Shown here piece by piece: positions 1 through 64,000 of a stretch of 64,000 bases of DNA. Origin of the DNA: Chloroflexota bacterium (lineage in GTDB: Bacteria > Chloroflexota > Ktedonobacteria > Ktedonobacterales > JADMIN01); the NCBI GenBank assembly GCA_021323855.1, contig JAJPKE010000015.1, positions 1-64,000 on the forward strand. Reading direction: 5' to 3'. Numbering within the stretch: the first letter of the stretch is position 1; the number at the start of each line of letters is the position of its first letter. A program made the translations under genes and the position numbers. The notes under the pieces are model-generated. The model had not been told where the DNA came from and did no database searches. It worked only from the letters and a program-made list of their open reading frames with translations.

Positions 1-305
1 CCGATGACCTCGCCACGGCGGTTGCGGATGGCGCTGATGCGATGCAGCGTGCGTTCGATGCCTGCCCGGTTGTCATCGCCAAACTGCCCGATCCGCTCGA
101 CCACATACTTCACGTCTTCAGCAGTCACCGGATGTTCGCTCAGGACGACTTCTCGCCCAGGAAAGCGTCCCTCCGGCAACCGACCGAGGTCAAGGACAAT
201 CTCGAGCAGTTCGTCACAGTCTGCCATCTGCGTCATTGCCTCGCGGACGCGCGGCGGCAGAACGGCCAGAAGAACGCCAAGATCATCAGAGATCACGTGC
301 TGCAT
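1..305 (-). CDS. R3H-domain AAA ATPase (Ycf45/SpoIIIAA-like), N-terminal part
   Basis: About 101 codons are readable on the minus strand before the window edge cuts the gene. The start is the ATG at 303-305. The N-terminus shows the conserved opening of bacterial/plastid Ycf45-like proteins: a DDLGVLLAVLPP stretch, then LLEIVLDLGR, then GDDNRAGIERTLHRISAIRNRRGE. In this family that segment precedes a P-loop ATPase domain and a C-terminal R3H single-strand nucleic-acid-binding domain, which both lie outside the window. The start overlaps the stop of the upstream GNAT-like gene by 20 bases, which suggests translational coupling. The exact role of the family is unknown; nucleic-acid-dependent ATPase is the usual annotation. 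Confidence 0.8.
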   Translation of the reverse strand, partial: MQHVISDDLGVLLAVLPPRVREAMTQMADCDELLEIVLDLGRLPEGRFPGREVVLSEHPVTAEDVKYVVERIGQFGDDNRAGIERTLHRISAIRNRRGEVI

Positions 306-1488
306 AGTGTGTCTTTTCACCTTCACTGAGGCGTGAGGGAGAGTTTCCTAACCCCTCGACACCGATCACTACACGAGGTTCTACGGCGAGAACCTCACGT
401 TTCCGCAACGCCCGCATTGTGAGATGGCGAACGAGCAGCGCATGCGTGCCGCCATGCTCAAAGCCAGCGGCGCGCAGCGCATCTATCACCGTTCCGTCAT
501 ACTCACGAACCTGACAGACCACCGGACGCGGTCCCTCCTTCGCCAGGACGCGCAGGCCGAATCGCACGAGCGCCAGTGGAGTATCAGGTTCGTCAGGATG
601 CGCCATCAACCAGAGTTGGTGGGGTTGGGAACCGCGCCCGAGGCGCAGTCGAATCCAGCCGCCGAGCCGCACGCCGCGATCATAGACGCAGGCAAAGGTG
701 GAAGGCTCGAACGGCGGCAGATGCCACGTCCGCGCACCACCGGCGCGGGTGTGGAGCAGTTCATTGCTGCTCAAGCTCTCGGCAATCTGCACACGGCGTG
801 GGGTGGAAGCATCGTAGAGGCGGAGCAATCCCCAAACGTCGTGCCGGTGCCAGCGGCGCAGCGGAATTTCTGGCACGATCTCATCGCTGTGCCTGGTTGT
901 CATTTGCTGCTGACCCGCTAGCGCGCTTCCCGGTAGCGGGCACAGGTCTTCATCATGTTCACCGGCTGCCACCGGCACTGGACGCGCCGCCAGTGTATTC
1001 AGCCCGTCCTGCGGCGAGGAGAGCCAGTAGGTCAGTTCGCGGGCGTAACGTTGGAAGCTAAGTTTGCCAAAGAGTTCCATCTCCGGCAGGTCGTCTTGCA
1101 CACGTGCGAAGAAGCGATGCACACCGCGCATGATGGCGACGTTGAGCGCATACTGGGCCAGCTCCATCAGCACCTCATCGAGCGAGGTGGTGGGCGCGTG
1201 GCCGCCGGGATTGGTCAGCGCGGCGAGATACGACAGGTCCCATGCCTCGCCGCCGGGACGCGGACGCGCCTGCGCCAGACCAAGTATCTGCCAGCGGTCC
1301 TCGCAGAGCCAGGTGAAGGCGGTGGGCGCCGGGAACAGCGCGCTCAGGAAGGCAGAGAAGCTACTCTGTGGTGCGGGCGACGAGGGGGCGATAACGAAGT
1401 GTGCGAATTCACTGTGGCGCGCTCGCGCGTGCCGGTCAATCGCGTAGTAAATGCCAGGTAGGTTGACGTATGGTACTGGTCGGATCAT
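286..1488 (-). CDS. GNAT-like acetyltransferase-fold protein, substrate unknown
   Basis: A 400-residue protein when read from the ATG at 1488; the frame stays open upstream to 1650, but that extension would run into pdxT and looks non-coding. The C-terminal third has the layout of a GNAT fold: a strand PLALVRFGLRVL, then the VVCQVREYDGTVIDALRAAGFE element, typical of the acetyl-CoA-binding end of GNAT domains, then a last strand THALLVRHLTMRAL. The N-terminal 250 residues are not recognised. It lies 139 bases after pdxT and overlaps the next gene, so all may be co-transcribed. Acetyltransferase activity is an inference from fold only. Confidence 0.7.
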   Translation of the reverse strand: MIRPVPYVNLPGIYYAIDRHARARHSEFAHFVIAPSSPAPQSSFSAFLSALFPAPTAFTWLCEDRWQILGLAQARPRPGGEAWDLSYLAALTNPGGHAPTTSLDEVLMELAQYALNVAIMRGVHRFFARVQDDLPEMELFGKLSFQRYARELTYWLSSPQDGLNTLAARPVPVAAGEHDEDLCPLPGSALAGQQQMTTRHSDEIVPEIPLRRWHRHDVWGLLRLYDASTPRRVQIAESLSSNELLHTRAGGARTWHLPPFEPSTFACVYDRGVRLGGWIRLRLGRGSQPHQLWLMAHPDEPDTPLALVRFGLRVLAKEGPRPVVCQVREYDGTVIDALRAAGFEHGGTHALLVRHLTMRALRKREVLAVEPRVVIGVEGLGNSPSRLSEGEKTHYAARDL

Positions 1489-1627
1489 CCGAAGGCAGAA
1501 ACCCCCTAGCGTGGCCCTTTGACCCTCACCGCTCCTGTGTTGCAGCCCGTATGAGAGCAGGACCACCGCAACCTCGGAATACGTTGAATGTGAGCCGCGA
1601 CCGATGCGCCAGAGAGATGCACCACGC

Positions 1628-2257
1628 TTACTGGCTGCGCGCCTGCTCACGAACGATTCCGAGGAAATAGTCGTGAAAACGTGTATCGCCTGTCACCTCC
1701 GGGTGAAATGCTGTGCCAAGCAATGGCCCCTGCCGGACGGCTACGATGGGTCCGCTGGAATTGAGTGTTTCACCAGCAGTTTCATCGTCATTCAGCCGCG
1801 CCAGCACTTCAACGCCTTCGCCCGCCTGCTCTACCACCGGCCCGCGAATGAACACCGCGTGATACGGCGTCTCGCCCAGCGCCGGCACCTTCAGCAGCGT
1901 CTCGAAGCTGGCGCGCTGCGGGCCGAACGCATTACGGCAGGTGCGAATGTTCATCGCCGCGAGCAACGGCTGGCCGGCCAGCGCGTTATCCGTCTCACGC
2001 GAGAGCAGGATCAATCCGGCGCAGGTGCCCCAGACCGGCAGCCCACCAGCGATGAGATCGCGGAGCGGCTGATCCAATCCGTAGGCGACCATCAGTTTTC
2101 CCATCACGGTGCTTTCGCCGCCAGGAATAATCAGGCCGTCCACGCCGTCCAGATCACTGGGAAGCCGCACGGGAAATGCCCCGGCTCCCAACTCGCGCAG
2201 CACAGTGATATGCTCGCGGAAATCACCTTGTAAAGCTAATACGCCGATGCGTGTCAT
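1628..2257 (-). CDS. pdxT: Pyridoxal 5'-phosphate synthase glutaminase subunit
   Basis: PdxT hydrolyses glutamine and feeds ammonia to PdxS for ribose-5-phosphate-dependent pyridoxal phosphate synthesis in the cytoplasm. The 209 residues show the class I glutaminase triad: Cys79 in GTCAG and His185/Glu187 in FHPE. The glycine-rich PGGEST oxyanion segment (about residues 45-50) is present, as is the family motif RNAFG. Length matches the family (about 190-210). pdxS lies 147 bases upstream on the same strand, giving the common pdxS-pdxT order. A perfect hairpin sits between them. Confidence 0.97.
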   Translation of the reverse strand: MTRIGVLALQGDFREHITVLRELGAGAFPVRLPSDLDGVDGLIIPGGESTVMGKLMVAYGLDQPLRDLIAGGLPVWGTCAGLILLSRETDNALAGQPLLAAMNIRTCRNAFGPQRASFETLLKVPALGETPYHAVFIRGPVVEQAGEGVEVLARLNDDETAGETLNSSGPIVAVRQGPLLGTAFHPEVTGDTRFHDYFLGIVREQARSQ

Positions 2258-2281
2258 GAGTTACACACGCTCGCTTTCTGC

Positions 2282-2308
2282 CGCCGGTTGCCAGTAAAGC
2301 AACCGGCG
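2282..2308. other. Hairpin between pdxS and pdxT
   Basis: A perfect 10-base inverted repeat, CGCCGGTTGC and GCAACCGGCG, is separated by a 7-base loop. It lies 24 bases upstream of the pdxT start. No T-run follows on either strand, so a classical terminator is unlikely. It could set the pdxS:pdxT ratio by attenuation or mRNA processing, but that is inference. Confidence 0.5.
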
Positions 2309-2404
2309 TTACGCGGGTCCGGCGTGGAGCACCTGCTCTCGTACTATTGTACCACGAAGCTGCCACGAACCACGCCGGCCATCTATCAGAAAATTGGTGG
2401 ATTC

Positions 2405-3292
2405 TTACCAGCCGCGCTGCGCCATCAACTGCCCTTCGGGGATGGCGCGCAGCTCGATGCCGCGCATCGCTTCGCCCAGGCCAGCGGAGACTTCGGCCAG
2501 AATCTGCGGGTCCTCGAAGTGGGTGGTCGCCTTGACGATGGCTTTGGCTGTGCGCAGCGGATCAGACGACTTGAAGATGCCAGAGCCGACGAACACGCCG
2601 TCGCTGCCCAGGCGCATCACCAGCGCGGCATCGGCAGGCGTGGCGACGCCACCAGCGCAGAACAGCACAACGGGCAGACGCTTCAGTTCGCGCACCTCGC
2701 GCACCAGTTCGTAGGGTGCGCCCAGGTTCTTCGCCTCCATCATCAGTTCTTCTTCCGGGATGATGGTCAGGCGGCGGATGCCGTCAGTGATGGCGCGCAG
2801 GTGGCGCACCGCCTCCACGATGTTGCCAGTACCGGCCTCGCCCTTGCTGCGAATCATCGCCGCACCCTCGCCGATGCGGCGTAACGCCTCGCCCAGATCG
2901 CGTGCGCCGCAGACGAACGGCACCTCAAACTGTTCTTTGGCAACGTGATAGCTTTCGTCGGCTGGCGTCAGCACCTCAGATTCGTCAATGCAGTCCACGC
3001 CGAGCGCCTGCAAGATTTCCGCCTCGACGAAGTGGCCGATGCGACACTTCGCCATCACGGGAATGGTCACGGCGTTCTTGATGCCCAGGATCAGTTCAGG
3101 GTCGCTCATGCGCGCGACACCACCATCACGGCGAATATCCGCCGGCACACGCTCCAGTGCCATCACTGCAGAGGCGCCGGCCTCTTCAGCGATGCGCGCC
3201 TGTTCGGCATTGACGACATACATAATGACGCCGCCCTTGAGCATTTCAGGAAAGTTGCGCTTCACGCGCGTGGTGCCCGTCTGTTTCTCCAT
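2405..3292 (-). CDS. pdxS: Pyridoxal 5'-phosphate synthase lyase subunit
   Basis: PdxS condenses ribose 5-phosphate, glyceraldehyde 3-phosphate and ammonia into pyridoxal phosphate; twelve subunits carry twelve PdxT. Start chosen at the ATG at 3292 ([10 protein letters not shown]), giving 295 residues, the normal length; an upstream in-frame start would add 14 atypical residues. Seen: the Schiff-base lysine in [10 protein letters not shown] (about Lys82), the second active-site lysine in [12 protein letters not shown], and the phosphate-binding [14 protein letters not shown] and [14 protein letters not shown] segments. It precedes pdxT. Confidence 0.98.
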
Positions 3293-3570
3293 TGATGTTT
3301 CTCCGCCGATTTCTCGATCTGCCGATCTTGGCATAGAGCCATTGCTGTAAATTGGCCTGGTCCAATCGCATATTTTCTTCGAGTTGAGCAGGCCATATCT
3401 CTGGTGATTGTATCACAAGTGAACGGAACCTGCTACAAGAGGCAACGACGGCTCGCAATATCTTGCATCGCTGTATTGGGTCTGTGGGCACAGTTGACCG
3501 GTTGATCGCGCAAGGTAATATGGTGCTCTGCGCCGTATCAGCACATGGCGGCGTAGCAACCAACTGCGCG

Positions 3571-4635
3571 TCAATACCCCAAAATATCCTGCAACGCCTT
3601 CTCAGATTGCCTGCTGAGTGGGATGTTCGTCTCCTGCTTATCATCTAATTGCAGGATGTAGCTGTTGCGGGTGAACTGAATCACCGCTTTGACGTGCTGG
3701 AGGTTGACAAGGTAGGCTCGATGAGCTTTGAAGAAGCCGCGTCCGCTCAGGCGGCCTTCCAGTTCTTGCAGCGTAAAGTTGGTCAGCGCCTCGGTGGTTG
3801 CGGTTCGCAGGTAGGTTTTGCCGTCGCGGCTGGTGGCATAGAGGATATCGCCAGGATCGTAGAGCAGAATACGATCTTCGGCGCGGGCAGGCACTTTGAA
3901 TGGAGTAAAACGCTCGGGCGCAGGCGCTTCATGCTCGTTCTCCCGCTTGTTCTCCTGCTCGCCGTTCCGGATAATCTCATACTGTGTGGTGACATGGCCG
4001 TCTTGCAGTTCGATGACGTGTGTGCAGAACTTGCTCGCCCAGGCAAGGTCTTCATCGCTCATGATGACCACTGCGCCAGCTTCAGCCGACTGCTGTATCA
4101 AACGGGCAAAAAGCTCCTGGGTATCCAGGTCGGCGCGCACGTTCGCCTGATCGAGCAGCAACATGCGCGGCTTACCGAGCAAGGCGCGGGCAAATGCCAG
4201 GCGACGTTGCGCTGATGCGCTCAATTTTGCGGCATTTTGTTGCGCATGGTCGCTCAATCCTACCAGCGCCAGGATTTCATCCACTTGGCTGACAGGCAAA
4301 CCACGCAACCGGCAATAGAAGACGAGATTATTACGCACGCTCTGGCGTTCGTAGAGGAGGTCTTCAGTGAAAAGCACGCCAATCTGGTTGCGTGTTTCCT
4401 GCTGCCCAGGCTGGCCGCGCGTCTTCTTTTTGTCGAAGAGAATGGGCTGTTCATCGAGTGCAATAGTGCCTCCGCTGGGCGGCAACAAGCCGGCTAGCAT
4501 CTGGATGAGGACGGTTTTGCCACTTCCTGAAGGACCAATCACGGCAAGGATTTCGCCAGCCGCAACCTCCAACGAGTCGAGCGCAAGGACGATGTGCCCG
4601 CCGATGATCTTTTCCAGATGGCGCACGTGCAGCAT
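3571..4635 (-). CDS. ABC ATPase-LytTR DNA-binding fusion regulator
   Basis: About 354 residues from the ATG at 4635 (GAGGG 8 bases upstream); a GTG at 4662 is an alternative. Residues 1-215 are an ABC ATPase-like domain with intact Walker A GPSGSGKT (34-41). The rest of the active site is altered: the signature reads LSASAQRR instead of LSGGQ, the catalytic Glu after Walker B is Gln (LLLDQ, about 163), the Q-loop Gln is Thr (VLFTED), and the H-loop His is absent (IMSDED). Residues about 255-354 are a LytTR DNA-binding domain (GRGFFKAHRAYLVNLQHV). Known ABC-LytTR proteins regulate neighbouring exporters. Here an ABC-2 permease faces it across the tnpB element, so it is the likely target. Nucleotide binding without turnover is inferred. 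Confidence 0.88.
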   Translation of the reverse strand: MLHVRHLEKIIGGHIVLALDSLEVAAGEILAVIGPSGSGKTVLIQMLAGLLPPSGGTIALDEQPILFDKKKTRGQPGQQETRNQIGVLFTEDLLYERQSVRNNLVFYCRLRGLPVSQVDEILALVGLSDHAQQNAAKLSASAQRRLAFARALLGKPRMLLLDQANVRADLDTQELFARLIQQSAEAGAVVIMSDEDLAWASKFCTHVIELQDGHVTTQYEIIRNGEQENKRENEHEAPAPERFTPFKVPARAEDRILLYDPGDILYATSRDGKTYLRTATTEALTNFTLQELEGRLSGRGFFKAHRAYLVNLQHVKAVIQFTRNSYILQLDDKQETNIPLSRQSEKALQDILGY

Positions 4636-4982
4636 CCTCAGACCCTCATAACCCTTGTTCACATATCCCGCTGGCAGATAGCCCGCTCTCCATCACGTCT
4701 CTCTCTATCATACACCGCCAATCATTCATATCATTCGCCACTCATATGTCCATATTGTTGCGCCGCTCATCAGTAATTCGCGAGTTATTCGCGCCACACA
4801 TTGCTCTATTCTGTTCCACTTGCCTGCCTGGTACAGCACCGCATCAGGAGCAAATAATCTAACACAGGTAGCCTTATTCTAAGACGTATGCTTCGCAGTT
4901 GCTGGTGTGCATTGCGTCTGAGCGAAACTAAACCTGAGCAAGATTGAGCCGAGCGAAAAGGAGATAGAAGCTAGCTCTTGAT
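4636..4982. other. Non-coding spacer upstream of the ABC-LytTR gene
   Basis: About 350 bases with no convincing gene. It should hold the promoter of the ABC-LytTR gene and, before tnpB inserted, probably that of the permease. A TATGAT box occurs in minus orientation near 4710, without a good -35 hexamer. An AAAAGGAGATAG ribosome-site-like run lies at about 4956-4967 and ends near the transposon junction. Confidence 0.5.
4978..4982 (+). other. Probable TnpB target-adjacent motif TTGAT
   Basis: TTGAT directly precedes the putative transposon left end. TTGAT is the insertion site and TAM of the well-studied ISDra2 of the IS200/IS605 family. A 5-base motif has frequent chance matches; its value here comes from its position 16 bases before a left-end hairpin. 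Confidence 0.4.
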
Positions 4983-5056
4983 TTCCTATTCATATGTATG
5001 CGAAACTGCTCGCAGATACCCGCTTGGTAGAGGTAGATACCGCCGATGTAAGGGCT

Positions 5057-5082
5057 GGGGGTGGGGTAGTGGGGTAGTGGGG
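5057..5082 (+). other. G-quadruplex-type motif upstream of tnpB
   Basis: Four G runs, GGGGG-T-GGGG-TAGT-GGGG-TAGT-GGGG, satisfy the canonical G4 pattern on the coding strand. The motif ends 8 bases before the AGGAGA ribosome site of tnpB and would be in the tnpB leader RNA. Folding in vivo is not shown by sequence alone. Confidence 0.55.
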
Positions 5083-5104
5083 AGGCATTCAGGAGACGTA
5101 GTGT

Positions 5105-6445
5105 ATGGCTCAACCAATTCATCCAGCACCACCAGCTCACTGGGTACAACCACCCCTCCCGCTCCTCCCGGCAAAACCATCCACACCGGGCAACGTGAGG
5201 ACCGTCATCAACACGATCACGGTCCTCAAGGCGCACAAAATCCGCCTGCATCCGACCGCTGAGCAAGAAGCGTACTTGCGGCGGGCGTGCGGCACGCGGC
5301 GCTTCATCTTCAACTGGGGACTGGCCGAATGGCAACGCCAATACGCGGCAGGAGAACAGCCCTCGGCGGCGGCGCTCAAGAAGCAGTTCAACAGGCTACG
5401 CGGGGTGGAGTTTCCCTGGACGTATGACGTGACCAAGTGTGTGGTGGAGGGCGCGTTTGATGACTTAGGTAAAGCGTTCAGCAACTTCTTTGCTAAGCGA
5501 GCGCAATATCCCAAGTTCAAAAAGAAAGGTCGGTCGCAGGAATCGTTCTACCTCAGCAATGACAAGTTCACCATTGGCGACCATTGGGTGCAAGTGCCAG
5601 TCTTAGGCGATTTTATCATCAAGCAACGCGAAGCGCAGGGAGAGCCGATCACCAAACGGGCGCAATTGAAACGCCGCCTCGGCAAGATCAATCTGGCGGA
5701 GAAGTTACGCTTCACCGGCACGTCTGGCACGACGGACAAAACGAGCACGATGAGCACGATGAGCACGACGAGCAAGATCATGGGCGCGACGATTCGCTGT
5801 GAGGCGGGCTGGTGGTTTCTGAGTGTGCAGGTCCAGGTGCAGGTAGCGCAAACACCTGTGGAGGGGCCAGCAGTTGGCATTGATCTGGGATTTATGCGCT
5901 TGGCGACGTTAAGCGATGACACACGGTTTGAGAACCAAAAGCCGTTGCGGCATCTCTTAGCCCAGATGCGCTTTCTCAATCAACAACTCGCTCGCAGGCA
6001 GCAGGGCAGCAAGAACCGCGAGAAGACCAAACGCAAATTGGCACGGCTGCATTATCGCATCCGCTGCTTACGGGATGATCTCTTGCACAAAATGGCCCAT
6101 CAGATCACCGAGCGTTACAGCTTCATTGGCCTGGAAACGTTGAACGTGCGGGGCATGTTCCAGAACCGTCAGCGGGCGCTCTCTGCCTCAGATGCGGCGC
6201 TCGGCAGACTGGCGCGCTTGATCGAGACCAAGGCGCAAGCACATGGCACCTGCGTGCAACGGGTGGGGCGCTTCTTTCCCTCCACCAAGCGGTGTCATCG
6301 TTGTCACCATCTGCGGGACATCGCCGAAGATGAGCGCACCTATGTCTGTTTCAACCCGGCGTGTGGCTGGACAGGCGACCGGGACCTGAACGCCGCACTC
6401 AATATCCTAGAAGAAGCACTCCGTTTGGCAAGCCTGAACCTCTAA
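5105..6445 (+). CDS. tnpB: TnpB RNA-guided nuclease (IS605 OrfB)
   Basis: 446 residues; the ATG at 5105 follows AGGAGA with good spacing. TnpB is an omega-RNA-guided, RuvC-type DNA nuclease that keeps transposon copies in the genome. Seen: the N-terminal OrfB helix-turn-helix region (KIRLHPTAEQEAYLRRAC), RuvC-I Asp in GIDLG (about 260), RuvC-II Glu in FIGLETLNV (about 344), a zinc ribbon CHRC...CFNPAC, and RuvC-III Asp in DRDLNAALNIL (about 427). The catalytic triad is therefore intact. Residues about 215-227 are a small Thr/Ser/Met repeat encoded by a tandem 9-base repeat at about 5741-5775. The familiar C-terminal tail is missing from this frame and appears in another frame downstream. Confidence 0.92.
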   Translation: MAQPIHPAPPAHWVQPPLPLLPAKPSTPGNVRTVINTITVLKAHKIRLHPTAEQEAYLRRACGTRRFIFNWGLAEWQRQYAAGEQPSAAALKKQFNRLRGVEFPWTYDVTKCVVEGAFDDLGKAFSNFFAKRAQYPKFKKKGRSQESFYLSNDKFTIGDHWVQVPVLGDFIIKQREAQGEPITKRAQLKRRLGKINLAEKLRFTGTSGTTDKTSTMSTMSTTSKIMGATIRCEAGWWFLSVQVQVQVAQTPVEGPAVGIDLGFMRLATLSDDTRFENQKPLRHLLAQMRFLNQQLARRQQGSKNREKTKRKLARLHYRIRCLRDDLLHKMAHQITERYSFIGLETLNVRGMFQNRQRALSASDAALGRLARLIETKAQAHGTCVQRVGRFFPSTKRCHRCHHLRDIAEDERTYVCFNPACGWTGDRDLNAALNILEEALRLASLNL

Positions 6446-6622
6446 GGGGTTGAGGACTTGACCAGATGGCGTTGCCGGTACTGGCTCGGACGGCAACGGT
6501 AAAGCACGCCTGTGGACCTGGGGTAAGACTCGCTCGGTTCCTGATTCGTTGGGAACGGAGAAAGCGCCTGGGGCTGAAGCAGGAACAACGAAAAATAGAG
6601 GCAAGCGTTTACGTTTGTCTAG
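6446..6622 (+). ncRNA. Putative omega-RNA region with out-of-frame TnpB tail relic
   Basis: In TnpB elements the guide RNA comes from the 3' end of tnpB through the right end. This stretch fits that position. In a different frame, 6454-6609 reads a stop-free tail that includes KHACGPGVRL and LGLKQEQ, like the ACG...KQE tails of many IS605 OrfB proteins. So the tail was probably coding in an ancestor and is now kept, if at all, as RNA. The guide would come from the bases beyond about 6622. Confidence 0.4.
6600..6619 (+). other. Right-end hairpin of the tnpB element
   Basis: GGCAAGCG and CGTTTGTC pair over 8 positions (two G-U) around a TTTA loop. It sits at the expected subterminal place for an IS200/IS605 right end. 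Confidence 0.45.
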
Positions 6623-6645
6623 ATTGATTGGAGCAGCGGGATACG

Positions 6646-7788
6646 ATGATTCATCTCCGTTCGATACTGGCCATCGCCCGCAAAGATGCCCTGGAAATAT
6701 GGCTGGACAAAGGTAAGCTGGCGACCTTGCTATTTCCTCTGGCGCTGGCGCTTATCTGGCTTGGGATCAGCCGGATTGGCACGAGCCAGCCAGCGCAGCC
6801 AACGACGGCGCTCCTGGTCTACAATCCCGGCCAGTCGCCGTTGCAACAGGTGGTCAGCGGTCTCTTGCCGGAAGCCAAGATGACGCCGGCCAGTTCGGCT
6901 CAACAGGTAGCGGCAGCATTCACGGTGAGTGGCACCGGCAAGCCCGCCAGTTATGGCAGTTATGATGTTGGGCTGGTGATCCCAGCCGGCTTCGAGGCGA
7001 GCCTGAAGGCCGGCAACCGTCCACATGTCAACCTGTATCTCAACGGCACGACAGTAGACTCAGGACAGGAAGCTCTATTGCAGGCCGCCATCAGCTATTA
7101 CGCGCGGACGGTCATCACGCCTGCATCGCCTGTCAACGTGATGACCGCAACCATCCATCCGGCGTCTGCCGCCACCGCGCCGCCATTCTCGCTGGGGGAA
7201 GAATACGCCAATCTGGTGGTGCCGATTTCTTTTGTGGTAAGCCTTGCGCTGCTCCCAGGGCTGCTTATCGAGGAGAAGGAGAAGGAGACGCTACGCATGC
7301 TGCTGGTTTCGCCCGCCTCGTATACCGATGTGCTGCTCGGCAAAGTTCTCGTGATCTTTCTCTACCAGATTGTACTCTCGTTGACCATGCTGGCGTTGTT
7401 TGGCGCTTTCTCCGGTAACGCGCCGCTCTTGCTGCTCCTGCTGTTCTGTGGCATCATGCTAGCCCTCTCGGTTGGGCTTTATCTGGGGGTTGCGCTGAAA
7501 ACCACTGGAGCGGCGGGCGGCATAGAGGCTGTGATTGTCTTTGCTTTCATCATCCCCGCCACCTTCGTGCCGCTCATCCCGTATTTGAACGGCAATGCCA
7601 TCACGCAGATCATCAAGGTTCTGCCAACGTACTACCTGGCCGATGGCATCAATAACGCGCTCCAGCGCCGGGGCAGCTTTAGCAGCAACGTCATAGACAT
7701 CTGCGTCACGCTGGGTTGTGCGCTGGTGATTGTCGTCGCAACACTATGGTGGCTGCGACGGCACGCCGACCTAGCCGCCACGATCTAG
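6646..7788 (+). CDS. ABC-2 type transporter permease
   Basis: 380 residues from the ATG at 6646. The layout is that of NatB/YhaP-like ABC-2 permeases: one N-terminal membrane helix (about residues 25-45), a large extracytoplasmic region of about 170 residues, then five or six helices from about 195 to the end, with the conserved EEKEKETLRMLLVSP cytoplasmic segment. No standard ATPase gene adjoins it; the only ABC domain nearby is the degenerate ABC-LytTR regulator, divergently oriented. The tnpB element ends about 20 bases before the start codon, so the native promoter is probably displaced. Substrate unknown. Confidence 0.9.
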   Translation: MIHLRSILAIARKDALEIWLDKGKLATLLFPLALALIWLGISRIGTSQPAQPTTALLVYNPGQSPLQQVVSGLLPEAKMTPASSAQQVAAAFTVSGTGKPASYGSYDVGLVIPAGFEASLKAGNRPHVNLYLNGTTVDSGQEALLQAAISYYARTVITPASPVNVMTATIHPASAATAPPFSLGEEYANLVVPISFVVSLALLPGLLIEEKEKETLRMLLVSPASYTDVLLGKVLVIFLYQIVLSLTMLALFGAFSGNAPLLLLLLFCGIMLALSVGLYLGVALKTTGAAGGIEAVIVFAFIIPATFVPLIPYLNGNAITQIIKVLPTYYLADGINNALQRRGSFSSNVIDICVTLGCALVIVVATLWWLRRHADLAATI

Positions 7789-7845
7789 CTGCTGGGCCAA
7801 GCAGGTGCATCCCCTGCTCCGTCGCGGGCTACTTTCGGAGACGTA

Positions 7846-10800
7846 TCAGACGTTGGCGAGCGTGAGAAAATGGAGATTGTTGCCCTCGCCAACGATGATC
7901 CGTTGCCCGTTCCGGCTCACCGCCAGACACCTGAGTTCACTTTCCGCTGGCCAGCGAGCTACTTCGCCCCCTGTCTGTGCATCCCAGAGCCGCAGGGTCG
8001 CATCATCGGACACACTGAGGATAAAGCGGCCATCGGGGCTGAAGACGCCAGCATTCACCTCTCCGCTATGCCAGAAGGCGCGCAGCTCTTCTCCTGTTTG
8101 CACATCCCAGAGGCGGAGCGTCATATCACTGGATGCGCTGAGGATATATGTGCTATCAGGGCTGAAGACGCACGTATTGATGCTTTGTGTGTGCCCCCAG
8201 AACGCACGAACTTCATCTCCTGTCTGCGCATCCCACAATATGAGAGGAAAATGTTTCTCTGTCAGGCTAAATAGTGCCCCTTTTCCACCCAGGACGTAGC
8301 GGCCATCAGGGCTGATGGCGCAAGCGGTCACCGTACTGGCATACTCATCGCTCTGTTCCTGGTACATGTAGATGAGTTCTCTCGTTTCGACATCCCACAG
8401 CCGGACACCGATATCCCGGAGATCTCCTGACGTACTCACGATGTAGCGGCCATTGGGGCTGATGGCGCAAGACTCTATTCGTTCCGTATGATCCTGGAAA
8501 ATGGCGCTTTGCTCGCCCGTTGTGACATCCCACAGGCGGAGGGTGCTATCCTGCGATCCACTGAGAGCGTACTTGCCATCGGGGCTAAACGCACACGTTA
8601 GAACCATTTTGGTATGTCCCTGGAGGATGCGCACCGGCTCCTCGGTCTCAACATTCCAGAGCCGCAGCGTGTTATCTCTGGAAGCGCTAAGAGCATAGGT
8701 GCCATCAGGGCTGAAGGCGCAGGACCATATGAGATCAGAATGGCCCTGAATGGTGGTGCTCTGTTGGTTTATCTGATCTACTGTAGCACGCTCGATATTC
8801 GCGACATTCCAGAGTCGTTGTGTGTTATCGTTCGATGCGCTCAGCGCGTACTGACCATCTGGGCTAAATGTGCAGGCGCTTACCCTGGCTGTATGTCCCT
8901 GAAAGGTATGGAGCGGCGCGCCCGTTTGCAGGTTCCAGAGGCGGAGGGTGAAGTCATCAGATGCGCTCAGGAGGTGGTTTCCATCCGGGCTGAAGGCAAG
9001 AGCATTCACATAGGCGGTATGACCGGCGAACGTGCGCAGCGCCTTCCCCGTTTGCGTCTCCCACAGGTGTATCGTGTAATCGCTCAGCGTTCCGAGGATA
9101 TACCGCCCATCCGGGCTGAAGACGCAGGTATGGATCAACCCATTCTGCACCTGAAGGGTGTAGAGCGGTCGCCGTTTCTCGTTCTGTACATCCCAGACGA
9201 GGATGCTGGCGTTCCAGGACTCGGCATCGCTCGATGCGCTCAAGGCATAGCGCCCATCCAGGCTGAAGGCAAGGGCGCCCATCGCGCTGCGTCGCCCCTG
9301 AACGGCATGCGAGTGAGCCGTGCGTCTCTGCTCGATATGCGAGATGTCCCAGAGACGCAGGACATGATCTTCCGATGCGCTCAGGATTTGCGCGCCATCC
9401 GGGCTGAACATACAGGTCTTGATTTCAGCGAAATGCCCCAGGAGCGTAGCAACCAATTCGCCGGTTTCCACGCTCCACAGCCGCAGTATGCCGTCGCGCG
9501 CGCCACTCAGCACATACCGGCCATCAGGGCTGAACGCAAAAGCATGAATCCAGTTGGGATATCCCTGGCGTGTCTCAGTTGGCCCCTGAAATGTGCGGAC
9601 AACAGTTCCTGTCTGGATATCCCATACCTCTACGGTAGAGGCGGAAGTACCGCCTACACTCAGGACATAGCGTCCGTCTGGGCTAAAGATGCAGGCGCTG
9701 ATGCTGCCTGGCGTTTTCTGGAACGCGAGTCGTTCTTCCCCTGTTTGCACATCCCAGAGCCGTATGGTGTGGTCCTGGGGCACGCTCAGCACATAGCGCC
9801 CGTCGGGGCTGAAAACACAGGCGCCTGTATAGGTATTGTGTGGCATGATGCGCAGCAAATCGCCGCCCGCTTTATCCAGCGTTTGTGAGGTCAGCGCGAA
9901 ATGCGGGTCGGGCCACATCGGCCAATCATGCAGCAATGGATAGACCGACGGCGCGCGTACCCGTAGCTGGTTCGGCAGTTCCTGTGGCGCGCTGTCGAGG
10001 ATATGGCGGCTCAACTCCAACGCTTGTTTGAGCATTTGAGGGCTGCTGTCTTCGTTCGTCAGATACGAGAGGTCATCTACTGCGGCCTGTGTTGAGCCAG
10101 CCTGAATGCGCGCCTGGAGAAACTCCGCGTCGAAGAGCGTCGCGTGGAGTTCGTCCCATAATTGGCCTGCCGCCTGTTGGAAGGCCAATTCGCTGACCAT
10201 CCGTTCATTGACGATACCGCGCGGGCGCTCGGTGGTATTCACGAGGTAGGGCGCCTGCCCGGAGACTCTGCTGAAATAGTGAGCGAGGTCCCGGTGGCGT
10301 GCGCTGTTCGTGTCGCCGGAGAGATAACGGCTTTCGATGGCGCTCTGCACCTGCTGATGGTAAAACGCGAGCACAGCCGTCTGGTCCACGGCGCGTTCGG
10401 TCAACCCCCACTCGATATCGGCATAGAGCCGCGCCCAGAGGACCGCCGGAAAGTGTTTCCCCTCCGGCGCAAACAAGTACGAGCGTGTCATATCACGAAC
10501 AAGATCGGGATGCTGGTCAATGACGGCGAGCACTTCATCTTCAGTGAGGCCATGCTTGCCGGCGGCGATGAGTCCCAGCGCGTAGGACGGCAATACCTTC
10601 CCATGCTGCGTCTCCTCTTCCATCTCCCCTAGCCAGGCGCCGATGAGACCCGGAACCGTTGGCTGGAGTGGCGGAAGCTCAGTTCTCCACGATGGCCAGC
10701 GGCGCGCTCGTTCGGCAATCACGCGCAGGCCGAGCGGGTTAGGATGGTCCCGATAGTAGGCTTCGATGGCTGCCAACTGGTCAGGCGTACAGGCACGGCC

Positions 10801-12288
10801 CTCATCTCTGAGCCACGCGCCAAACAAGGTCATAGCGTCGCCAACGGCGGGTGGTCGAACAGTCATCTGCGCAGTGGCGGGCAGGCGAGACTGGATGGCG
10901 TCACTGTCAGCTCCCGGCAGCATCGAGATGATCAGGTGGACGTGAGGCGGTAACGTTGCTGGAATCCACCGGCTGAGGTGTTGCTGGTCCTGGGAATGGC
11001 TCTGAGGATGGTCGCCCTGAAGCTGGTCAAGGGCGTCTACCAGCAGCATGAGTGGGCGATCAGCCGTTGCCAGCCCCAGGAAAACAGGCAATTGGCGTTC
11101 GCGTTCGGCAAAGGAGTCTGGCACCACCAGATCGTTGGGGTGAGGGTAGGCGGCCAGCAGATCGCGCTCGATGCCAGCCAACAGGTCGCTGACATGCGAG
11201 ACCGTCGTGGAGCCGCCAATGAAATACTGCTGGTGGAGGACGTTTGTGTAGGTGGTAAGCGCAGCCTCCGCCGCTTTGAGCAGCAATGAGGTTTTGCCGA
11301 TGCCGGGGACGCCGGAGAGCAGCAATGGCGTCGCGGCAGGAGCGGACAGATAAGCGGCAATGCGTGCCAATGCGTCTTGCTGGCCAGCGAAATGGCGCAG
11401 CCGGTCGCGCGCGAAGGCAAGGTGCGCCAGCGCATCGCGGTCATCGGCTTGCTCTCCAGCAGAGCGCGCCAGCGCCCTATCAATACGCTGCGTCAGCGCC
11501 TGTTGTATCTGGGTGCAAAACGCTTCGATTGATTCATCACTGATGTGGCCATCAATCACCTCGGCGTTGTACGTCTGGTAGTGTTCTCCATAGGCGGTGC
11601 GCAGATTGGCGATCAATGCAGCCAGGTGTTCTCTACCCAGCGTGGTTGGCTCTTTGAAGTGGTCTGGAGCGCCAGCGTTGGTCATCCGGCGATGGAGAAT
11701 CAGTGGGGTTGCCGTTGGAGACCCTTGATAAATGCCAGCGTCAATCTCTTGCTCGGTCACGGAGGCCGTCAGCGCAACACGAGTCTGATGTGAAACCGGC
11801 GCGGTGTCGCATGCCCCGCTGAGCGCATCATGCAACATCACGCTCTCCTGCTCCCAGCCATCTCCGCGTGGACGCAGCACATATGCAGCGAGAACGGCGT
11901 TGGTGTCCAGGCGATACCAGCGTTGCGCCAGTGTGCGCGCGCTTTCCGAGAGGTGCGCCATGAGCAGGTCAAAATCCATCTGGGGAATGGCTTCAGCGAG
12001 CATGCGTGTGCCATAGCGATCACCAAGCAATGCGACGAAGTTGACATCGGGCGAGATGCGCTGGCAACGGCCAATTTCTTCCAGGCAGGCGCGCACGACA
12101 TACTGGTCTGCGCTGGCTGATTCTGAAATTCCCCAGCGCAGATCAATCGGCAGGAATCGCGCACCGCGTTCCAGGCAATAGCGACGCAGCGCAGGGAAGA
12201 CGCGCGCCTGCAAGGCATCGCGCTCGGTTTGGAAATCAGCGAAGGTCGAACTGAAGAAGACGCGAATGACCGGAGCGAGATGTGGCAT
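7846..12288 (-). CDS. DUF4062-STAND NTPase-WD40 repeat giant protein
   Basis: 1480 residues from the ATG at 12288, which follows GAGG; the frame extends upstream to 12489 but that part has no family features. Order: DUF4062 (about 8-105; VIRVFFSSTFADFQTERD), a helical linker, a STAND/NACHT-like NTPase with P-loop GVPGIGKTS (326-334) and Walker B LMLLVDALDQL (about 425), a helical region, then 15 WD40 units from about residue 830 (repeated FSPDGRY...LRLWD), enough for two seven-bladed propellers. This order recalls animal NWD1/NPHP3-type proteins and bacterial STAND sensors, which oligomerise after ligand binding. No separate effector domain was recognised except DUF4062. A sensing or conflict role is inferred. 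Confidence 0.92.
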   Translation of the reverse strand: MPHLAPVIRVFFSSTFADFQTERDALQARVFPALRRYCLERGARFLPIDLRWGISESASADQYVVRACLEEIGRCQRISPDVNFVALLGDRYGTRMLAEAIPQMDFDLLMAHLSESARTLAQRWYRLDTNAVLAAYVLRPRGDGWEQESVMLHDALSGACDTAPVSHQTRVALTASVTEQEIDAGIYQGSPTATPLILHRRMTNAGAPDHFKEPTTLGREHLAALIANLRTAYGEHYQTYNAEVIDGHISDESIEAFCTQIQQALTQRIDRALARSAGEQADDRDALAHLAFARDRLRHFAGQQDALARIAAYLSAPAATPLLLSGVPGIGKTSLLLKAAEAALTTYTNVLHQQYFIGGSTTVSHVSDLLAGIERDLLAAYPHPNDLVVPDSFAERERQLPVFLGLATADRPLMLLVDALDQLQGDHPQSHSQDQQHLSRWIPATLPPHVHLIISMLPGADSDAIQSRLPATAQMTVRPPAVGDAMTLFGAWLRDEGRACTPDQLAAIEAYYRDHPNPLGLRVIAERARRWPSWRTELPPLQPTVPGLIGAWLGEMEEETQHGKVLPSYALGLIAAGKHGLTEDEVLAVIDQHPDLVRDMTRSYLFAPEGKHFPAVLWARLYADIEWGLTERAVDQTAVLAFYHQQVQSAIESRYLSGDTNSARHRDLAHYFSRVSGQAPYLVNTTERPRGIVNERMVSELAFQQAAGQLWDELHATLFDAEFLQARIQAGSTQAAVDDLSYLTNEDSSPQMLKQALELSRHILDSAPQELPNQLRVRAPSVYPLLHDWPMWPDPHFALTSQTLDKAGGDLLRIMPHNTYTGACVFSPDGRYVLSVPQDHTIRLWDVQTGEERLAFQKTPGSISACIFSPDGRYVLSVGGTSASTVEVWDIQTGTVVRTFQGPTETRQGYPNWIHAFAFSPDGRYVLSGARDGILRLWSVETGELVATLLGHFAEIKTCMFSPDGAQILSASEDHVLRLWDISHIEQRRTAHSHAVQGRRSAMGALAFSLDGRYALSASSDAESWNASILVWDVQNEKRRPLYTLQVQNGLIHTCVFSPDGRYILGTLSDYTIHLWETQTGKALRTFAGHTAYVNALAFSPDGNHLLSASDDFTLRLWNLQTGAPLHTFQGHTARVSACTFSPDGQYALSASNDNTQRLWNVANIERATVDQINQQSTTIQGHSDLIWSCAFSPDGTYALSASRDNTLRLWNVETEEPVRILQGHTKMVLTCAFSPDGKYALSGSQDSTLRLWDVTTGEQSAIFQDHTERIESCAISPNGRYIVSTSGDLRDIGVRLWDVETRELIYMYQEQSDEYASTVTACAISPDGRYVLGGKGALFSLTEKHFPLILWDAQTGDEVRAFWGHTQSINTCVFSPDSTYILSASSDMTLRLWDVQTGEELRAFWHSGEVNAGVFSPDGRFILSVSDDATLRLWDAQTGGEVARWPAESELRCLAVSRNGQRIIVGEGNNLHFLTLANV

Positions 12289-12424
12289 ATGGTCCTCTAT
12301 TTCCTGTACAAAATCACAGTTGGTTTCTATGGTTTCTATGGTCTTTACGCCACTTCGCGCCCATCTGAATGTGCTGTGGCCACACCAGCTACACCGGCTA
12401 CATCTGCCCGGATCAGCCGCGTGC

Positions 12425-12757
12425 TCAACTATCAGTGTCCGGGCTGGTGGGGTCCAACCACGAGCGTTGACGAGGAGAATCACTGGCAAGTGTCGTATGG
12501 GTGAGCTTACCCGTACTCTCCAATTGCTCTAGCGCCCGTCGCACGATGCCTTCGCGGGTACTTCCCTGCTGATGATAGAGATTCAGGCTTTGCTCTAGCA
12601 TGGCCTGCGCAGCGGACGGTTGCCCTTGTCTGGCGAGCGCATAGCCAAGCGCCAGCAGGATATCAGCTCGCTCAGGAGCGGATTGATGAGCGCGTTGCAG
12701 TACGCGATACTCTTGATGAGAGTATACACTATTTCTATAAATTATCCAGCCGGGCAT
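12425..12757 (-). CDS. Small TPR-like protein or TPR gene remnant
   Basis: 110 codons ending 136 bases before the STAND gene. Residues about 18-82 form two TPR-like helical hairpins (PERADILLALGYALARQGQP, then AMLEQSLNLYHQQGSTREGIVRRALEQLE). No ribosome site precedes the ATG at 12757, and the P450 gene ends 8 bases away, so this may be the 3' remnant of a longer TPR gene. Confidence 0.4.
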   Translation of the reverse strand: MPGWIIYRNSVYSHQEYRVLQRAHQSAPERADILLALGYALARQGQPSAAQAMLEQSLNLYHQQGSTREGIVRRALEQLESTGKLTHTTLASDSPRQRSWLDPTSPDTDS

Positions 12758-12764
12758 CTATGCT

Positions 12765-14021
12765 TTATACAAATGCCAGCGGCAGGCGTTGCAGGCCACG
12801 GAAGGAGATGGTGTCGCGCCATTGGGGCGTCTCATCCAGCATGCGCAGGTGTGGATGGCGGCGCAACAAGGACTGGATGGCGACCTGCCCTTCCAGCCGG
12901 GCCAGCGGCGCACCCAGACAATAGTGCATACCCATACCGAAGGTAAGGTGACGGTTCTCGCGGCGCGTGATGTCCAGCCGTTCGGGGTCAGGGAAGACGT
13001 CTGGGTCGTGGTTGCCGGAGCTAAGCAGCAGGTTGAGCGTCTGCCCGCGCTGAATCACCTTGCCGCTGACCTCGATATCTTCGCTGGCAACGCGCGAGGT
13101 CATCTGGCTGGAGGCATCATAGCGCAGAAACTCCTCGACGGCGGAGGGCATCAGATCGGGTTGCGCGCAAAGCAGCGCAAACTGGTCCGGGAAGCGCATC
13201 AACGCCAGCATACCGTTGCCAATGAGGTTGACGGTGGTTTCGTGGCCGGCGATGAAAAGCGTCGTCAGCGTGACGATCAACTCAGGCTCGCTCAATTGGT
13301 CGCGCTGATCCTGCGCCTGAATCAGCCCGCTGAGGATGTCGTCGCGAAGCGCCTGGCGCCGTTCCTCGATGATCTGCTGGAAGAATGGGTAGATTTCCAG
13401 CGCCACCTGGCTCGCCGCCAGATAAATCTCCGGCGATTGCTTGCAATCCAGCGCCTGTACCAGCACCCGCGCCCAGCGGATCAACTGCTCGCGCGAGTCC
13501 ACCCTGACGCCCAGCATCTCTGAGATGATCGTCGTCGTCAGTGGCAGCGCATAGTCGTTGATGACATCGAGTTGCCCCTGCGCATCGGCGGCATCCAGCA
13601 ATTCATCGGCGACGGCCTGTACACGCGGACGTAGCTTCTCGATCTGGCGCGGCGTGAAGGCGCTGCTGACGAGATTGCGCAGGCGTGTATGCGCCGGTGG
13701 ATCGGCAAACAGCAGCGATTGGCTGGTGAGCGAGAGATAGAGTTGCACGGCATCGGGGAGCGCCGCCTGCGACGCCGTGCGGTCGTCATCCGGGAGCCGG
13801 TGAACGAAACGCTGATCTTTGAGGATGCGCATGATATCTGCATGGCGCGCGATATGCCACATGCCTGCTATTCCTGGCTCGAACGACATGCCCCAGTGAA
13901 CCGGGTCCTCGTTGCGCAGGCGGTGATAGAACGGATACGGATCGAGATGGAAGGCTGGCGCGAAAAGGTCGAACCAATCGACGGATGGCGCAGTCGTCGT
14001 GGTCGTCGTAGGCGTCTCCAT
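12765..14021 (-). CDS. Cytochrome P450
   Basis: 418 residues, a soluble bacterial class P450 monooxygenase. Seen: the I-helix AGHETT (oxygen activation, about 245), the ExxR motif EEFLR, and the heme loop FGMGMHYCLGAPLAR with axial Cys368. The N-terminus has a run of Thr codons and no membrane anchor. The start ATG at 14021 follows GAGGGG. No ferredoxin or ferredoxin reductase gene adjoins, so the redox partner is elsewhere. It is closest in style to CYP107/CYP109-like enzymes, but the substrate cannot be told. Confidence 0.95.
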   Translation of the reverse strand: METPTTTTTTAPSVDWFDLFAPAFHLDPYPFYHRLRNEDPVHWGMSFEPGIAGMWHIARHADIMRILKDQRFVHRLPDDDRTASQAALPDAVQLYLSLTSQSLLFADPPAHTRLRNLVSSAFTPRQIEKLRPRVQAVADELLDAADAQGQLDVINDYALPLTTTIISEMLGVRVDSREQLIRWARVLVQALDCKQSPEIYLAASQVALEIYPFFQQIIEERRQALRDDILSGLIQAQDQRDQLSEPELIVTLTTLFIAGHETTVNLIGNGMLALMRFPDQFALLCAQPDLMPSAVEEFLRYDASSQMTSRVASEDIEVSGKVIQRGQTLNLLLSSGNHDPDVFPDPERLDITRRENRHLTFGMGMHYCLGAPLARLEGQVAIQSLLRRHPHLRMLDETPQWRDTISFRGLQRLPLAFV

Positions 14022-14039
14022 TGGCGTTCCCCTCTCGCG

Positions 14040-14873
14040 CTAGCGCGATGCCGTATCGGATGGCCTGGCAAGCCGCAGTCGCTCTCTATCACTTCCCTGA
14101 AGCAGTCCACGCCGGAAACCATCCGCCGCCGCCTGCAACGCCTCGCGAACCATTTCGCTGATCGAGACGGTTTGCCCATCAGCCAGGATAACTTTGACGT
14201 TGCCCATCAGCACGAACACGTCTATCTCCAACTGTGATGCCGCTGGCTCAGTGGTGGGAATATGTTCTTCGTGGCCGGACGTGACCACCCCGCTGGCGCC
14301 TTCGCCCAGCATATTGGTGTCGCTCAGCAGCACGGTTGAGCGCACGGTGACGCGCACATTGCGGGGCACAAAGATCATCGCGTCGCCCATGATGACCCGC
14401 ACCCGCATCTTTGCCTGTGGTGGAATCTCAGCCTTGCGCAGATCGAGTCGTATCCCACCCATGAATGCCACTGCCTCGGACTCTGGCGCGAGCTTCCAGG
14501 GACGGCGCAGCTTCTTCACCTGTCCCATGAAGGCTACCATGCGCTTGCGAGGCACGCTCGAAGTGGTTGTGGCTAGCGGATGGGGCCGCTCCAGGATGGC
14601 CAGCGACGCGCCAGGTGAGGCAGGTAACTCGCGCAAGATGACCTGGCATTCGTCAGCGTTCTGTGCCAGCACCAGCGCATCGAGCGCGCGCCGAAACGTC
14701 TCGAACTCGATATCGCCGCGCTCATAGCGCGCACGTACATCTTGAATGGCGGCTTGCTGCGCCGCCAGGGGTGTCGTGGTCGTTGAGGTTGCCGGTGTTG
14801 GTTGTGTCGGTTCCACACTGCGCTCCGTTTCGTTCCGCCTGCTGGTAGCAATGGGCAGCGCGTCATATCTCAT
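14040..14873 (-). CDS. LiaF-like protein with SHOCT-like N-terminal domain
   Basis: 277 residues. Residues about 42-85 form a DUF1707/SHOCT-like helical pair (RARYERGDIEFETFRRALDAL). Residues about 110-250 form a repetitive beta domain like the C-terminal part of LiaF/YvqF cell-envelope stress proteins (VAFMGGIRLDLRKAEIPP, MRVRVIMGDAMIFVP, ITVLMGNVKV-like). No membrane helices are present, unlike full LiaF. A role in envelope stress sensing is inferred from the fold. It lies 18 bases before the P450 gene on the same strand. Confidence 0.75.
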   Translation of the reverse strand: MRYDALPIATSRRNETERSVEPTQPTPATSTTTTPLAAQQAAIQDVRARYERGDIEFETFRRALDALVLAQNADECQVILRELPASPGASLAILERPHPLATTTSSVPRKRMVAFMGQVKKLRRPWKLAPESEAVAFMGGIRLDLRKAEIPPQAKMRVRVIMGDAMIFVPRNVRVTVRSTVLLSDTNMLGEGASGVVTSGHEEHIPTTEPAASQLEIDVFVLMGNVKVILADGQTVSISEMVREALQAAADGFRRGLLQGSDRERLRLARPSDTASR

Positions 14874-14980
14874 TATCCCACAGAACAGGCTACCGGATGA
14901 TTTCTATACCCACCAGTACGTTAACGATGATACGTGCGTTGCAGCAACAAATCAAGGGGTACCACCTGACAAGAGGTGCC

Positions 14981-15619
14981 TCATTCTGGCTGAACGGAGT
15001 GGAGGATGGCGGAGCGAATCAGTTCGATGGCGACGTGGTTCTCGCCGCCCTCCGGCACGATGATGTCGGCGTAGCGTTTCGACGGCTCGACAAAGGCAAT
15101 GTGCATCGGTCGGACGGTGGCAAGATATTGCGAGACCACACTCTCCACCGTCCGCCCACGGTCGCGTACATCGCGCAGCAACCGGCGAATGAAGCGCAGG
15201 TCAGCATCGGTATCCACAAAGACCTTGACATCGAAGAGGTTGCGCAGTCTCGGCTCCACGAAGAGCAAGATGCCCTCGACGATCAGCACCGGACGCGACT
15301 CAACGGTGATGGTCTCAGGCGCGCGGGCGTAAGCGGCGAAGTCGTAGACGGGGCGCTGAATCGAGTGGCCCGCTAGCAATGCCTGGATATGTGCCAGCAG
15401 CAGGTCAACCTCGATGGTATCGGGGTGATCCCAATTGATCGCGGCGCGTTCCGTCTCTGAGACATGTTGGTATTCACGATAATAGGCGTCTTCGGGCAAC
15501 TCCGCCACGCGCTCGCGTCCGACTGCCTCGATGATGGCGCGTGCCACCGTCGTCTTGCCTGCGCCCGTCCCGCCGGCCACCCCTACCACCAGCGGCTTGC
15601 GTCCGGCGAAACTGTTCAT
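14981..15619 (-). CDS. udk: Uridine kinase
   Basis: 212 residues; phosphorylates uridine and cytidine in pyrimidine salvage. Seen: P-loop GGTGAGKTT (16-24), DAYY after the first strand, the NWDHPDT motif, the YDFAAYAR substrate segment, EGILLF, and RRLLRDVRDRGRT lid region. Length matches the family. The vWA-winged helix gene ends 21 bases upstream on the same strand, so udk could be read through from that operon. Confidence 0.95.
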   Translation of the reverse strand: MNSFAGRKPLVVGVAGGTGAGKTTVARAIIEAVGRERVAELPEDAYYREYQHVSETERAAINWDHPDTIEVDLLLAHIQALLAGHSIQRPVYDFAAYARAPETITVESRPVLIVEGILLFVEPRLRNLFDVKVFVDTDADLRFIRRLLRDVRDRGRTVESVVSQYLATVRPMHIAFVEPSKRYADIIVPEGGENHVAIELIRSAILHSVQPE

Positions 15620-15640
15620 GCCTGAGTCCTCGAAATACTG

Positions 15641-16465
15641 CTATATCAGTTCTTTGCGCTTCAGACGGTCTATACTGGCCGTCACATCCGTGATGTTCAA
15701 TCCGGTCGCCCTGGCGATGCTGGCCGGTGTTGCACTTGAACTATAGGCCGCCATGACTACGCGGTCAATATCCACTTTGCCGAATTCACCCATTGTGATC
15801 GTCAACACATTGTTGATGAGGGTACCTGCACTGGCCAGCGGGACATACTGGCCTCCACTGTTTTTGGCTATCTGCTGAAAAGTGCGCTGCATATCGCGGT
15901 CGTTACCGATGCCCAGGCAGAAAATCGTGATACCTTTCTCCCTCGCCTCCTGCGCCACCGTCTGTACGTTATGCCCACAGGGGCAGCCACGCGAGAACCC
16001 ATCGCCAGATGCTCCCTCGCCATGCGGAGGAGCATCGCCCGCCAGCAAGATCACTTTATGAGAACCTTTGCGCCATTGCATGCGATACACTGCATCGTAG
16101 ATGCCATCAACGACCGCTTCAGGCCCGTCGCCGCCGCCTTCGGCACTTGCCCTATTGAGCGCCTGCTGTGTCTGCTCCAGATTTTCAGAAAGTGGAGACA
16201 GATTAGTGACGAACGAGCTATCTTCTGGTGGATGGTCGCGATAGAGAACGAGTCCATACGCCATTTTGGGTTTCATGCTATGTGTCGCCAGCTTACTTGC
16301 AAATGCCTTGAGTTCTTTGCGGGTAGCGTCAATATAGCTGGACATGCTACCAGTTGCGTCCATCACGAAACAGATATCCACCTGGCGTAAGGCTTCGTCG
16401 GCGTCAAACAGTGGGTTTCCCGAACGGTCATGGTGTCCGCCTGGCGGTTCATAGCGGCGAGGCAT
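15641..16465 (-). CDS. vWA protein with C-terminal winged-helix-like segment
   Basis: 274 residues from the ATG at 16465 (AGGAG upstream). Residues about 29-215 form a von Willebrand A domain with MIDAS DATGS (Asp36, Thr38, Ser40) and a second metal motif AGDAPPHG. It is most like vWA domains found with alpha-kinases. Residues about 225-274 (VDIDRVVMAAYSSSATPASIARATGLNITDVTASIDRLKRKELI) look like a winged helix with a recognition helix. That pairing suggests an output that touches DNA, which is inference. Last gene of the nine-gene vWA/kinase/phosphatase operon. Confidence 0.85.
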   Translation of the reverse strand: MPRRYEPPGGHHDRSGNPLFDADEALRQVDICFVMDATGSMSSYIDATRKELKAFASKLATHSMKPKMAYGLVLYRDHPPEDSSFVTNLSPLSENLEQTQQALNRASAEGGGDGPEAVVDGIYDAVYRMQWRKGSHKVILLAGDAPPHGEGASGDGFSRGCPCGHNVQTVAQEAREKGITIFCLGIGNDRDMQRTFQQIAKNSGGQYVPLASAGTLINNVLTITMGEFGKVDIDRVVMAAYSSSATPASIARATGLNITDVTASIDRLKRKELI

Positions 16466-16591
16466 GGTTGTATTCTCCTCACATACTGCAAATACAACAT
16501 TCGATGAAACAACAAACAACAACAATTGACGCATGACAGGAATGTACGCAATTGCTGGGACTCCTCACCCCACACACCACCCCTCGGCGCC

Positions 16592-16954
16592 TCACGGTGT
16601 ACCTGGTGGTTTGTGTGTGCGAATCACCCGTGTACCTGAAGACGCGGGGACAGGAGGCGTCGCGCGAATGCCAGAGGCGCTTGCACCGGTAGGCGAATAG
16701 CTCCGTATCACCTTAGCGCCGTGTGGCGCAGGGGGCGTAGGAGGGCGATAGGGGCCGACGACTGGATTGACAACTGGGTTGACGACCGGCGTCCCAGCCG
16801 CAATGCCCCGCAAAAACTTGCCGTAGGTGGCTTGCCTGAGCGCTCCTGTACTGATTGCCGCGCGCTCGGTAGCAGGAATAGTAAACGTCGGCCAGGGAAC
16901 ACGGTTGCTGGTTTGCGCCTCTGGGAGAGCTGGAACAGCAGTTGGCGTCGCCAT
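16592..16954 (-). CDS. Small Pro/Ser/Thr-rich protein of unknown function
   Basis: 120 residues from the ATG at 16954, 8 bases after GAGGTGAG. No domain is recognised. The C-terminal half repeats a motif, AKVIRSYSPTG and TRVIRTHKPPG, and has several Ser/Thr-Pro sites; the middle reads VVNPVVNPVVGP. It lies 27 bases after the kinase gene in the operon. A phosphorylation substrate of the kinase/phosphatase pair is possible, by inference only. Confidence 0.65.
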   Translation of the reverse strand: MATPTAVPALPEAQTSNRVPWPTFTIPATERAAISTGALRQATYGKFLRGIAAGTPVVNPVVNPVVGPYRPPTPPAPHGAKVIRSYSPTGASASGIRATPPVPASSGTRVIRTHKPPGTP

Positions 16955-16981
16955 AAGACTTCTCACCTCATTTCTGGCAGA

Positions 16982-18406
16982 TCATGCAACCTGAGCAATA
17001 TGCACTTTGATGCGGAAATATTCAGTACCGGGGCCGCCCTGCAAGAGCATGCCATTGACCAGCGGCAGCGATGAATTGACCGGCCAGGTGCGCCACACGC
17101 CCGCACTCCCACCGGGGCCACTGCTTCGCGCCTCTGGAAGCGCCAGGTTGGTGATGTACCATTGGTCTTTATGTGGGTCGTAATCGAACGCGGCTTTGGC
17201 GGCGATATCTGGCATCTGGTCTGGCGCTGGTGGTAATGATGAAGCGTTTGGCTTGAAATGCCAGGCATTGAGCGTGCGCTCCGGCCAGCCGACGACATAA
17301 TGGGCGCGCATGAGGTCCATTTGAAAGTCATCGGCATTGCTCGATCCTTTGTGACGCATCAAATAGAGGAATGGTAGGTTAGTAGGCTGCTTGATACGCT
17401 GATTGCAGCATGGGCAGGCGAGTCCGCGTGTGGGCGCGGCCACGTAACTGTGCCAGTCGCACGATGGCGTGGGGCAGGGAATGACCCGGTCGTAGAGATG
17501 CCAGAGCGCCTCCTGCCATTCGGCGGGCTGCGGGCGACGGCCAGGATCGAAGAGTCCCTCTACGAAGGCGCGGCGAAAGAGTTCGCTCATCTCATTGCCG
17601 AGAATCCGCGCGCTATATGGCTGCCCCTGCGCGCGATTGGAACGATCAGTTGGATGTTCGATATAGAGTGCGCGTTCACCCAGGCGTAGCTCTTCGTCGC
17701 GGTCTGGATCCCTGGAATCATGCACCTTGTCTCCGTTCAACGGATGCCAGCGCAAGAGCCAGAGGTAGAGAATCACTGCCAGTGCGTGCCGGTCACTGCG
17801 CACATTAGGTATGGTTAGTGACCCCTTGACCAGTTCCGGCGCGCGATACCAGGATGTCCCCTGGACAGTGGGTGAAATGCGGCCAGGAACGGTGATGCTG
17901 TCGCAATCAATCAGCGTCATACGGCCATCATAAGCGTCCACCATAATGTTTTTGTCAGAGAAATCAGGATAACAGAGTCCACTCGACGAGAGACGGTTGG
18001 CCGCGTTCACGATTTTGATGGCCGCTGCCACGCGCCCAATGAACCAGCCGCGCTCGTCTGGCTTGAGAACCCGTTCATAGTAGGTGCGGAAGAAGAAGTT
18101 ATCAACCGTACGCAACCCCTGAGCGAAGCGCATGCGGAACCCAATGCGTGGCCTGATGACGAGCTTCTCTGGCCAGGAGAAATACTCTTCCCAGTAGGGT
18201 GCATTTTTGGTCGGGTTGACATCATTGATAAGTGTCTTGATGCGTTGCATGCGCTCAGCATCATAACCTGGCCGTGAGAAGTAGAGTTTGACCAGGTGTT
18301 TCCCAGAACGCGAGCGGAATATCTCGCCTTCCGCCCCGGCGCTGAGCGCTTCGGTGTCGTATTCTTCAGTTGTGCCATCCTCAAAGGTAACGGTTTGGTA
18401 GGGCAT
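16982..18406 (-). CDS. Ser/Thr protein kinase with zinc ribbon
   Basis: 474 residues from the ATG at 18406. Kinase-fold residues: glycine loop LSAGAEGEIF, ATP-binding Lys40 (LVKLY), catalytic segment YPDFSDKNIMVD (Asp148 and Asn153 kept; the usual HR replaced by YP and the usual +2 Lys by Ser), metal Asp167 in LIDCD, and RAPE at about 188-191. A CxxxxC...CPCC zinc ribbon follows (311-334), then a C-terminal beta-rich part (about 400-474) that may be FHA-like but lacks clear phosphothreonine-binding residues. It resembles the E. coli YegI class in gene context (next to a PP2C and vWA genes). The catalytic loop is atypical, so activity needs proof. Confidence 0.85.
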   Translation of the reverse strand: MPYQTVTFEDGTTEEYDTEALSAGAEGEIFRSRSGKHLVKLYFSRPGYDAERMQRIKTLINDVNPTKNAPYWEEYFSWPEKLVIRPRIGFRMRFAQGLRTVDNFFFRTYYERVLKPDERGWFIGRVAAAIKIVNAANRLSSSGLCYPDFSDKNIMVDAYDGRMTLIDCDSITVPGRISPTVQGTSWYRAPELVKGSLTIPNVRSDRHALAVILYLWLLRWHPLNGDKVHDSRDPDRDEELRLGERALYIEHPTDRSNRAQGQPYSARILGNEMSELFRRAFVEGLFDPGRRPQPAEWQEALWHLYDRVIPCPTPSCDWHSYVAAPTRGLACPCCNQRIKQPTNLPFLYLMRHKGSSNADDFQMDLMRAHYVVGWPERTLNAWHFKPNASSLPPAPDQMPDIAAKAAFDYDPHKDQWYITNLALPEARSSGPGGSAGVWRTWPVNSSLPLVNGMLLQGGPGTEYFRIKVHIAQVA

Positions 18407-18446
18407 AGGGTTTACCTGCCTTGATAATTCTCGTTGTGATGGTAGT

Positions 18447-20480
18447 TCATTTTGCGCTGCTGGTTGGACGGTAGATGGCAACCAGCGTGCGGTCATCAAA
18501 GGATTGCCTCTGCCGGTAGCCCAGCCTATCTTTCAGCGTCTCTGCTGCCTGCTTTGCCGAGAGCGTTGGCGCGAATGCCTCAGTGATGCCATGCTCCTGC
18601 AAAAATTTGGTTAGTTCTGGTATGGGTTGCCCGTTGACGACAGAGACCCCCAGATCATCATCTATACCATCGGTCATGCCGAGAATGATGGTTTCGTGGA
18701 TCGCTGGCTTCACATCACAACTGTGCTGCCAATCGTCATCCGTCGCGCGGAGCAGCGGCAACACCTGATTGTCTATACCACTGATTTGTGGCTTTTGGAG
18801 ATAGCGCCAATCGGGCCGGTCAAACGCGCCAGCGAAGAGCGCGCCGTCGCCGATCTGGGCACTGGCGATAAAGAGCAGCGGCTCTCCCATCCGGTTCCGA
18901 TAGGGCACGGCGATGAACACCAGCAGCGTTGAGTGCAGTTCGCTCACTACAATCTCTTCCTTATCGGCTCTCGCTTTCACAGCGTCTCGCGCTGCCTGGA
19001 AGCAATTGAAGAGGCTGGCCGTGGCACATCCCCTTGCTGCCCCTGACTCCGGCTCGCGCTCGATCTCGCGCAGCAGGTCATATAGTGCATTGCGCGATGG
19101 GTTTGGCGACGACTGCACGGCCTGTGTCACACCCAGGACGGCGGCGCGGGCGCCCCAGCGTGAGAGATGCTTGGAGCCAACGCCATCAGCGATAGCAACT
19201 ACCATCGCTCGATTGCCCACGAGAGCAAGATCAAAATCGTCTTCGCGGAACAGCCCATCTATTTCATGGCCCAGCCCCCGGCGGCTGGCTCCGACTGCCC
19301 GCCAGCCATCGGTAAAGAAGCCATATCTTGTGTTGGTAGCTGGCGCATTGGGGCCAGCGTTATATATCGTTCTGCGGTCGGCTGCTGCCATGTTTTCCAT
19401 GCGCTGCATTGCTGATCCAGGGACATTTTCACTATCCTCTTTGTCCGCATACTTCCGTTGAATAGGCATCTGCTCATTGTTTGCATCGGTATACATCCAG
19501 AGCAAATGTGGATGCTCATGTTGCTCCTCTGCATAGTTTTTGGGATTTTGCTTCTCGATCTTATTCACATCCACCGGCTCTTGGCGCGGATTCGGAGGAG
19601 GTGAGGTGACGAGACGTTGCGGTGGTGGCGGAGGCGAAGGTGGCAGCTTTCCTGTCACCTTCGCTGCTGGCGGCTGCTGATCGCCAGCGGCCTCATTTGT
19701 CTGTTCTATGGCGTTGCCCGCCTGAACTCGTGCCGTATCTAGCGACGATTGTGCGTCGTCTTTTGAGCCAGCCAGCGGTGCATTCATTACTTCACTTGTT
19801 GGGCTGAGTTTAGGATTGGCAGCAGGTGATTTTGTAGGCTGCACGAGAGGTTGCGCTGGAGGTTGCGCCTGGCCAGTTCCTGGTGCAACAACTGGCGCAT
19901 GTTGCCTTATCGCAGTCGGGGATCGGTGTTCTTCGGTGCGCACAGCTTTTACCTGCCCGGTATCCGCAGATGGTGGTTGCGTACCCTTTTCATCACGCAT
20001 CGTCGCTGGTTGCTGCTTCGCATTCCCATCATCAGGGGGCTTGTGTTGTTGAGAATCATCGTGTGTCATGTGGTTGACCTTTCCTGGCGCTGGCTGTTCG
20101 GATCGAAAGAGAATGACGACGAGTGCGAGGAGTGCAAGAACACCTAAAGCAAGGAGCAAAAGTCCCAGGGTATGCAGCGGTGACGCGCCCGGATGGGGAG
20201 CAATGGCCGAAATCAGGATAGCGAGAATTGGAGTGAAGAACAGTTCCATCAAGAGAATGAGCAGGAGAAGCACTATTGCAATGACCAGGATGACGAATAA
20301 CAGCACCGATCCCCATCCAGCAATCAGCACATCCTGCAACCTATCGAGGATGTCCTGGTTCCCTGGTTGAGCGGTTCCGCGATGGAGAGGAGAACCGTGC
20401 AAGCGTAGTCGCTTGACCTGCTGTTTGGCTTTGGGGGCAGGTGGCTCTGGTTTGTCACGCCTGATTGGCGGATGTCCCAT
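18447..20480 (-). CDS. Membrane-anchored PP2C-type protein phosphatase
   Basis: 677 residues from the ATG at 20480. Order: basic Pro-rich N-terminus (1-50), two or three membrane helices (about 52-93 and 103-125), a 250-residue low-complexity Pro/Gln/Ala linker, then a PP2C domain (about 385-677). Metal-binding motifs: VVAIADGVGSK (motif with Asp-Gly), GMTDGIDDDL and DDRTLVAIY. Most PphC/YegK-type phosphatases are about 250 residues and soluble, so the membrane anchor and long tether are notable. It lies 40 bases before the kinase gene and probably reverses its action. Confidence 0.88.
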   Translation of the reverse strand: MGHPPIRRDKPEPPAPKAKQQVKRLRLHGSPLHRGTAQPGNQDILDRLQDVLIAGWGSVLLFVILVIAIVLLLLILLMELFFTPILAILISAIAPHPGASPLHTLGLLLLALGVLALLALVVILFRSEQPAPGKVNHMTHDDSQQHKPPDDGNAKQQPATMRDEKGTQPPSADTGQVKAVRTEEHRSPTAIRQHAPVVAPGTGQAQPPAQPLVQPTKSPAANPKLSPTSEVMNAPLAGSKDDAQSSLDTARVQAGNAIEQTNEAAGDQQPPAAKVTGKLPPSPPPPPQRLVTSPPPNPRQEPVDVNKIEKQNPKNYAEEQHEHPHLLWMYTDANNEQMPIQRKYADKEDSENVPGSAMQRMENMAAADRRTIYNAGPNAPATNTRYGFFTDGWRAVGASRRGLGHEIDGLFREDDFDLALVGNRAMVVAIADGVGSKHLSRWGARAAVLGVTQAVQSSPNPSRNALYDLLREIEREPESGAARGCATASLFNCFQAARDAVKARADKEEIVVSELHSTLLVFIAVPYRNRMGEPLLFIASAQIGDGALFAGAFDRPDWRYLQKPQISGIDNQVLPLLRATDDDWQHSCDVKPAIHETIILGMTDGIDDDLGVSVVNGQPIPELTKFLQEHGITEAFAPTLSAKQAAETLKDRLGYRQRQSFDDRTLVAIYRPTSSAK

Positions 20481-20556
20481 GATCGTCTCATTTCTCGCTG
20501 CCGCATCGCGCCGCATCGCGCTGTTCTGAAAAGTGTCAGTAATCAAGACTCTTGAG

Positions 20557-20604
20557 ATGGTAATGGTAATGGTTATGGTAATGGTTATGGTTGTGGTTGT
20601 GGTT
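20557..20604 (+). repeat. Six-base tandem repeat at a gene end
   Basis: Eight units of ATGGTA/ATGGTT/GTGGTT in a row. On the minus strand the repeat covers the last codons of the vWA gene (giving a Gln-Pro run), its TAA stop and the following spacer before the PP2C gene. Copy-number change could alter the C-terminus or spacing. Confidence 0.8.
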
Positions 20605-21316
20605 CAACCCCATACGGAAATGGCGGCAACTCCATGACAGCGTTGCCTGAGACATAGGCATCACATTCCAATGCGATCAATTGTGTTGCCCAGGCGAAAA
20701 AGTTGGACAGTGACTCCGCTCGCGCCGGGTGCAGGCGTAATAAGGTACAGCCAAATGGCCGCAAGGCCGCCGACAAATCAATGCGCATCTGAAGCACGAT
20801 GAGTTTTGGCGTATGTCTGGCGCCTGCACGGTGGAGATATGCCAGCGCCTGCTGCCAATCTCGTTCATCGTTCGGGATGTCGCCAAGCACCAGGAACACC
20901 AGCGCATCCAGGTCGCCTGGATGTTGTGGCGTAGGATCAATCGTGTCGTAATGCAGCGCGGCTGCCAGACTACGTAAGGCGGGCGCCAGCGATGTGTCGC
21001 CACCGGCATCGAGCGTGAGTGGTGGTTGAAAATGTCGCACGGGTTCGAGCCACGGAAGCTGTGGCTCATGAAGCGCCGCAGCGCGCTCCTGAAGCGACGT
21101 GGCGCTGAGATAGGCATGGCGCGCAGACCACTGCTGCCGGGAGAGGACATTGCGCACATTGTCGAGACCCTCTAGCATGGCAACATTGAGTTGTCCGCCC
21201 ATATGGGCCGAACAATCCAATAAAAAGTACACCGGCAGGCGCCGCAAGTTGCGGATGGCGGGTAAGGGCGCAAGCGGCGCTCCACCAACCGGCGGCGATT
21301 TGGTCGGATCTCCCAT
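20585..21316 (-). CDS. vWA-like protein with degenerate metal site
   Basis: 243 residues from the ATG at 21316, which follows GGAG. The core is a vWA fold related to the two next genes upstream (LRRLPVYFLLDCSAHMGG). The MIDAS reads DCSAH instead of DxSxS, so the second Ser is lost; GGDTSLA keeps a Thr, and LVLGDIPND keeps an Asp. Ends in a Pro-Gln run encoded by a tandem repeat. Probably a structural partner of the canonical vWA protein, by inference. Confidence 0.8.
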   Translation of the reverse strand: MGDPTKSPPVGGAPLAPLPAIRNLRRLPVYFLLDCSAHMGGQLNVAMLEGLDNVRNVLSRQQWSARHAYLSATSLQERAAALHEPQLPWLEPVRHFQPPLTLDAGGDTSLAPALRSLAAALHYDTIDPTPQHPGDLDALVFLVLGDIPNDERDWQQALAYLHRAGARHTPKLIVLQMRIDLSAALRPFGCTLLRLHPARAESLSNFFAWATQLIALECDAYVSGNAVMELPPFPYGVEPQPQP

Positions 21317-21347
21317 CAGCAGCTCCAACTCATGAGATGACAGTGTT

Positions 21348-21401
21348 CACTCTGGCCTGCGGCCACTCCTCTCCCCGCAGGGAGAGGAGCCGGAGGTGAG
21401 G
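21348..21401 (-). repeat. Dispersed CCCCTCTCC palindromic repeat, copy 1
   Basis: In minus orientation it reads CTCACCTCCGGCTCCTCTCC, a short loop, GGAGAGGAG, then GTGGCCGCAGGCC. The same right flank, GTGGCCGCAGGCC, occurs in the copy at 43235-43280. Located between two vWA genes. Confidence 0.7.
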
Positions 21402-21412
21402 ATATACCTGAC

Positions 21413-22075
21413 TTATCCGCCATATTTGATGACGCCGGATACAGCGGCGGTTGGCGCAACCATATCGGCGGTTTCACCGCCGCCGGCCAGCGCTTTCGAG
21501 ACGCCGGCAATAGAGCCAGTGATCCACTTGAAATAAGCCTTGATCTGCTCAGGCGTAGCATCGCGCATCAGGTAAACTTCATCAGTGACCTGCCTCAGCA
21601 TGGCCGGATCTGCGTCGTCGCCACAGCCTAGCGCGATAATCGTGGGCCGCTGACTGCCGCTCAACGCCTTGATCTTTGCGACTTCCGGCTGCCAGACATC
21701 AGTCGGTTGGCCATCGGTGAGGAGATAGACCAGCGGGCGGTAATCGCCTTTCTTCGTGGTATCAGTGGTCGCGTTCAGGTCGTTCTGGATGGATTCCACC
21801 AGCACATGGAAGGCGGACCCCATCGCCGTGCGTCCGCCAGCCGTGAGCGCTGGTGGAACGAAATCTACCAGCGCCGTGAAATCTTCCTGCTCAGCGGCAT
21901 CTGCAAAGCGAATGACTGAGAGATAGACCGTTTCGACAGCGCGTGGCTCTCTCATTAGTAAGCTATAGATCAGCCCCAATCCTTCATTGACCGCAACGAT
22001 TGGATCACCCATCATCGAGCCGGAACAATCGAGCAATAAATACACCGGCAGACGGCGCAAACCACTGGATGGCAT
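21413..22075 (-). CDS. YegL-like vWA domain protein (canonical MIDAS)
   Basis: 220 residues, almost entirely one vWA domain, the size of E. coli YegL. All metal-site motifs are intact: DCSGS (MIDAS 1), GGRTAMG (Thr) and LLTDGQPTD (Asp). The ATG at 22075 follows GAGG. YegL-type vWA proteins are encoded next to a kinase and a PP2C phosphatase, as here. vWA domains hold partner proteins through a bound metal; a scaffold or clamp in a phospho-signalling complex is the likely role. Confidence 0.9.
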   Translation of the reverse strand: MPSSGLRRLPVYLLLDCSGSMMGDPIVAVNEGLGLIYSLLMREPRAVETVYLSVIRFADAAEQEDFTALVDFVPPALTAGGRTAMGSAFHVLVESIQNDLNATTDTTKKGDYRPLVYLLTDGQPTDVWQPEVAKIKALSGSQRPTIIALGCGDDADPAMLRQVTDEVYLMRDATPEQIKAYFKWITGSIAGVSKALAGGGETADMVAPTAAVSGVIKYGG

Positions 22076-22190
22076 AGCAATTCCTCTTTCTCAATACGTG
22101 CGCAAAACACTGCGCGCAACAGAAGAAATCAATCAGGGACGATAGACGGCAGTATCACAGGTATCATCTGGTGGTTCGTCTGTTCTGTTC

Positions 22191-22949
22191 CTATGGGTCC
22201 TCCTCTTCATCTGTTCCGTTCGCTGGCTGCGCTCCACTGGCTGTCGCCGTCCTGGTTGTATTGATGCGGCGCACGCTAGCTTCCAGCGACGATGGTAGCG
22301 CAAATTGTTCACGCACCGCCTCCTGCCCGGTGACGGCCCTAGAGAGATTCACGACAGATCCAGACGTGAAGCGGAAAAATCCGCTAATGAGGTCTGCCGT
22401 TACCTCATTCATCTGAAACACGGTGTCGGCAACTGCGGTGAGAGTTGCCGTATCGGCATCTGCTCCGCATGCCAGCGCCACAATCGTTGGACGCTGGCTC
22501 CCCTGGAGCGCCTTCAATCGAGGCAATTCCACCTGCCAGTCATCAGTTGCCGCGCCGCTCAAAAACAAAAAGACTAATGGACGGTAATCACCTTTTTGCG
22601 TCGTTGTGCCAGCTTGCAAATCCAGTTCGATGGAATCTACGAGCAGGTGGAGCGCCGCTCCTAACGAGCAGCGCCCACCAGCCATCAGCGGCGGCGGAAG
22701 GAACTCTGTGAGTGGAATCAACTCATCCTGCTCGGCGAAGTCAGCGAAACGAATGATCGAAAGCCAGACCATTTCGACAGCGCGCGGCTCACGCATGAGT
22801 TGTTCGTAGATCACCTGCAATCCCTGGCTGAGCGCAACCATCGGTTCGCCGCTCATGTCACCGGAGCAATCGAGCAACAGATATACTGGCAGACGGCGCA
22901 GATATCTGGGGCTGGCAAAGAGATCTTGCTCACCTGTTGACTCATCCAT
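22191..22949 (-). CDS. vWA domain protein, YegL paralogue with damaged MIDAS
   Basis: 252 residues from the ATG at 22949, preceded by GGAGA. It is clearly a paralogue of the next gene (shared RRLPVYLLLDCSG, LMREPRAVE, IIRFADFAEQ, LKALQGSQRPTIVAL). MIDAS 1 is DCSGD (second Ser to Asp), the Thr motif is GGRCSLG, and the third motif is LFLSGAATD (Asp to Ser). Metal binding is therefore doubtful. The acidic tail (TDEEEDP) is unlike its relatives. It starts 14 bases after the MotB-like gene. Confidence 0.85.
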   Translation of the reverse strand: MDESTGEQDLFASPRYLRRLPVYLLLDCSGDMSGEPMVALSQGLQVIYEQLMREPRAVEMVWLSIIRFADFAEQDELIPLTEFLPPPLMAGGRCSLGAALHLLVDSIELDLQAGTTTQKGDYRPLVFLFLSGAATDDWQVELPRLKALQGSQRPTIVALACGADADTATLTAVADTVFQMNEVTADLISGFFRFTSGSVVNLSRAVTGQEAVREQFALPSSLEASVRRINTTRTATASGAQPANGTDEEEDP

Positions 22950-22963
22950 TGCAGTTCTCCACT

Positions 22964-23503
22964 TCAACTCTGCGCATAGAGATACACTTCTAGATTGACA
23001 TAGCTGAGACTACTGTACAGGCTGAAGAATGGAGGGTGATAGGAGGTGCCAATGAAAACGAACCCCTGGTTGCCCAGCGAGCGCAAGACGTCTTCTACCT
23101 TACTGGCAATGTCTTCTGCTTCTCCGGTAAGGCTCTGATCCGGAGCGCCGCCAAACGCCAGCACGAGGCCAGCCCGGCGCCCCTTAAGCGCGTGTTGCGC
23201 ACGCACTTGATTGGCCACATCCTGGCGCGCGCTGGCGCTGCCTGCCAGTAACCCTTGATAATCTACCGTCAGGCTGAAGACCGTCGGTTTGGTTTCCAGG
23301 CGTACCAGTGGCGTCGCGGTTGGGATTGGCGTGAAGGTCGGCGTCGGTGTGGCATGTGCCTGCGTAACCGTGATATCGCGAGTATTGGCGATCAGGAAGA
23401 TCATCGCCAGCGCCAGCAAAAGGTCTGCAAAGAGCCAGCCCGCCGTGTGAAAGAGCGCGCCGCGTTTGCCAGAGTGACCGGAACGCGGTAGATCATTCAT
23501 CAT
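22964..23503 (-). CDS. MotB/ZorB-like single-helix membrane protein
   Basis: 179 residues. A short cytoplasmic N-terminus (about 20) leads to one membrane helix, AGWLFADLLLALAMIFLIANT, with an Asp inside the membrane, as in MotB, ExbD and ZorB proton-path helices. A Pro/Thr linker (TPTPTFTPIPTATP) follows, then an outer domain of about 105 residues (VFSLTVDYQG ... VLRSLGNQGFVF) whose strand-helix order resembles a reduced OmpA-like fold without clear peptidoglycan-binding residues. The gene follows that of the coiled-coil membrane protein. A stator-like pair is inferred; OmpA homology needs structure prediction. Confidence 0.7.
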   Translation of the reverse strand: MMNDLPRSGHSGKRGALFHTAGWLFADLLLALAMIFLIANTRDITVTQAHATPTPTFTPIPTATPLVRLETKPTVFSLTVDYQGLLAGSASARQDVANQVRAQHALKGRRAGLVLAFGGAPDQSLTGEAEDIASKVEDVLRSLGNQGFVFIGTSYHPPFFSLYSSLSYVNLEVYLYAQS

Positions 23504-23593
23504 ACAGATAAACCTTTATCATCGAGCGTGACAGCGTGTAGATGATGTGGCAGCGCCAATGAGTGTGCGCTGCTGACACCGATCTACCGTTCC

Positions 23594-25090
23594 CTACCAC
23601 CAGCCAAATGGACCACGTTTCGTCTTGCCAGCCTTGCCTTTTCCGCCCTTCGCAGTGCTCCCTGGACCTGGGAAAGCACCGGGAGATCCCAATATCACAG
23701 CGAGCTGGCTAGCAGCAGCCGCCAGTTCGCTGGCCGCCAGTTCCAATTGATCGGTTGCCGCTACCATGCGCTTCTCGTATTGCTCCAGGTCGCGCGTGGC
23801 ACTGCTGACATTGCCGCCGATCTGGGCAATGTGCGGCTGCATTTCTTTGGTGATTTGCTCGGCAACCGTCTTGACAGAATCAGCGGAAGCGCCAATTTTT
23901 TGCAGATCGTCTCGCAATGCGTTTTGCGTCGCGTTGAGTTGCGTGACATCAATATTGACCTGGCCCAATCCCACTGCTGCACCGTTGATTTCGTCAGCCG
24001 CCACTTTGAGCCGTTCGTTCACCGTTGAGATTTTGGTGGAAGCATCAACTACGCTCTGCGTCATCTCTGTGAGGCTCGGTTTCAACCCAGCCGTCAGTTC
24101 TTTCGAGACAGCGGAGACTTCTGTGGCTGCCGTCTTCATATCGCCGGAAATAGGGGCCAGTTCGCGTACTAAACCCTGCTGAGTGGTATTGAGTTCACCA
24201 ATCTGGCTGCTCAGTTGATTGCCGATGGTCGTGTAGGTGCCAGCATTCTTCGCCAGCGCCTCCGCTGCTGTCGTTAGGCCGGAAGTGGCTGACGTCAGTT
24301 CTTCTAACTGCTGCTGGTTGCCGTTGAGTTCATCGTGGAGCTTCGTCAGGTCGCCCTGAAGCTGCGTCACCAGTTGTTCCGTCCGTTGCGAAAGGTCGCG
24401 TGTCGCCTGCATAGTCTCGTTGATGACCAGTTGAATGGTTTCGGCCACGGACTGTGCGCTGACATCATCAGAAATCATGACGGCGCCTAGCATGTCGCTG
24501 GCCTTCAGCAACTCGGTTGTCGCCTCATCCAATTGCTTGACAAATGCCGCAGAATCGCGCTGTGCAGCGCTCTCACGCCGTTGTGCCTGGATAGTGAAGA
24601 AAAGACAAAGTGCGAGCAGGATGACGTCAGTGAAGCCGGTGTTTGTGAAGGTGAGAGAAAACGGCATATTGCCGTGAAACCCGCTCTGCCAGAGCGACAG
24701 AAAACTCTGACCATTGTCGCTGGCTTTATACACTTGCAGGTCTTGCTGATACGCAAGTGTGGCAAGCGAAAGCGCCAGCCAGGTCAAAATCAACGGGAGC
24801 AGGCTGAAAACATTGCGCCAACGATACCACTTCTCTGTCCGCGCGGATAGGTGATCTTCGACTTCTTGCTTGAAGAGTGGGGGATTCAGCCATTGGTAGG
24901 CGTCTTTGGCCGAGAGTCTCTTGAAATGAGAACTCACCTGTGATGCGCGTTGTGCTCCCAGCGGCGCACCCAACAGCTTGGCTTTCGCTGCCAGCGCGTC
25001 CAGCAGGGCGAGCGCCTTGTCCCGTTGTTTTTCGGCGGCGTCCGCTGCTATGGATGTTGCGGCGGGCATTGGTATTGCGCTTCCAGACAT
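23594..25090 (-). CDS. Two-helix membrane protein with long cytoplasmic coiled coil
   Basis: 498 residues; ATG at 25090 after GAGGG. Order: about 95 cytoplasmic residues, helix 1 (about 95-116, VFSLLPLILTWLALSLATLA), an outer loop of about 35, helix 2 (about 150-170, FTDVILLALCLFFTIQAQRR), then about 300 residues of near-continuous helix with heptads and many Thr/Ser/Gln, like chemoreceptor signalling rods or the ZorA tail, and a basic Gly/Lys end (GGKGKAGKTKRGPFGWW). First gene of the operon, before the MotB-like gene. It may play the ZorA/MotA part, although sequence similarity to MotA proper was not seen. Confidence 0.7.
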   Translation of the reverse strand: MSGSAIPMPAATSIAADAAEKQRDKALALLDALAAKAKLLGAPLGAQRASQVSSHFKRLSAKDAYQWLNPPLFKQEVEDHLSARTEKWYRWRNVFSLLPLILTWLALSLATLAYQQDLQVYKASDNGQSFLSLWQSGFHGNMPFSLTFTNTGFTDVILLALCLFFTIQAQRRESAAQRDSAAFVKQLDEATTELLKASDMLGAVMISDDVSAQSVAETIQLVINETMQATRDLSQRTEQLVTQLQGDLTKLHDELNGNQQQLEELTSATSGLTTAAEALAKNAGTYTTIGNQLSSQIGELNTTQQGLVRELAPISGDMKTAATEVSAVSKELTAGLKPSLTEMTQSVVDASTKISTVNERLKVAADEINGAAVGLGQVNIDVTQLNATQNALRDDLQKIGASADSVKTVAEQITKEMQPHIAQIGGNVSSATRDLEQYEKRMVAATDQLELAASELAAAASQLAVILGSPGAFPGPGSTAKGGKGKAGKTKRGPFGWW

Positions 25091-25101
25091 AAATACGCCC
25101 T

Positions 25102-25130
25102 CATATACACTCGCTTGCTCATACGATCAA
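25102..25130 (-). promoter_or_regulatory. Promoter of the nine-gene vWA/kinase/phosphatase operon
   Basis: On the minus strand TTGATC, a 17-base spacer, then TATATG, ending about 12 bases before the start codon. Both hexamers match 4 of 6 to the sigma-A consensus. The leader would be very short. Confidence 0.45.
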
Positions 25131-25456
25131 TAGAGACAGGATGGTCGCATATCCAGTATGCTGAGAAAGGGTGGTCGCGGCGATATATCTCCTTTTCGGG
25201 GGTCTGGCTCCGCCCTCTAGCCGTCCATGCTTCCACTGTGTCTGTGTCTTGATTCAAGGATAATGACAATTCAGCTTCTGATTCTGATGGATGACATCAC
25301 ATCATGTCAGTAGGATAGCTGACACATGAAGCACGGAAAGAGCAAATGACTCAGACGGTTGAAACAGAGAACGGAAAATACAGAATGGTAAGGGATGACA
25401 ACAAGCGAGAACAGCGCCAATAGGCGCCTATACTAACATCAAAAACTGAACGTAAT
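25131..25456. other. Intergenic stretch without recognised features
   Basis: AT-richer than its surroundings, with no convincing gene on either strand. It may contain upstream control sites for the operon that starts at 25090, but no clear motif was found. Confidence 0.5.
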
Positions 25457-25486
25457 GGTGAAAAGTCTACTTAAGGTCTTTTCACC
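25457..25486. repeat. Inverted repeat GGTGAAAAG / CTTTTCACC
   Basis: A perfect 9-base stem with a 12-base spacer that contains the palindrome CTTAAG. It could be an operator or a weak hairpin. On the minus strand a T5 run follows only 12 bases later. Confidence 0.45.
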
Positions 25487-25599
25487 AAACCGCCAAGACG
25501 CTTCGATTCTCACAGTGGCAAGTCTTTGCCCGCACAGTAATTGAGAAGTAGTATAACAGATTGAGCCAACCAATGCAAGGGGTATTTTTGCGGATAGCA

Positions 25600-25639
25600 A
25601 CAGGTGGGAGCGCAGAAGTAGGTCTGCACTCCCACCTGT
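25600..25639 (-). terminator. Strong hairpin after the four-helix membrane protein gene
   Basis: Arms at 25600-25616 and 25623-25639 pair over 17 positions with a 6-base loop. The one non-identical position gives a G-U pair in minus-strand RNA but a C-A mismatch in plus-strand RNA, so it fits minus-strand transcription. It begins 27 bases after the stop of the gene at 25667. No long U-run follows, so termination may be factor-assisted. Confidence 0.6.
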
Positions 25640-25666
25640 CAACGTGTCAAACGATGAGCAGCTATG

Positions 25667-26047
25667 CTAGGCTGCTCTGGCTTTGAGCGTTCGTTGCGCT
25701 CGCCCGCCGACGCTCTCAGCGAAGCCAATTGCCAGGAATGCCAGCAGCAGATGGATCACCTGAATAATCCAGTGAGGCGAATTGGCCGATGACAGAATGC
25801 TCGCCTGAGTCATACCGATAATAGCTAGCAGCAGACCCAATACAAAGCTGCCGGCCACCAGGCCGACGTTACCTGTCTGTAGCCCTACGAGCGCCGAATA
25901 TACCCAGAGCGAGATCACGAATAAGATGCCGACGAGCATGTGGAACGGGACAATAGCATCGTTATCGCTGAACCAAAAGATGAGTCCCAGAACCAGGTTG
26001 AGCAAAAAGAAGAGCCGTAGCGCCATCGAGGCTATGCGCGCTCCCAT
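25667..26047 (-). CDS. Small four-helix membrane protein
   Basis: 126 residues with about four hydrophobic helices (about 8-26, 33-52, 60-82, 92-110) and a basic C-terminus (GGRAQRTLKARAA). The start at 26047 follows GAGGTAAC. No family is recognised. A strong hairpin lies just after the stop codon. Confidence 0.75.
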   Translation of the reverse strand: MGARIASMALRLFFLLNLVLGLIFWFSDNDAIVPFHMLVGILFVISLWVYSALVGLQTGNVGLVAGSFVLGLLLAIIGMTQASILSSANSPHWIIQVIHLLLAFLAIGFAESVGGRAQRTLKARAA

Positions 26048-26317
26048 CGGTTGTTACCTCCACAATCATGTTTGAGCCGCGTCATGTCAGGTTATGCGAA
26101 CCGCATGAACAAAATGTTCGTATTGGCCGGAGCTATCCCTCCCGCCCTGGTCAATAGCATACCGCATTTTCGTCGTATTAGTCACGCATGACTAGCAGGT
26201 GAATGAACATTCTAAAACTCTGGCTTGCCATGAAACGTACATCGCAGCAGTATGTGCGAGGATGAGGTAGAATATGTAGCAAGCGTAAGTGAGCGAGCAG
26301 AGAGGAAGCGAGCGAGT

Positions 26318-26908
26318 ATGAGCAATCCCCAGAATAGCCAACAGCGCGGCGAGATGGTCTTCAGCGGCAAGCTGTTCAGCGTGCGCAAACAGCCGGTACG
26401 CCACAGTGACGGCAGCGAATCGCTGTATGAGATTGTGGACCATCCGGATGCCGCTGCCATCGTCGCCATCCGCGAACACAGCGAGCCGGACCAGGGCACG
26501 ACGCTGCTGGTGGCCCTCGTGCGCCAGCAGCGCCCCGCCATTGGTAAGGAGACGCTGGAATTGCCGGCGGGTATCGTGGACGCGCATGAAACTGGCCACC
26601 CGGAGCAGACCGCCGTGCGTGAACTGAAAGAAGAGATCGGCTGCGCTGCCGCCATCTGGCGCCTGCTGACCCGCCAGTATCCTTCAGCGGGCTTCTCAAC
26701 CGAAGCCATCTACATCTATCTGGCAACCGGCCTCCAGGAGATCAGCGGCGCGATGCCCGACCCACATGAAATTGCCAACGTCAAGTGGCTCCCCATCAGC
26801 CAGGCGCTTGCGCTCTGCCGCGACGGCACAATTGATGACGGCAAGACCATCGCCGGGTTGTATCTGGCCTGCGATGTGCTGGCGGAAACTGCCAACCACG
26901 GCGCTTGA
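26318..26908 (+). CDS. Nudix hydrolase, ADP-ribose pyrophosphatase-like
   Basis: 196 residues from the ATG at 26318 (AGGAAG upstream); an upstream in-frame start is less likely. Nudix enzymes cleave nucleoside diphosphates linked to another group. The Nudix box is LPAGIVDAHETGHPEQTAVRELKEEIG in two overlapping parts; compared with GX5EX7REUXEEXGU it has two extra residues (GH) between the first Glu and REL. The preceding LELPAG and the later YPSAGFSTEAIYIYLA match ADP-ribose/NADH-type members. Confidence 0.88.
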   Translation: MSNPQNSQQRGEMVFSGKLFSVRKQPVRHSDGSESLYEIVDHPDAAAIVAIREHSEPDQGTTLLVALVRQQRPAIGKETLELPAGIVDAHETGHPEQTAVRELKEEIGCAAAIWRLLTRQYPSAGFSTEAIYIYLATGLQEISGAMPDPHEIANVKWLPISQALALCRDGTIDDGKTIAGLYLACDVLAETANHGA

Positions 26909-26916
26909 GAATGGGC

Positions 26917-26946
26917 TTGACATGCGAACACTTCAGAGACTATAGT
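26917..26946 (+). promoter_or_regulatory. Strong sigma-A-type promoter for def-miaB
   Basis: TTGACA (26917-26922), an 18-base spacer, and TATAGT (26941-26946). The -35 is a perfect consensus and the -10 matches 5 of 6. It gives a leader of about 225 bases before def, in which no known riboswitch was recognised. Confidence 0.65.
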
Positions 26947-27178
26947 ACACGAGCATTTTCAGCTATACCTGCTCAGGCTATGCTGCTCGTAGTAGGCCGG
27001 GTCACAGTTCGCTCAGGCACATAGAGAATAGATACGCGCAGACAGGCACAAGACAGGCGCAGACATAGACGGCGGCGGCACGGAAGACGCATCTGGTTCC
27101 TTCACGACCGGCTTTCCACCGTGTATCCCGGCATGTCCCGGTACGCAGGTAGCACCGTAGCATCGAGGTCGCACCAAC

Positions 27179-27721
27179 ATGGCAGTTCGCAAAATACTCA
27201 CGCTCGAAAAACCCGTTCTTCGCACTAAAGCCAAAAAAGTTTCCCGCTTCGATGCCTATTTGCAACGGCTGGTAGACGATATGTGGGAGACGATGCGCGA
27301 AGCTCCCGGCGTTGGCCTTGCCGCGCCGCAGATTGGTGAGTCTATTCGTGTGCTGGTGGCCGAGTATGAGGATCAGCAGGTGGCCTTCGTCAACCCGGAG
27401 ATCATCAAGCGCAGCGAAGAGGAGGTGCTGGGCACCGAGGGTTGCCTGAGCATCCCCGGCTTTGTGGGTGACGATGTGCCGCGCGCCGCCGCCATCACCG
27501 TCAAAGGGCGCGACCCGAAAGGCAAAGAGATTCGCGTCAAGGCTGAGGGCTGGTTTGCACGCATCTTGCAACACGAGATAGACCATCTCGACGGCATTCT
27601 TTATATTGACCGCATTCCCAAAGAGAAGGTACGCCCGGTTGAGCCGGAGGATGTAGAAGAAGCGGCGCCGCCGGAGGGTGAACCAGCCACGACCCATAGC
27701 GCAGGAGGAGGACGCGGATGA
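27179..27721 (+). CDS. def: Peptide deformylase
   Basis: 180 residues; removes the formyl group from nascent protein N-termini at the ribosome. All three family motifs are present: GVGLAAPQIG (44-53), EGCLSIP with metal ligand Cys89, and QHEIDHLDG with His132, Glu133 and His136. The C-terminal 25 residues are an acidic, Pro/Glu-rich extension beyond the usual core. The stop overlaps the miaB start (ATGA), so the two are translationally coupled. Confidence 0.97.
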   Translation: MAVRKILTLEKPVLRTKAKKVSRFDAYLQRLVDDMWETMREAPGVGLAAPQIGESIRVLVAEYEDQQVAFVNPEIIKRSEEEVLGTEGCLSIPGFVGDDVPRAAAITVKGRDPKGKEIRVKAEGWFARILQHEIDHLDGILYIDRIPKEKVRPVEPEDVEEAAPPEGEPATTHSAGGGRG

Positions 27722-29262
27722 GTATCGCCAAAGGTAAATACCACATCTGGACCGTTGGCTGCCAGATGAATATGGCCGACTCGCAGCGCGTCTCCAGCAT
27801 CCTCGACGGCCTGGGCTGGGAAGAAGTGCCGACGATGGAGACGGCGAATCTCGTCGTTCTCAACACCTGTAGCGTCCGCGAGCAGCCGGAGAAACGCGCG
27901 CACGGTCAGCTTTCGCTGCTGCGCCATGCCAAGCGACAGCGCAGCGACCTGCTGGTGGCGATGATGGGCTGTATGATTGGCAATCAGCGCACGATTGACG
28001 ACCTCAAGCAACGCTATCCCGCCGTGGACCTCTTCTTCAAGGTGGAGAAGGCGGATATTCTGCCGCAATTCCTGGAAGAACGCTGGACGCCCATCGCCGG
28101 CGAGGGCTGTGTGGATTTCGCGGAGCTTGGCGCGCCGCGCACCATCGGCGTTGGCGCATCGCTGCCCGTCTTGCCGATGGCTCCCTCGCCTATGCAGATT
28201 ACGCCGCGCCCCGCTCAGCGCGATCTGCACTATCCAACTGCCGAGGCTGTGGGCATGCAGACACGCGGACCGGCGGCGTGGCTGCCGGTGGTGTTGGGTT
28301 GCAATAAGGTGTGCTCGTACTGCATCGTGCCGTCGCGGCGCGGCGTGGAACGCAGCCGCCCCATCGAGGAACTGCTGACGGAGGCGCGTGACCTCGTTGC
28401 CACCGGCGCGCATGAGCTGACGCTGCTCGGCCAGACCGTTGAGGCGTATGGACTTGATCTGCCGGAGCAAAAGGCCGATCTTGGCGACCTGATGGAGCGG
28501 CTGAGCGACATCGAGGGGTTGGAACGCATCAGATTCATGACCTCATATCCGCGCCATTTCACCGATAAGCTCATCAAGCAGATGGCCGCGCTGCCAAAGG
28601 TCTGTGAACATGTGAATATTCCCGTGCAGCATGGCGATGACAATGTGCTGCACCGCATGCGGCGTGGCTATACACTCGCTGAATATCGCACGCTGATCGA
28701 GAAGTTGCGCGCCTGGTGGCCGGAAGTCTCGCTCTCGACCGATGTGATCGTCGGTTTCTGCGGCGAGACGGAGGAAGAGTTTCAGCACACGCTCGATCTG
28801 CTGGATGAGATTCGTTTCGATGTCGTGCATGTCGCCGCCTACTCGCCACGCCCGGGCACGCTCTCCTATAAGTGGGAAGATGATGTGCCACTGGCCGTCA
28901 AAAAGGAGCGGCTGCACGCCGTGGAGCAGGTGCAGGAACGCATTGCAACGGAGATTAATCGCGGCTATCTTGGCCGCGACGAGGAAGTGCTGATCGAGGC
29001 GCATCAAGTGGCCGGCGGCCAGCATCAGTGGCGCGGGCGCAACCGCACGAACAAACTGGTGTTCTGCCCGGCGACGAAACCTGAATCAACAACGAATGGC
29101 GCTACCCCTGCGAGCAGGCGAGTGCGCAACGCTACCGCTGTAGCAGTGGCGGAGCCGTCCGTTGCATCTGTTGCGGCAGACGTGCGCCCTGGCGACCTCG
29201 TCTTGGTACATATCGAGAAAACGACACCGTGGTCCTTGCAAGGACGTCTCACTTCACGGTAA
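27718..29262 (+). CDS. miaB: tRNA-2-methylthio-N6-dimethylallyladenosine synthase
   Basis: 514 residues. MiaB is a radical-SAM methylthiotransferase that acts on i6A37 of tRNA. Seen: N-terminal cluster cysteines in TVGCQMN, NTCSVRE and MGCMI; radical-SAM motif CNKVCSYC followed by IVPSRRGVERSR; substrate segments TSYPRHF and VQHGDDNVL; and DVIVGFCGETEEEF. The C-terminal TRAM domain is interrupted by about 45 Ala/Thr/Val-rich residues between TNKLVF and GDLVLVHIEK. There is also an insert after residue 130. ATGA overlap with def. Confidence 0.95.
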   Translation: MSIAKGKYHIWTVGCQMNMADSQRVSSILDGLGWEEVPTMETANLVVLNTCSVREQPEKRAHGQLSLLRHAKRQRSDLLVAMMGCMIGNQRTIDDLKQRYPAVDLFFKVEKADILPQFLEERWTPIAGEGCVDFAELGAPRTIGVGASLPVLPMAPSPMQITPRPAQRDLHYPTAEAVGMQTRGPAAWLPVVLGCNKVCSYCIVPSRRGVERSRPIEELLTEARDLVATGAHELTLLGQTVEAYGLDLPEQKADLGDLMERLSDIEGLERIRFMTSYPRHFTDKLIKQMAALPKVCEHVNIPVQHGDDNVLHRMRRGYTLAEYRTLIEKLRAWWPEVSLSTDVIVGFCGETEEEFQHTLDLLDEIRFDVVHVAAYSPRPGTLSYKWEDDVPLAVKKERLHAVEQVQERIATEINRGYLGRDEEVLIEAHQVAGGQHQWRGRNRTNKLVFCPATKPESTTNGATPASRRVRNATAVAVAEPSVASVAADVRPGDLVLVHIEKTTPWSLQGRLTSR

Positions 29263-29319
29263 TATATGCGACTGGCGCCGTTGCAAGCGGTAGGCCATTC
29301 AGGAGGCAAAAGCAAGTAG

Positions 29320-30156
29320 ATGACCCAAGCGACGTATCAGCCGGAAGAACGTGCCCGCCTGCGCCGCGAACTCACCGAGCAAGCGATCAAGCTTGCATTG
29401 GAGAGCAAGTGGGAACAGGCGGTTGAAGTAAATCAGAAGCTCCTCGCCGCGATGCCACGTGACCTGAGCACCCTCAATCGCTTGGGCAAAGCGTTGAGCG
29501 AGATAGGCCGTTACGGTGAGGCAAAGCAGGCGTATGCCCAGGCGCTGGAGATCGAGCCAGGCAACAATATTGCGCGTAAAAATCTCGAGCGGCTCGCGCA
29601 GCTTGGCGAAGACAGCGCAGTGGCGGCGCGCCCATCGCATGAGCGCATTGATCCACGCCTCTTCATCGAAGAGACCGGCAAGACTGGCATCACGACATTG
29701 ATTGACCTGGCCCCGCGTGATGTCCTGGCGCGGCTGACGGCAGGAGATCAGGTCACACTCGAACGCGAAGGCGCCTCTATCTACGTTATAAGTGGTAGTG
29801 GTGATCGCATCGGACGGCTCGAACCGCGTCTGGCCAATCGCCTCATCAAGTTTATGGATGGTGGCAACCAGTATATCGCCGGCCTCACGGAGTTGAATGA
29901 CCATGAGGTTCGCGTCATCATCCGTGAAACCTTCCAGGACCCCAAAATGTTCGGGAAGGTGAGTTTCCCGGCGCTGCCTGGCGCGGAGATGACGCGCGGC
30001 TACATCAAAGATACGATGCTGCGCTATGACGCCGATGAAGAAGACGAACTTGGTGAAGATGGCGACTATCTGGATGCCGAAGAGCGCGAGTCGGGCGAAG
30101 AAGAAGAGGGCGAGCAGGAGTTCGAGGATACCAGTTTCCGCGAATCCGACGAATAA
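29320..30156 (+). CDS. TPR protein with acidic C-terminal tail
   Basis: 278 residues, ATG at 29320 after AGGAGG. Residues about 15-95 hold two TPR units (WEQAVEVNQKLLAAMPRDLS, YGEAKQAYAQALEIEPGN). Residues 110-220 form a separate domain (TLIDLAPRDVLARLTAGDQVTLERE...DRIGRLEPRLANRLIKFM) that looks beta-rich and may be HIRAN-like (cannot be confirmed). The last 45 residues are mostly Asp/Glu. Position between miaB and a small basic protein gene suggests a role near translation, by inference. Confidence 0.8.
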   Translation: MTQATYQPEERARLRRELTEQAIKLALESKWEQAVEVNQKLLAAMPRDLSTLNRLGKALSEIGRYGEAKQAYAQALEIEPGNNIARKNLERLAQLGEDSAVAARPSHERIDPRLFIEETGKTGITTLIDLAPRDVLARLTAGDQVTLEREGASIYVISGSGDRIGRLEPRLANRLIKFMDGGNQYIAGLTELNDHEVRVIIRETFQDPKMFGKVSFPALPGAEMTRGYIKDTMLRYDADEEDELGEDGDYLDAEERESGEEEEGEQEFEDTSFRESDE

Positions 30157-30232
30157 CCAGCGCGACTTCGTTTCACCGCATCCGGCATGAGCAACACGGT
30201 GTTATTTTGGATGGTGGAGGAGCAAATCTGCG

Positions 30233-30361
30233 ATGAACAAGACCAAGCGCGTGGCCTGGCACAAACATCTGAAGAAGGCGAAGAAGCGCGAGGAAAAGGC
30301 GCGCGCTGAGCGGATTGCGCAGGGCGCGCACAGCCAGCGCCAGACAACTCCGCGCCGCTGA
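30233..30361 (+). CDS. 42-residue highly basic protein
   Basis: ATG at 30233, TGA at 30359-30361, with a GGAGG ribosome site 10 bases upstream. The product begins MNKTKRVAWHKHLKKAKKRE and is about 40 percent Lys/Arg/His. Size and charge recall tiny ribosome-associated proteins such as bS22 or the COX24 domain, but no homology is claimed. The strong ribosome site supports it as a real gene. Confidence 0.7.
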   Translation: MNKTKRVAWHKHLKKAKKREEKARAERIAQGAHSQRQTTPRR

Positions 30362-30486
30362 TCGCCTGTCAGATCATGCGACGTGTATCGCCACTTACCA
30401 GGATGTCACATCCGGTGGGTGGCGTTCTCATTTTCTGTCGAAGCTCGCACGCGCGTGTGCCGCATGAGAAAAAGGGACGATGAGCG

Positions 30487-31773
30487 ATGGATGTGGCTGG
30501 TCCGGTGACGGTGCAGGAGATCATGGTGGTGCTGCGCCGCTGGCAGGTGCGCTTGCTGGCGGGCGAGGCCGGCGTGTCGCGCCCGATCACCTGGGCCAGC
30601 ACCATGCGCGCCCGGTTGCCCGCCTTCGAGGGATTGCAGGGCGGCGAACTGGCGCTGCTGGCGCTGCCGGTGTTGCGGGCGCTGCATGCGCAGGGCATCT
30701 CACTCTCGCTAGCCGATGTCGTGGAGCAGTTGGATGAGTTGGGCGTCTCTGCCATTGCCATCGGCGGCATTGCAGATGATGCGTCGCTTGCGCCGGGCGA
30801 ACGGCAGGCGCTGGCGGAGGCGGCTGCGCTGGCTGAGGAGCGCGGCATGCCCTTGCTCGCGCTCGCCAGCGCCACGCTCAATGAGGTGGAACACGATCTC
30901 ATCGCCCATCTGATGACGCGCCGTGCCCGCCAGCCGCAGAGCGCGGAGCCAAGCGCAGCGGATGCCGCGCGCCTGCGCGCTGGTCTGCGCAGTGAAGCGT
31001 TGGAGACGCTGCTGACCGGCACCTACGCCAGCGAGGCGGCGATGCGAACGCGCGCTTTCCAGCTTGGCTATGACCTGACGCAGCCGCACGCCGTCCTCTG
31101 GATAGACCTTGCGCCGCACGCGGACCTACCGCCGCATGCGCTGGGGCCACGCGGCGCAGACCCAACGGCGATTCACCTGGCGGATGAGCTGGCCGTTGCG
31201 CTGGGCGCATGGGCGCGCCCGCATGAGATGCAGGTGGCGGCGCTGGCGCCGCTGGCTGGCGCGGAACATGGTCTAACCAGCCTTATCGAGCGCGCGAAGG
31301 CAGTGCTCGCGCGGGCGCTCAATGCGGCGGATGGCGATTGGGCGGCGGGTATCAGCGAGCCAGCGCATGAACCGGCGCAGGTGTATCTACGCGCCAACGA
31401 AGCGCGCGACACGGCGCGCCTGGGGCTGCTGATTGTGGGACCGCGCCACATCGTGCGTTCCAGCGACCTGGGGGTGTATCAGTTATTGCTGGCGCTCCGC
31501 GAGAGCGGCCAGCTTGCGCCGTTTGTGGCGCGCACCCTGGCGCCGCTGCTGGCGGATACGCGCAATGGCTCGCGTCTGATCGAGACGCTGGAAGCGTTCT
31601 TCGCCTGCAACGGCAATCTTTCTGAGACGGCGACGAAACTCCATCTGCACCGCAACTCGCTCACCTACCGCCTGACCCACGCACGCGATTTGCTTGGCCA
31701 TGACCTCGACGATCCAGAGCTACGCCTGGCGCTCCAACTTGCTATCAAAGGGCGGCGCATCCTGGCACTGTGA
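30487..31773 (+). CDS. PucR family transcriptional regulator
   Basis: 428 residues. The N-terminal PucR domain (about 8-140; TVQEIMVVLRRWQVRLLAGEAGVSRPITWA) is typical of purine-catabolism regulators. The C-terminal helix-turn-helix (about 372-425; NGNLSETATKLHLHRNSLTYRL) is the PucR-type motif. A GGDEF-like middle part is degenerate. No purine gene adjoins. The last 54 bases overlap the 3' end of the convergent response regulator gene. Confidence 0.92.
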   Translation: MDVAGPVTVQEIMVVLRRWQVRLLAGEAGVSRPITWASTMRARLPAFEGLQGGELALLALPVLRALHAQGISLSLADVVEQLDELGVSAIAIGGIADDASLAPGERQALAEAAALAEERGMPLLALASATLNEVEHDLIAHLMTRRARQPQSAEPSAADAARLRAGLRSEALETLLTGTYASEAAMRTRAFQLGYDLTQPHAVLWIDLAPHADLPPHALGPRGADPTAIHLADELAVALGAWARPHEMQVAALAPLAGAEHGLTSLIERAKAVLARALNAADGDWAAGISEPAHEPAQVYLRANEARDTARLGLLIVGPRHIVRSSDLGVYQLLLALRESGQLAPFVARTLAPLLADTRNGSRLIETLEAFFACNGNLSETATKLHLHRNSLTYRLTHARDLLGHDLDDPELRLALQLAIKGRRILAL

Positions 31774-32520
31774 GACCATCCAGCCAGCCATATCCAGTGT
31801 TGCCCCTCCCTCATGCCCGTCTGCATGGTCTGGCGCAACAAAGGTATAGCCCGCGCCGGGTATCGTCACAATGTAGCGTGGCGCGGCGGGGATGGGTTCC
31901 ACTTTCTGCCGTAGATGGCGGATATGTGTTTTGATGAGGTTGGTGTCGCTGATATCGCTATAGCCCCAGACACGCTCGACGATGACGCTGGCCGTGAGGA
32001 CCTGCCCGCTGTGCGTCATCAGCAGGTGCAGCAGGCGGCTCTCGGTTGGCGTCAACCGCGCCTTCATGCCGTCGCGCTCAATTTCATGGCGTGTAGGGTC
32101 CAGCCGGAGCGCCCCCACGCTAATGCCCGAATCCGTCTGATGCAATGAGGCGCCGCTGCTGGGTTTGCCCCGCCGTATCAGCGCGCGCAGATGCGCCAGC
32201 AGTTGTTTCGGGCTGAAGGGCTTGCGCAGATAATCGTCGCCGCCGAGGTCCAGCCCGCGCACCTCGTCCGCCTCGCGGTCGCGGCAGGTGAGGAAGAGGA
32301 CCAGCGCGTTGGATTCGGCGGACATGCGGCGGCAGACCTCGAATCCATCGAGCTTCGGCATCTCAATATCGAGAATGACCAGATCGGGTTGCTCCGCGCG
32401 CCAGCGCATGATTGCCTGTTCGCCATCATATGCCTGAGTAATGGTATAGCCATAGCTGCGGAGCCAATAGGTCAGCAGGTCCACCATATCGCGGTCGTCA
32501 TCTACGACGAGTATTTTCAT
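31720..32520 (-). CDS. OmpR/PhoB-family response regulator
   Basis: 266 residues; ATG at 32520 after GAGGA. Receiver domain (1-120) with acidic pocket VVDDD, phospho-acceptor Asp51 in VILDIEMP, and the Lys in YLRKPF. A winged helix (about 145-235) follows, with RLTPTESRLLHLLM and the recognition helix VWGYSDISDTNLIKTHIRHLRQKVE. The tail past 240 is not conserved and is encoded across the 3' overlap with pucR. No histidine kinase gene is nearby, so it is an orphan here. Confidence 0.95.
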   Translation of the reverse strand: MKILVVDDDRDMVDLLTYWLRSYGYTITQAYDGEQAIMRWRAEQPDLVILDIEMPKLDGFEVCRRMSAESNALVLFLTCRDREADEVRGLDLGGDDYLRKPFSPKQLLAHLRALIRRGKPSSGASLHQTDSGISVGALRLDPTRHEIERDGMKARLTPTESRLLHLLMTHSGQVLTASVIVERVWGYSDISDTNLIKTHIRHLRQKVEPIPAAPRYIVTIPGAGYTFVAPDHADGHEGGATLDMAGWMVSQCQDAPPFDSKLERQA

Positions 32521-32691
32521 GGAGGATTCCTCGACGACATCTCAATAATCCATGCGCCGTCATTGCGCCAAATCGCGCGCCTGCTGCGATGAGCGCAAAG
32601 GCATCACTCCTACTGCACATTATGGACCGCTGCGGAGTCAAAGACTGCGTTTTTGTGTACGAATGTGCCAGGACGCCAGGAGGAGGTTCAT

Positions 32692-33285
32692 TTAGAGTTG
32701 GGCGAGCGCATCCAATGCTTCGATCTGATCGCGCTCGAACGTCTTGATGCTGATATGTTGCAGATAGGCGCAGACGCGCTGGCGCGACCAGCGTTCCTCC
32801 ACGGCCAGCCGCATGATCTGGCGCTGGCGCGGGCGCATACGGTCTATCGCTTCGGTCAATTGGCGGCGCGTGAGCAGGCGCTGTGTGCCATCGCTGCGAA
32901 TGATCGCCAGCGTCGCCTCCGGCTCCGAACGCGGAACCGAGCGCAGGAACTCGCGGATGAGCTGGCGTGCCTGCACGCGATACCATGCCTCGGTAATCAA
33001 TTCCGGCGTCGTGCCAGGAATGCCAGCGAAGCCGAAGGCCGGCTCTTCGTTCCATTCTTCATCCTGGTCCTGATCCTGATTGCCCTGGTCCTGGTTGTTC
33101 TCGCCGTGCGTTCCCTGTCGCCATGCCATGCCGCCGCCTGATGTTGGCGTGTTGCGCTCTTGTCCAGTTGCATAGAGCGTGCGCTCTGTCTGCCCTGTAT
33201 ATCCGTTATGCGTCATCCCTGCTGAAGAAAGTGAAGACCCTGGCCGCGCGCTCCCACGGCCAGATTGTTCGTCGTTACCCCACAT
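32692..33285 (-). CDS. Sigma-70 region 4-like DNA-binding protein
   Basis: 197 residues from the ATG at 33285, preceded by GGAGG. The first 75 residues are low complexity (Gly/Thr/Gln, then an Asp/Gln/Asn run). Residues about 140-195 resemble sigma region 4 (LTEAIDRMRPRQRQIMRLAVEERWSRQRVCAYLQHISIKTFERD). No region 2 is present, so it is not a full sigma factor. It may be a regulator or a decayed ECF-like protein. Confidence 0.72.
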   Translation of the reverse strand: MWGNDEQSGRGSARPGSSLSSAGMTHNGYTGQTERTLYATGQERNTPTSGGGMAWRQGTHGENNQDQGNQDQDQDEEWNEEPAFGFAGIPGTTPELITEAWYRVQARQLIREFLRSVPRSEPEATLAIIRSDGTQRLLTRRQLTEAIDRMRPRQRQIMRLAVEERWSRQRVCAYLQHISIKTFERDQIEALDALAQL

Positions 33286-33359
33286 CGCCCGCGCCTCCTC
33301 CGGCTCAATCGAACAGGTATCCACTTTCGCGCTATGCTTGTCATCCTTACCGTAGAGTA

Positions 33360-33375
33360 TAGAATATCCGTTCTA
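33360..33375. promoter_or_regulatory. Palindrome TAGAATATCCGTTCTA, possible operator
   Basis: An inverted repeat with 5-base arms. The inner GAAT-N4-GTTC is one base from the Gram-positive SOS box GAAC-N4-GTTC. It lies about 75 bases upstream of the sigma-region-4-like gene. The LexA site of this organism is not known, so the match may be chance. Confidence 0.3.
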
Positions 33376-33426
33376 TCTTGTCAAGCCGGTGATGCGGCTG
33401 ATGTGCTACTTTAGCCGTGCATTGAT

Positions 33427-33975
33427 TTATGGCAGGCGATGCAGGTATTGCGGTGGGACACTTTCCACCAGCCAGACGCCATTTTCTGAGCGGTAGAAGA
33501 GTGCGCCAGCCGCAGACATCGCCGCAGCGTCCACGGTGAAGACGACCGGCAGGCCGTGACGCTGGCCGACGCGGATAGCGGTGGGAATATCTGCGGAAAG
33601 ATGCACGTGATGCCGTCGCATCTTGCGCAATCCTTCGCGTTCGATGGCCGCGACCGCTCCCGCGCCGGTTCCATGATAAAGGACATCCGGTGGCGTCTGC
33701 GGTTCGAGTTGCAGGTCAACCGGCACACTATGCCCCTGGTTGGCGCGAACGCGCTCGCCGGTTTCATCGAAGCTGAATCGCTGTTTGTTGTTGCGCGCCA
33801 CGATCTCATCGAGTTCCGCGCGGCTGATAGGGAAGCCGGACCGCGCGCAGGCCGCCAGCAACTCCGCCACCGCTACCCAGCCGCCCGGCGCCAGCGTCAG
33901 TCCCAGCCGCTCTGGTTGGTGGCGCAGATGCTTGCTGAGATACTTGCTCATGCGTACCAGTTGCCGGTCATCCAT
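33427..33975 (-). CDS. kptA: RNA 2'-phosphotransferase (Tpt1/KptA)
   Basis: 182 residues from the ATG at 33975. Tpt1/KptA moves the internal 2'-phosphate from ligated RNA to NAD+. Seen: the N-terminal winged-helix part SKYLSKHLRHQPERLGL, the SRAELDEIVARNNKQRF segment, the NAD-binding LYHGTGAGAVAAI (HGT) and HHVHLSADIPTA. Yeast Tpt1 finishes tRNA splicing; the bacterial substrate is unknown. An RNA ligase and HD-Pnk are encoded 20 kb away in the same window. Confidence 0.95.
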   Translation of the reverse strand: MDDRQLVRMSKYLSKHLRHQPERLGLTLAPGGWVAVAELLAACARSGFPISRAELDEIVARNNKQRFSFDETGERVRANQGHSVPVDLQLEPQTPPDVLYHGTGAGAVAAIEREGLRKMRRHHVHLSADIPTAIRVGQRHGLPVVFTVDAAAMSAAGALFYRSENGVWLVESVPPQYLHRLP

Positions 33976-34008
33976 TCGCTGCTGCTCCTCACTGCGCAAA
34001 ATAGAGCC

Positions 34009-34037
34009 TTTACGCAGCCTGCAAAACACAGTATAGT
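34009..34037 (+). promoter_or_regulatory. Promoter for the lipid kinase gene
   Basis: TTTACG, a 17-base spacer, then TATAGT. The -10 matches 5 of 6 to the consensus. It lies about 90 bases before the ATG at 34129 and faces away from kptA. Confidence 0.45.
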
Positions 34038-34128
34038 GCTGGCAATATCTCAGGCGTAGATTCTATTGAGTTGTATCACCATTATCAGCCGCACGCTATG
34101 AACCGCCAGCGCAGAGGAGCGCCCAAAG

Positions 34129-35145
34129 ATGAGTGAGCCACATTCGCTGGCAGATATGCCAGCCGCATCCGCCGCGTCCGCAGCATCCGAAGCATCCGAA
34201 GCATCCGAAGCATCCGAAGCATCCGAAGCATCCGAGACGTATCAACCTTCAACGTTGCCACCGCTGGTGATCCTCAATCCTGCTGGTGGGCAGGGGCGCA
34301 CGCTGCATCTGCGCCCGCTGTTGGAACGGGCGCTGGCTGGTGGACGTGGCGAACTGGCGCTGACGACGGGGCCTGGTGATGGTGAGCGGCGCGCCCGCGA
34401 AGCAGCCCAGGCAGGGCGCGATGTCATCGCGGTCGGTGGCGACGGTACGCTGGCGGAGGTTGGCAACGGCATCCTCACGTCGGAGCGGAGGGTGGCGATG
34501 GGTGTGGTGCCTTGTGGCAGCGGCAACGACTATGCCTATGAGGCGCTCAAACTGCCGCATGACCCTGCTGCTGCGCTGGACATCGCGCTCAATGGCGAGC
34601 CGGTGGCGATGGACGCCGGCGAGGTCAACGGGCGTTATTTCTTCAATGCGCTGGGCGTCGGCATAGACGCCAATATCGCAGCGGCGGCGGAACGGCTCAA
34701 GGGCAAGCCGTTCATGCGCGGCCAGTTGCTCTATTGGGGCGCGAGCCTGCGCGAACTGCTCTTTCACTATAATGAGTGCCCTGACCTGATTGTCTCCTTC
34801 GATGATGAGCCGGGGGAGAGCCGTCTCTTTGCGCTGGCCGCCGTCAGCATCGGCCCCACCTATGGCGGCGGCTTCCAGATCAATCCCGGCGCGGACCCGC
34901 ATGATGGCTATTTCGATGTCTGCACGATCTGGAAGCCGTCACTCGCCCGCGCGTTGCGCCTGTTGCCAATGATCGAGAAGGGTCGCCATCTGCGCGAGCC
35001 GGAGGTATCGTTCCGCAAGGTGCGTGCGATCACCATGACGGCGCTAAAGCCCATCTACGCGCACCTCGATGGCGAGGTCATTACCGCGCCCCATTTCGAG
35101 GCGCGCATTCACCCCGCCGCGTTGCTGGTGCGGCAAAAGCATTGA
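34129..35145 (+). CDS. Diacylglycerol kinase family lipid kinase (YegS/DgkB-like)
   Basis: 338 residues. The family phosphorylates diacylglycerol or related lipids using ATP. Seen: LVILNPAGGQG (about 46-56), the nucleotide-binding GGDGTLAEVGNGI, GVVPCGSGNDYA, and the C-terminal FDVCTIWK and AHLDGE. Residues about 13-36 are an Ala-Ser-Glu repeat from a 9-base tandem repeat, which is outside the catalytic fold. Soluble; probably acts at the inner membrane face. Confidence 0.93.
   Translation: MSEPHSLADMPAASAASAASEASEASEASEASEASETYQPSTLPPLVILNPAGGQGRTLHLRPLLERALAGGRGELALTTGPGDGERRAREAAQAGRDVIAVGGDGTLAEVGNGILTSERRVAMGVVPCGSGNDYAYEALKLPHDPAAALDIALNGEPVAMDAGEVNGRYFFNALGVGIDANIAAAAERLKGKPFMRGQLLYWGASLRELLFHYNECPDLIVSFDDEPGESRLFALAAVSIGPTYGGGFQINPGADPHDGYFDVCTIWKPSLARALRLLPMIEKGRHLREPEVSFRKVRAITMTALKPIYAHLDGEVITAPHFEARIHPAALLVRQKH
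34165..34236 (+). repeat. Nine-base tandem repeat GCATCCGAA in a coding region
   Basis: Six near-perfect units (34183-34236), preceded by two diverged units, encode an Ala-Ser-Glu run at the N-terminus of the lipid kinase. The length is a multiple of three, so copy changes would not shift the frame. Confidence 0.85.
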
Positions 35146-35236
35146 GAGCAATGAGATAGAATATACCTAACATGGACCTGCTACGTTGCACTTGCTGCTG
35201 ACCAAGCAGGACATCGAAGGAGAGGTGACGGGAACG

Positions 35237-35467
35237 ATGGCAAAAGAGATATTTCCTGGCATAACGCTCGATCCACAGGTGGTTCATGGGCGGCCTGTGA
35301 TCGCCGGTACGCGCGTGCCGGTCGAGTCTGTGGTTGGCGGATTGGCCGGCGGCTCCTCCTTTGAGGATGTGATGCAAGACTATCACCTGACCGACGAACA
35401 GATTCGCGCCGCGTTGGCCTACGCCACACAGTTGCTTAGCTCAACGACCATCTATGCCGTCAGCTAG
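35237..35467 (+). CDS. DUF433 antitoxin-like protein
   Basis: 76 residues from the ATG at 35237 (GGAGAGG upstream). The DUF433 signature is clear: ITLDPQVVHGRPVIAGTRVPVESVV, then a helix-turn-helix (SFEDVMQDYHLTDEQIRAALAYA). DUF433 proteins usually pair with DUF5615 PIN-like toxins, as with the next gene, which overlaps its end by 14 bases. Confidence 0.9.
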   Translation: MAKEIFPGITLDPQVVHGRPVIAGTRVPVESVVGGLAGGSSFEDVMQDYHLTDEQIRAALAYATQLLSSTTIYAVS

Positions 35468-35840
35468 TAGCGCACCGCGTTGGCGGTTTCTGGTGGACGA
35501 AAATCTGCCCACGCGGCTCATAAATTATCTTCGCCAGGATGGTCATGAGGCAGAGCATGCCTATGATGTCGGACTGCGAACACGCCCCGATCCCGATGTG
35601 TTTGCCTACGCGCGTACCGCCGGGGCAACGCTCATCACGCAAGACCATGACCTTGAGCGCGATACGGGACAATTCCCTCCGCCGCATCCTGGCGTTGTGT
35701 TGGTTGAGTTACCTCAATACTGGCCGCAAGCGGACCGAATCCAGCGCATTCTCGCAGCCTTGCGAAGCCTGGCAGGTCAATCGCTTCAAGATACTCTGGT
35801 CATTGTAGAGCCATCGCAGGTACTCATGCGTCATCGGTGA
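35454..35840 (+). CDS. DUF5615 PIN-like toxin
   Basis: 128 residues; the ATG at 35454 lies within the end of the DUF433 gene. PIN-like motifs: FLVDENLP (acidic residue at the first strand), HAYDVGLRTRPDPDVFAYAR and LITQDHDLERD. This is the probable ribonuclease toxin of the pair. The pair is a predicted type II system; activity is not shown. Confidence 0.88.
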   Translation: MPSASSAPRWRFLVDENLPTRLINYLRQDGHEAEHAYDVGLRTRPDPDVFAYARTAGATLITQDHDLERDTGQFPPPHPGVVLVELPQYWPQADRIQRILAALRSLAGQSLQDTLVIVEPSQVLMRHR

Positions 35841-35882
35841 TTAGTTCTGGGTCATGATGGCGGTCAAAGTCAAAGGGAACAG

Positions 35883-36563
35883 ATGATTATGACACTTCCG
35901 CAGGCGGTCCGCGATGTATTGGATGAGATGACCGGCAGTATCGAAGCAGGCTGGCCAGACCCTGAGACCAACAAGGAGCAAGAGAGTCCCCTCTGGCAGC
36001 TCGTTGTTGCATTTGGCTCGCGGGAGGACGGCAGCGAGCCGGTGGAGCATGATGTATGGCTGCGTTGTCTCCGGCTGGCTCTGTATGCTGCGCGGCGTGC
36101 GCTCCCCTGCTGGGAACTCTACTGCGACGGCAGAGAGCCACAGACAGCGATTGCCGCCGTTGAAACGTGGCTTGCCACTGACACACAACCGGCAGATTGG
36201 GAGCCGCTCTGCCGTCCCGCGCGTCCGGCGTTTCGCAATCATCCCATCGGGGACTGCCGCTCTAGTGATACAAGTTGTGCGGCGGAGGCAGCGGCGTATG
36301 CCGTGCGCTTCATGCGCGACGGTGAGACCATTTTGGCATATCGTGCCATTGCTTATGCTGATTTGGCGTTCGATCAATCGCCACTCTGTGACAAGGATCA
36401 TTTCCGGCGCTGGCTGATCGAAGTCGCCGCGCCTGCCGCCTATGAGAACCGCAATCTCACGCCTGCCGAACGCGACGCCCTGCGCGACTACGACGCCACT
36501 GAGATTCCAGTAATACGCGAGCGCGAAGCAATGTATTGGAATTCATGGATGCGGGAGCCATAA
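35883..36563 (+). CDS. Unrecognised protein, possibly an Imm5-like immunity fold
   Basis: 226 residues, ATG at 35883 after AAAGGGAA. The middle resembles a helical immunity-protein layout: ALPCWELYCDGREPQTAIAAVETWLA, then AAEAAAYAVRFMRD and AIAYADLAF. This recalls Imm5-type immunity proteins (a cell-repeat with Ala-rich helices), but the match is only by eye. No toxin partner is next to it apart from the toxin-antitoxin pair upstream. Confidence 0.55.
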   Translation: MIMTLPQAVRDVLDEMTGSIEAGWPDPETNKEQESPLWQLVVAFGSREDGSEPVEHDVWLRCLRLALYAARRALPCWELYCDGREPQTAIAAVETWLATDTQPADWEPLCRPARPAFRNHPIGDCRSSDTSCAAEAAAYAVRFMRDGETILAYRAIAYADLAFDQSPLCDKDHFRRWLIEVAAPAAYENRNLTPAERDALRDYDATEIPVIREREAMYWNSWMREP

Positions 36564-36674
36564 AAAAAGGCGAAACTCGGCTCAAGCTGAAAGGCTTGAC
36601 ACAGCGCGGCCTATCTGGCATGCTAGCTCAACGGAAACAAGCAGCAGGGAACGAGTCAGGAAGGCGATGAGTAG

Positions 36675-38495
36675 ATGAGCGGGAATCCAGCCGCTGTGCT
36701 AGGGGCATTGGCGACGACACCGGAGAGCCGGGAACGCGGCATATCCCGGTCGGTCTTGGTTTCGCGGCTGCTGATGGGATTTATCATTGCACTGGTGGCT
36801 TTCTACTTTGCGTTTGCGATTCGCCAACTCTGGGTTAATTGGCAGACTGCTACATGGGGCGATTGGACTGGATTGCTTCCGTTGTTCATCGCCCCTTTGC
36901 AACTTACAACGACGCTTCTTAGGGTGTTTGGTAGAACCAGCGACGCTGCGCAGAACAAGCGTCTGCGCCAGCGTGTGCGCGCATTGCGTGATGCGTTTTT
37001 CGCTGGCGATGAACGCATTGCGCCGATTGCGAAGGCGCAGCCAGAGCCGCGTGCAGATACGCTCATGCCAAATGCGCCACAGCAAATTGGCCCACTGCGC
37101 CCCCTACGCGCCACACAACTGACCACTGGTGACATTCTGGCGACAGTTGGGGTCGTGCTTGGGTTCTGCGCTGGCATAACTGCCGCTGCGCTCATTCCGC
37201 TTGCGCTCACAGAGTCTGGCACAGCCAACCCTATACCACTTTGGCCTGGCTTGCTCGCAGGTGGTCTGGCGCTGGTACTCTTTACCCCCAGCCTGGCGCG
37301 ACTCATTTATACCGTGAGATCAGGGCGACCGCAGTATCTCGAAGCCGATGAATTTGGGCTGCGCTGGGCGAAAAGCACACGCCGGTTAGGGCAGGGGCCG
37401 ATTTCCTGGGTAGAGGCGCGCGCCTTCCTGACGGTTGCCTATGGCTCTAATAAGTTGTCTACTCGCTATGCCTATATCCTCGCCACCAACCAGCAGGTTA
37501 TCGCATGGATCGCCACAGAGAATCGTTATGCGCCGGACCGCGAGCCGTCCCTGCTGTTACAACAGGTGATTGTTGCACGCACGAAACTACCGCTCCGTGA
37601 CTTTACGAGTGCTTTCAAGGAAGCAATTACCAGCCAGATAAAATCATCTGAGGTTGCAATTGAACATGCCTATGATTCGCCTATTCACCAGGTATTGGCC
37701 ACCAATGGACTACACGTTCTGTCAGAAAAACGTTCCCTGAAACGAGTGCTTATTACCGCCCTACTGCTGGTGCTCGTGTTCGCGCTGGTCTTCGTTGCGC
37801 AGTGGCCATTGCAGCGCTACCAGACGAGCTATCTCGCCGGTTTGCCGGCGCGCATTCACGCGGAACAGCCGCTCTATCAAGATGCACTTACCGCTCCTGA
37901 TGGAGATTGGAATATTGAAGAACCAACCGCCAAAGACCCATCCAGTTTTCGCTATCTGGACCAGTCCTATCAGATCACTGGTATACCGGGAAACTTCTAC
38001 TGGTCATGGACGCAAGGCACCTATAGCAACGTCGCCGTTGAGGTGACGGTTCGCCAGACGATCAATCCTCAAACCAATCTTTCGTCCGACGGTGATGGAG
38101 TAGGCTTGATCCTGCGAACCAATGCAGATACTAGCAATTTCATCGTCTTCAATGTCAGCCCTTTGGCCCAGGATTGGTCATTGGAGCATTATCAGGCCAG
38201 TAGTAGCAATCCGGACGAAAATTGGGATTATCTCGCAGACGGAATAAGCAATGCCATACACTCTGGACTCGACGCCACTAATACGCTGCTCGTCATCATA
38301 CGCGGCGACACGTATTTGCTCTACGCCAATGGGCAATATCTGGGTTCTTCCGGCGAGATCAGCGGGTATAGTTCACGCAATCTACCAGAGAGCGGGCATA
38401 TGGGCGTCTACCTCAATGATGGCGCGGCCATTGGCGCGTATACGAATTTTGCGGTATATCCTGTTCAGCCGCCGTCTTCCTTCTGGTTCGTCTGA
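36675..38495 (+). CDS. Membrane protein with C-terminal lectin-like beta domain
   Basis: 606 residues, ATG after AGGAAGG. Predicted membrane helices at about 26-50, 65-85, 150-178, 190-212 and 355-378. The last 220 residues (from about 385) read like a concanavalin/LamG-type jelly roll (FYWSWTQGTYSNVAVEVTVRQ, GVGLILRTN, MGVYLNDGAAIGAYTNFAVYP). The beta domain would be outside the cell. It converges with the next gene, also a membrane protein with an external beta domain. Function unknown. Confidence 0.78.
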   Translation: MSGNPAAVLGALATTPESRERGISRSVLVSRLLMGFIIALVAFYFAFAIRQLWVNWQTATWGDWTGLLPLFIAPLQLTTTLLRVFGRTSDAAQNKRLRQRVRALRDAFFAGDERIAPIAKAQPEPRADTLMPNAPQQIGPLRPLRATQLTTGDILATVGVVLGFCAGITAAALIPLALTESGTANPIPLWPGLLAGGLALVLFTPSLARLIYTVRSGRPQYLEADEFGLRWAKSTRRLGQGPISWVEARAFLTVAYGSNKLSTRYAYILATNQQVIAWIATENRYAPDREPSLLLQQVIVARTKLPLRDFTSAFKEAITSQIKSSEVAIEHAYDSPIHQVLATNGLHVLSEKRSLKRVLITALLLVLVFALVFVAQWPLQRYQTSYLAGLPARIHAEQPLYQDALTAPDGDWNIEEPTAKDPSSFRYLDQSYQITGIPGNFYWSWTQGTYSNVAVEVTVRQTINPQTNLSSDGDGVGLILRTNADTSNFIVFNVSPLAQDWSLEHYQASSSNPDENWDYLADGISNAIHSGLDATNTLLVIIRGDTYLLYANGQYLGSSGEISGYSSRNLPESGHMGVYLNDGAAIGAYTNFAVYPVQPPSSFWFV

Positions 38496-38525
38496 CGGCA
38501 GCTATCCAGCAAACGCATAGAACGC

Positions 38526-40550
38526 TCAGGCTACCTGGAACGTCTGCGTTTGCTGATTCTGCCAGCGCATGTTCCCGGTTTGCCCATCGAGCGCCTGTGT
38601 TGTGAGGGTGAAGGTTGTGGTGTTGAAGATTGTGCGCGGAGCAGAACCCTCGAAGATAGTGTAATGAACTGGCAACACAGAGGACGTCATCTGGTTGGAA
38701 ACGACATAAATTGCGCCGCTGGATTGGAAGACAGTCACGACGTTGCTAACGGGAACCGGCTCGCCAGCAGTGATGATTGCAGGCAGCAGGTTCGTGAGCC
38801 GCACATCACGCCGCTGGGCTAGCATGACACTTGCTCCCACATCGCGCTGCCAGACCAATGCGCCGGTATCTTCGCGCAGCACCGCTATGATGCGATCTGA
38901 AGCCTGCCTCCTGGTCAAATCGAGCGCGAGTAGCCCGTTGAACTCGCCGAGGATAGCGAGATCATCCGGCGGATGCTGCTCCTGGTTAATCGTATCTGCG
39001 TCAGGATACATCTGCTGCCAGCGCACCTTGCCAGTAGAGGAGTCCAGGGCAAACAAGGTGTTGGTGGTCGCTAGATAGACGGTCGTTGTGGTGAGCAGGG
39101 GAACGGCAGAATTCGTGCTATTTGCGCTGGCCTGCCACTGCCACTGTATCGCGCCGGTATCCAGACGCAGCGCATAGACGGTAGCGGATAACTGGATGAG
39201 CGCGATACTGCTATTGACGGCTGCTCCTGACCAGGATAGGCTGGTGCCGAAGTTCATCTGTTGTTGCCAGAGGATGTGACAATCCGTAGCGCGTATGGCG
39301 GTGATGGTGGTTGCATCAGTCTGGACAATCAGGCGATTACCAGCGACGAGCGGCGGCTGGGCATAGGTATACAATGGCACCTGCCAGAGCAGCGTTCCGG
39401 TTCGCGCTTGTAGCGCACGCAAACTATACCCACCGCTTTGATCGCCCAGCACTGTGACATAGGCAATCTGGTTGAGTATCTGGGGCAGGCTGATGTGGCA
39501 TTGCGCCGTGGGACAGTGATAGTGCCAGAGAACATGCCCGGTTGCGGGGTCTATTGCCTGCAACTGCCCCGGCTGCTGAAATTGGGATTCAGTGGTGAGA
39601 TAGAGTATGCCATCGAGGAGTTCTGGCTGCTGGGCGTCTTCCAGCGAAGACGACCAGAGCGGTTGCCCATCGCTCTGCCGGTAGGCGCGAACCACCAGGC
39701 GGCCTCCCTGTAGATCGGAGATAGAACTCTCTGTCAAGAGGATGCCCTGAGCAGCCGCGAAGAGCTGTTCCGGCACGTGTTGCACGACAGCGCCATCGCT
39801 TGCGCGCAGGACATACGACTCCGGAATCGCGCCGGTATAGAGCATATCTGACGAAGCAGATACCATCGCCCGCAAGTTGGCGCCATAGGGATAGGTGGCA
39901 TACGCAGGGGCTTTTTGTAGCGCGATGAGGGTGGAGAGGAACCCCTGCGGATAGGAGGCGACCACAATCAATTCCAGGATGATACTCACCGCCAGCGCCA
40001 TGCTCATGACCATGCTCATGATGACATAGGGCGGCCAGCGTTTCCCGCGCGCCGGTGGTATGCGTGGGGCAGCCGTGTTCGCTGCTGCGGCGCGGCGCAA
40101 CGCTCTGGTATGTGCCCGCCGTTGACGCATCCCGCCGAGCCATCCGCCAAACAGCGCGAGCGCAAACCCAACGGCGTTGAGCAGGCAGAGCGCCACAAGA
40201 GCAACGAAGTTGTCTCCCGCCAATCTGAGACCTGAGAATCCTCCACTCTCGACGACCGGCGTATTGAGCGTCGCGACCAGATGGGTGATGATGGGTGCGA
40301 ACGTTGCCAGTCCTGCGCAGAGCAGCCATATGCGCCGGGCGATCCGTTTGTCGCCGGAGATGAGCAGCGAGCGCAAGAATGGCACGAGCAAGTACAGCAG
40401 CAGCATGAAGGGGAGAATGGCCAGGAACGGCGAGTTCAGATCAACTGGAACGAAGACAATCAGGAGCGATTGCACAATACCCAGCAGTAAGCTGGTGAGT
40501 AACCCTGGCGGCAGCAATTGCTGAGTATGTAGAGTTCTGCCCGGCGACAT
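38526..40550 (-). CDS. Membrane protein with PQQ-like beta-propeller
   Basis: 674 residues from the ATG at 40550 (GGGGA upstream). About six membrane helices occupy residues 15-215. The remainder has repeated PQQ-type blades ending in W (GHVLWHYHC, GTLLWQVPL, CHILWQQQM, GAIQWQWQA, GKVRWQQMY, GALVWQRDV). Such propellers serve as scaffolds or bind PQQ; no quinoprotein active-site residues were identified, so a scaffold or sensor is more likely. Confidence 0.82.
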   Translation of the reverse strand: MSPGRTLHTQQLLPPGLLTSLLLGIVQSLLIVFVPVDLNSPFLAILPFMLLLYLLVPFLRSLLISGDKRIARRIWLLCAGLATFAPIITHLVATLNTPVVESGGFSGLRLAGDNFVALVALCLLNAVGFALALFGGWLGGMRQRRAHTRALRRAAAANTAAPRIPPARGKRWPPYVIMSMVMSMALAVSIILELIVVASYPQGFLSTLIALQKAPAYATYPYGANLRAMVSASSDMLYTGAIPESYVLRASDGAVVQHVPEQLFAAAQGILLTESSISDLQGGRLVVRAYRQSDGQPLWSSSLEDAQQPELLDGILYLTTESQFQQPGQLQAIDPATGHVLWHYHCPTAQCHISLPQILNQIAYVTVLGDQSGGYSLRALQARTGTLLWQVPLYTYAQPPLVAGNRLIVQTDATTITAIRATDCHILWQQQMNFGTSLSWSGAAVNSSIALIQLSATVYALRLDTGAIQWQWQASANSTNSAVPLLTTTTVYLATTNTLFALDSSTGKVRWQQMYPDADTINQEQHPPDDLAILGEFNGLLALDLTRRQASDRIIAVLREDTGALVWQRDVGASVMLAQRRDVRLTNLLPAIITAGEPVPVSNVVTVFQSSGAIYVVSNQMTSSVLPVHYTIFEGSAPRTIFNTTTFTLTTQALDGQTGNMRWQNQQTQTFQVA

Positions 40551-40874
40551 ACCACGTTTCCCCACAATAGAATAGCGTTCCCCTGCACTGTGACCTATGG
40601 TAGGTACGTGATGGCAGGTCGTTACCTCACGTGCCGCATGGCCGGCTCTCCTTGCTAGTCGTTGCTAGTCGCCACTTTTGTTGCTGCGTGCGAGAATAGA
40701 TGATATATGGAGCCATCTGAGAGACAAATGGGTGGCGCTGCGTCTGTGCTACACTGGCGGACGGTTGAACACTTTGGTCTGCTCACGCGAGGCGGCTGGA
40801 GTGACAAGCAATGATATTGACCGATGACCACCAGTGAGTGTTGAGTGTTGAGAAATAATGAGGGAGTGCCGCGC
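40551..40874. other. Divergent intergenic region upstream of ligA
   Basis: No gene seen. It must hold the promoters of both neighbouring genes. On the plus strand a TGC-TACACT extended -10 box at 40747-40755 is a candidate for ligA. A short direct repeat GCTAGTCG occurs near 40655-40672. Confidence 0.4.
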
Positions 40875-43046
40875 ATGTCTCATGCAGATAAAGAAAGCCA
40901 GATGAACGCTGACGGACAGAACGGCGTGGGCGCGACGCAAACCACTACGGCGACGACAGCAGTAGCCGCTGATATGGCTGAAGTGAACACGCGCATCGAG
41001 GAGCTACGCCAGCAGATACGCGAGGCCGAACACGCCTATTTCGTCCTCGACAATCCGCTGCTCTCCGACGCGCAATTTGATGCTTTGGTGCGCGAGCTAC
41101 GCAGCCTGGAAGAAGCATATCCCGAACTCATCACGCCAGATTCGCCTACGCAGCGGGTCAGCGGCGAAGCGTCCTCGATCTTCAGCAAGTTTCGCCATCC
41201 CACGCCGATGCTCAGCCTCGCCAACGTGCGCACGCCGGATGAGTTACGCGCCTGGCAGCAGCGCGCGCAACGGCAGTTGCCGCACGCCACCTTCGATTAT
41301 GTTTGCGAGCCGAAGATTGACGGCCTGAGCATGAATCTGATCTATGAGCATGGCCGGCTGATCTATGGCATCACGCGCGGCGACGGCGCTATCGGTGAGG
41401 ATGTCACGCCCAATGTTCGCACCATCAAAGATATCCCGCACCAGTTACATGCCAGCGAGCAGTATCCCGTGCCTGATCGCATCGAGATTCGCGGCGAAAT
41501 CTATATGCTGCGCGAAAACTTCGAGGCGCTAAATGCGCGGCTGGAAGAAGAGGCAACCAAAGCTGGTACGACGCCGCGCCTCTTTGCCAATGCTCGCAAC
41601 TCCGCCGCTGGTTCGCTGCGCCAGAAGGACCCGCAGGTCACAGCGTCGCGCCCGCTCTCGTTCTTAGCCTATCAGATTGGCCTGATCGAAGGCGCCGCCG
41701 AGCCGGAGAGCCAGGAAGATGTCTTGCGCCATCTCCAGGCGTGGGGCTTTCCGGTCAGCCCGCTGGCGAGGCATGTGCAGACGCTCGAAGAGGCACAGGC
41801 GTACTGCGACGAGCGGCAGGCGCAGCGTTTCGACGTTCCCTATGATATTGACGGCGCGGTCATCAAGATCAACGCGCGCTGGCAGCAACAGGAGCTTGGC
41901 GTGGTGGCGCGTGATCCGCGCTGGGCGATTGCCTATAAGTTCGCGCCGGTGGAAACCAACACCAAACTGCTCGATATCGTCATCACGGTCGGGCGCACCG
42001 GCGCGCTGATTCCAAACGCGCGCTTGCAGCCGGTGCAGCTTGGCGGCATCACCGTCTCCAACGCCACGCTCTTCAACTTTGATGAGGTGGCGCGCAAAGA
42101 CCTGCGCATCGGCGATACCGTCGTGGTGCAGCGGCATGGCGATGTGATCCCTGGTATCGTCAAGGCGATTCCAGAGTTACGCGACGGCACGGAGCAGCCC
42201 TGGACGCCACCCACCGAATGCCCCGTCTGCCATGCGCCAGTGCTGCGCGAGGATGGCGTGGTCGCGTATTGCACCAATGCGCAGTGCCCGGCGCAACGCC
42301 TCGAACGGGTACGCCACTTTGTCAGCAAAGGCGCGATGGATATTCGCGGCCTCGGCAGCGAAATCGTCGCCAGGCTGATAGACGCTGGATTGGTGCATGA
42401 TGTAGCGGACATTTATTCGCTGACAGAGGAGCAGCTACTGGCGCTGCCCGGCTTCCAGAAGAAGAGCGCGAGCAACCTGCTCACGTCAATCGCCAATAGC
42501 AAAAGGCGTCCCTTCCCGGCGGTTCTCTTCGCGCTGGGCATCCGCTATGTCGGCGAGAAGGCGGCGGAGATTATCGCTGAGGGATTCCGTTCGATGGAGG
42601 CGGTGCTGGCGGCGACACCGGACCAAATTGCCGCGTTGCAGGGAATTGGCCCGACAGTCGCGGAAAGCCTGCACCAGTGGGGCGAGCAGCAGACCAACCG
42701 CGACCTGATCGCGCGACTCGTCGCCGCTGGACTCCAGCTTAGCCTGCCGGATGGGCCAGCAACCACCGTGTCGCCGGAGAATGCGCCCTTCGCCGGGCAA
42801 ACGTTCCTGCTGACCGGCTCACTGGCGGAATTGACACGCGGACAGGCGGAGCAAGCCATCGTTGCGCTCGGCGGCAAGATCGCGCCCAGCGTTACGAAAT
42901 CGCTCAGCCATCTTATCGTCGGTGAGGCAGCAGGAAGCAAGCTGGAGAAGGCTGAAAAGCTCAACGTGCCGATTCATGATGAAGCCTGGCTGGTGGAGCG
43001 GCTGCGCGAACACAATGCCATGCCCGCCGAACGTAAACGTCTCTAG
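40875..43046 (+). CDS. ligA: NAD+-dependent DNA ligase
   Basis: 723 residues from the ATG at 40875 (GAGGGA upstream). LigA seals nicks in replication and repair. Domain order: Ia helices with NAD site (AEHAYFVLDNPLLSD), adenylation domain with nucleophile Lys147 (CEPKIDG), OB fold, a Cys4 zinc finger (CPVCHAP...CTNAQCPAQ), helix-hairpin-helix repeats, and a BRCT domain (FAGQTFLLTGSLAELTRGQAE). The first 35 residues are a non-conserved Thr/Ala-rich extension. A palindromic repeat follows the stop. Confidence 0.98.
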   Translation: MSHADKESQMNADGQNGVGATQTTTATTAVAADMAEVNTRIEELRQQIREAEHAYFVLDNPLLSDAQFDALVRELRSLEEAYPELITPDSPTQRVSGEASSIFSKFRHPTPMLSLANVRTPDELRAWQQRAQRQLPHATFDYVCEPKIDGLSMNLIYEHGRLIYGITRGDGAIGEDVTPNVRTIKDIPHQLHASEQYPVPDRIEIRGEIYMLRENFEALNARLEEEATKAGTTPRLFANARNSAAGSLRQKDPQVTASRPLSFLAYQIGLIEGAAEPESQEDVLRHLQAWGFPVSPLARHVQTLEEAQAYCDERQAQRFDVPYDIDGAVIKINARWQQQELGVVARDPRWAIAYKFAPVETNTKLLDIVITVGRTGALIPNARLQPVQLGGITVSNATLFNFDEVARKDLRIGDTVVVQRHGDVIPGIVKAIPELRDGTEQPWTPPTECPVCHAPVLREDGVVAYCTNAQCPAQRLERVRHFVSKGAMDIRGLGSEIVARLIDAGLVHDVADIYSLTEEQLLALPGFQKKSASNLLTSIANSKRRPFPAVLFALGIRYVGEKAAEIIAEGFRSMEAVLAATPDQIAALQGIGPTVAESLHQWGEQQTNRDLIARLVAAGLQLSLPDGPATTVSPENAPFAGQTFLLTGSLAELTRGQAEQAIVALGGKIAPSVTKSLSHLIVGEAAGSKLEKAEKLNVPIHDEAWLVERLREHNAMPAERKRL

Positions 43047-43047
43047 A

Positions 43048-43092
43048 CCTCACCCCCTACCCCCTCTCCCGCGAGGAGAGGGGTCGCTGGGC
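43048..43092. repeat. Dispersed palindromic repeat after ligA
   Basis: CCTCACCCCCTACCCCCTCTCCC then GCGAGGAGAGGGG, able to form a hairpin. It starts 2 bases after the ligA stop, so it may also help end transcription. The 374-base gap between ligA and the protease holds three copies of this family and no gene. Confidence 0.75.
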
Positions 43093-43170
43093 AAACGGAT
43101 TCGATGATGGCATACCATTCTTTTCTTTGTGCGCAGACATTACTTTACGCCAGCGCTGAGCGGTTTGCCC

Positions 43171-43192
43171 CACAGTCCCCTCTCCTCTGGAG
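43171..43192. repeat. Partial dispersed palindromic repeat
   Basis: CACAGTCCCCTCTCCTCTGGAG matches the core of the repeat family but lacks the long right flank. Confidence 0.5.
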
Positions 43193-43234
43193 TGCAGAAA
43201 TCGCCGCAAGCTAGCTGTATGGGTTGCCGCACGA

Positions 43235-43280
43235 TCCCCTCTCCTTGTGGGAGAGGGGTGGCCGCAGGCCGGGGTGAGGT
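43235..43280. repeat. Dispersed palindromic repeat, full copy
   Basis: CCCCTCTCCTTGTGGGAGAGGGG followed by GTGGCCGCAGGCCGGGGTGAGG. It shares the flank GTGGCCGCAGGCC with the copy at 21348-21401. Confidence 0.75.
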
Positions 43281-43420
43281 CTTTCTGCTGCCCGTCTACC
43301 ATGTGGGCAGAAGATGGCACCGGCGCGGTACACTGCATGAGGAGTCATGATGTATTGCGCCGGTGCCCGGTTGCGTTGACTGAACGAGACCGGCGTGTAT
43401 CGTATCGTCGCGTTGAGGAG

Positions 43421-44278
43421 ATGTGTGTGTATAATCCGAATCCGTACCATACGGAAATCCTCTATAGAGGTGATCCGCGCCGTTCGCCCAATCCATTGCG
43501 TGCCATTATCGCGCATGTGAATTGGGAGATCGTGGCAGCCTTTATCATTCTCATTGGGTTCTTTGTCTTTGTCCTCTGGCAGAATCAGGCCAATACGCAG
43601 ACGCTTGGCACGGTGGGACTGGTGGTCGTCGGCTGGATCTTCAGCCTGTGTCTGCATGAGTTTGCCCACGCGGCGACGGCATTTATTGGCGGCGACCACA
43701 GCGACAGCACCCGCAGCTATCTTGCATTCAATCCGCTCAAATACATCCATCCGGTGCTGAGCATCCTCTTTCCGCTGCTCTTTATCTTTCTTGGCGGCAT
43801 TCCGCTGCCGGGCGGCGCGGTCTACCTCAACCGCGACCTGGTGCGCAACCGCGCGTGGCAGAGCGCCATCTCGCTGGCCGGTCCGTTGATGAACGCGCTC
43901 TTTGCTGTGCTGGCGGCGATTCCGTTCTTCCTGGGCATCACCGATCAGCATCCATACCTGGCTTTTGCGCTGGCCTTGTTCATCTTCTTCCAGATTTTCA
44001 GCGTCATACTGAATCTATTGCCGATTCCGCCGCTGGATGGCTTCGGCATCATCGCGCCGTGGCTGGAGCCACAACTGCGCAACACCCTCTATGCCTTCGG
44101 CAATTATGGCTTCCTGCTGATCTTCTTGCTGGTCTGGTACGTCCAGCCGATTAGCGCCGCGCTGACTGGTTTGGTCTATTCGGCCATGACCGTCTTGCAT
44201 GTAGCGCCGAATCCTGATGCGGCTAATCTTCTGGTATCGCTCGGCTACTATGCCTTTTTCTTCTGGCAGCGACATTGA
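43421..44278 (+). CDS. Site-2 protease family membrane metalloprotease (M50)
   Basis: 285 residues from the ATG at 43421; however GAGGAG touches that ATG directly, and the GTG at 43427 (6 bases after GAGGAG) is the better-spaced start. Six or so membrane helices. Active-site motifs: HEFAH (His79, Glu80, His83) and the third ligand in NLLPIPPLDG. GPLMN is also present. M50 proteases cleave within the membrane, often to release regulators. Compact, with no PDZ or CBS domain. Substrate unknown. Confidence 0.9.
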   Translation: MCVYNPNPYHTEILYRGDPRRSPNPLRAIIAHVNWEIVAAFIILIGFFVFVLWQNQANTQTLGTVGLVVVGWIFSLCLHEFAHAATAFIGGDHSDSTRSYLAFNPLKYIHPVLSILFPLLFIFLGGIPLPGGAVYLNRDLVRNRAWQSAISLAGPLMNALFAVLAAIPFFLGITDQHPYLAFALALFIFFQIFSVILNLLPIPPLDGFGIIAPWLEPQLRNTLYAFGNYGFLLIFLLVWYVQPISAALTGLVYSAMTVLHVAPNPDAANLLVSLGYYAFFFWQRH

Positions 44279-44337
44279 GACGCTGCCATGCGCTGGCGAG
44301 CTGGCGACATGTAGGCGATGGCTGGCTCATTTGCGCA

Positions 44338-44346
44338 TGGTATACT
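44338..44346 (+). promoter_or_regulatory. Extended -10 promoter for the biotin carboxylase gene
   Basis: TGG-TATACT, a TGn extended -10 element; no good -35 is seen. It lies about 65 bases before the ATG at 44413. Confidence 0.35.
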
Positions 44347-44412
44347 GCGAGATGCAAGAGGGCTGGCGGATGAACATACCCGCCCAATACCATAAACCTA
44401 GAGGATGAACGC

Positions 44413-46041
44413 ATGGCACGTAGGGCCACCAGCCGTTCCGGCGCAACGGAGCGCCTGGAACAGTTTCCATTCGACAAAGTGTTGATCGCCAATCGCGGCG
44501 AGATTGCGGTGCGCGTCGTTCGCGCCTGCCGCGACCTCGGCCTGAAGTCAGTGGCCGTCTATAGCGACGCCGACCGCGCCGCGCCGCACGTGCGCATGGC
44601 GGATGAAGCGGTTCACCTGGGACCGTCTACCGCCTCGGAGAGTTACCTCAACATCGGAAAAATCCTCGACGCCGCGCGCAAGACCGGCGCAGGCGCGATT
44701 CACCCCGGTTATGGCTTCCTCTCCGAAAACGCCGACTTTGCCGATGCCTGCGCCGCCGCTGGCCTGATCTTTGTTGGCCCACCGGGGCAGGTGATGCGCG
44801 ATCTGGGCGAGAAGACTGCCGCCAAGCGCATCGCCGTCGGGGCCAACGTGCCAATCGTGCCGGGCTACAACGCCGGGTTGGAAGACGCGGCGCAGGCGGC
44901 GAAGATTGCTGAAGAGATTGGCTATCCGGTGCTGCTGAAGGCGGCGGCTGGTGGCGGCGGCAAGGGCATCCGCTTCGTCCTTGCGCCGGATGAACTGGCG
45001 GCGTCGTTGCGGCTGGCGCAGAGCGAGGCGCTTGGCGCGTTCGGTGATAGCACTGTCTATATGGAGAAAGCCGTCACACCTGCGCGACACATCGAGGTGC
45101 AGATCTTTGGTGATACGCACGGCAACGTCGTGCATCTTGGCGAGCGCGAATGTTCGATTCAGCGCCGCCACCAGAAGTTGATTGAAGAGTCGCCGTCGGT
45201 GGCGCTGGACGATGAATTGCGCGCCGGTTTCACCAGCGCCGCCGTTGCGTTGGGCAAGGCCGCTGGCTACGTGAACGCCGGCACCGTCGAGTTTCTGCTG
45301 GGGCCGGATCGCAATTTTTATTTTCTCGAAGTCAACACGCGCTTGCAGGTGGAGCATCCAGTGACGGAATGGCGTACCGGGCTGGACCTCGTGCGCGAGC
45401 AACTGCGCATTGCGGCGGGTTTGCCGCTCAGCTTCACCCAGGAGCAGGTGAGCTTCCGAGGCCACGCTATCGAGGCGCGCATCACGGCGGAGGACCCGCT
45501 CAACCGCTTCCTGCCGGCCTCTGGCTATGTGGCGGCGTTGCAAGAGCCAGCAGGGCCAGGTGTGCGGCTGGATGGTGGCATCTATGCCGGTATGCAGGTG
45601 CCGCTCTTCTATGATTCGCTGCTCGCCAAGCTGGTCTGCTGGGGGCAGGATCGCACCGAGGCGCTGGCGCGTATGCGGCGCGCGCTGGATGAATATACCA
45701 TCGCGGGTGTGCGCACGACGATCCCGTTCCATCAGTGGTTGCTACGCCATCCATCCTTCATTGCCGGTGACTTCTCGACAGATTTCATCGCCGAGGAATG
45801 GCATCCCGATGAGGCTGGCAACCTCACTGATAAGGCGGCGCAGAACGGCGCAATGGCTGGCGAAGTCGCTGGTGAACTTGCGCCGGAGGAGGTGGCGGCG
45901 CTGGTGGCAACGCTGGCAGCGGAGGCGGCAGACCGGGCGGCGGCGCAACGACGGCAGGCGGGTGTCAACAGCGAAGATGACGCCAGCGCCGGTTCGCGCT
46001 GGCGCGCTGCCGGTCGCCGCAGCGCAGTGGGTGGCTGGTAG
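44413..46041 (+). CDS. accC: Biotin carboxylase subunit of acetyl/propionyl-CoA carboxylase
   Basis: 542 residues; ATP-dependent carboxylation of biotin. Seen: the N-terminal KVLIANRGEIAVRVVRACRDLG, IHPGYGFLSENADFA, the ATP-grasp glycine loop AAAGGGGKGIR, ECSIQRRHQKLIEE, and the catalytic EVNTRLQVEHPVTE. AccC is usually about 450 residues; here about 70 extra C-terminal residues are Ala/Glu-rich, then a basic end. No biotin-carrier domain is fused. A carboxyltransferase or biotin carrier gene is not adjacent, so acetyl- versus propionyl-CoA cannot be decided. Confidence 0.92.
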   Translation: MARRATSRSGATERLEQFPFDKVLIANRGEIAVRVVRACRDLGLKSVAVYSDADRAAPHVRMADEAVHLGPSTASESYLNIGKILDAARKTGAGAIHPGYGFLSENADFADACAAAGLIFVGPPGQVMRDLGEKTAAKRIAVGANVPIVPGYNAGLEDAAQAAKIAEEIGYPVLLKAAAGGGGKGIRFVLAPDELAASLRLAQSEALGAFGDSTVYMEKAVTPARHIEVQIFGDTHGNVVHLGERECSIQRRHQKLIEESPSVALDDELRAGFTSAAVALGKAAGYVNAGTVEFLLGPDRNFYFLEVNTRLQVEHPVTEWRTGLDLVREQLRIAAGLPLSFTQEQVSFRGHAIEARITAEDPLNRFLPASGYVAALQEPAGPGVRLDGGIYAGMQVPLFYDSLLAKLVCWGQDRTEALARMRRALDEYTIAGVRTTIPFHQWLLRHPSFIAGDFSTDFIAEEWHPDEAGNLTDKAAQNGAMAGEVAGELAPEEVAALVATLAAEAADRAAAQRRQAGVNSEDDASAGSRWRAAGRRSAVGGW

Positions 46042-46164
46042 GGAACTCTCCGCACAGAAATATCGTCATGTTGAAAGCGACGGTTTCTGTGTCCCGTGCT
46101 ACTAGCATTGAATGGCTGGTGAGCATATTCATCAGTGGCGCGGCAGTGTGGTGAGAGGTGAGGT

Positions 46165-46797
46165 ATGAAGGAAACTGGACAGCCTGGATACCATTGGGTG
46201 AATGGCAGCCATATACGGCTTGGCGGGCGAGTTTTCGTGCCAGGGGTGGCGCTGGTGGCCCTGATTGCTACATTGGCGCTACTCAGCGGTTGTGGCGTCA
46301 CCTCTAATTCTGGCACCATCCCAAACGGCGCGGCGCAGCAGCCGCTGGCAACCGTCACGCCCGCCACCACGCCGACGAGTACGCTTCCCGCGAACACCAC
46401 GGCCAACACTGGCTTTTGTCCCACGGCGGAGCAGCCTGCGGACGCAGCGTTGCCACCCGCCGATATCGTCGTCCCCAAACCACCGCAGCGCCCCAACCCA
46501 ACGGCGCCGGGCGTCTCACAGACGATTAGCGTCAAAACGGGACAGAGCATTGAGTTCCTCATGCCGTCCGGCCAGCGCTGGACGATAGCTCTGCGTGATA
46601 GCAGTGGTACACTACAGCCGCAGGGGGATCGCGGCTGGTACGATGCCGCACAGAAAGCCTGCGTCTGGCGCTTCGTGGCGGTGCGCTCCGGCAACCCCGC
46701 CGTCATGTTCACCGGCATGATTGGCTGCAAACCGCCGGAGATGTGCGCCGAAGCTATCTTCACCATCAGATACAATCTGACAATTACCGCCAGCTAA
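46165..46797 (+). CDS. Secreted lipoprotein, unknown function
   Basis: 210 residues. A hydrophobic segment VALVALIATLALLSGC (about 28-43) ends in a lipobox LSGC, so the protein is probably lipidated after an unusually long N-region. A Thr/Pro linker (VTPATTPTSTLP) follows, then a beta domain of about 110 residues (SIEFLMPSGQRWTIALRD...CVWRFVAVRSGNPAVMFTG). No family recognised. Confidence 0.8.
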   Translation: MKETGQPGYHWVNGSHIRLGGRVFVPGVALVALIATLALLSGCGVTSNSGTIPNGAAQQPLATVTPATTPTSTLPANTTANTGFCPTAEQPADAALPPADIVVPKPPQRPNPTAPGVSQTISVKTGQSIEFLMPSGQRWTIALRDSSGTLQPQGDRGWYDAAQKACVWRFVAVRSGNPAVMFTGMIGCKPPEMCAEAIFTIRYNLTITAS

Positions 46798-46828
46798 TCG
46801 CTGGCCCATCGCTGAGCGAGGTAGTGGC

Positions 46829-47620
46829 ATGGCCGTGATCTATGAGGAGAGGGCGTCGGATTCACCGTTCGTGCAGACAATCTGGCAGACGCGCGCCGAG
46901 TGCGATGGGTCTGATGTCGTCGTTGCGGATGGCGATTGGGATCTGATGCTCGTGCGCCGCAACGGCAAGACCAGCCTTACCGTATGGGGGCCGACGACCT
47001 ACGCCAAGCCGGTTCCACATAAGCAGGGTGACGAGTGCCTGTGCATCCGTTTTATGCCGGGCACGTACATGCCCAAAATCTCATTGCCTGCGCTGGTAGA
47101 TCGCGGGTTGGCGCTCCCCGATGCCACACTAGCCTCCTTCTGGCTGGATGGCTCCGCCTGGCAATTCCCCACCTATGAAAACGCCGACACCTTTGTGGAT
47201 CGGTTAGTGCGCGCAGGAATGCTGGCGCATGATCCCGTGGTGGAGGCCGCGCTCCAGGGCTATCCCGTCGAAAAGACGCTGACGATACGCACGGTGCAGC
47301 GGCATTTTTTGGGGGCTACGGGGCTGACGCAAGCTGCAATCCACCAAATCGAACGCGCCCATCGAGCGGCGGAACTCTTACAGCGCGGCGTGTCTATCCT
47401 CGATACGGTGCATCAGGCAGGCTATTCTGACCAACCGCACCTCACCAAATCACTGAAGCGCCTGCTGGGGCGAACTCCTGCGCAACTGGCTGGCATACGG
47501 AATCCCCAAGCAAGAACCCGTGGCGTAGACAGCGGCGGCGCTGGCACATCGTATGCCGGTCCACGTCATGTCGTTTTTGTACAAGACGTAGCATTGCCTC
47601 TGACGGTAAAAAGGACTTGA
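46829..47620 (+). CDS. AraC-family transcriptional regulator
   Basis: 263 residues. N-terminal sensing domain (1-110). C-terminal AraC-type helices: LTIRTVQRHFLGATGLTQAAIHQIERAHRAAELLQ, then DTVHQAGYSDQPHLTKSLKRLLGRTPAQL, the classical second helix-turn-helix. It precedes the epoxide hydrolase gene by about 75 bases in the same direction, so it may control it. Confidence 0.9.
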   Translation: MAVIYEERASDSPFVQTIWQTRAECDGSDVVVADGDWDLMLVRRNGKTSLTVWGPTTYAKPVPHKQGDECLCIRFMPGTYMPKISLPALVDRGLALPDATLASFWLDGSAWQFPTYENADTFVDRLVRAGMLAHDPVVEAALQGYPVEKTLTIRTVQRHFLGATGLTQAAIHQIERAHRAAELLQRGVSILDTVHQAGYSDQPHLTKSLKRLLGRTPAQLAGIRNPQARTRGVDSGGAGTSYAGPRHVVFVQDVALPLTVKRT

Positions 47621-47696
47621 CGCGCTGACGCCATCTGAGACAACAGCGCCAATGACGCCAGACAACAGAAGATCACAGAAAGGGAATCGTGTCATT

Positions 47697-48803
47697 ATGA
47701 GCATCCAACCCTTTACCATCGCCATCCCGAAGGCAACTTTGGATGACTTGCATGACCGCCTGGCGCGCACGCGCTGGCCCGATGAGATTGAGGGAGCCGA
47801 GTGGAATTATGGCACTGACCTCTCGTACATGAAAGAACTCGCCGGTTACTGGCAGCACCAGTATGACTGGCGGCAGCATGAGACAGCTCTCAATCGCTTT
47901 GCGCAATTTAAGGCTGAGGTAGATGGCGTCGGCATCCATTTCATCCATGAGCATGGCAAAGGGCCGAATCCGACGCCGCTGCTCTTACTACATGGTTGGC
48001 CCGATTCCTTCTATCGTTATCATAAAGTGATTGATCGGCTTACAGATCCAGCTCGCTTCGGAGGCGATCCCTCCATCTCTTTTGATGTTGTCGTTCCAGA
48101 TAATCCGGGGTTCGGATTTTCCGACCGCCGGGCGCTCAATGATGATGCCACCGCCGAACTTTATGCAACGTTCATGCGCGATGTACTCGGGTATCAGCAG
48201 TTTTTGGCAGCGGGCGGCGATGTGGGAGCTAATGTTACGAGATCTCTGGCGCTCGCTCATCCAGAACTCCTATTGGGTATCCATCTCTCAGACGTTGGCT
48301 ATCCTGATGGTAATACTGACTTCGCCTCCCTTACCCCTGCCGAGCAGGAATTTGCCGGCTTCATCCAGCAGTGGTGGATGAAGGAGGGGGCTTTTAATAT
48401 GATCCAATCAACTAAACCGCAAACACTTGCGTTTGGTTTGACAGACTCGCCTGCTGGAATGGCTGCCTGGATGATGACCCTGCTGCGCGGAATCCAGGAT
48501 AAGGATGAGCTGCTTACCAATATGACCATCTACTGGGTCACACAAACCATCGGCTCCTCCATTCGCGGCTATTACGAGAATGCCCAAGTCACTCTCTTGT
48601 ACAATAGTGGCAAGCGCCCTTCTGTACCTGCGGGTGTAATCCACGCTCCCTGGGATGCACCTTTACCGCGTGAATGGGCCGCGCGCCAAGTCAACCTGGT
48701 CCACTTCACCGAATTTCCGCGTGGCGGGCACTTCATGGCGTGGGAAGAGCCGGAACTCTACGCCAACGACCTTCAGGACTTCGTGAGCGAATTGCGCAAA
48801 TAA
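47697..48803 (+). CDS. Epoxide hydrolase
   Basis: 368 residues from the ATG at 47697. It has the N-terminal EHN domain (FTIAIPKATLDDLHDRLARTRWP), seen in microsomal-type epoxide hydrolases, then an alpha/beta-hydrolase fold. Oxyanion HGWPDSFY, nucleophile Asp175 in GGDVGA, and C-terminal catalytic His in RGGHFMAWEEP. It opens epoxides to diols with water. A long inverted repeat lies 22 bases after the stop. Confidence 0.93.
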   Translation: MSIQPFTIAIPKATLDDLHDRLARTRWPDEIEGAEWNYGTDLSYMKELAGYWQHQYDWRQHETALNRFAQFKAEVDGVGIHFIHEHGKGPNPTPLLLLHGWPDSFYRYHKVIDRLTDPARFGGDPSISFDVVVPDNPGFGFSDRRALNDDATAELYATFMRDVLGYQQFLAAGGDVGANVTRSLALAHPELLLGIHLSDVGYPDGNTDFASLTPAEQEFAGFIQQWWMKEGAFNMIQSTKPQTLAFGLTDSPAGMAAWMMTLLRGIQDKDELLTNMTIYWVTQTIGSSIRGYYENAQVTLLYNSGKRPSVPAGVIHAPWDAPLPREWAARQVNLVHFTEFPRGGHFMAWEEPELYANDLQDFVSELRK

Positions 48804-48825
48804 TACCCGCCCCTGTTGTGAAATG

Positions 48826-48869
48826 TGATATTGTGGCCGCATCCTGTAACGAAGGCGGCCACAATATCA
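48826..48869. terminator. Long perfect hairpin after the epoxide hydrolase gene
   Basis: A 15-base perfect stem (TGATATTGTGGCCGC / GCGGCCACAATATCA) with a 14-base loop. It begins 22 bases after the stop codon. No U-run follows, but its strength and place suggest a terminator or mRNA stabiliser. A 12-base direct repeat ATCATGATCTCC x2 (48866-48889) follows. Confidence 0.55.
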
Positions 48870-49077
48870 TGATCTCCATCATGATCTCCTCCATGCTGTG
48901 CTACTGCCTGTTGCTTCCACGGAAGAGTACGTACAATTGGTGACAACTGCTACCATCTCCTATCGTCACGACGCGATACTATTCCCGTTTCCTGGACTGG
49001 CATGGTATGCTCTTGGCAGACGGCTATCATCCTTGTCATACGCAGTACGTACAGCCTATCCGTTCGTAGGAGGCAAC

Positions 49078-50475
49078 ATGAACTCAACCGACCGGCTGGA
49101 AACAGTGGTTGGGGAGTTGGTGGACGAGTTAGATCACCGCTTCCCCTATGCGGCTGCGCTCATCAGCGGCGCATCAGGCATAGAAATCAACGACAACGGC
49201 GATGAACAGCAGGCCAGCGAATCCAATCCCAGCAAAGGCATCGTCTTCACGGTCTATGATGGCGCGAGTTTCAATGAGTATGCCACCAGCGACCTGACGC
49301 CTAATACTCTGGCGCGTGGCGTGCAGGCCTGGGCGGATGAGCTGAGCGTACACGCAAATGGTCGCCCTATCATCGGCGGTGGCATTGCCTCACCTACTGG
49401 ACCGAACCGTCGCACCTTCACGGTACCGATGGCGATTGACCCGGCCACTGTGCCGCTGCGCGACAAGCTGGCACTCGCGCGGGACCTCCAGCAGCGCGCG
49501 AAGGCGCTTGATTCGCGTATCGTGCAGGCGCAGGTGAACTATAGCGATACGACACAGGATACCGTCTACATCGGACGCGGCAGATACCTCGAACAGCATG
49601 TGCCGCGCGTGCGATTGCTCGCGTTGATCGTCGTCTCGGATGGCTCGCAGATGCGCTATCACTTTGCCGTGCGCGGCGGCGCGTTTGGCTACGAGAAGGC
49701 GAGCATCAGCGACGACGAATTGCGCGAGACGGCGGATATCGCCTTACGCCTGCTGGAAGCACAGAAGATCGAACCCGGAGAATACGACATCATCACCGAT
49801 CCAGGCATCTCCGGTGTGCTGGCGCATGAGAGCTTCGGCCACGGCGTTGAGCTAGACCTGTTTCCCAAAGGGCGGGCGCTCTCACAGAAATATCTTGGGA
49901 AGCAGGTCGCCGCGCCAGAAGTGCAGATGTACGACGATCCCAGCGTCCCCGGCGGCCACGGCTTCTATTTCTTCGACGATGAGGGCGAACTGGCGCGACC
50001 AACGCAGATTCTCCGCGACGGCGTGTTTGTGCGTCCGATCAGCGATTTCGCCTCGGCAACGCTGGCCCCCGGCATTCATACCCCCAATGGACGCCGCCAG
50101 GACTTCACCCGCAAGGTCTACGCGCGCATGACCAATACGTTCTTCAGTAGCGGCCCGGTTGCTCCGGCAGATATGATCGCCAATCTCGAACGCGGCGTGT
50201 ACCTGCGTTCTGCTGAGAGTGGCATGGAAGACCCGATGGGCTGGGGCATCCAGATTACGGCGCACTATGGCGAAGAGATCGTCAACGGCGAGCGCACGGG
50301 CCGCCTCTTTGCGCCGGTTGGCATCACAGGCTACGTACCAGATGTGTTGCGCAGCATCAGCGCCATCGGCAGCGATTTTGAGCTATGGGCTGGCACCTGC
50401 GGCAAGGGACACAAAGAAATGGTGCCGGTCTCCACTGGCGGGCCACATCTGCGAATGAAAGCGAGGTTGGGCTAA
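49078..50475 (+). CDS. tldD: TldD metalloprotease subunit
   Basis: 465 residues from the ATG at 49078 (AGGAGG 5 bases upstream); the frame is open upstream but unsupported. TldD/TldE is a heterodimeric zinc protease that degrades unfolded peptides and matures some peptide antibiotics (microcin B17 in E. coli). The zinc motif HESFGH (His250, Glu251, His255) marks it as the catalytic subunit. C-terminal GTCGKG and GPHLRM segments are also typical. The stop overlaps the tldE start. Confidence 0.94.
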   Translation: MNSTDRLETVVGELVDELDHRFPYAAALISGASGIEINDNGDEQQASESNPSKGIVFTVYDGASFNEYATSDLTPNTLARGVQAWADELSVHANGRPIIGGGIASPTGPNRRTFTVPMAIDPATVPLRDKLALARDLQQRAKALDSRIVQAQVNYSDTTQDTVYIGRGRYLEQHVPRVRLLALIVVSDGSQMRYHFAVRGGAFGYEKASISDDELRETADIALRLLEAQKIEPGEYDIITDPGISGVLAHESFGHGVELDLFPKGRALSQKYLGKQVAAPEVQMYDDPSVPGGHGFYFFDDEGELARPTQILRDGVFVRPISDFASATLAPGIHTPNGRRQDFTRKVYARMTNTFFSSGPVAPADMIANLERGVYLRSAESGMEDPMGWGIQITAHYGEEIVNGERTGRLFAPVGITGYVPDVLRSISAIGSDFELWAGTCGKGHKEMVPVSTGGPHLRMKARLG

Positions 50476-51854
50476 TGCAGACACAGGACGAAACGCGCAG
50501 CGCGGCGCTGACGACCGAGACGCTGGCCGGGGCGCTGGCGAATACGCCGGGCGCAGACGACTGGCAGGTGGAGTTGCTGCGCGACGAGGAGGCGCAACTC
50601 TACCTCATCGGTGAGCATGTGGAGTCGCGGCGTGTCGTAACCAACGAACGCGCGCGGGTGACGCTCTACAATGACCATGCGCCTGCTGGCGGCGATGGCA
50701 CAGGCGCTGCGCCCACCACGGCGCGCGGCTTCACGACACAAACGCTGCTGGAAAGCGACGTAACCGATGGGCGGCTGGCGACCCGCCTGAATGACGCTGT
50801 GACGATAGCCAGCCTGACTGATAATCCACCGTTCACGCTGGCAACTGCGCCCGCTGGTGGCTATCCTGATGTCGTTACCTCGGACCCGCTGCTGGCGAGC
50901 GACCCAGGCGCGGCGCTGGACGATGCGCTGGCGCGGCTGCGCGCCGCCATCTCCAACTGGGGCAATGTGCGGCTGAGCAGCGCGGAACTCTATGCGACAC
51001 GCTCATCGCGTGAGTTGCGTAACAGTCGTGGGCTGGCGGCAACAGATCGTGGCACGCAGGTCTTCCTGGATTTCGTGCTGATCGCGCACGAGGGAGAACG
51101 CGAGGCGGAGTTTCACGCGGAACTGACACGGCGGCGTATCTCCGACCTCATGATCGAGGGCACGGTGGATTCATACGCCACCTATGCGCGGCACATGCTG
51201 GTGGCGCAGCCTCCTACCACACATCAGGGGCCGGTGATCCTGACGGGCGATGCGCTGCTGAGCTTCTTCAGTCCAGTCGTCTTCCAGACCTCCGGGCAGG
51301 CGGCCTTCATGAAGGTCAGTCGCTTCAACAGCGGTGATCTGGTGACGGGGGATGAGCCGAGCGGCGACCGGCTGACATTGCTGAGCGACGCAACACGTCC
51401 CTGGGGCACAAAGACCGCGCCGTTTGACCGCGAAGGGTTGCCTGCGCGCCAGGTGACGCTGATTCGGGATGGCGTCTTCGTGCAACCCTGGGCTGGCACG
51501 CGCTACGCCACCTACCTGGGCATCCACCCGACCGGCGACTTCGCCAATCTAACGGTGCAGCCGGGGCAGTGGCCGATGGATGTGCTGCGCTCGGCGGCGG
51601 CAGGGCCGGTCTATGAGATCGTTGCCTTCTCGTGGATGAACCCGGACCCCATTTCTGGCGACTTCACCGTGGAAATCAAGCTGGGCTACCGGCACGACGC
51701 GACGGGGACGCATCCCATCAAGGGTGGCTCGCTCTCCGGCAATGTCTTCACGGCGCTCGCCGCCGCGCGTTTCTCCGCGCAGACCTACTCGGACGGCGCA
51801 TACTTTGGTCCGGCGGCGATTCGCTTCGACAATCTCACCATTTCGGGGGAGTAG
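50475..51854 (+). CDS. tldE: TldE/PmbA metalloprotease subunit
   Basis: 459 residues; the ATG at 50475 overlaps the tldD stop (TAATG). The family fold without the HExxxH zinc motif, the usual non-catalytic partner. Typical: GDALLSFFSPVVFQTSGQAAF and ERDGLPARQVTLIRDGVFV-type segments. An upstream in-frame extension inside tldD is not used. A palindromic repeat starts at the stop codon. Confidence 0.93.
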   Translation: MQTQDETRSAALTTETLAGALANTPGADDWQVELLRDEEAQLYLIGEHVESRRVVTNERARVTLYNDHAPAGGDGTGAAPTTARGFTTQTLLESDVTDGRLATRLNDAVTIASLTDNPPFTLATAPAGGYPDVVTSDPLLASDPGAALDDALARLRAAISNWGNVRLSSAELYATRSSRELRNSRGLAATDRGTQVFLDFVLIAHEGEREAEFHAELTRRRISDLMIEGTVDSYATYARHMLVAQPPTTHQGPVILTGDALLSFFSPVVFQTSGQAAFMKVSRFNSGDLVTGDEPSGDRLTLLSDATRPWGTKTAPFDREGLPARQVTLIRDGVFVQPWAGTRYATYLGIHPTGDFANLTVQPGQWPMDVLRSAAAGPVYEIVAFSWMNPDPISGDFTVEIKLGYRHDATGTHPIKGGSLSGNVFTALAAARFSAQTYSDGAYFGPAAIRFDNLTISGE

Positions 51855-51897
51855 CCCCCACCCCCAGCCCCTCCCCCGTGCGCGGGAGAGGGGTGAG
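51854..51897. repeat. Dispersed palindromic repeat after tldE
   Basis: GCCCCCACCCCCAGCCCCTCCCCC, loop GTGC, GCGGGAGAGGGGTGAG. It begins at the last base of tldE and lies 57 bases before the DUF559 gene. Confidence 0.75.
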
Positions 51898-51953
51898 CGC
51901 GGGGCAACGGGTTAGCCTGCAGGCAAACTGACCTGTAGTGCGAAGGTTGATAT

Positions 51954-52313
51954 ATGAGGGCTACGGCAGTTAAGACTGAGCGAGCGCGAGAGTTGCGCCG
52001 TCAGATGACGGAGGCGGAGCGAATCCTCTGGCAGCATTTGCGTGGTCATCAGATGCAAAGGCTACACTTCCGGCGACAATACGTGTTGCATGGTTTTATC
52101 GCGGACTTTTATTGTGCTGCCGCCCGTCTGGCGATAGAGGTGGATGGTTCAATACACAATCAGCAGGCGGAGTATGACCATGAGCGCGATATCATCTTGA
52201 CCGCAGATGGCATTCGTGTCTTGCGTGTCACCAATGATGAGGTGCAATACCATCTGGATGTTGTTCTCTCACGTATACGAGCATGCTGTGATGAATCCGC
52301 TACAACGCAATAA
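51954..52313 (+). CDS. DUF559 endonuclease-like protein
   Basis: 119 residues. It shows the Vsr/restriction-like DUF559 pattern: RARELRRQMTEAERILWQHLR, FRRQYVLHGFIADFYC (Asp of the active site), LAIEVDGSIHN (Glu and Asp) and ADGIRVLRVTNDEV. Such small solo nucleases are widespread and their role is unknown. It is flanked on both sides by copies of the dispersed palindromic repeat, 57 bases upstream and 67 bases downstream. Confidence 0.9.
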   Translation: MRATAVKTERARELRRQMTEAERILWQHLRGHQMQRLHFRRQYVLHGFIADFYCAAARLAIEVDGSIHNQQAEYDHERDIILTADGIRVLRVTNDEVQYHLDVVLSRIRACCDESATTQ

Positions 52314-52380
52314 TAACGTAGTCTTTTCCTGAGTACAAGAGAGAACTGTGTTGCCTTACAACTCAGCGGGTCACATCGCG

Positions 52381-52404
52381 GTTCCCCTCTCCCGCTCACA
52401 GAGG
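52381..52404. repeat. Partial dispersed palindromic repeat
   Basis: GTTCCCCTCTCCCGCTCACAGAGG, a left half that resembles the next copy 70 bases away. Confidence 0.55.
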
Positions 52405-52451
52405 AGTGCTGTATTGCTAATGCTTTGTGACTCAAGGTGCTACTGCACTCT

Positions 52452-52495
52452 GGTTCCCCTCTCCCGCGCACGGGGGAGGGGTTAGGGGTGGGGGC
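52452..52495. repeat. Dispersed palindromic repeat at the start of the methyltransferase gene
   Basis: GGTTCCCCTCTCCC, GCGCA, CGGGGGAGGGGTTAGGGGTGGGG. Its right arm holds the purine-rich run that serves as a likely ribosome site for the GTG at 52488. Confidence 0.7.
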
Positions 52496-53183
52496 TTACT
52501 TCACACGCCTGGCAGCGGCGTATGTGCGTGGCCGGCTAGCTCTCGCCCCTACATTCGCCTCGTTAACGGAGACGCAGGCAGCGCTGTTTGCTGCGCCACT
52601 CGACGCGCTCTGTGAGGATGAGCAGCAGGCGCTCATCGCGCTGGGACAGGAGCGCGGGCTGCGCCTGCATCGCTTCAAGCGCACGATGGAGTTGCCGCGT
52701 GTGCGCAAGGTGCTGGGCATCCTCAAAGGCATGCAGCCGCAGAGTTTGCTGGACGTGGGCAGCGGACGCGGCGCGTTCCTCTGGCCGCTGCTGGATGCCT
52801 TTCCGTCGCTGCCCGTCACCGTCGTGGATGTGCTGGACTTCCGCGTGGCGGATGCGCTGGCCGTGCGCGATGGCGGCGTCTCCATGCTCACCGCTATTCA
52901 CGGCGATGTGGCGGCGCTGACGCTGGCGGATGGCAGCTTCGATGTCGTGACGATGCTTGAAGTGCTGGAACACATCCCCGACACCGACCGTGCGCTGGCG
53001 TCTGTCTGCCGGCTGGCACAGCGTGTGGTGATTCTCTCGGTGCCATCCAAGCCCGACGACAACCCGGAGCATATTCATCTTTTTGATCAGCCAACGCTGA
53101 CTGCGCTCTTGCAACGGCACGGCATGGCGCGTATCACTGTTGATTATGTGCTGAACCATATGATCGTCGTAGCCCGCAAATGA
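52488..53183 (+). CDS. Class I SAM methyltransferase in the RNA-repair operon
   Basis: 231 residues if started at the GTG at 52488; upstream codons come from the repeat and are not likely translated. The methyltransferase fold starts near residue 85 with LLDVGSGRGAFLWPL (motif I), VTVVDVLD, AIHGDVAAL and FDVVTMLEVLEHIPD (motif IV). The EVLEH is like Hen1 and many other families, but the Hen1 metal motif EEHxxH was not found. The stop overlaps the RNA ligase start (ATGA), so it probably acts on the same RNA. Confidence 0.85.
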   Translation: MGAYFTRLAAAYVRGRLALAPTFASLTETQAALFAAPLDALCEDEQQALIALGQERGLRLHRFKRTMELPRVRKVLGILKGMQPQSLLDVGSGRGAFLWPLLDAFPSLPVTVVDVLDFRVADALAVRDGGVSMLTAIHGDVAALTLADGSFDVVTMLEVLEHIPDTDRALASVCRLAQRVVILSVPSKPDDNPEHIHLFDQPTLTALLQRHGMARITVDYVLNHMIVVARK

Positions 53184-53965
53184 GCAGTATCTACAAATAT
53201 CCGCGCACGCACCATATCGCTGGCTCTGGCTTGCAGCGCGGCGACGAAGACCTGCGTGTCGTCCCGTTCAAGGAGTTTGCCGGACGCTATCTGGTGATCG
53301 AGGAGAAGATGGATGGCGCCAACAGCGCCGTCAGCTTTTCCGCCGCTGGACAGTTGCAATTGCAGAGTCGCGGCCATTACCTGTCCGGTGGCGCGCGTGA
53401 GCAGCAGTTCGATCTCTTCAAGCGTTGGGCTGGCCGCTACACCGGCGAACTCTGGGAGATTCTGGGTGACCGCTACGTCATGTATGGCGAGTGGCTCTAC
53501 GCCAAGCATACCGTCTTCTATACCTATCTGCCGCACTATTTCATGGAGTTTGATATTTATGACATCGCGGAAACATGTTTTCTGAGTACGGAGCGGCGGC
53601 GCGAGTTGCTGGCGGGAGCGCCATTCGTCGTGCCGGTGAAGGTGTTGCGTGAGGGAATCTTCTCCTCGCTGGCGGAGATCACGGCGCTGGTCGGCCCGTC
53701 GCATTTCATTGCGGCGAATCACCTGGAACGGTTGCGCGCGTTGGCAGAGGAGCGCGGTCTGGATGGCGAACGGGTGGTGCGTGAAACCGAGCAGAGCAGG
53801 CTGATGGAAGGGCTGTATATCAAGGTCGAAGAAGAGGGCATCGTGCAGGAACGCTACAAATATGTGCGCCCCGGCTTCTTGCAGACGGTAGTAGACTCGC
53901 AGAGTCACTGGATGGACCGCCCCATCCTGCCGAATCAGCTCGCCGCTGGCGTCACACTGTTCTGA
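53180..53965 (+). CDS. RNA ligase
   Basis: 261 residues. It belongs to the Rnl2/Rnl5-like nucleotidyltransferases that join 3'-OH to 5'-phosphate RNA ends. Motif I is EEKMDGANSAV with Lys43 as the adenylated residue; RYVMYGEWLYAKH is motif III-like, and MEGLYIKVEEEG plus RYKYVRPGF are motifs IV and V. Coupled with the methyltransferase (ATGA) and 36 bases before HD-Pnk, which makes the ends it needs. Confidence 0.93.
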   Translation: MSSIYKYPRTHHIAGSGLQRGDEDLRVVPFKEFAGRYLVIEEKMDGANSAVSFSAAGQLQLQSRGHYLSGGAREQQFDLFKRWAGRYTGELWEILGDRYVMYGEWLYAKHTVFYTYLPHYFMEFDIYDIAETCFLSTERRRELLAGAPFVVPVKVLREGIFSSLAEITALVGPSHFIAANHLERLRALAEERGLDGERVVRETEQSRLMEGLYIKVEEEGIVQERYKYVRPGFLQTVVDSQSHWMDRPILPNQLAAGVTLF

Positions 53966-54001
53966 GGATGCTGTAGAAGTGAGCGGAAGGTAGAAACGAC
54001 G

Positions 54002-55153
54002 ATGACAGGCGATTGGACGTTTCCCTTTTGCCCGCTGCCGCCAGACTGGACCGTAAATTGGAAGGCGATACAGCGGCGGTTCGCGTGGGTGGCGGCGCTG
54101 GCTGGCGTGCCGCAAGACGCCGCCTATCACGCCGAGGGCGATGTCTGGATCCATACGCGCATGGTCGCGGAGGCGCTAACCAGGCTGGATGCCTGGCGCG
54201 CGCTGGAAGCTGGGGAACGAGCGACGCTCTTCGCTTCGGCGTTGCTGCATGATGTCGCCAAGCCTGCCTGCACGCGCACGGAGCCGGACGGGCGCATCAC
54301 GTCGCACCGTCACGCCCGCGTTGGCGCGCAGATGGCGCGCTATCTGCTCTGGCGCGGTGAGGGACTCGATGCGGCGCTGCCGTTCCTGGAGCGCGAGACC
54401 ATCGCCCGGCTGGTGCGCTTTCACGGCCTGCCGCTCTGGTTCCTGGAAAAAGACGACCCACAGCGCGCGGTGCTTGCGGCGGCGGAGAGCGCGAATCTGG
54501 CGCACGTCGCCTTGCTGGCGGAGGCCGACGTGCGCGGCAGAATCTGCGCCGACCAGCATGAACTGCTCGACCGCATCGCGCTCTTTCGTAGCTTCTGCGC
54601 AGAGAGCAACTGCTTCACCAATCCGTATCCCTTCGCCAGCGATCAGAGCCGTTTCGTCTACTTCCATCACCGCGCGCATAGCGACCCCAGTTACGCCGCC
54701 TATAACGACACGACCTTCGAGGTGACGCTGCTATCGGGTCTGCCGGGGGCCGGCAAAGATACGTGGATTCGCGCGCATCGTCCTGGCTGGCCGGTGATCG
54801 CACTGGACGCCATTCGCCGTGAGATGGGCGTTGCGCCGACCGATGCGCAGGGAGCCGTGGCGCAGGAGGCGAAGGCGCGTGCCCGCGAACTGATGCGCCA
54901 GCGCCAATCGTTCGTCTGGAATGCGACCAATACCACTCGCACGATGCGCAGCCAACTGGTAGACCTGTTCGCCTCCTACGGCGCGCGCATCACCATTGTC
55001 TATCTCGATGCGCCGTATGAAACGCTCTTCCAGCGCAACGCCAGCCGCCGCGAACACGAGCAGGTGCCAGAAACAGTCATCCATCGCCTGATGCGCAAAC
55101 TGGACGTGCCGGACACCACCGAGGCTCATCACGTCGAATGGGTGTACGCCTGA
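54002..55153 (+). CDS. HD-Pnk: phosphoesterase and polynucleotide kinase, end-healing enzyme
   Basis: 383 residues. The N-terminal part (about 40-210) is an HD phosphohydrolase (HTRMVAEAL, ALLHDVAKP, SHRHARVGAQMARYL). The C-terminal part (about 240-383) is a P-loop kinase (LLSGLPGAGKDTWI; ALDAIRREMG; FVWNATNTTRTMR) of the AAA_33/Pnk type. The order is that of HD-Pnk of Runella, which removes 2',3'-cyclic phosphate and phosphorylates 5'-OH ends. With the RNA ligase it would form a complete RNA nick-repair pathway. Confidence 0.92.
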   Translation: MTGDWTFPFCPLPPDWTVNWKAIQRRFAWVAALAGVPQDAAYHAEGDVWIHTRMVAEALTRLDAWRALEAGERATLFASALLHDVAKPACTRTEPDGRITSHRHARVGAQMARYLLWRGEGLDAALPFLERETIARLVRFHGLPLWFLEKDDPQRAVLAAAESANLAHVALLAEADVRGRICADQHELLDRIALFRSFCAESNCFTNPYPFASDQSRFVYFHHRAHSDPSYAAYNDTTFEVTLLSGLPGAGKDTWIRAHRPGWPVIALDAIRREMGVAPTDAQGAVAQEAKARARELMRQRQSFVWNATNTTRTMRSQLVDLFASYGARITIVYLDAPYETLFQRNASRREHEQVPETVIHRLMRKLDVPDTTEAHHVEWVYA

Positions 55154-55165
55154 ACGAGAGATGAC

Positions 55166-55197
55166 GCCAGTACCAGCCAGTACCAGCCAGTACCAGC
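55166..55197 (+). repeat. Ten-base tandem repeat GCCAGTACCA x3
   Basis: Three perfect units then GC, 13 bases after the HD-Pnk stop. A slippage-prone microsatellite; no role seen. Confidence 0.85.
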
Positions 55198-55316
55198 ATT
55201 TCCGCTTTTCGTTTCGTGCGCGGTAATGAGGAATAGTGTATATATCGAATACCCTTACCGAGCGTGATATATTACCAACCGTGTGTTCGTGGTCTCATAC
55301 ACAAAGGAGGATAATT

Positions 55317-55946
55317 ATGCAGGGCGATGGACCGACTTTGCCGAATCTACCAACTGATGTGTCAGGAGCAACAAGAGAATCAGGTGGAGCGCCAGCCTGG
55401 CCGGTAGCCAATAGGCACAATCAATCTCCTTCCGCAAGATATGTCAACCCCACTGTGCTTGGCTTTAGCCTCGGCGCTAATGTGGCGCTGCTCATCGGCT
55501 TACTAGGTCTCCTGCTGCTCGCTCGTGCTGGAATTTTCTCGCCAGCCAGACCCTCTCCTACTCTATCTGCCTCCGCCCCGGCGCTGAGCAGCCCGACTCC
55601 GGCATCCAGCACAACGCCGACCTCGGGTTGGCTTCAGGTGTTACCGGCCAGTGTCCATCTCGGCTGTGATAATGGTCAGCAAACCCAGTTCGTTGTGCTG
55701 GAGAATACCGGGCCTGAGCAGGTGCAGTGGCAGGCGAACTTCTCAGGCTCAGGATCAGCAGATCAGGCTGGCGTGGAGGTTTCTCCCAATCAGGGCACGC
55801 TTGACGCTGGGACAAGCATGCCGATTCAACTCCACAACAGGACGCATGGCGCTGATTCACAGGGTACCATTTCCTTCGACCCGGATACGCCGGATGCAGG
55901 GCCTTCCCCCAGTCTCACCTATACTGCTGCAGGTTGCGGCGATTGA
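55317..55946 (+). CDS. Single-helix exported protein with BACON-like domain
   Basis: 209 residues from the ATG at 55317 (AAAGGAGG, optimal spacing). About 50 N-terminal residues, one membrane helix (about 53-75, VALLIGLLGLLLLARAGIF), a Pro/Ser/Thr linker, and an outer beta domain (WLQVLPASVHLGCDNGQQTQFVVLENTGPEQVQWQ...SPNQGTLDAGTSMPIQL) with the pattern of immunoglobulin-like BACON domains. Function unknown. Confidence 0.82.
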   Translation: MQGDGPTLPNLPTDVSGATRESGGAPAWPVANRHNQSPSARYVNPTVLGFSLGANVALLIGLLGLLLLARAGIFSPARPSPTLSASAPALSSPTPASSTTPTSGWLQVLPASVHLGCDNGQQTQFVVLENTGPEQVQWQANFSGSGSADQAGVEVSPNQGTLDAGTSMPIQLHNRTHGADSQGTISFDPDTPDAGPSPSLTYTAAGCGD

Positions 55947-56023
55947 GGCTTCGCATGAAGCGAAAGTAAGCGCAGGCGACAGAGAATGATATTCCGTTGA
56001 CAATCAAGAAAAGGACATATTCA

Positions 56024-59000
56024 GTGACTACACAGCTTGAAATCGCGGTTGCCGATCTACTGGGGGAATTGGGCGATGCGGAACGCATGGATGCGCGGCT
56101 GGCGGCGCTGCCGATCACGAAAGTGACGGCGCTGGCGCTCTTTCTGGCGCAGCGCGAAAAGGTGCATGCTACGGCAGCCGCCAGCCATATCCTCGATCTG
56201 CTGCTGCCGCTCGCTGGCGAAGAGTTGCAGTTGGACGACAACCTGGGGCGGCTGGCGCTGGCGGTTGGCCGTGTAGATGAGGCGATCACGCTGCTGGATG
56301 ACCGGCTGGCGCGCAGCGAGGCGCTCTCCGCCTATCAACTGCTGGCGCGCGCCTATCTTGCGCAGCAGCGCCAGGACGACGCCCGCGCGCTGGTGGAGCG
56401 GGCCGTGGAGCCGGGGGATAGCCGCATCGGCGCGTGGCAGTGGCGCGGTGAGGTGCTGCTGGCGCTCGGCGACCTCACCGAGGCGCTGGCGGCCTATCAC
56501 CATGCGCTGCAACTGGCTCCCGGCGCGACAAATGCGCTGCTGGGGCTGGCGCGTTGCCAGGCGATCCTCAGCGCCAACGGTAATCAGGAGTTTGGCGAGG
56601 CAGCGGACGCGCGAGCGCTGGTGGAGCGCGTCTTCGCTGTTTACCAGGGAACGCCGCCGGCCTGGGTGCTGCGCGAAATCATCGAGATAGCGCGTGCGCT
56701 CGATGACGCCGCATGGCTGGATGAACTGGCCGAGACGCTGGCGGAGAAGGAGGCGCGCGAGGCGGAGTCCTGGCTGGCGCTGCTGCGGTCAGGGGACCAA
56801 TCGGCCACTGCGCTCGATGGGCAGGAGGGGAAGCGGCGGCGCGCCTTCGCCGATCAACCGCTGGCAACGGCGCAGCGCGGACGGCTGACTCGGATAGCTG
56901 GCGCAACCGATGCTGGCGCAGACGACACGGACGACGGCGAGGAGAGCGAGGATGACGGAGAGCCGGAACCGGCGACAGCGGAAATTGAGGAGGAACCAGC
57001 AGCGCCCGAATTGCTGGAGGCGCTCCGCGATCACTTCGGCTATGAGAGTTTTCTGCCAGGACAGGCAACGATCATCTCGGCGGTGCTGCGTGGTGAAGAC
57101 GTGCTGGCGCTGATGCCCACCGGCGCGGGTAAGTCGCTCTGCTATCAGTTGCCGGCGCTGCTGTTGCCAGGAACGACGGTGCTGATTTCACCGCTCATTG
57201 CGCTGATGAAAGATCAGATGGAGGGATTGCCGGCAGCAGTACGCGAGCAAACGACCATCATCAACAGTATGATCGAGCGCGACGAATTGGAGCGGCGGCT
57301 GATGGACATTGCCGCCGGTCGCTACAAGCTGGTCTATGCTGCGCCGGAGCGGCTGCGCCAGCAATCGTTCATCTATGCGTTGCGGCGCGCTGGCGTGGCG
57401 CGTTTCGTGGTGGATGAGGCGCACTGTGTCAGCCTGTGGGGACACGATTTCCGCCCTGATTATCTTTTCATTGCGAAGGCGCTGCGCCAGCTTGCCAGCG
57501 ATGGCGTGACGACGCCGGTGCTGGCGCTGACAGCGACGGCCACGCCGGAGGTGCGCGACGGCATCGCGGCGGCGCTGGAGCGCGACCTGCGTGTCATCAA
57601 TCGCGGCGTCTTTCGCGCGAACCTGCGCTATGAGGTCATCAGAGTACACAACAGCGAAGACCGGCTGCGCGCGCTGGCGGAGATCGTGAGACAGGAGACA
57701 GGGGCGGGCATCGTCTATGTGCGGTCGCGCGATGGTTGCGAGGAGGTGGCGGAGTTTCTGCGGCGGCGCTGTGGCGTCTCCGCGCAGCACTATCACGCGG
57801 GCATGGAGCGCGGCGAACGCGAGGCGGCGCAGGACGACTTCATCGGCGGCAGAACGCGCGTCATCGTGGCGACGGTGGCCTTTGGCATGGGCATAGACAA
57901 GCCAGATGTGCGTTTCATCGTGCATTATCAATTGCCAAACTCGCTGGAAGCCTATGTCCAGGAGTCCGGGCGCGCGGGACGCGACGGGAAGCCCTCGCGC
58001 TGCATCTTGCTGGCCTCTTCTGCCGATGTGGCTCAGGTGCGGCGGCATATCCGGCAGGATGAGCTTTCGATTGAGACGTTGCGTGCGGTCTATGCGGCGG
58101 CGCAACGTCTGATTCGCGCAGGCGCTCCGGCTGGCTCTGCCATCGGGCGCGTTGGCGCCGCAGACCTGGAACGCGAAATCAGCGCGGCCATCGAGGCGGC
58201 ACAGGCCGCCGATGAGCGTTCCGGTAAACGGCAGGTGAACGAGACGGGCACGCGGGTGGCGTTGAGCCTGCTGGAGCGCGCCGGTTTTCTGCTGCGACAT
58301 GCCGATGTGCCGCGTGCGCCGCTTGTGCGCCTGGGATCACCAGCGCCAGCGGATGAGATGGATGAGTCCGATGCAGCGCGCTTTGCGGCGTTCGTTGCGG
58401 CGGCGCAGTTGCAGCCTGGATTGCCGCAGACGCTGGACTTGCTGGAGCTGGCGGCGCGCTTGGGATGGACGCCAGCAATGCTCGAAGATTCTCTGCTCGG
58501 CTGGCGTGACGCCGGACTGCTGGACTATCGTGACAGCCCGCGTGATCTGGCGCTGGAACGTTGCGCGCCGCCCGCCGACGGCAAAACGGCGATGCCCGAA
58601 TTGCTGGCTGGTCTCGGCGAACGCCACGAACGCCAGATTGCCTCGCTGGTGACGTATATGCGCGCGCAGACCTGCCGCCAGCGCATCATCGCCCGTCACT
58701 TCGAGGAACGTTTGCCGGTGCGCACTTGTGGCGTCTGTGACGTCTGTAGTGACACGAACGGCGAAGGGCATACAACGGCGCGTTCAGGGGAGCGCCGCCC
58801 GCGCCCGCCACGCATCCGCGATACTGAGGTGATGCGCGCGGCGGTGCTGGCGTGCCTGCGCGAGCTGCCCTACGCTGTCGGCGTCAAGGGACTCATCCTC
58901 ATCCTCACCGGCTCAACCAATACCGCCGCCTCGGCGCAGCGTATCCCTAGCTTCGGCGCGCTGGCCGGCGCCAGCAAAGCGGCGCTGACGCGCGAAATCC

Positions 59001-59086
59001 AGGCGATGATCGCCGAGGGACTGCTGGCGCGCGACGATACGGCTGAATATCCCACGCTGCGCTTGTGTGCGCGGGATGAATCGTGA
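56024..59086 (+). CDS. recQ: RecQ family DNA helicase with N-terminal TPR region
   Basis: 1020 residues from the GTG at 56024 (AAAGGA upstream); a TTG at 55997 is possible. RecQ unwinds DNA 3' to 5' in repair. Residues about 15-250 are TPR-like helical repeats (LALAVGRVDEAITLLDDRLARSE), not usual in RecQ. After an acidic linker (about 295-325) the helicase begins: FGYESFLPGQATII, MPTGAGKSLCYQLP, DEAHCVSLWGHDFRPDY, VATVAFGMGIDKPDVRFI, QESGRAGRDG. A zinc-binding region CRQRII...CGVCDVC follows, then a C-terminal winged-helix-like part. Confidence 0.93.
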   Translation: MTTQLEIAVADLLGELGDAERMDARLAALPITKVTALALFLAQREKVHATAAASHILDLLLPLAGEELQLDDNLGRLALAVGRVDEAITLLDDRLARSEALSAYQLLARAYLAQQRQDDARALVERAVEPGDSRIGAWQWRGEVLLALGDLTEALAAYHHALQLAPGATNALLGLARCQAILSANGNQEFGEAADARALVERVFAVYQGTPPAWVLREIIEIARALDDAAWLDELAETLAEKEAREAESWLALLRSGDQSATALDGQEGKRRRAFADQPLATAQRGRLTRIAGATDAGADDTDDGEESEDDGEPEPATAEIEEEPAAPELLEALRDHFGYESFLPGQATIISAVLRGEDVLALMPTGAGKSLCYQLPALLLPGTTVLISPLIALMKDQMEGLPAAVREQTTIINSMIERDELERRLMDIAAGRYKLVYAAPERLRQQSFIYALRRAGVARFVVDEAHCVSLWGHDFRPDYLFIAKALRQLASDGVTTPVLALTATATPEVRDGIAAALERDLRVINRGVFRANLRYEVIRVHNSEDRLRALAEIVRQETGAGIVYVRSRDGCEEVAEFLRRRCGVSAQHYHAGMERGEREAAQDDFIGGRTRVIVATVAFGMGIDKPDVRFIVHYQLPNSLEAYVQESGRAGRDGKPSRCILLASSADVAQVRRHIRQDELSIETLRAVYAAAQRLIRAGAPAGSAIGRVGAADLEREISAAIEAAQAADERSGKRQVNETGTRVALSLLERAGFLLRHADVPRAPLVRLGSPAPADEMDESDAARFAAFVAAAQLQPGLPQTLDLLELAARLGWTPAMLEDSLLGWRDAGLLDYRDSPRDLALERCAPPADGKTAMPELLAGLGERHERQIASLVTYMRAQTCRQRIIARHFEERLPVRTCGVCDVCSDTNGEGHTTARSGERRPRPPRIRDTEVMRAAVLACLRELPYAVGVKGLILILTGSTNTAASAQRIPSFGALAGASKAALTREIQAMIAEGLLARDDTAEYPTLRLCARDES

Positions 59087-59090
59087 TTAT

Positions 59091-59135
59091 CCTCACCCCC
59101 GGCCCCTCTCCTTGCGAAGAGAGGGGAGTAGGGCA
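59091..59135. repeat. Dispersed palindromic repeat after recQ
   Basis: CTCACCCCCGGCCCCTCTCC, TTGCGAA, GAGAGGGGAGTAGGGC. It begins 4 bases after the recQ stop. Confidence 0.75.
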
Positions 59136-59235
59136 TAGCCTGATTCTAGTCCGCGCAGGCGGACTTCGCGGCGGCACGCCATCCAGGCGCGGTTTCAACC
59201 GCTAGATGTATGGCACGGATTCATCCGCCGACCTC

Positions 59236-60375
59236 TTACGCTTGTTTCGCCCGCCTCTTGCCTTTTGGCCCGTAGAGGAAGAAGAGCAGGGCGATGAAGC
59301 CAGCGAAGAGCGCGAGCGCAAGCACTACTTCCGGTGTGCCGAGGGGCAGCGTCGGCATCCAGGTGGGCAGCGCATGCTCCGGCAGGCCAGCGCCGATAGC
59401 CATTGGCGTGGTGCCGAAAGGGGCGACGCGAATCACGCCGCGCGAGGTGACGCCCATATCATAGGTGACTGATTCGCTGGGCGCATCCAGCGAGAGATAC
59501 GTGAGCCAGCCATCGGGTCGCACCCAGCCCATATTGCGGTCGGTCGAAAGATCATGATAGAGGCTGGCGTTCATCGGCTCCTGAAAGGCCAGCTTGACTC
59601 CAGGCGCGCCGGGAACATCCGTGCCGACCGGCGATTGTCCGGCCACCGCGCCGACATCGCTGGTGTTGAGCGGCTCATCGGTCAGCATATAGATGTCCGC
59701 CTGCACCTGCTGCCCATCCAGCGCCAGCACTTCCAGCGGCACCCAGGGATGCGCCGTGTGCATGGTGATGAGAATCGGCGTGCCATCACCCTGCGTCTCA
59801 TGGCGCGCTTTGATGATGCTGGTGTCGAACTTGGCAGCCATGAAGAACGGGCTGCCCTGTGCGTAGCGCAACAGATGGGCGCGCGTCTCGTCGCTCAGCA
59901 CAAAGTTGTTGGCGGCGCACCAGTTCAGCACTTCCTGGCCACTGCCTTTGATGACGGTGATATTCAGCGCCTCGATGGTGAGTTGCTGAAGCACCTGGGC
60001 CGAGTTAGATGCGGCTTCAGGTGCTGCGCCAAACTCCAATGGTTGTGGATGCGTCTCGATGGCGAGACGTTGGAGCGTCCACGCGCCGCCCTCCTGAATC
60101 TTATCTGGGGCGGTGGGGAGAGGCACAATCCAACCCAGCGACGACTCATTGCCCTGATAGGTGAAGGCCGTCATATAGTGTTCGATACCGCCATGCCAGG
60201 CAACGAGTGTCGCAGCGCGTTCCAGGCGAACCGCGCCATCCGGGGCGACCAATCCGCCGCAGGCAGCAGCGGGCATCGCCTGCATCACAGTAAAAATCGT
60301 CAACGCAAGGGCAACCAGCGTAGGCGCCAGGAACCTATATGCTCCGGCGCGCGAGGAACGTCGCAAACGTCGCAT
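59236..60375 (-). CDS. DUF2330 membrane-anchored exported protein
   Basis: 379 residues from the ATG at 60375 (GGAGG 9 bases before). A signal peptide (about 17-42) ends in CGGLVAPDG, the usual DUF2330 N-terminus. The body is the DUF2330 domain (HYMTAFTYQGNESSLGWIVPLP). One C-terminal membrane helix (VVLALALFAGFIALLFFLYG) and a basic tail anchor it on the outside. Function of the family is unknown. Confidence 0.87.
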   Translation of the reverse strand: MRRLRRSSRAGAYRFLAPTLVALALTIFTVMQAMPAAACGGLVAPDGAVRLERAATLVAWHGGIEHYMTAFTYQGNESSLGWIVPLPTAPDKIQEGGAWTLQRLAIETHPQPLEFGAAPEAASNSAQVLQQLTIEALNITVIKGSGQEVLNWCAANNFVLSDETRAHLLRYAQGSPFFMAAKFDTSIIKARHETQGDGTPILITMHTAHPWVPLEVLALDGQQVQADIYMLTDEPLNTSDVGAVAGQSPVGTDVPGAPGVKLAFQEPMNASLYHDLSTDRNMGWVRPDGWLTYLSLDAPSESVTYDMGVTSRGVIRVAPFGTTPMAIGAGLPEHALPTWMPTLPLGTPEVVLALALFAGFIALLFFLYGPKGKRRAKQA

Positions 60376-60569
60376 AGGAATATCCTCCAGCAATCCTCTA
60401 GCAAAGAGACGCACTGTTTCGCTGCTGGCTGAGCGAGGATGCCGGGGCCAGGTCTGGCCAGTTCCCCATGTCCCTGGGTCACCAAATGTTCAGCCGTTCA
60501 TCGTTTCGCTTCCATGACGGCGCTGGCAATATAAAAGTTCCCACTTGTTATGATTGGAGTTATGCTATC

Positions 60570-60877
60570 TCAAGTCATCAGATCATCACGATGAAGGCGC
60601 ATGACGGCAAGACCCGGCACCCGCGTATAATCGCCATCGAGGGTGACTACCGTGAGGCCGTGTTCAAGCGCCGTGGCAGCAATGAGCGTGTCCACATCGC
60701 CAATGAGATTCCCGCTAGGGCGTAGCGCCAGCCGCACGTCTGCATACCGTTCCAAAATGGGATAGGTTAGCCTATACGCGGTGACGCCTTGCAAAAGCGC
60801 CCGGAGATTTGCTCGGCGCCAGGGCGTCCCTTCACTAACGCAACGAGCGGCCTATTATCAAGCAAATATTTTTTCAT
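60570..60877 (-). pseudogene. Decayed PIN-domain toxin gene
   Basis: The ATG at 60877 overlaps the upstream gene (ATGA) and starts a PIN-like N-terminus, MKKYLLDNRPLVALVKGRPGAEQ. That frame ends after about 36 codons. In another frame from about 60830 the C-terminal half of a PIN domain is open: RALLQGVTAYRLTYPILERY ... IGDVDTLIAATALEHGLTVVTLDGDY. A PIN domain is about 130 residues; about 50-60 in the middle, with the second acidic residue, are missing, so both a deletion and a frameshift occurred. Confidence 0.75.
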
Positions 60878-61161
60878 AGTCCCTCAAGGTCAATCGGCGG
60901 CGTTGGCACACTCTCATGCCGGATACGCTCAAGTGCAGTAAACTCATCATCGTCTAGCAAATCGCGGGAAGAACCAATGGCAGCGAGCGCCGTGCGAATC
61001 CGCTGTGGCAACGATGATGACGTTTGCTGTGGAGATGGCTCAGGTGTCTCGATTGCTATAGTCTGCTCGGTCTGCTCCTCGATGAGTTCAGCGAGATCGT
61101 TCTGGGCCTCCGGCGATAATTCATCAAGATGCTCTAATGCTCTCTGTAGGCGCTCAATCAT
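60874..61161 (-). CDS. Probable antitoxin partner of the decayed PIN toxin
   Basis: 95 residues from the ATG at 61161. The first 35 residues (MIERLQRALEHLDELSPEAQNDLAELIEEQ) match the helical N-terminal motif of short VapB-like antitoxins; the rest is acidic and Pro-rich, ending PTPPIDLEGL. The stop overlaps the PIN remnant by four bases, the usual antitoxin-toxin order. Since the toxin is broken, this antitoxin may be a leftover. Confidence 0.75.
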   Translation of the reverse strand: MIERLQRALEHLDELSPEAQNDLAELIEEQTEQTIAIETPEPSPQQTSSSLPQRIRTALAAIGSSRDLLDDDEFTALERIRHESVPTPPIDLEGL

Positions 61162-61247
61162 CACTTTCCTCCTCAAAATGAATCTTGCTCACAATAGCTA
61201 TTCACCAAAGCTGGCGCCAGTATATCACTACGGCCCACCCTGAAGCA

Positions 61248-62402
61248 CTACTCGCCGGCCAGTTGCTTATAGACGAGCTTCTGGAAGTGGCGGAGCGCGT
61301 TCTCGCGCGAAAGCATCAGCTTGCCCTGGTCGAAGTAGCCGCCACGCAGACCGCGCTGCACCGACTCGCAGAGCACGACATCCTCATCCTGCACCTGGTC
61401 TATGAAGCGCACGAAGTTCTGCTCCTCCTCTGCGCTCACTTCATCCACGAAGCAGTAGTCATAGATTGCCAGCGTGCGGTTCACATCCACCGGAACGAAG
61501 AGGTTCAGCGAGACATTGCCGGGGCCGGGATAGATGTTGATGGTGAAGTTCGGCCAGAGATAGGCGTAAAAGCCATCCTGCACGCCGGAACCTGCGGCAG
61601 CGGAGACATCATAGAGGTTGTCTTTGCCAGCTTTGGCAGATTCTTTGAGCGCGCCGGTCTGCGTGGAAAAATACTCGTATTCGCGTACAATATAATCGCC
61701 AACGTTGATGAGGTCGCAGAACGCAGGATGCGCTACCGGGCAGTGATAACATTCGAGGTAATTATCCACCACCACCTTCCAGTTGGCGGCGATGTCGTAG
61801 GTGCGGCGCACGCGGTGGCGGATGGCGCTGAGATCGAGTCCCGTTGCGTTGACCAGCGCCGGTAACTCGCCCAACGTCTCCGCAAACGGACGCGCGTGGG
61901 CATCCGGATTGATGAAGATGAACGGCCCCCAGGCTTCGATGCTGACAGGGAAGAGCCAGAAGTCATCTTTGTTGAAGCTCACTTCGTCCTTCATGCCAGG
62001 GGCAGCACGGAGCGAGCCATCAAGGCTGTACGTCCAGGCATGATAGTGGCATTGCAGCGTGTTACGGTGGCCGCGCTCCTGCAAGACAAGTTGCGAACCG
62101 CGATGGCGGCAGACGTTGACGAAGGCGCGCAACTGTTCCTCTTCGTCGCGCAGGATGATGAACGAGAGGTCGCCGGTCTGGTAGGTAAAGAAGTCGCCTG
62201 GCTGCGACACCTGTTCAGTTAGCCCAGTGTATTGCCAGCTCCGGCGGAAGATGCGGCGCTGCTCCAGCCGGAAGATATCCGTACTGGTGTACCAGCGTGC
62301 CGGCAGTGTATAGCCCGCTTCGAGCGCCTCCCACAACGCCGGATCGGCGCTGACCGCCGGTATCATCCCTCCCATACCATTGCTCCCCATCCCGCTATAC
62401 AT
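61248..62402 (-). CDS. Rieske-type aromatic ring-hydroxylating oxygenase, alpha subunit
   Basis: 384 residues. The Rieske cluster ligands are CRHRG (Cys98, His100) and CHYHAWTY (Cys118, His121). The catalytic iron site is in NYLECYHCPVAHP. The sequence is in the style of choline/glycine betaine monooxygenases and other single-component alpha subunits (QYTGLTEQVSQPGDFFT; WPNFTINIYPG). No beta subunit or ferredoxin adjoins. The aromatic genes that follow on the plus strand suggest a catabolic neighbourhood. Substrate not determined. Confidence 0.93.
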   Translation of the reverse strand: MYSGMGSNGMGGMIPAVSADPALWEALEAGYTLPARWYTSTDIFRLEQRRIFRRSWQYTGLTEQVSQPGDFFTYQTGDLSFIILRDEEEQLRAFVNVCRHRGSQLVLQERGHRNTLQCHYHAWTYSLDGSLRAAPGMKDEVSFNKDDFWLFPVSIEAWGPFIFINPDAHARPFAETLGELPALVNATGLDLSAIRHRVRRTYDIAANWKVVVDNYLECYHCPVAHPAFCDLINVGDYIVREYEYFSTQTGALKESAKAGKDNLYDVSAAAGSGVQDGFYAYLWPNFTINIYPGPGNVSLNLFVPVDVNRTLAIYDYCFVDEVSAEEEQNFVRFIDQVQDEDVVLCESVQRGLRGGYFDQGKLMLSRENALRHFQKLVYKQLAGE

Positions 62403-62497
62403 TGCGCCGCGCGCCGCTCATTTTGCGCCTTTGCAAGCGCCATGTCCCGTCATCATAGCATATCGCTGCGGAACCGTGCCCTTTCTTCCAAGTTTAT

Positions 62498-62579
62498 CCT
62501 CACCCCTGGCCCCTCTCCCGCGAGGAGAGGGGGAACCAGAGCAACTTCACCCTCTATCCTCTTTCTCTTACGAGAGAGG
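62498..62579. repeat. Dispersed palindromic repeat, full copy plus partial second copy
   Basis: 62498-62537 reads CTCACCCCTGGCCCCTCTCC, then CGCGAGGAGAGGGGG. At 62549-62579 a diverged half follows (CACCCTCTATCC...CGAGAGAGG). They lie in the 423-base gap between the oxygenase and the luciferase-like gene; the rest of that gap holds no gene. Confidence 0.7.
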
Positions 62580-62825
62580 CAGAGCCATCTGGCGACCGAT
62601 TTGGCCGAGACTAGCCAAAACGCTGACATTGTGCGACGATACGCCTAACGCAGAGCATCCATGCTCGCTGTTCGCTGCAGTGAACTGCCGGCGCACGAAA
62701 ACGGCGAACTAAAGTCCAGTGAAGTGGGCGCACGAGTTGTTGCGGCTTCAGCCGGCCCGTTGCGTGCCCCGGCTTTTCAAAGCCGAGAGCCTGCGAGTAC
62801 ATCATTGTGCAAAGGGGCACACACG

Positions 62826-63719
62826 ATGCAGATTGGCGTGGGGTTGCCAACGACGCTTCCCGGCGCGACGGGCGGCCTGATCCTCGATTGGGCAAGACAG
62901 GCCGACTCAGGACCATTCAGCAGCCTGGGCGTCCTCGACCGTGTTCTCTATGAGAGCTTCGATCCGCTGGCGGCGCTGGCGGCGGCGGCAGCCGTCACCA
63001 CGCGCGTGCGGTTGGCTACCACTATTCTCATCAGTCCGTTGCGCAACACCGTTCTCCTCGGCAAGATGGCCGCTTCGATAGATGCACTCTCCGGCGGACG
63101 GCTGACGCTGGGCGTTGCGGTCGGCGCGCGCCAGGATGACTACGACACAGCGGGCGTGGCGTATAACACGCGCGGCAGAACGCTGGTGGAACAGTTGTCG
63201 GCGCTGCGCGAGCAATGGGAAGGCGAAGGCGAAAACGCGATTGGTCCGCAGCCAGCGCGCGCAGGCGGACCCGAATTGCTGGTGGGCGGGCTGAGCGATG
63301 CCGCCTTTGCGCGAGTCGCGCGCTACGCGGATGGCTACGTGCATGGTGGCGGACCACCGCGCGCTTTTGCTCGCGCCGCCGACAAGGCCCGCGCCGCCTG
63401 GGTGGATGCCGGCAGGCCGGGGCTACCCAAACTCTGGGCGCAGGGCTACTTCGCATTTGGCGATGAGGCCACCATCGAGGCTGGCAGGCGCTATCTCGCC
63501 GATTACTACGCTTTCACTGGCCACTTTGTCGAGCGCATCGTCGAGGAGATGCTGACGACTCCGCAGGCTGTCGCCCAGTTTGCGCGTGGCTATGCCGATG
63601 CCGGCTGCGATGAACTGGTACTGTTTCCAGCGGTGGCGGAGATCGGGCAACTAGAACGGTTGGCGGAGATTGTGGCAAACCTGGAGAGTGCCAGCACTAG
63701 CCAGCGCAATAGATCGTAG
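62826..63719 (+). CDS. LLM-class flavin-dependent oxidoreductase
   Basis: 297 residues from the ATG at 62826 (AAAGGGG upstream). A bacterial-luciferase-like TIM barrel using F420 or FMN. Seen: MQIGVGLPT, the VRLATTILISPLRNTVLLGKMAASIDALSGGRLTLGVAVG family stretch (in parts), RGRTLVEQL and LVGGLSDAAFARVARYADGYV. It precedes the FAD monooxygenase by 9 bases, so they are probably one operon. Substrate unknown. Confidence 0.93.
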   Translation: MQIGVGLPTTLPGATGGLILDWARQADSGPFSSLGVLDRVLYESFDPLAALAAAAAVTTRVRLATTILISPLRNTVLLGKMAASIDALSGGRLTLGVAVGARQDDYDTAGVAYNTRGRTLVEQLSALREQWEGEGENAIGPQPARAGGPELLVGGLSDAAFARVARYADGYVHGGGPPRAFARAADKARAAWVDAGRPGLPKLWAQGYFAFGDEATIEAGRRYLADYYAFTGHFVERIVEEMLTTPQAVAQFARGYADAGCDELVLFPAVAEIGQLERLAEIVANLESASTSQRNRS

Positions 63720-63728
63720 AGGCGCGCG

Positions 63729-64000
63729 GTGAAGATAGGGATTCTTGGCGGCGGTCCCGCTGGCCTCTACTGCGGGCTACTGCTCAAAAAGGCCAATAGC
63801 GGCCACGACATAACGATCATCGAGCGCAACGCCACCGACGCCACCTATGGCTGGGGCGTCGTCTTCTCGGATCGCACGCTGGCGGCGTTTCAGGAGGCCG
63901 ATTACAAGAGCTATCGCGCCATCACTGACCACTTTGTGCTGTGGGATGCGATAGACATTCACTATCGCGGCGAACTGATTCGCTGTGGCGGGCATATCTT
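63729..64000 (+). CDS. FAD-dependent monooxygenase, N-terminal part
   Basis: About 90 codons from the GTG at 63729 (AGAGG 6 bases before), running off the window. VKIGILGGGPAGLYCGLLLKK is the FAD-binding Rossmann motif; ERNATDATYGWGVVFSD, and HYRGELIRCGGH that follows, are typical of the salicylyl-CoA 5-hydroxylase / anthraniloyl-CoA monooxygenase group. That group hydroxylates CoA-bound aromatic acids, consistent with an aromatic degradation pathway. Confidence 0.85.
   Translation, partial: MKIGILGGGPAGLYCGLLLKKANSGHDITIIERNATDATYGWGVVFSDRTLAAFQEADYKSYRAITDHFVLWDAIDIHYRGELIRCGGHI

Follow-up and report, generated by a model that had tools for sequence, protein, structure and literature searches.

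The window, the whole 64,000-nucleotide stretch of a Ktedonobacteria contig (JAJPKE010000015.1) that was analysed here, carries an operon of nine open reading frames (ORFs), all on the minus strand and running from position 25090 down to 15641 in the order I-H-G-F-E-D-C-B-A. Intergenic gaps range from −4 nt, where H and G overlap, to 115 nt. The genes are the following:

I, 23594 to 25090, minus strand: 498-aa coiled-coil protein with two transmembrane (TM) helices; without a Pfam family, only coiled-coil families being matched
H, 22964 to 23503, minus strand: 179-aa ExbD/MotB-like protein; without a Pfam match
G, 22191 to 22967, minus strand: TerY-like vWA protein with a degenerate MIDAS (DCSGD); weak VWA match, E 0.023; 4-nt overlap with H
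F, 21413 to 22075, minus strand: TerY-like vWA protein with an intact MIDAS (DCSGS...T...D); VWA E 1.3e-7; a relative in locus L010 is 55% identical
E, 20585 to 21328, minus strand: diverged vWA protein with a partly degenerate MIDAS (DCSAH); no Pfam match; aligns with F and G
D, 18447 to 20546, minus strand: PP2C phosphatase (PP2C_2, E 3e-19) with N-terminal TM helices at about 81-150 and a Pro-rich linker
C, 16982 to 18499, minus strand: Ser/Thr kinase (Pkinase, E 3e-8) with a C-terminal, zinc-ribbon-like cysteine cluster (C342, C347, C362, C364, C365)
B, 16592 to 16966, minus strand: small Pro-rich protein; weak counterpart in L010, E 0.024
A, 15641 to 16534, minus strand: vWA protein (VWA, E 1.5e-14) with a possible C-terminal winged helix (HTH_24, weak, E 0.074)

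These ORF calls reproduce the nine same-strand genes, the small gaps and the order given in an earlier sequence-only reading of this DNA, and the order is not due to chance because its core recurs in other phyla. The same reading had noted one promoter-like site; with seven such sites against 6.5 ± 2.7 in shuffled sequence, the signal does not rise above chance. Its vWA-winged helix protein, A, is well supported in its vWA part and only weakly in the winged helix. The listed ORF of kinase C overlaps that of D, and the true start of C is probably an ATG near 18406. Neighbours of the operon comprise a P450, a LiaF-like protein, a uridine-kinase-like gene, a NUDIX gene and a peptide deformylase, and the window itself is not recognisable as a defence island. 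In an insertion/empty-site comparison, the flanks around the uridine-kinase-like neighbour were not syntenic in same-family genomes.

Judged from their sequences, the vWA, PP2C and kinase genes belong to a known type, the TerY-P triad, which has been described as a TerY-like vWA protein, a PP2C phosphatase and a Ser/Thr kinase bearing a zinc ribbon or an OB fold (PMC11090510). The TerY-like vWA protein F, PP2C D and kinase C with its C-terminal cysteines are all present and adjacent in the operon; both enzymes are intact. DG motifs are present in D, and five cysteines lie at 342-365 in C. The vWA copies G and E are diverged relatives of F, which alone of the three retains an intact MIDAS. Some CoCoNuT-linked triads likewise carry duplicated vWA genes with one intact MIDAS, and a TerY-P-like module has been reported as a stand-alone defence (PMC11090510). 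The operon differs from these precedents in that the I-H pair precedes the triad, PP2C D is membrane anchored, and CoCoNuT/McrBC and Ter genes were not recognised in it. Genes A and B lie outside the widely conserved core, with zero profile matches outside the window apart from B's weak relative in L010. In actinobacteria, kinase-PP2C-vWA has also been reported as the third theme of GAP1-N2 neighbourhoods, in a paper that makes no mention of a MotA/MotB-like pair (PMC7159879). The earlier statement that no described system has this composition goes too far for the triad, while its union with I-H was not found described in the literature searched.

Protein H is predicted to contain one TM helix (residues 18-41, motif GWLFADLLL), then a Pro/Thr linker, then a periplasmic domain whose predicted beta-alpha-beta-alpha-beta-beta order corresponds to an OmpA-C-like fold. 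D27 in the TM helix is invariant in 67/67 homologues. Aligned with ExbD by hhalign, H scored 62% (E 7e-5) over 109 columns that include the TM aspartate, with decoys below 1%, and ExbD was also the best match in a profile search of the PDB (E 0.05). These alignments place H, with modest strength, in the ExbD/TolR/MotB superfamily. Since the OmpA family PF00691 was unmatched in 17 H proteins, peptidoglycan binding by H is not indicated.

For protein I, we predict a cytoplasmic three-helix N-domain, TM1 at about 94-116, a short periplasmic loop with a conserved PFLxLWQxGF motif, TM2 at about 151-173 and a long cytoplasmic coiled coil. Residues P99, T103, W104 and W134 are invariant in 80/80 homologues, T103 lying in a TM helix. 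By eye, the stretch PIxxTWxGLxxAxxAY looks like GIxGTFxGxxxGLxxF of ZorA, which we note as a lead only.

We compared I with MotA, ExbB and ZorA using profiles, reversed decoys and unrelated TM proteins, the MotA/ExbB sets being drawn from relatives of a Lysobacteraceae genome. Profile-profile scores equalled those of the reversed decoys, so homology by sequence is unsupported; a ZorA profile that separates MotA/ExbB from decoys (p 2e-29) did so for I only marginally (p 0.01). PADLOC matches of ZorA to I were discarded because they are confined to the coiled coil and spare the membrane part. Among weak Foldseek matches of the predicted I monomer ExbB/TolQ recur, yet no match reached E 0.001 for either I or H. 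Similar topology, the invariant TM threonine and these fold matches are all that ties I to MotA/ExbB, and the tie is weak. Of the MotAB/ZorAB-like pair proposed earlier, the MotB-like half is supported and the MotA/ZorA-like half is not shown.

Regardless of ancestry, I and H travel together. When 400 Chloroflexota genomes were searched with separate profiles for the two proteins, I was found in 28, with H at most 2 kb away in 26, in the same operon in one and not found in one. Among 65 named loci, 53 had more than 5 kb of downstream sequence; I lay upstream of H in 52 of these, and a vWA gene and a kinase gene followed H directly in 18, with no TerY-type vWA elsewhere in those loci. I-H is joined by the triad in 21/65 loci (17 actinobacterial, one Lysobacteraceae and three Chloroflexota), most commonly as I-H-vWA-PP2C-kinase, a five-gene arrangement that recurs in three phyla. 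Pairwise distances of the five proteins correlate (r 0.72-0.92), a figure confounded by species history. The sequence-only reading would have been refuted by homologues lying apart in other genomes; on checking, I and H proved adjacent there and the five genes a recurrent operon. I-H is a new conserved membrane pair, linked to such switches across Chloroflexota and Actinobacteria.

What surrounds the pair elsewhere hints at its purpose. BrxD and BrxHI are defence ATPase and helicase families, and in 10 actinobacterial I-H-triad loci both genes directly follow the kinase, as the dyad known from type 2 BREX and Shango (SngB-SngC). From the type 2 BREX set (PglX, PglY, PglZ, PglW, BrxD, BrxHI) these ten relatives have only BrxD and BrxHI; PglX and PglY were not found in the stretch, and of PglZ there is only a C-terminal-like domain, carried by the kinase. 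In Ktedonobacteria and others, I-H sits directly beside GAP1-N2 and DO-GTPase2 genes, and caspase genes are also among its neighbours. Seven Streptomyces loci were flagged as DO-GTPase-like and are unconfirmed, L128 lying exactly at the Pfam cut-off and L149 having no Pfam match. The window operon differs from these relatives: BrxD/BrxHI-like genes were not recognised in it, and GAP1 and DO-GTPase genes are absent. That I-H is inherited with kinase/PP2C/vWA switches, of a kind known from phage defence, points to a sensor in the envelope by which a defence response would be armed.

Zorya is among the closest known systems. It too has a two-gene membrane unit whose first subunit carries a long cytoplasmic coiled-coil tail and whose second has one TM helix, a critical aspartate and a periplasmic domain, as H does with D27 and its predicted OmpA-like fold; a DNA helicase effector may also follow, BrxHI in the relatives and ZorD in Zorya. 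In contrast, I has two TM helices where ZorA1 has three and shows no detectable homology to ZorA, H is only weakly similar to ZorB, and a phospho-switch would stand between sensor and effector. ZorC, ZorD and ZorE are missing, since PADLOC gave no significant match to Zorya effectors in the nine proteins (ZorC to A only, E 0.028). Similarly, H aligns with ExbD including the TM aspartate, whereas I is not recognisably ExbB or MotA, and TonB/TolA and flagellar genes were not recognised in I-H loci.

In the model that we propose, and to which we give an even chance of being right, I and H form an inner-membrane complex of two subunits that specifically serves the TerY-P phospho-switch of the operon; on envelope disturbance it would set this switch, which in turn would control a defence effector. 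H would span the membrane once, with its invariant aspartate in the helix and the OmpA-like domain outside, and I would encircle it, each subunit contributing two TM helices, with the invariant threonine in the first, and a rod of coiled coil that reaches into the cytoplasm. When the envelope is disturbed, most probably by incoming phage DNA or by injury to the wall or membrane, I-H would be altered, possibly as gated ion flow past the aspartate of H. Through the rod of I, the change may then reach the TerY-like vWA proteins as a scaffold, and the balance of membrane-anchored PP2C against kinase would shift, so that phosphorylation would license an effector. For Streptosporangiales the probable effector is the BrxD-BrxHI ATPase/helicase, whose genes come immediately after that of the kinase. 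The pair may instead feed the DO-GTPase/GAP1 system in Ktedonobacteria and relatives, and the effector of the window operon could be gene A or a gene elsewhere.

Alternatively, I-H might conduct no ions and serve as a mechanosensor or a static tether of the envelope: H would touch the wall by its OmpA-like domain, and the coiled coil of I would anchor the switch at the membrane. The OmpA-like domain itself, the unsupported MotA/ExbB homology of I and a PP2C whose membrane anchor is in itself a sign that the switch assembles there all speak for this. A plain anchor, however, would not need the invariant TM aspartate of H or T103, P99 and W104 of I, and ExbD, to which H is most similar, is an ion-coupled protein; we consider the tether somewhat unlikely.

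Slightly less likely still, in our estimate, is a housekeeping role in which filamentous bacteria use the system for envelope-stress or developmental signalling and not for phage defence. Most I-H carriers are filamentous Actinobacteria and Ktedonobacteria, and the neighbours of the window operon include a LiaF-like gene for cell-wall stress. No I-H relatives were found in viral contigs, or in plasmids searched with an actinobacterial H, as this view would have it; a viral or plasmid origin was rejected on the same searches. Against it, presence is patchy within families, one copy, in a Lysobacteraceae metagenome-assembled genome (L130), was apparently acquired by transfer, BrxD-BrxHI are operonic, and GAP1/DO-GTPase and caspase genes are neighbours.

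I could also be a SLATT-like pore-forming effector that H keeps shut until the phospho-switch frees it, whereupon the infected cell would die. Its two-TM topology would fit, and SLATT two-TM effectors have been placed with GAP1-N2 systems (PMC7159879), a context common to I-H. The SLATT Pfam family, however, matched neither the window I nor three I-family members (A3), the long coiled coil and the strict I-then-H pairing with an ExbD-like protein are more like motor or energiser pairs, and ten operons already encode effectors of the BrxHI type, which makes the pore quite improbable. That an ordinary triad merely adjoins unrelated membrane genes is barely credible: triads of the same order without I-H within 20 kb do exist (L012, L013, L014), so that the triad does not require I-H, but repeated I-H pairing and the same five-gene operon in three phyla rule out chance adjacency.

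Returning to the sensor model, we tentatively extend it, at well under even confidence, to I-H as a new branch of ion-driven 5:2 motors beside MotAB, ExbBD/TolQR, GldLM and ZorAB. The pair would be a general envelope sensor plugged into at least two switches, the TerY-P triad and DO-GTPase/GAP1, and through TerY-P into a BrxD-BrxHI helicase effector.

No trigger of TerY-P triads is established in the literature searched, and a co-inherited I-H would be a physical input for one branch of them at least, while ten operons offer a plausible output in BrxD-BrxHI. The occurrence of I-H beside GAP1/DO-GTPase genes links two groups of predicted conflict systems without a known sensor. If I-H is ion-driven, the principle of Zorya, a membrane motor coupled to a DNA effector, would have been reached twice, here with phosphorylation as the switch between the two.

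The operon comprises nine open reading frames on one strand, running from 25090 down to 15641 of the window, which belongs to contig 43 of a 5.59 Mb genome with 89% completeness; named Ktedonobacteria among its search relatives place it in the phylum Chloroflexota. The ORF listing bore out the gene order proposed by the sequence-only reading, and Pfam places Pkinase, PP2C_2 and VWA domains where that reading had put them; the promoter-like site it had claimed gained no support, the count of such sites in a promoter scan being no higher than chance. Two membrane proteins head the operon:

23594-25090, minus strand: I, 498 aa, with Pfam matches to coiled-coil families only
22964-23503, minus strand: H, 179 aa, without a Pfam match

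Within the window, neither an effector nor a defence island is evident around the operon. The window also holds the following genes:

5105-6445: IS605 OrfB/TnpB-type transposase with a Cas12f1-like TNB domain
7846-12489: protein of 1547 aa containing a large WD40 repeat region
55997-59086: RecQ-type helicase of 1029 aa with a TPR region at its N-terminus

Separate profile searches with H and with I across 400 genomes of the phylum Chloroflexota placed H within 2 kb of I in 26 of the 28 I-carrying genomes; in one other (G005) the two lie 8 kb apart in one operon, and in the last the H profile found nothing. Scanning named genomes with an H alignment yielded 65 loci, from Ktedonobacteria, Thermomicrobiales, Anaerolineae, Streptosporangiales, Streptomyces, Phytohabitans and one Lysobacteraceae MAG. 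Among the 53 named loci having >5 kb downstream, 52 place I upstream of H in the same orientation, and many actinobacterial loci show a 4-nt overlap between the two genes. Distances among I and among H proteins correlate (r 0.78 over 60 loci; permutation maximum 0.20), a value to which shared species history contributes. Thermomicrobiales-type H proteins (L140, L144, L135, L141) are far longer, at 390-411 aa, than other H proteins (160-200 aa). The window's genome carries a second, diverged I-H pair (L063, G000:C7:120400-140300; I 10226-11176, H 9684-10250), and this paralogous pair lies near a kinase of 700 aa and a protein with a caspase domain (Peptidase_C14).

The kinase/PP2C/vWA triad is of an already known type. 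The window's set matches the published TerY-P triad, in which a vWA protein and a PP2C accompany a kinase that ends in a zinc ribbon (PMC11090510): its kinase bears a cysteine cluster (C342-C365) at its C-terminus, and the PP2C has TM helices at its N-terminus. Kinase, PP2C and vWA sites are intact; among the three TerY-like vWA proteins, the MIDAS motif is kept in F and degenerate in G and E. Stand-alone phage defence has been reported for TerY-P-like modules in which an OB fold replaces the kinase's zinc ribbon (PMC11090510), and a kinase-PP2C-vWA theme recurs in actinobacterial GAP1-N2 GTPase-centric conflict systems (PMC7159879). A kinase search for more triads within the window's class returned L010 and L017, which are complete and accompanied by I and H, some that lack the pair (L012, L013, L014) and a truncated one (L011).

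Linkage of the I-H genes to the triad spans phyla, occurring in 21 of the 65 named loci (17 actinobacterial, one Lysobacteraceae, three Chloroflexota). The start of a vWA gene adjoins the end of H, and a kinase follows, in 18 of 53 loci; a PP2C was recognised in 17 of these (L114 lacks a PP2C call), and TerY-type vWA matches are absent from every other position in these loci. Ten operons (L118, L124, L126, L138, L148, L151, L152, L155, L156, L160) continue directly after the kinase with BrxD and BrxHI, usually joined by overlaps of a few nucleotides. The kinases directly before BrxD in L124 (4720-6246, E 1.6e-21) and L138 (12077-13723, E 2e-19) have a C-terminal domain matching the PglZ C-terminus. 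BrxD-BrxHI is treated as a dyad in a 2026 BREX survey, whose text makes no mention of PP2C or TerY. In Ktedonobacter racemifer (L017), a 1305-aa NERD-kinase-AAA protein with a PglW-like domain mixture follows I-H (15859-19776), and a right-handed beta-helix protein (11242-13233, Pfam E 7e-80), with a relative in L056, lies between triad and I-H.

A second context of I-H is DO-GTPase2 plus GAP1-N2, which Pfam confirmed in L059 and profile matches identified in nine named loci; L100 has GAP1 only. L059, L107, L110, L120 and L129 are GAP1-N2 systems that include a membrane pair: their I-H genes are flanked by GAP1-N2/DO-GTPase2 genes and by two HSP70 genes of the opposite strand, and a zinc-ribbon protein is encoded nearby as well.

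The AlphaFold2 model of H (mean pLDDT 88) predicts one TM helix (18-41) followed by a beta-alpha-beta-alpha-beta-beta domain. By probability, Foldseek ranks the OmpA C-terminal domain first (4rha, 1.00, though at E 0.018), with a MotB periplasmic domain further down the match list; the best PDB match of the H profile is ExbD (E 0.05), and hhalign against an ExbD family gave 62%, with reversed decoys <1%. As none of 17 H members matched the OmpA family PF00691, peptidoglycan binding by H is not indicated. D27 is invariant (67/67).

The confident part of the I model, residues 10-210, is a three-helix N-terminal domain plus two long helices that span the membrane and extend into the cytoplasm; the coiled coil beyond is of low confidence. 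P99, T103, W104 and W134 are invariant (80/80); at position 155, 47 sequences have Asp and 23 have Thr. ExbB/TolQ chains recur among its weak fold matches (E 0.2-1), as do coiled-coil proteins. As a MotA/ExbB/ZorA homologue, I scored no better than decoys; a ZorA profile control separated true MotA/ExbB at p 2e-29 and left I marginal at p 0.01. Because these tests failed, we treat I as a new family and not a motor A-subunit member, which may nonetheless work like one; that I-H forms a new motor branch is conceivable. True MotA/ExbB proteins (PF01618) are rare in Chloroflexota (6 of 61 genomes), with none in the window's genome.

In the open-access literature searched, we found no description of the I-H pair or of its union with the triad and BrxD-BrxHI. 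The nearest working analogy for its mechanism is the published Zorya model, in which ZorB senses the wall and the ZorA tail recruits effectors (PMC11890865). I and H would form a complex in which the conserved transmembrane Asp and Thr may couple an ion or conformational change; I would signal through its coiled coil to the vWA scaffold, and the balance of kinase and phosphatase might then license an effector. From the neighbouring genes, we infer that the I-H/triad operon may serve in defence.

Follow-up and report, generated by a model that had tools for sequence, protein, structure and literature searches.

A candidate stator-like membrane pair with remote similarity to ZorAB in a vWA-phosphatase-kinase operon of a Chloroflexota bacterium

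Introduction

What role do two membrane proteins play at the head of an operon that otherwise encodes vWA proteins, a phosphatase and a kinase? The question is raised by a locus in a Chloroflexota bacterium, which lies in the window analysed here (the whole 64-kb stretch of DNA, forming the first part of a 366-kb contig in a 5.6-Mb draft genome). An earlier note, made from the sequence alone, had proposed that the two proteins, here called stA and stB, are a stator pair, in which a small protein with an Asp in its membrane helix resembles MotB and ZorB, and a two-helix partner carries a long helical tail like that of ZorA. Here we examine this proposal using profile, structural and genomic comparisons, and weigh it against other readings of the pair.

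Results

An operon of seven minus-strand genes

Seven genes lie head to tail on the minus strand, from 25090 to 16982, and encode stA, stB, three vWA proteins, a PP2C phosphatase and a Ser/Thr kinase (Table 1); stA and stB are genuine genes of this one operon. Beyond its kinase domain, the C-terminus of the kinase reads CPTPSC...CPCC, a putative zinc ribbon. The third vWA protein had no Pfam match of its own. A scan for promoters and terminators gave a signal near shuffle expectation and was left out of the argument. A fourth vWA protein, unrelated to the others, is encoded downstream of the operon (15641-16534). Elsewhere in the window, a protein of 1547 aa (7846-12489), much of it WD40 repeats, clusters with Ser/Thr kinases and adjoins a P450 (12765-14021) and a LiaF-like protein (14040-14873).

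Table 1. Features of the stA-stB operon, with coordinates in the window.
Feature	Coordinates	Strand	Description
stA, 498 aa	23594..25090	-	ORF; N-terminus in the cytoplasm, then a hairpin of two membrane helices (putatively ZorA-like) and a coiled-coil tail of ~260 residues; resembles an A subunit
stA membrane helix 1, ~residues 94-115	24746..24811	-	invariant P99, T103, W104, A110
stA membrane helix 2, ~residues 149-170	24581..24646	-	contains T166
stA coiled-coil tail, residues 205-466	23693..24478	-	hydrophobic period 3.54; coiled-coil-type profile matches
stB, 179 aa	22964..23503	-	ORF; single Asp27 membrane helix, Pro/Thr linker, OmpA-like outer domain (predicted); B-subunit-like (ZorB/MotB/ExbD-like helix)
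stB Asp27 codon	23423..23425	-	invariant membrane Asp
stB outer domain, residues 66-179	22967..23308	-	predicted beta-alpha-beta-alpha-beta-beta; no PG-binding signature
vWA protein 1, 258 aa	22191..22967	-	degenerate MIDAS (DCSGD); 4-base overlap of its start with the stB stop
vWA protein 2, 220 aa	21413..22075	-	DxSxS MIDAS intact (DCSGS)
vWA protein 3, 247 aa	20585..21328	-	degenerate MIDAS (DCSAH); identified through its resemblance to vWA 1 and 2
PP2C phosphatase, 699 aa	18447..20546	-	PF13672 E=2.9e-19; N-terminal hydrophobic segment, Pro-rich linker
Ser/Thr protein kinase, 505 aa	16982..18499	-	PF00069 E=2.6e-8; C-terminal CX4C...CX2C zinc-ribbon-like motif

A two-helix protein and an Asp-helix protein

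stB has a sole membrane helix (hydropathy peak at residues 21-39), in which Asp27 lies within GWLFADLLLALAMIFL, followed by a Pro/Thr linker at about residues 42-65 and then by the C-terminal domain. In this respect the open reading frame and its hydropathy agree with the earlier note, which had read an Asp in the only membrane helix of the small protein and a Pro/Thr linker behind it. stB had no match in Pfam, PADLOC or NCBIfam at E<=1.

Two hydropathy peaks were likewise found in stA (residues 94-112 and 149-167), as had been proposed for the partner. In the alignment, T103 and W104 are present without exception in the stB-paired sequences (50/50), and position 166, in helix 2, is Thr or Ser in 49/50 homologues. 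Behind the hairpin, residues 205-466 show a hydrophobic period of 3.54 with a power of 7.06, the maximum of 300 shuffles being 2.2. Since this period spans residues 205-466, the coiled coil comprises about 260 residues, so that the 300-residue coiled coil claimed previously stands as a coiled coil with a strong heptad signal, at a length close to the one given. Its comparison with the helical tail of ZorA also holds, as ZorA tails have hydrophobic periods of 3.56-3.68. A long tail is not universal, however: stA proteins of about 240-290 aa with a short helical end occur in seven Chloroflexota genomes. Short-tailed stA (about 250 aa) is found next to stB with GWLWAD(I/L)LLG at L191:4866-6111, L192:5627-6907 and L193.

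In Pfam, PADLOC and NCBIfam, the matches of stA comprised coiled coils and other weak matches only; PADLOC matches to ZorA were discarded as evidence, since they cover the coiled coil alone (profile positions 373-638). The AF2 model of stA was poor (pLDDT 58), and fold searches with it were therefore uninformative, their matches being generic helical bundles (de novo proteins, ClyA-type proteins and ABC transporters), which we rejected.

The two genes occur together and the Asp is conserved

Named genomes were scanned for loci with the peptide GWLFADLL, which yielded 60 loci from Chloroflexota, Actinomycetota and one Lysobacteraceae MAG. In 58 of them, a profile places stA immediately before stB; in one exception (L077) 7 kb separate the two genes within a single operon, and in the other (L075) a contig end precludes seeing stA. 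Relatives from the same class include Ktedonobacter, Thermogemmatispora and Dictyobacter records, which marks the bacterium as a Ktedonobacteria-type Chloroflexota. Within this class, a whole-protein search found stB relatives, some of them weak, in 21 of 47 genomes, and nearly all of the regions fetched have stA just upstream of stB. Asp27 is identical in every class-level homologue with an intact N-terminus, in the motif GWLFADL(L/F), and remains invariant across phyla at a mean column identity of 20%.

Because the 60 loci had been picked with GWLFADLL, they offer no independent evidence for this motif, and its conservation was therefore retested through stA alone. A search of 301 Chloroflexota genomes with a profile of the stA hairpin identified 25 stA genes in 21 genomes. 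Within the stretches examined, an Asp-helix protein is encoded directly downstream of 21-22 of these; for one more, it follows after 7 kb but still inside the operon (L180 of this search, which is the L077 locus). The Asp is kept in every stB partner reached in this way, seven of which carry GWLWAD(I/L)LLG and one GWLYADLLLG in place of the Phe-containing motif. As both the Trp and the Tyr variants keep it, the Asp outlasts changes in its neighbours, and the conservation that had been expected of it in homologues was borne out, in the stA-found partners as well. That stA and stB constitute a widespread, obligate-looking pair is thus well supported.

Three stA paralogues (L181, L182 and L183) have no stB neighbour; W104 is lost in 3/3 of them and T103 in 1/3. 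This decay provides a small natural contrast that appears telling. The same paralogues, in which the TW motif of helix 1 is degenerate, are apparently preceded by a gene for a helical protein.

A probable OmpA-like fold without the peptidoglycan-binding signature

AF2 predicted residues 70-179 of stB with a pLDDT of about 97, as a beta-alpha-beta-alpha-beta-beta domain. In a VIA comparison the best match of this model was OmpA (4rha; Z 8.6, 2.9 A, 100 residues), and further matches included a Borrelia OmpA-like protein (8.1), TagL (8.0) and H. pylori MotB (7.3), most of the top rows being OmpA-like. Chorismate mutase, an unrelated fold, reached Z 7.1, near MotB, and an OmpA-like fold is therefore likely for the modelled domain, with some uncertainty. 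The prediction accords with the OmpA-like outer domain that the earlier note had envisaged.

By comparison with the fetched ZorB and MotB sequences, the peptidoglycan (PG)-binding signature TD...N..LS..R is absent from this domain: T, D, N, L, S and R are invariant in ZorB and MotB, whereas stB keeps only A111, G112, V114, G118 and F148. Wall binding by stB is therefore doubtful, and classical PG binding unsupported. With hhalign, the outer domain alone displayed no similarity to ZorB, and a 20-column match to MotB was judged to be due to chance.

Profile comparison with ion-driven motors

The earlier note had suggested a profile search against MotA/ExbB, MotB and OmpA models as a check. Neither stA nor stB gave a significant single-profile match to MotA_ExbB, MotB, ExbD or OmpA in Pfam, PADLOC or NCBIfam, which counts against the stator reading. 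PF01618 was not among the best 25 of 30 Pfam matches of stA, which were coiled-coil-type or weak, and no PF01618 protein was found at E<=1e-5 in the bacterium's own genome (sought in 61 Chloroflexota genomes for reference MotA). When 177,635 PDB sequences were searched with the stB profile (hmmsearch), the top two matches were ExbD, with the Asp aligned, at weak E-values of 0.05 and 0.11.

Comparisons by hhalign, whose pair E-values are uncalibrated, gave the stB helix scores of 31.9 with ZorB, 29.3 with MotB, 27.2 with ExbD and 35.4 with the three combined. Reversed controls scored 13-16 (reversed ZorB 14.4), and the best of 74 decoy families 27.8, the next reaching 20.6. The stA hairpin scored 43.4 with three ZorA sequences (119 columns) and 35.3 with eight (80 columns), the register of P99/T103 being ambiguous, as against 12.8-18 for reversed ZorA and 20.5 for the best decoy. 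With the ExbB and MotA sets, stA was not clearly above the reversed controls. The ZorA and ZorB references came from plasmid records; a ZorA scan of viral contigs returned no match.

The alignment puts T103 of stA on the Thr of the ZorA motif GTFxGL, and an alternative register, with LPxILT on LPGILT, is possible; the spacing from P to T is 4 in stA and, measured to the GTF Thr, 11 in ZorA. Given these two registers, residue equivalence between stA and ZorA is uncertain. The comparisons support, short of proof, a remote relationship of stA and stB to ZorA and ZorB. The likeness to MotB and ZorB claimed for the small protein accordingly stands for its helix profile and Asp, and falls short in the outer domain, which lacks their PG-binding signature. 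The stator pair as a whole gains from the similarity to ZorB/MotB/ExbD and ZorA profiles and from the strict pairing, and is weakened by the lack of the first ZorA helix in stA.

Genomic neighbours of the pair

Neighbour families were detected using HMMs built from neighbour proteins. A vWA, PP2C and kinase triad is encoded on the same strand as the pair in the window and in 21 of the 60 loci (17 Actinomycetota, 3 Chloroflexota and the Lysobacteraceae MAG), with a further case at L196. L077 has the gene set of the window, including three vWA genes, in a different order; this is the tandem vWA triplet of 20585-22967, in which the MIDAS is broken in two. The bacterium's genome also carries, on contig C7, a second stA-stB pair (L050:12084-13576) with a 316-aa stA and PDZ-domain neighbours and without the triad.

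At 12 other loci of the 60, genes for a DO-GTPase and/or a GAP1-like protein flank the pair (identified with Pfam at L055 and L056). Some of these loci have HSP70 genes, and others ThiF together with a ubiquitin-conjugating-type protein carrying EAD1. At L078, L084, L090 and L106, the DO-GTPase gene is upstream of the pair, and ThiF and a YukD/ubiquitin-conjugating-like EAD1 protein are encoded nearby. Pfam detected no DO-GTPase or GAP1 among the proteins of the window operon and the neighbours scanned. The earlier note's picture of the tail as a cable to the vWA/kinase proteins falls short here: gene linkage, seen in 21 of the 60 loci, would be compatible with it, and 12 loci carry DO-GTPase/GAP1 in place of those partners.

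Ten actinobacterial loci have a BrxC/D-family ATPase and a DEAD helicase after the pair and triad (Pfam on L104, clustering for the rest); L104:12559-15992 and its nine counterparts are possibly a BREX-related defence operon without a name yet. Other surroundings include a dynamin-like GTPase (~900 aa) and a large partner without a Pfam match, which adjoin the pair at L064, L065 and L099, and an 1801-aa TerB_N/TerB_C protein near the pair (L060:544-5949), another link to Ter stress systems. Among recurrent neighbour clusters, f2 was dropped as an ordinary Ser/Thr kinase superfamily (WD40-bearing in the window), as were f100 and f101 beside some pairs, which are a housekeeping aldolase and oxidoreductase.

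Discussion

A proposed stator pair as the membrane input of a signalling operon

We consider it reasonably probable that stA and stB form a reduced ZorAB-like ion-driven stator pair within a TerY-P-type conflict or stress operon, the tail of stA coupling the envelope to a phosphorylation switch. In such an arrangement, several stA hairpins would ring an stB dimer, and Asp27 together with the Thr ring of stA would form the route taken by the ions. The outer domain of stB may sense an envelope change, such as phage attack or wall damage, whereupon ion flow would turn or strain the stA tail; the tail would then act on the cytoplasmic vWA/PP2C/kinase module, flipping its phosphorylation state and releasing effectors. 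The same membrane unit would serve DO-GTPase/GAP1 systems in other lineages. We infer the ion flow, a 5:2 assembly of the pair and the coupling to the phosphorylation module. That the pair occurs with two quite distinct kinds of cytoplasmic switch points to an input or energising role and speaks against an effector specific for one substrate. The operon as a whole suggests, short of proof, an immune or stress switch that draws its power or its gating from the ion gradient across the membrane. More tentatively, and with greater doubt than confidence, one may generalise to a reduced, ion-driven rotary stator, its A subunit having two helices and its B subunit an Asp helix, by which a phosphorylation switch of eukaryote-like type and, in other lineages, a GTPase switch would be driven or gated; it would be a mechanical input module shared by several immune-like systems of multicellular-type bacteria.

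Some of the same observations would suit a passive device, which we regard as unlikely: stB as an anchored envelope sensor and stA as a coiled-coil scaffold clustering the kinase module, with the Asp holding helices together and no ion flow. The missing PG-binding signature of stB agrees with this, as does the failure of stA to match ExbB or MotA clearly above reversed controls; a generic sensor would be expected to combine one pair with differing cytoplasmic partners, and some stA proteins, of 250-282 aa, have hardly any tail. A scaffold accounts poorly, however, for the joint conservation of a stator pattern, in which an Asp in the B helix accompanies Thr in both A helices, for the Zorya pair being the best match of both subunits, and for the decay of T103/W104 where stB is missing.

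Alternatively, stA might be a membrane-permeabilising effector, a two-helix pore comparable to the SLATT-type 2TM effectors that occur in GAP1 systems; stB would gate the pore, and the signalling module would open it so as to kill or arrest the infected cell. Pore effectors with 2TM architecture are common in GAP1-N2 systems (PMC7159879), and the pair recurs in such systems. We nevertheless find this improbable, as no SLATT model was among the best 25 of 30 Pfam matches of stA. To our knowledge, strict A-B pairing, an Asp helix and an OmpA-like outer domain are not features of 2TM pore effectors. Effectors usually differ from system to system, whereas stA-stB is constant across them. Finally, a chance look-alike, in which an ordinary lipid-facing helix with one Asp adjoins a coiled-coil protein of no functional relation to it, draws on the weakness of the individual sequence scores and is scarcely credible, being largely refuted by the cross-phylum invariance of the Asp, the strict gene pairing and the decoy and reversed controls.

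If the stator reading is true, ion-driven stators would be a general front end of bacterial conflict systems, not one specific to Zorya; there would be a candidate, with the directly testable residue Asp27, for the membrane input that TerY-P and GAP1-N2 systems lack so far; and few known stator rings would be smaller than one built from two-helix A subunits, which would be useful for the study of motor evolution. Pfam, NCBIfam and PADLOC hold no model for the family, and pipelines built on those libraries would therefore overlook it. We found no description of the pair with its triad in the open-licence papers searched, which falls short of proof of its novelty.

Comparison with known systems

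On sequence grounds, the vWA, PP2C and kinase genes of the window fit the TerY-P definition (PMC11090510), since all three members of that triad (a TerY-like vWA, PP2C and a kinase with a C-terminal zinc ribbon) are contiguous here. The window differs in possessing three vWA genes, two of them MIDAS-degenerate, and in that a stator-like membrane pair heads the operon. TerY-P modules have a role in stress and defence, and TerY-P-like modules with an OB-fold kinase provide phage defence on their own (PMC11090510). The kinase-PP2C-vWA theme is shared with the GAP1-N2 GTPase-centric conflict systems, for which Kaur et al. describe this theme and HSP70 (PMC7159879); the text of that paper makes no mention of MotA or TolQ, and its GAP1-N2 section contains no such membrane pair.

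MotA/MotB, ExbB/ExbD and TolQ/TolR resemble stA-stB in the Asp helix of the B subunit and in the A-B gene order, and differ in having three or four membrane helices in the A subunit, compared with two in stA. GldL/GldM, the type 9 secretion motor, likewise has just two membrane helices in its A subunit, and it assembles as 5:2; we know of no Asp helix in GldM equivalent to that of stB. Other non-flagellar relatives are covered by a survey of MotAB homologues (PMC12505986) and by a study of TolQ-vWA motors (PMC12204202); the passages found in the two do not describe the stA-stB pair.

Zorya, a 5:2 anti-phage motor, shares with the window an A gene upstream of the B gene, a long coiled-coil tail behind the A hairpin and, in ZorB, an FADL..(A/G)L...FL-type helix with an ion-binding Asp and an OmpA-like outer fold, the last being predicted for stB. 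In contrast to ZorA, which shows an extra N-terminal peak in 6/8 sequences (the other two apparently being start-truncated), stA lacks the first helix, and the outer domain of stB lacks the TD/N..LS..R signature of ZorB. The partners of stA-stB are vWA, PP2C and kinase proteins or DO-GTPase/GAP1, with no ZorC/D/E-like neighbour: PADLOC gave no convincing ZorC/D/E match among the window proteins scanned, and ZorC1 was not found in the bacterium's own genome, where the search yielded 1e-106 in a control genome (G254) but also nothing in G413, which bears ZorA. We do not file stA-stB as Zorya, since the searches for an equivalent of the first ZorA helix, for the PG-binding signature and for ZorC/D/E found none of them. 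Zorya defence depends on the Asp of ZorB, which lies packed against a ring of Ser/Thr residues in ZorA, and also requires the ZorA tail and PG binding (PMC11890865). On present evidence, stA-stB probably works like a ZorAB-type stator.
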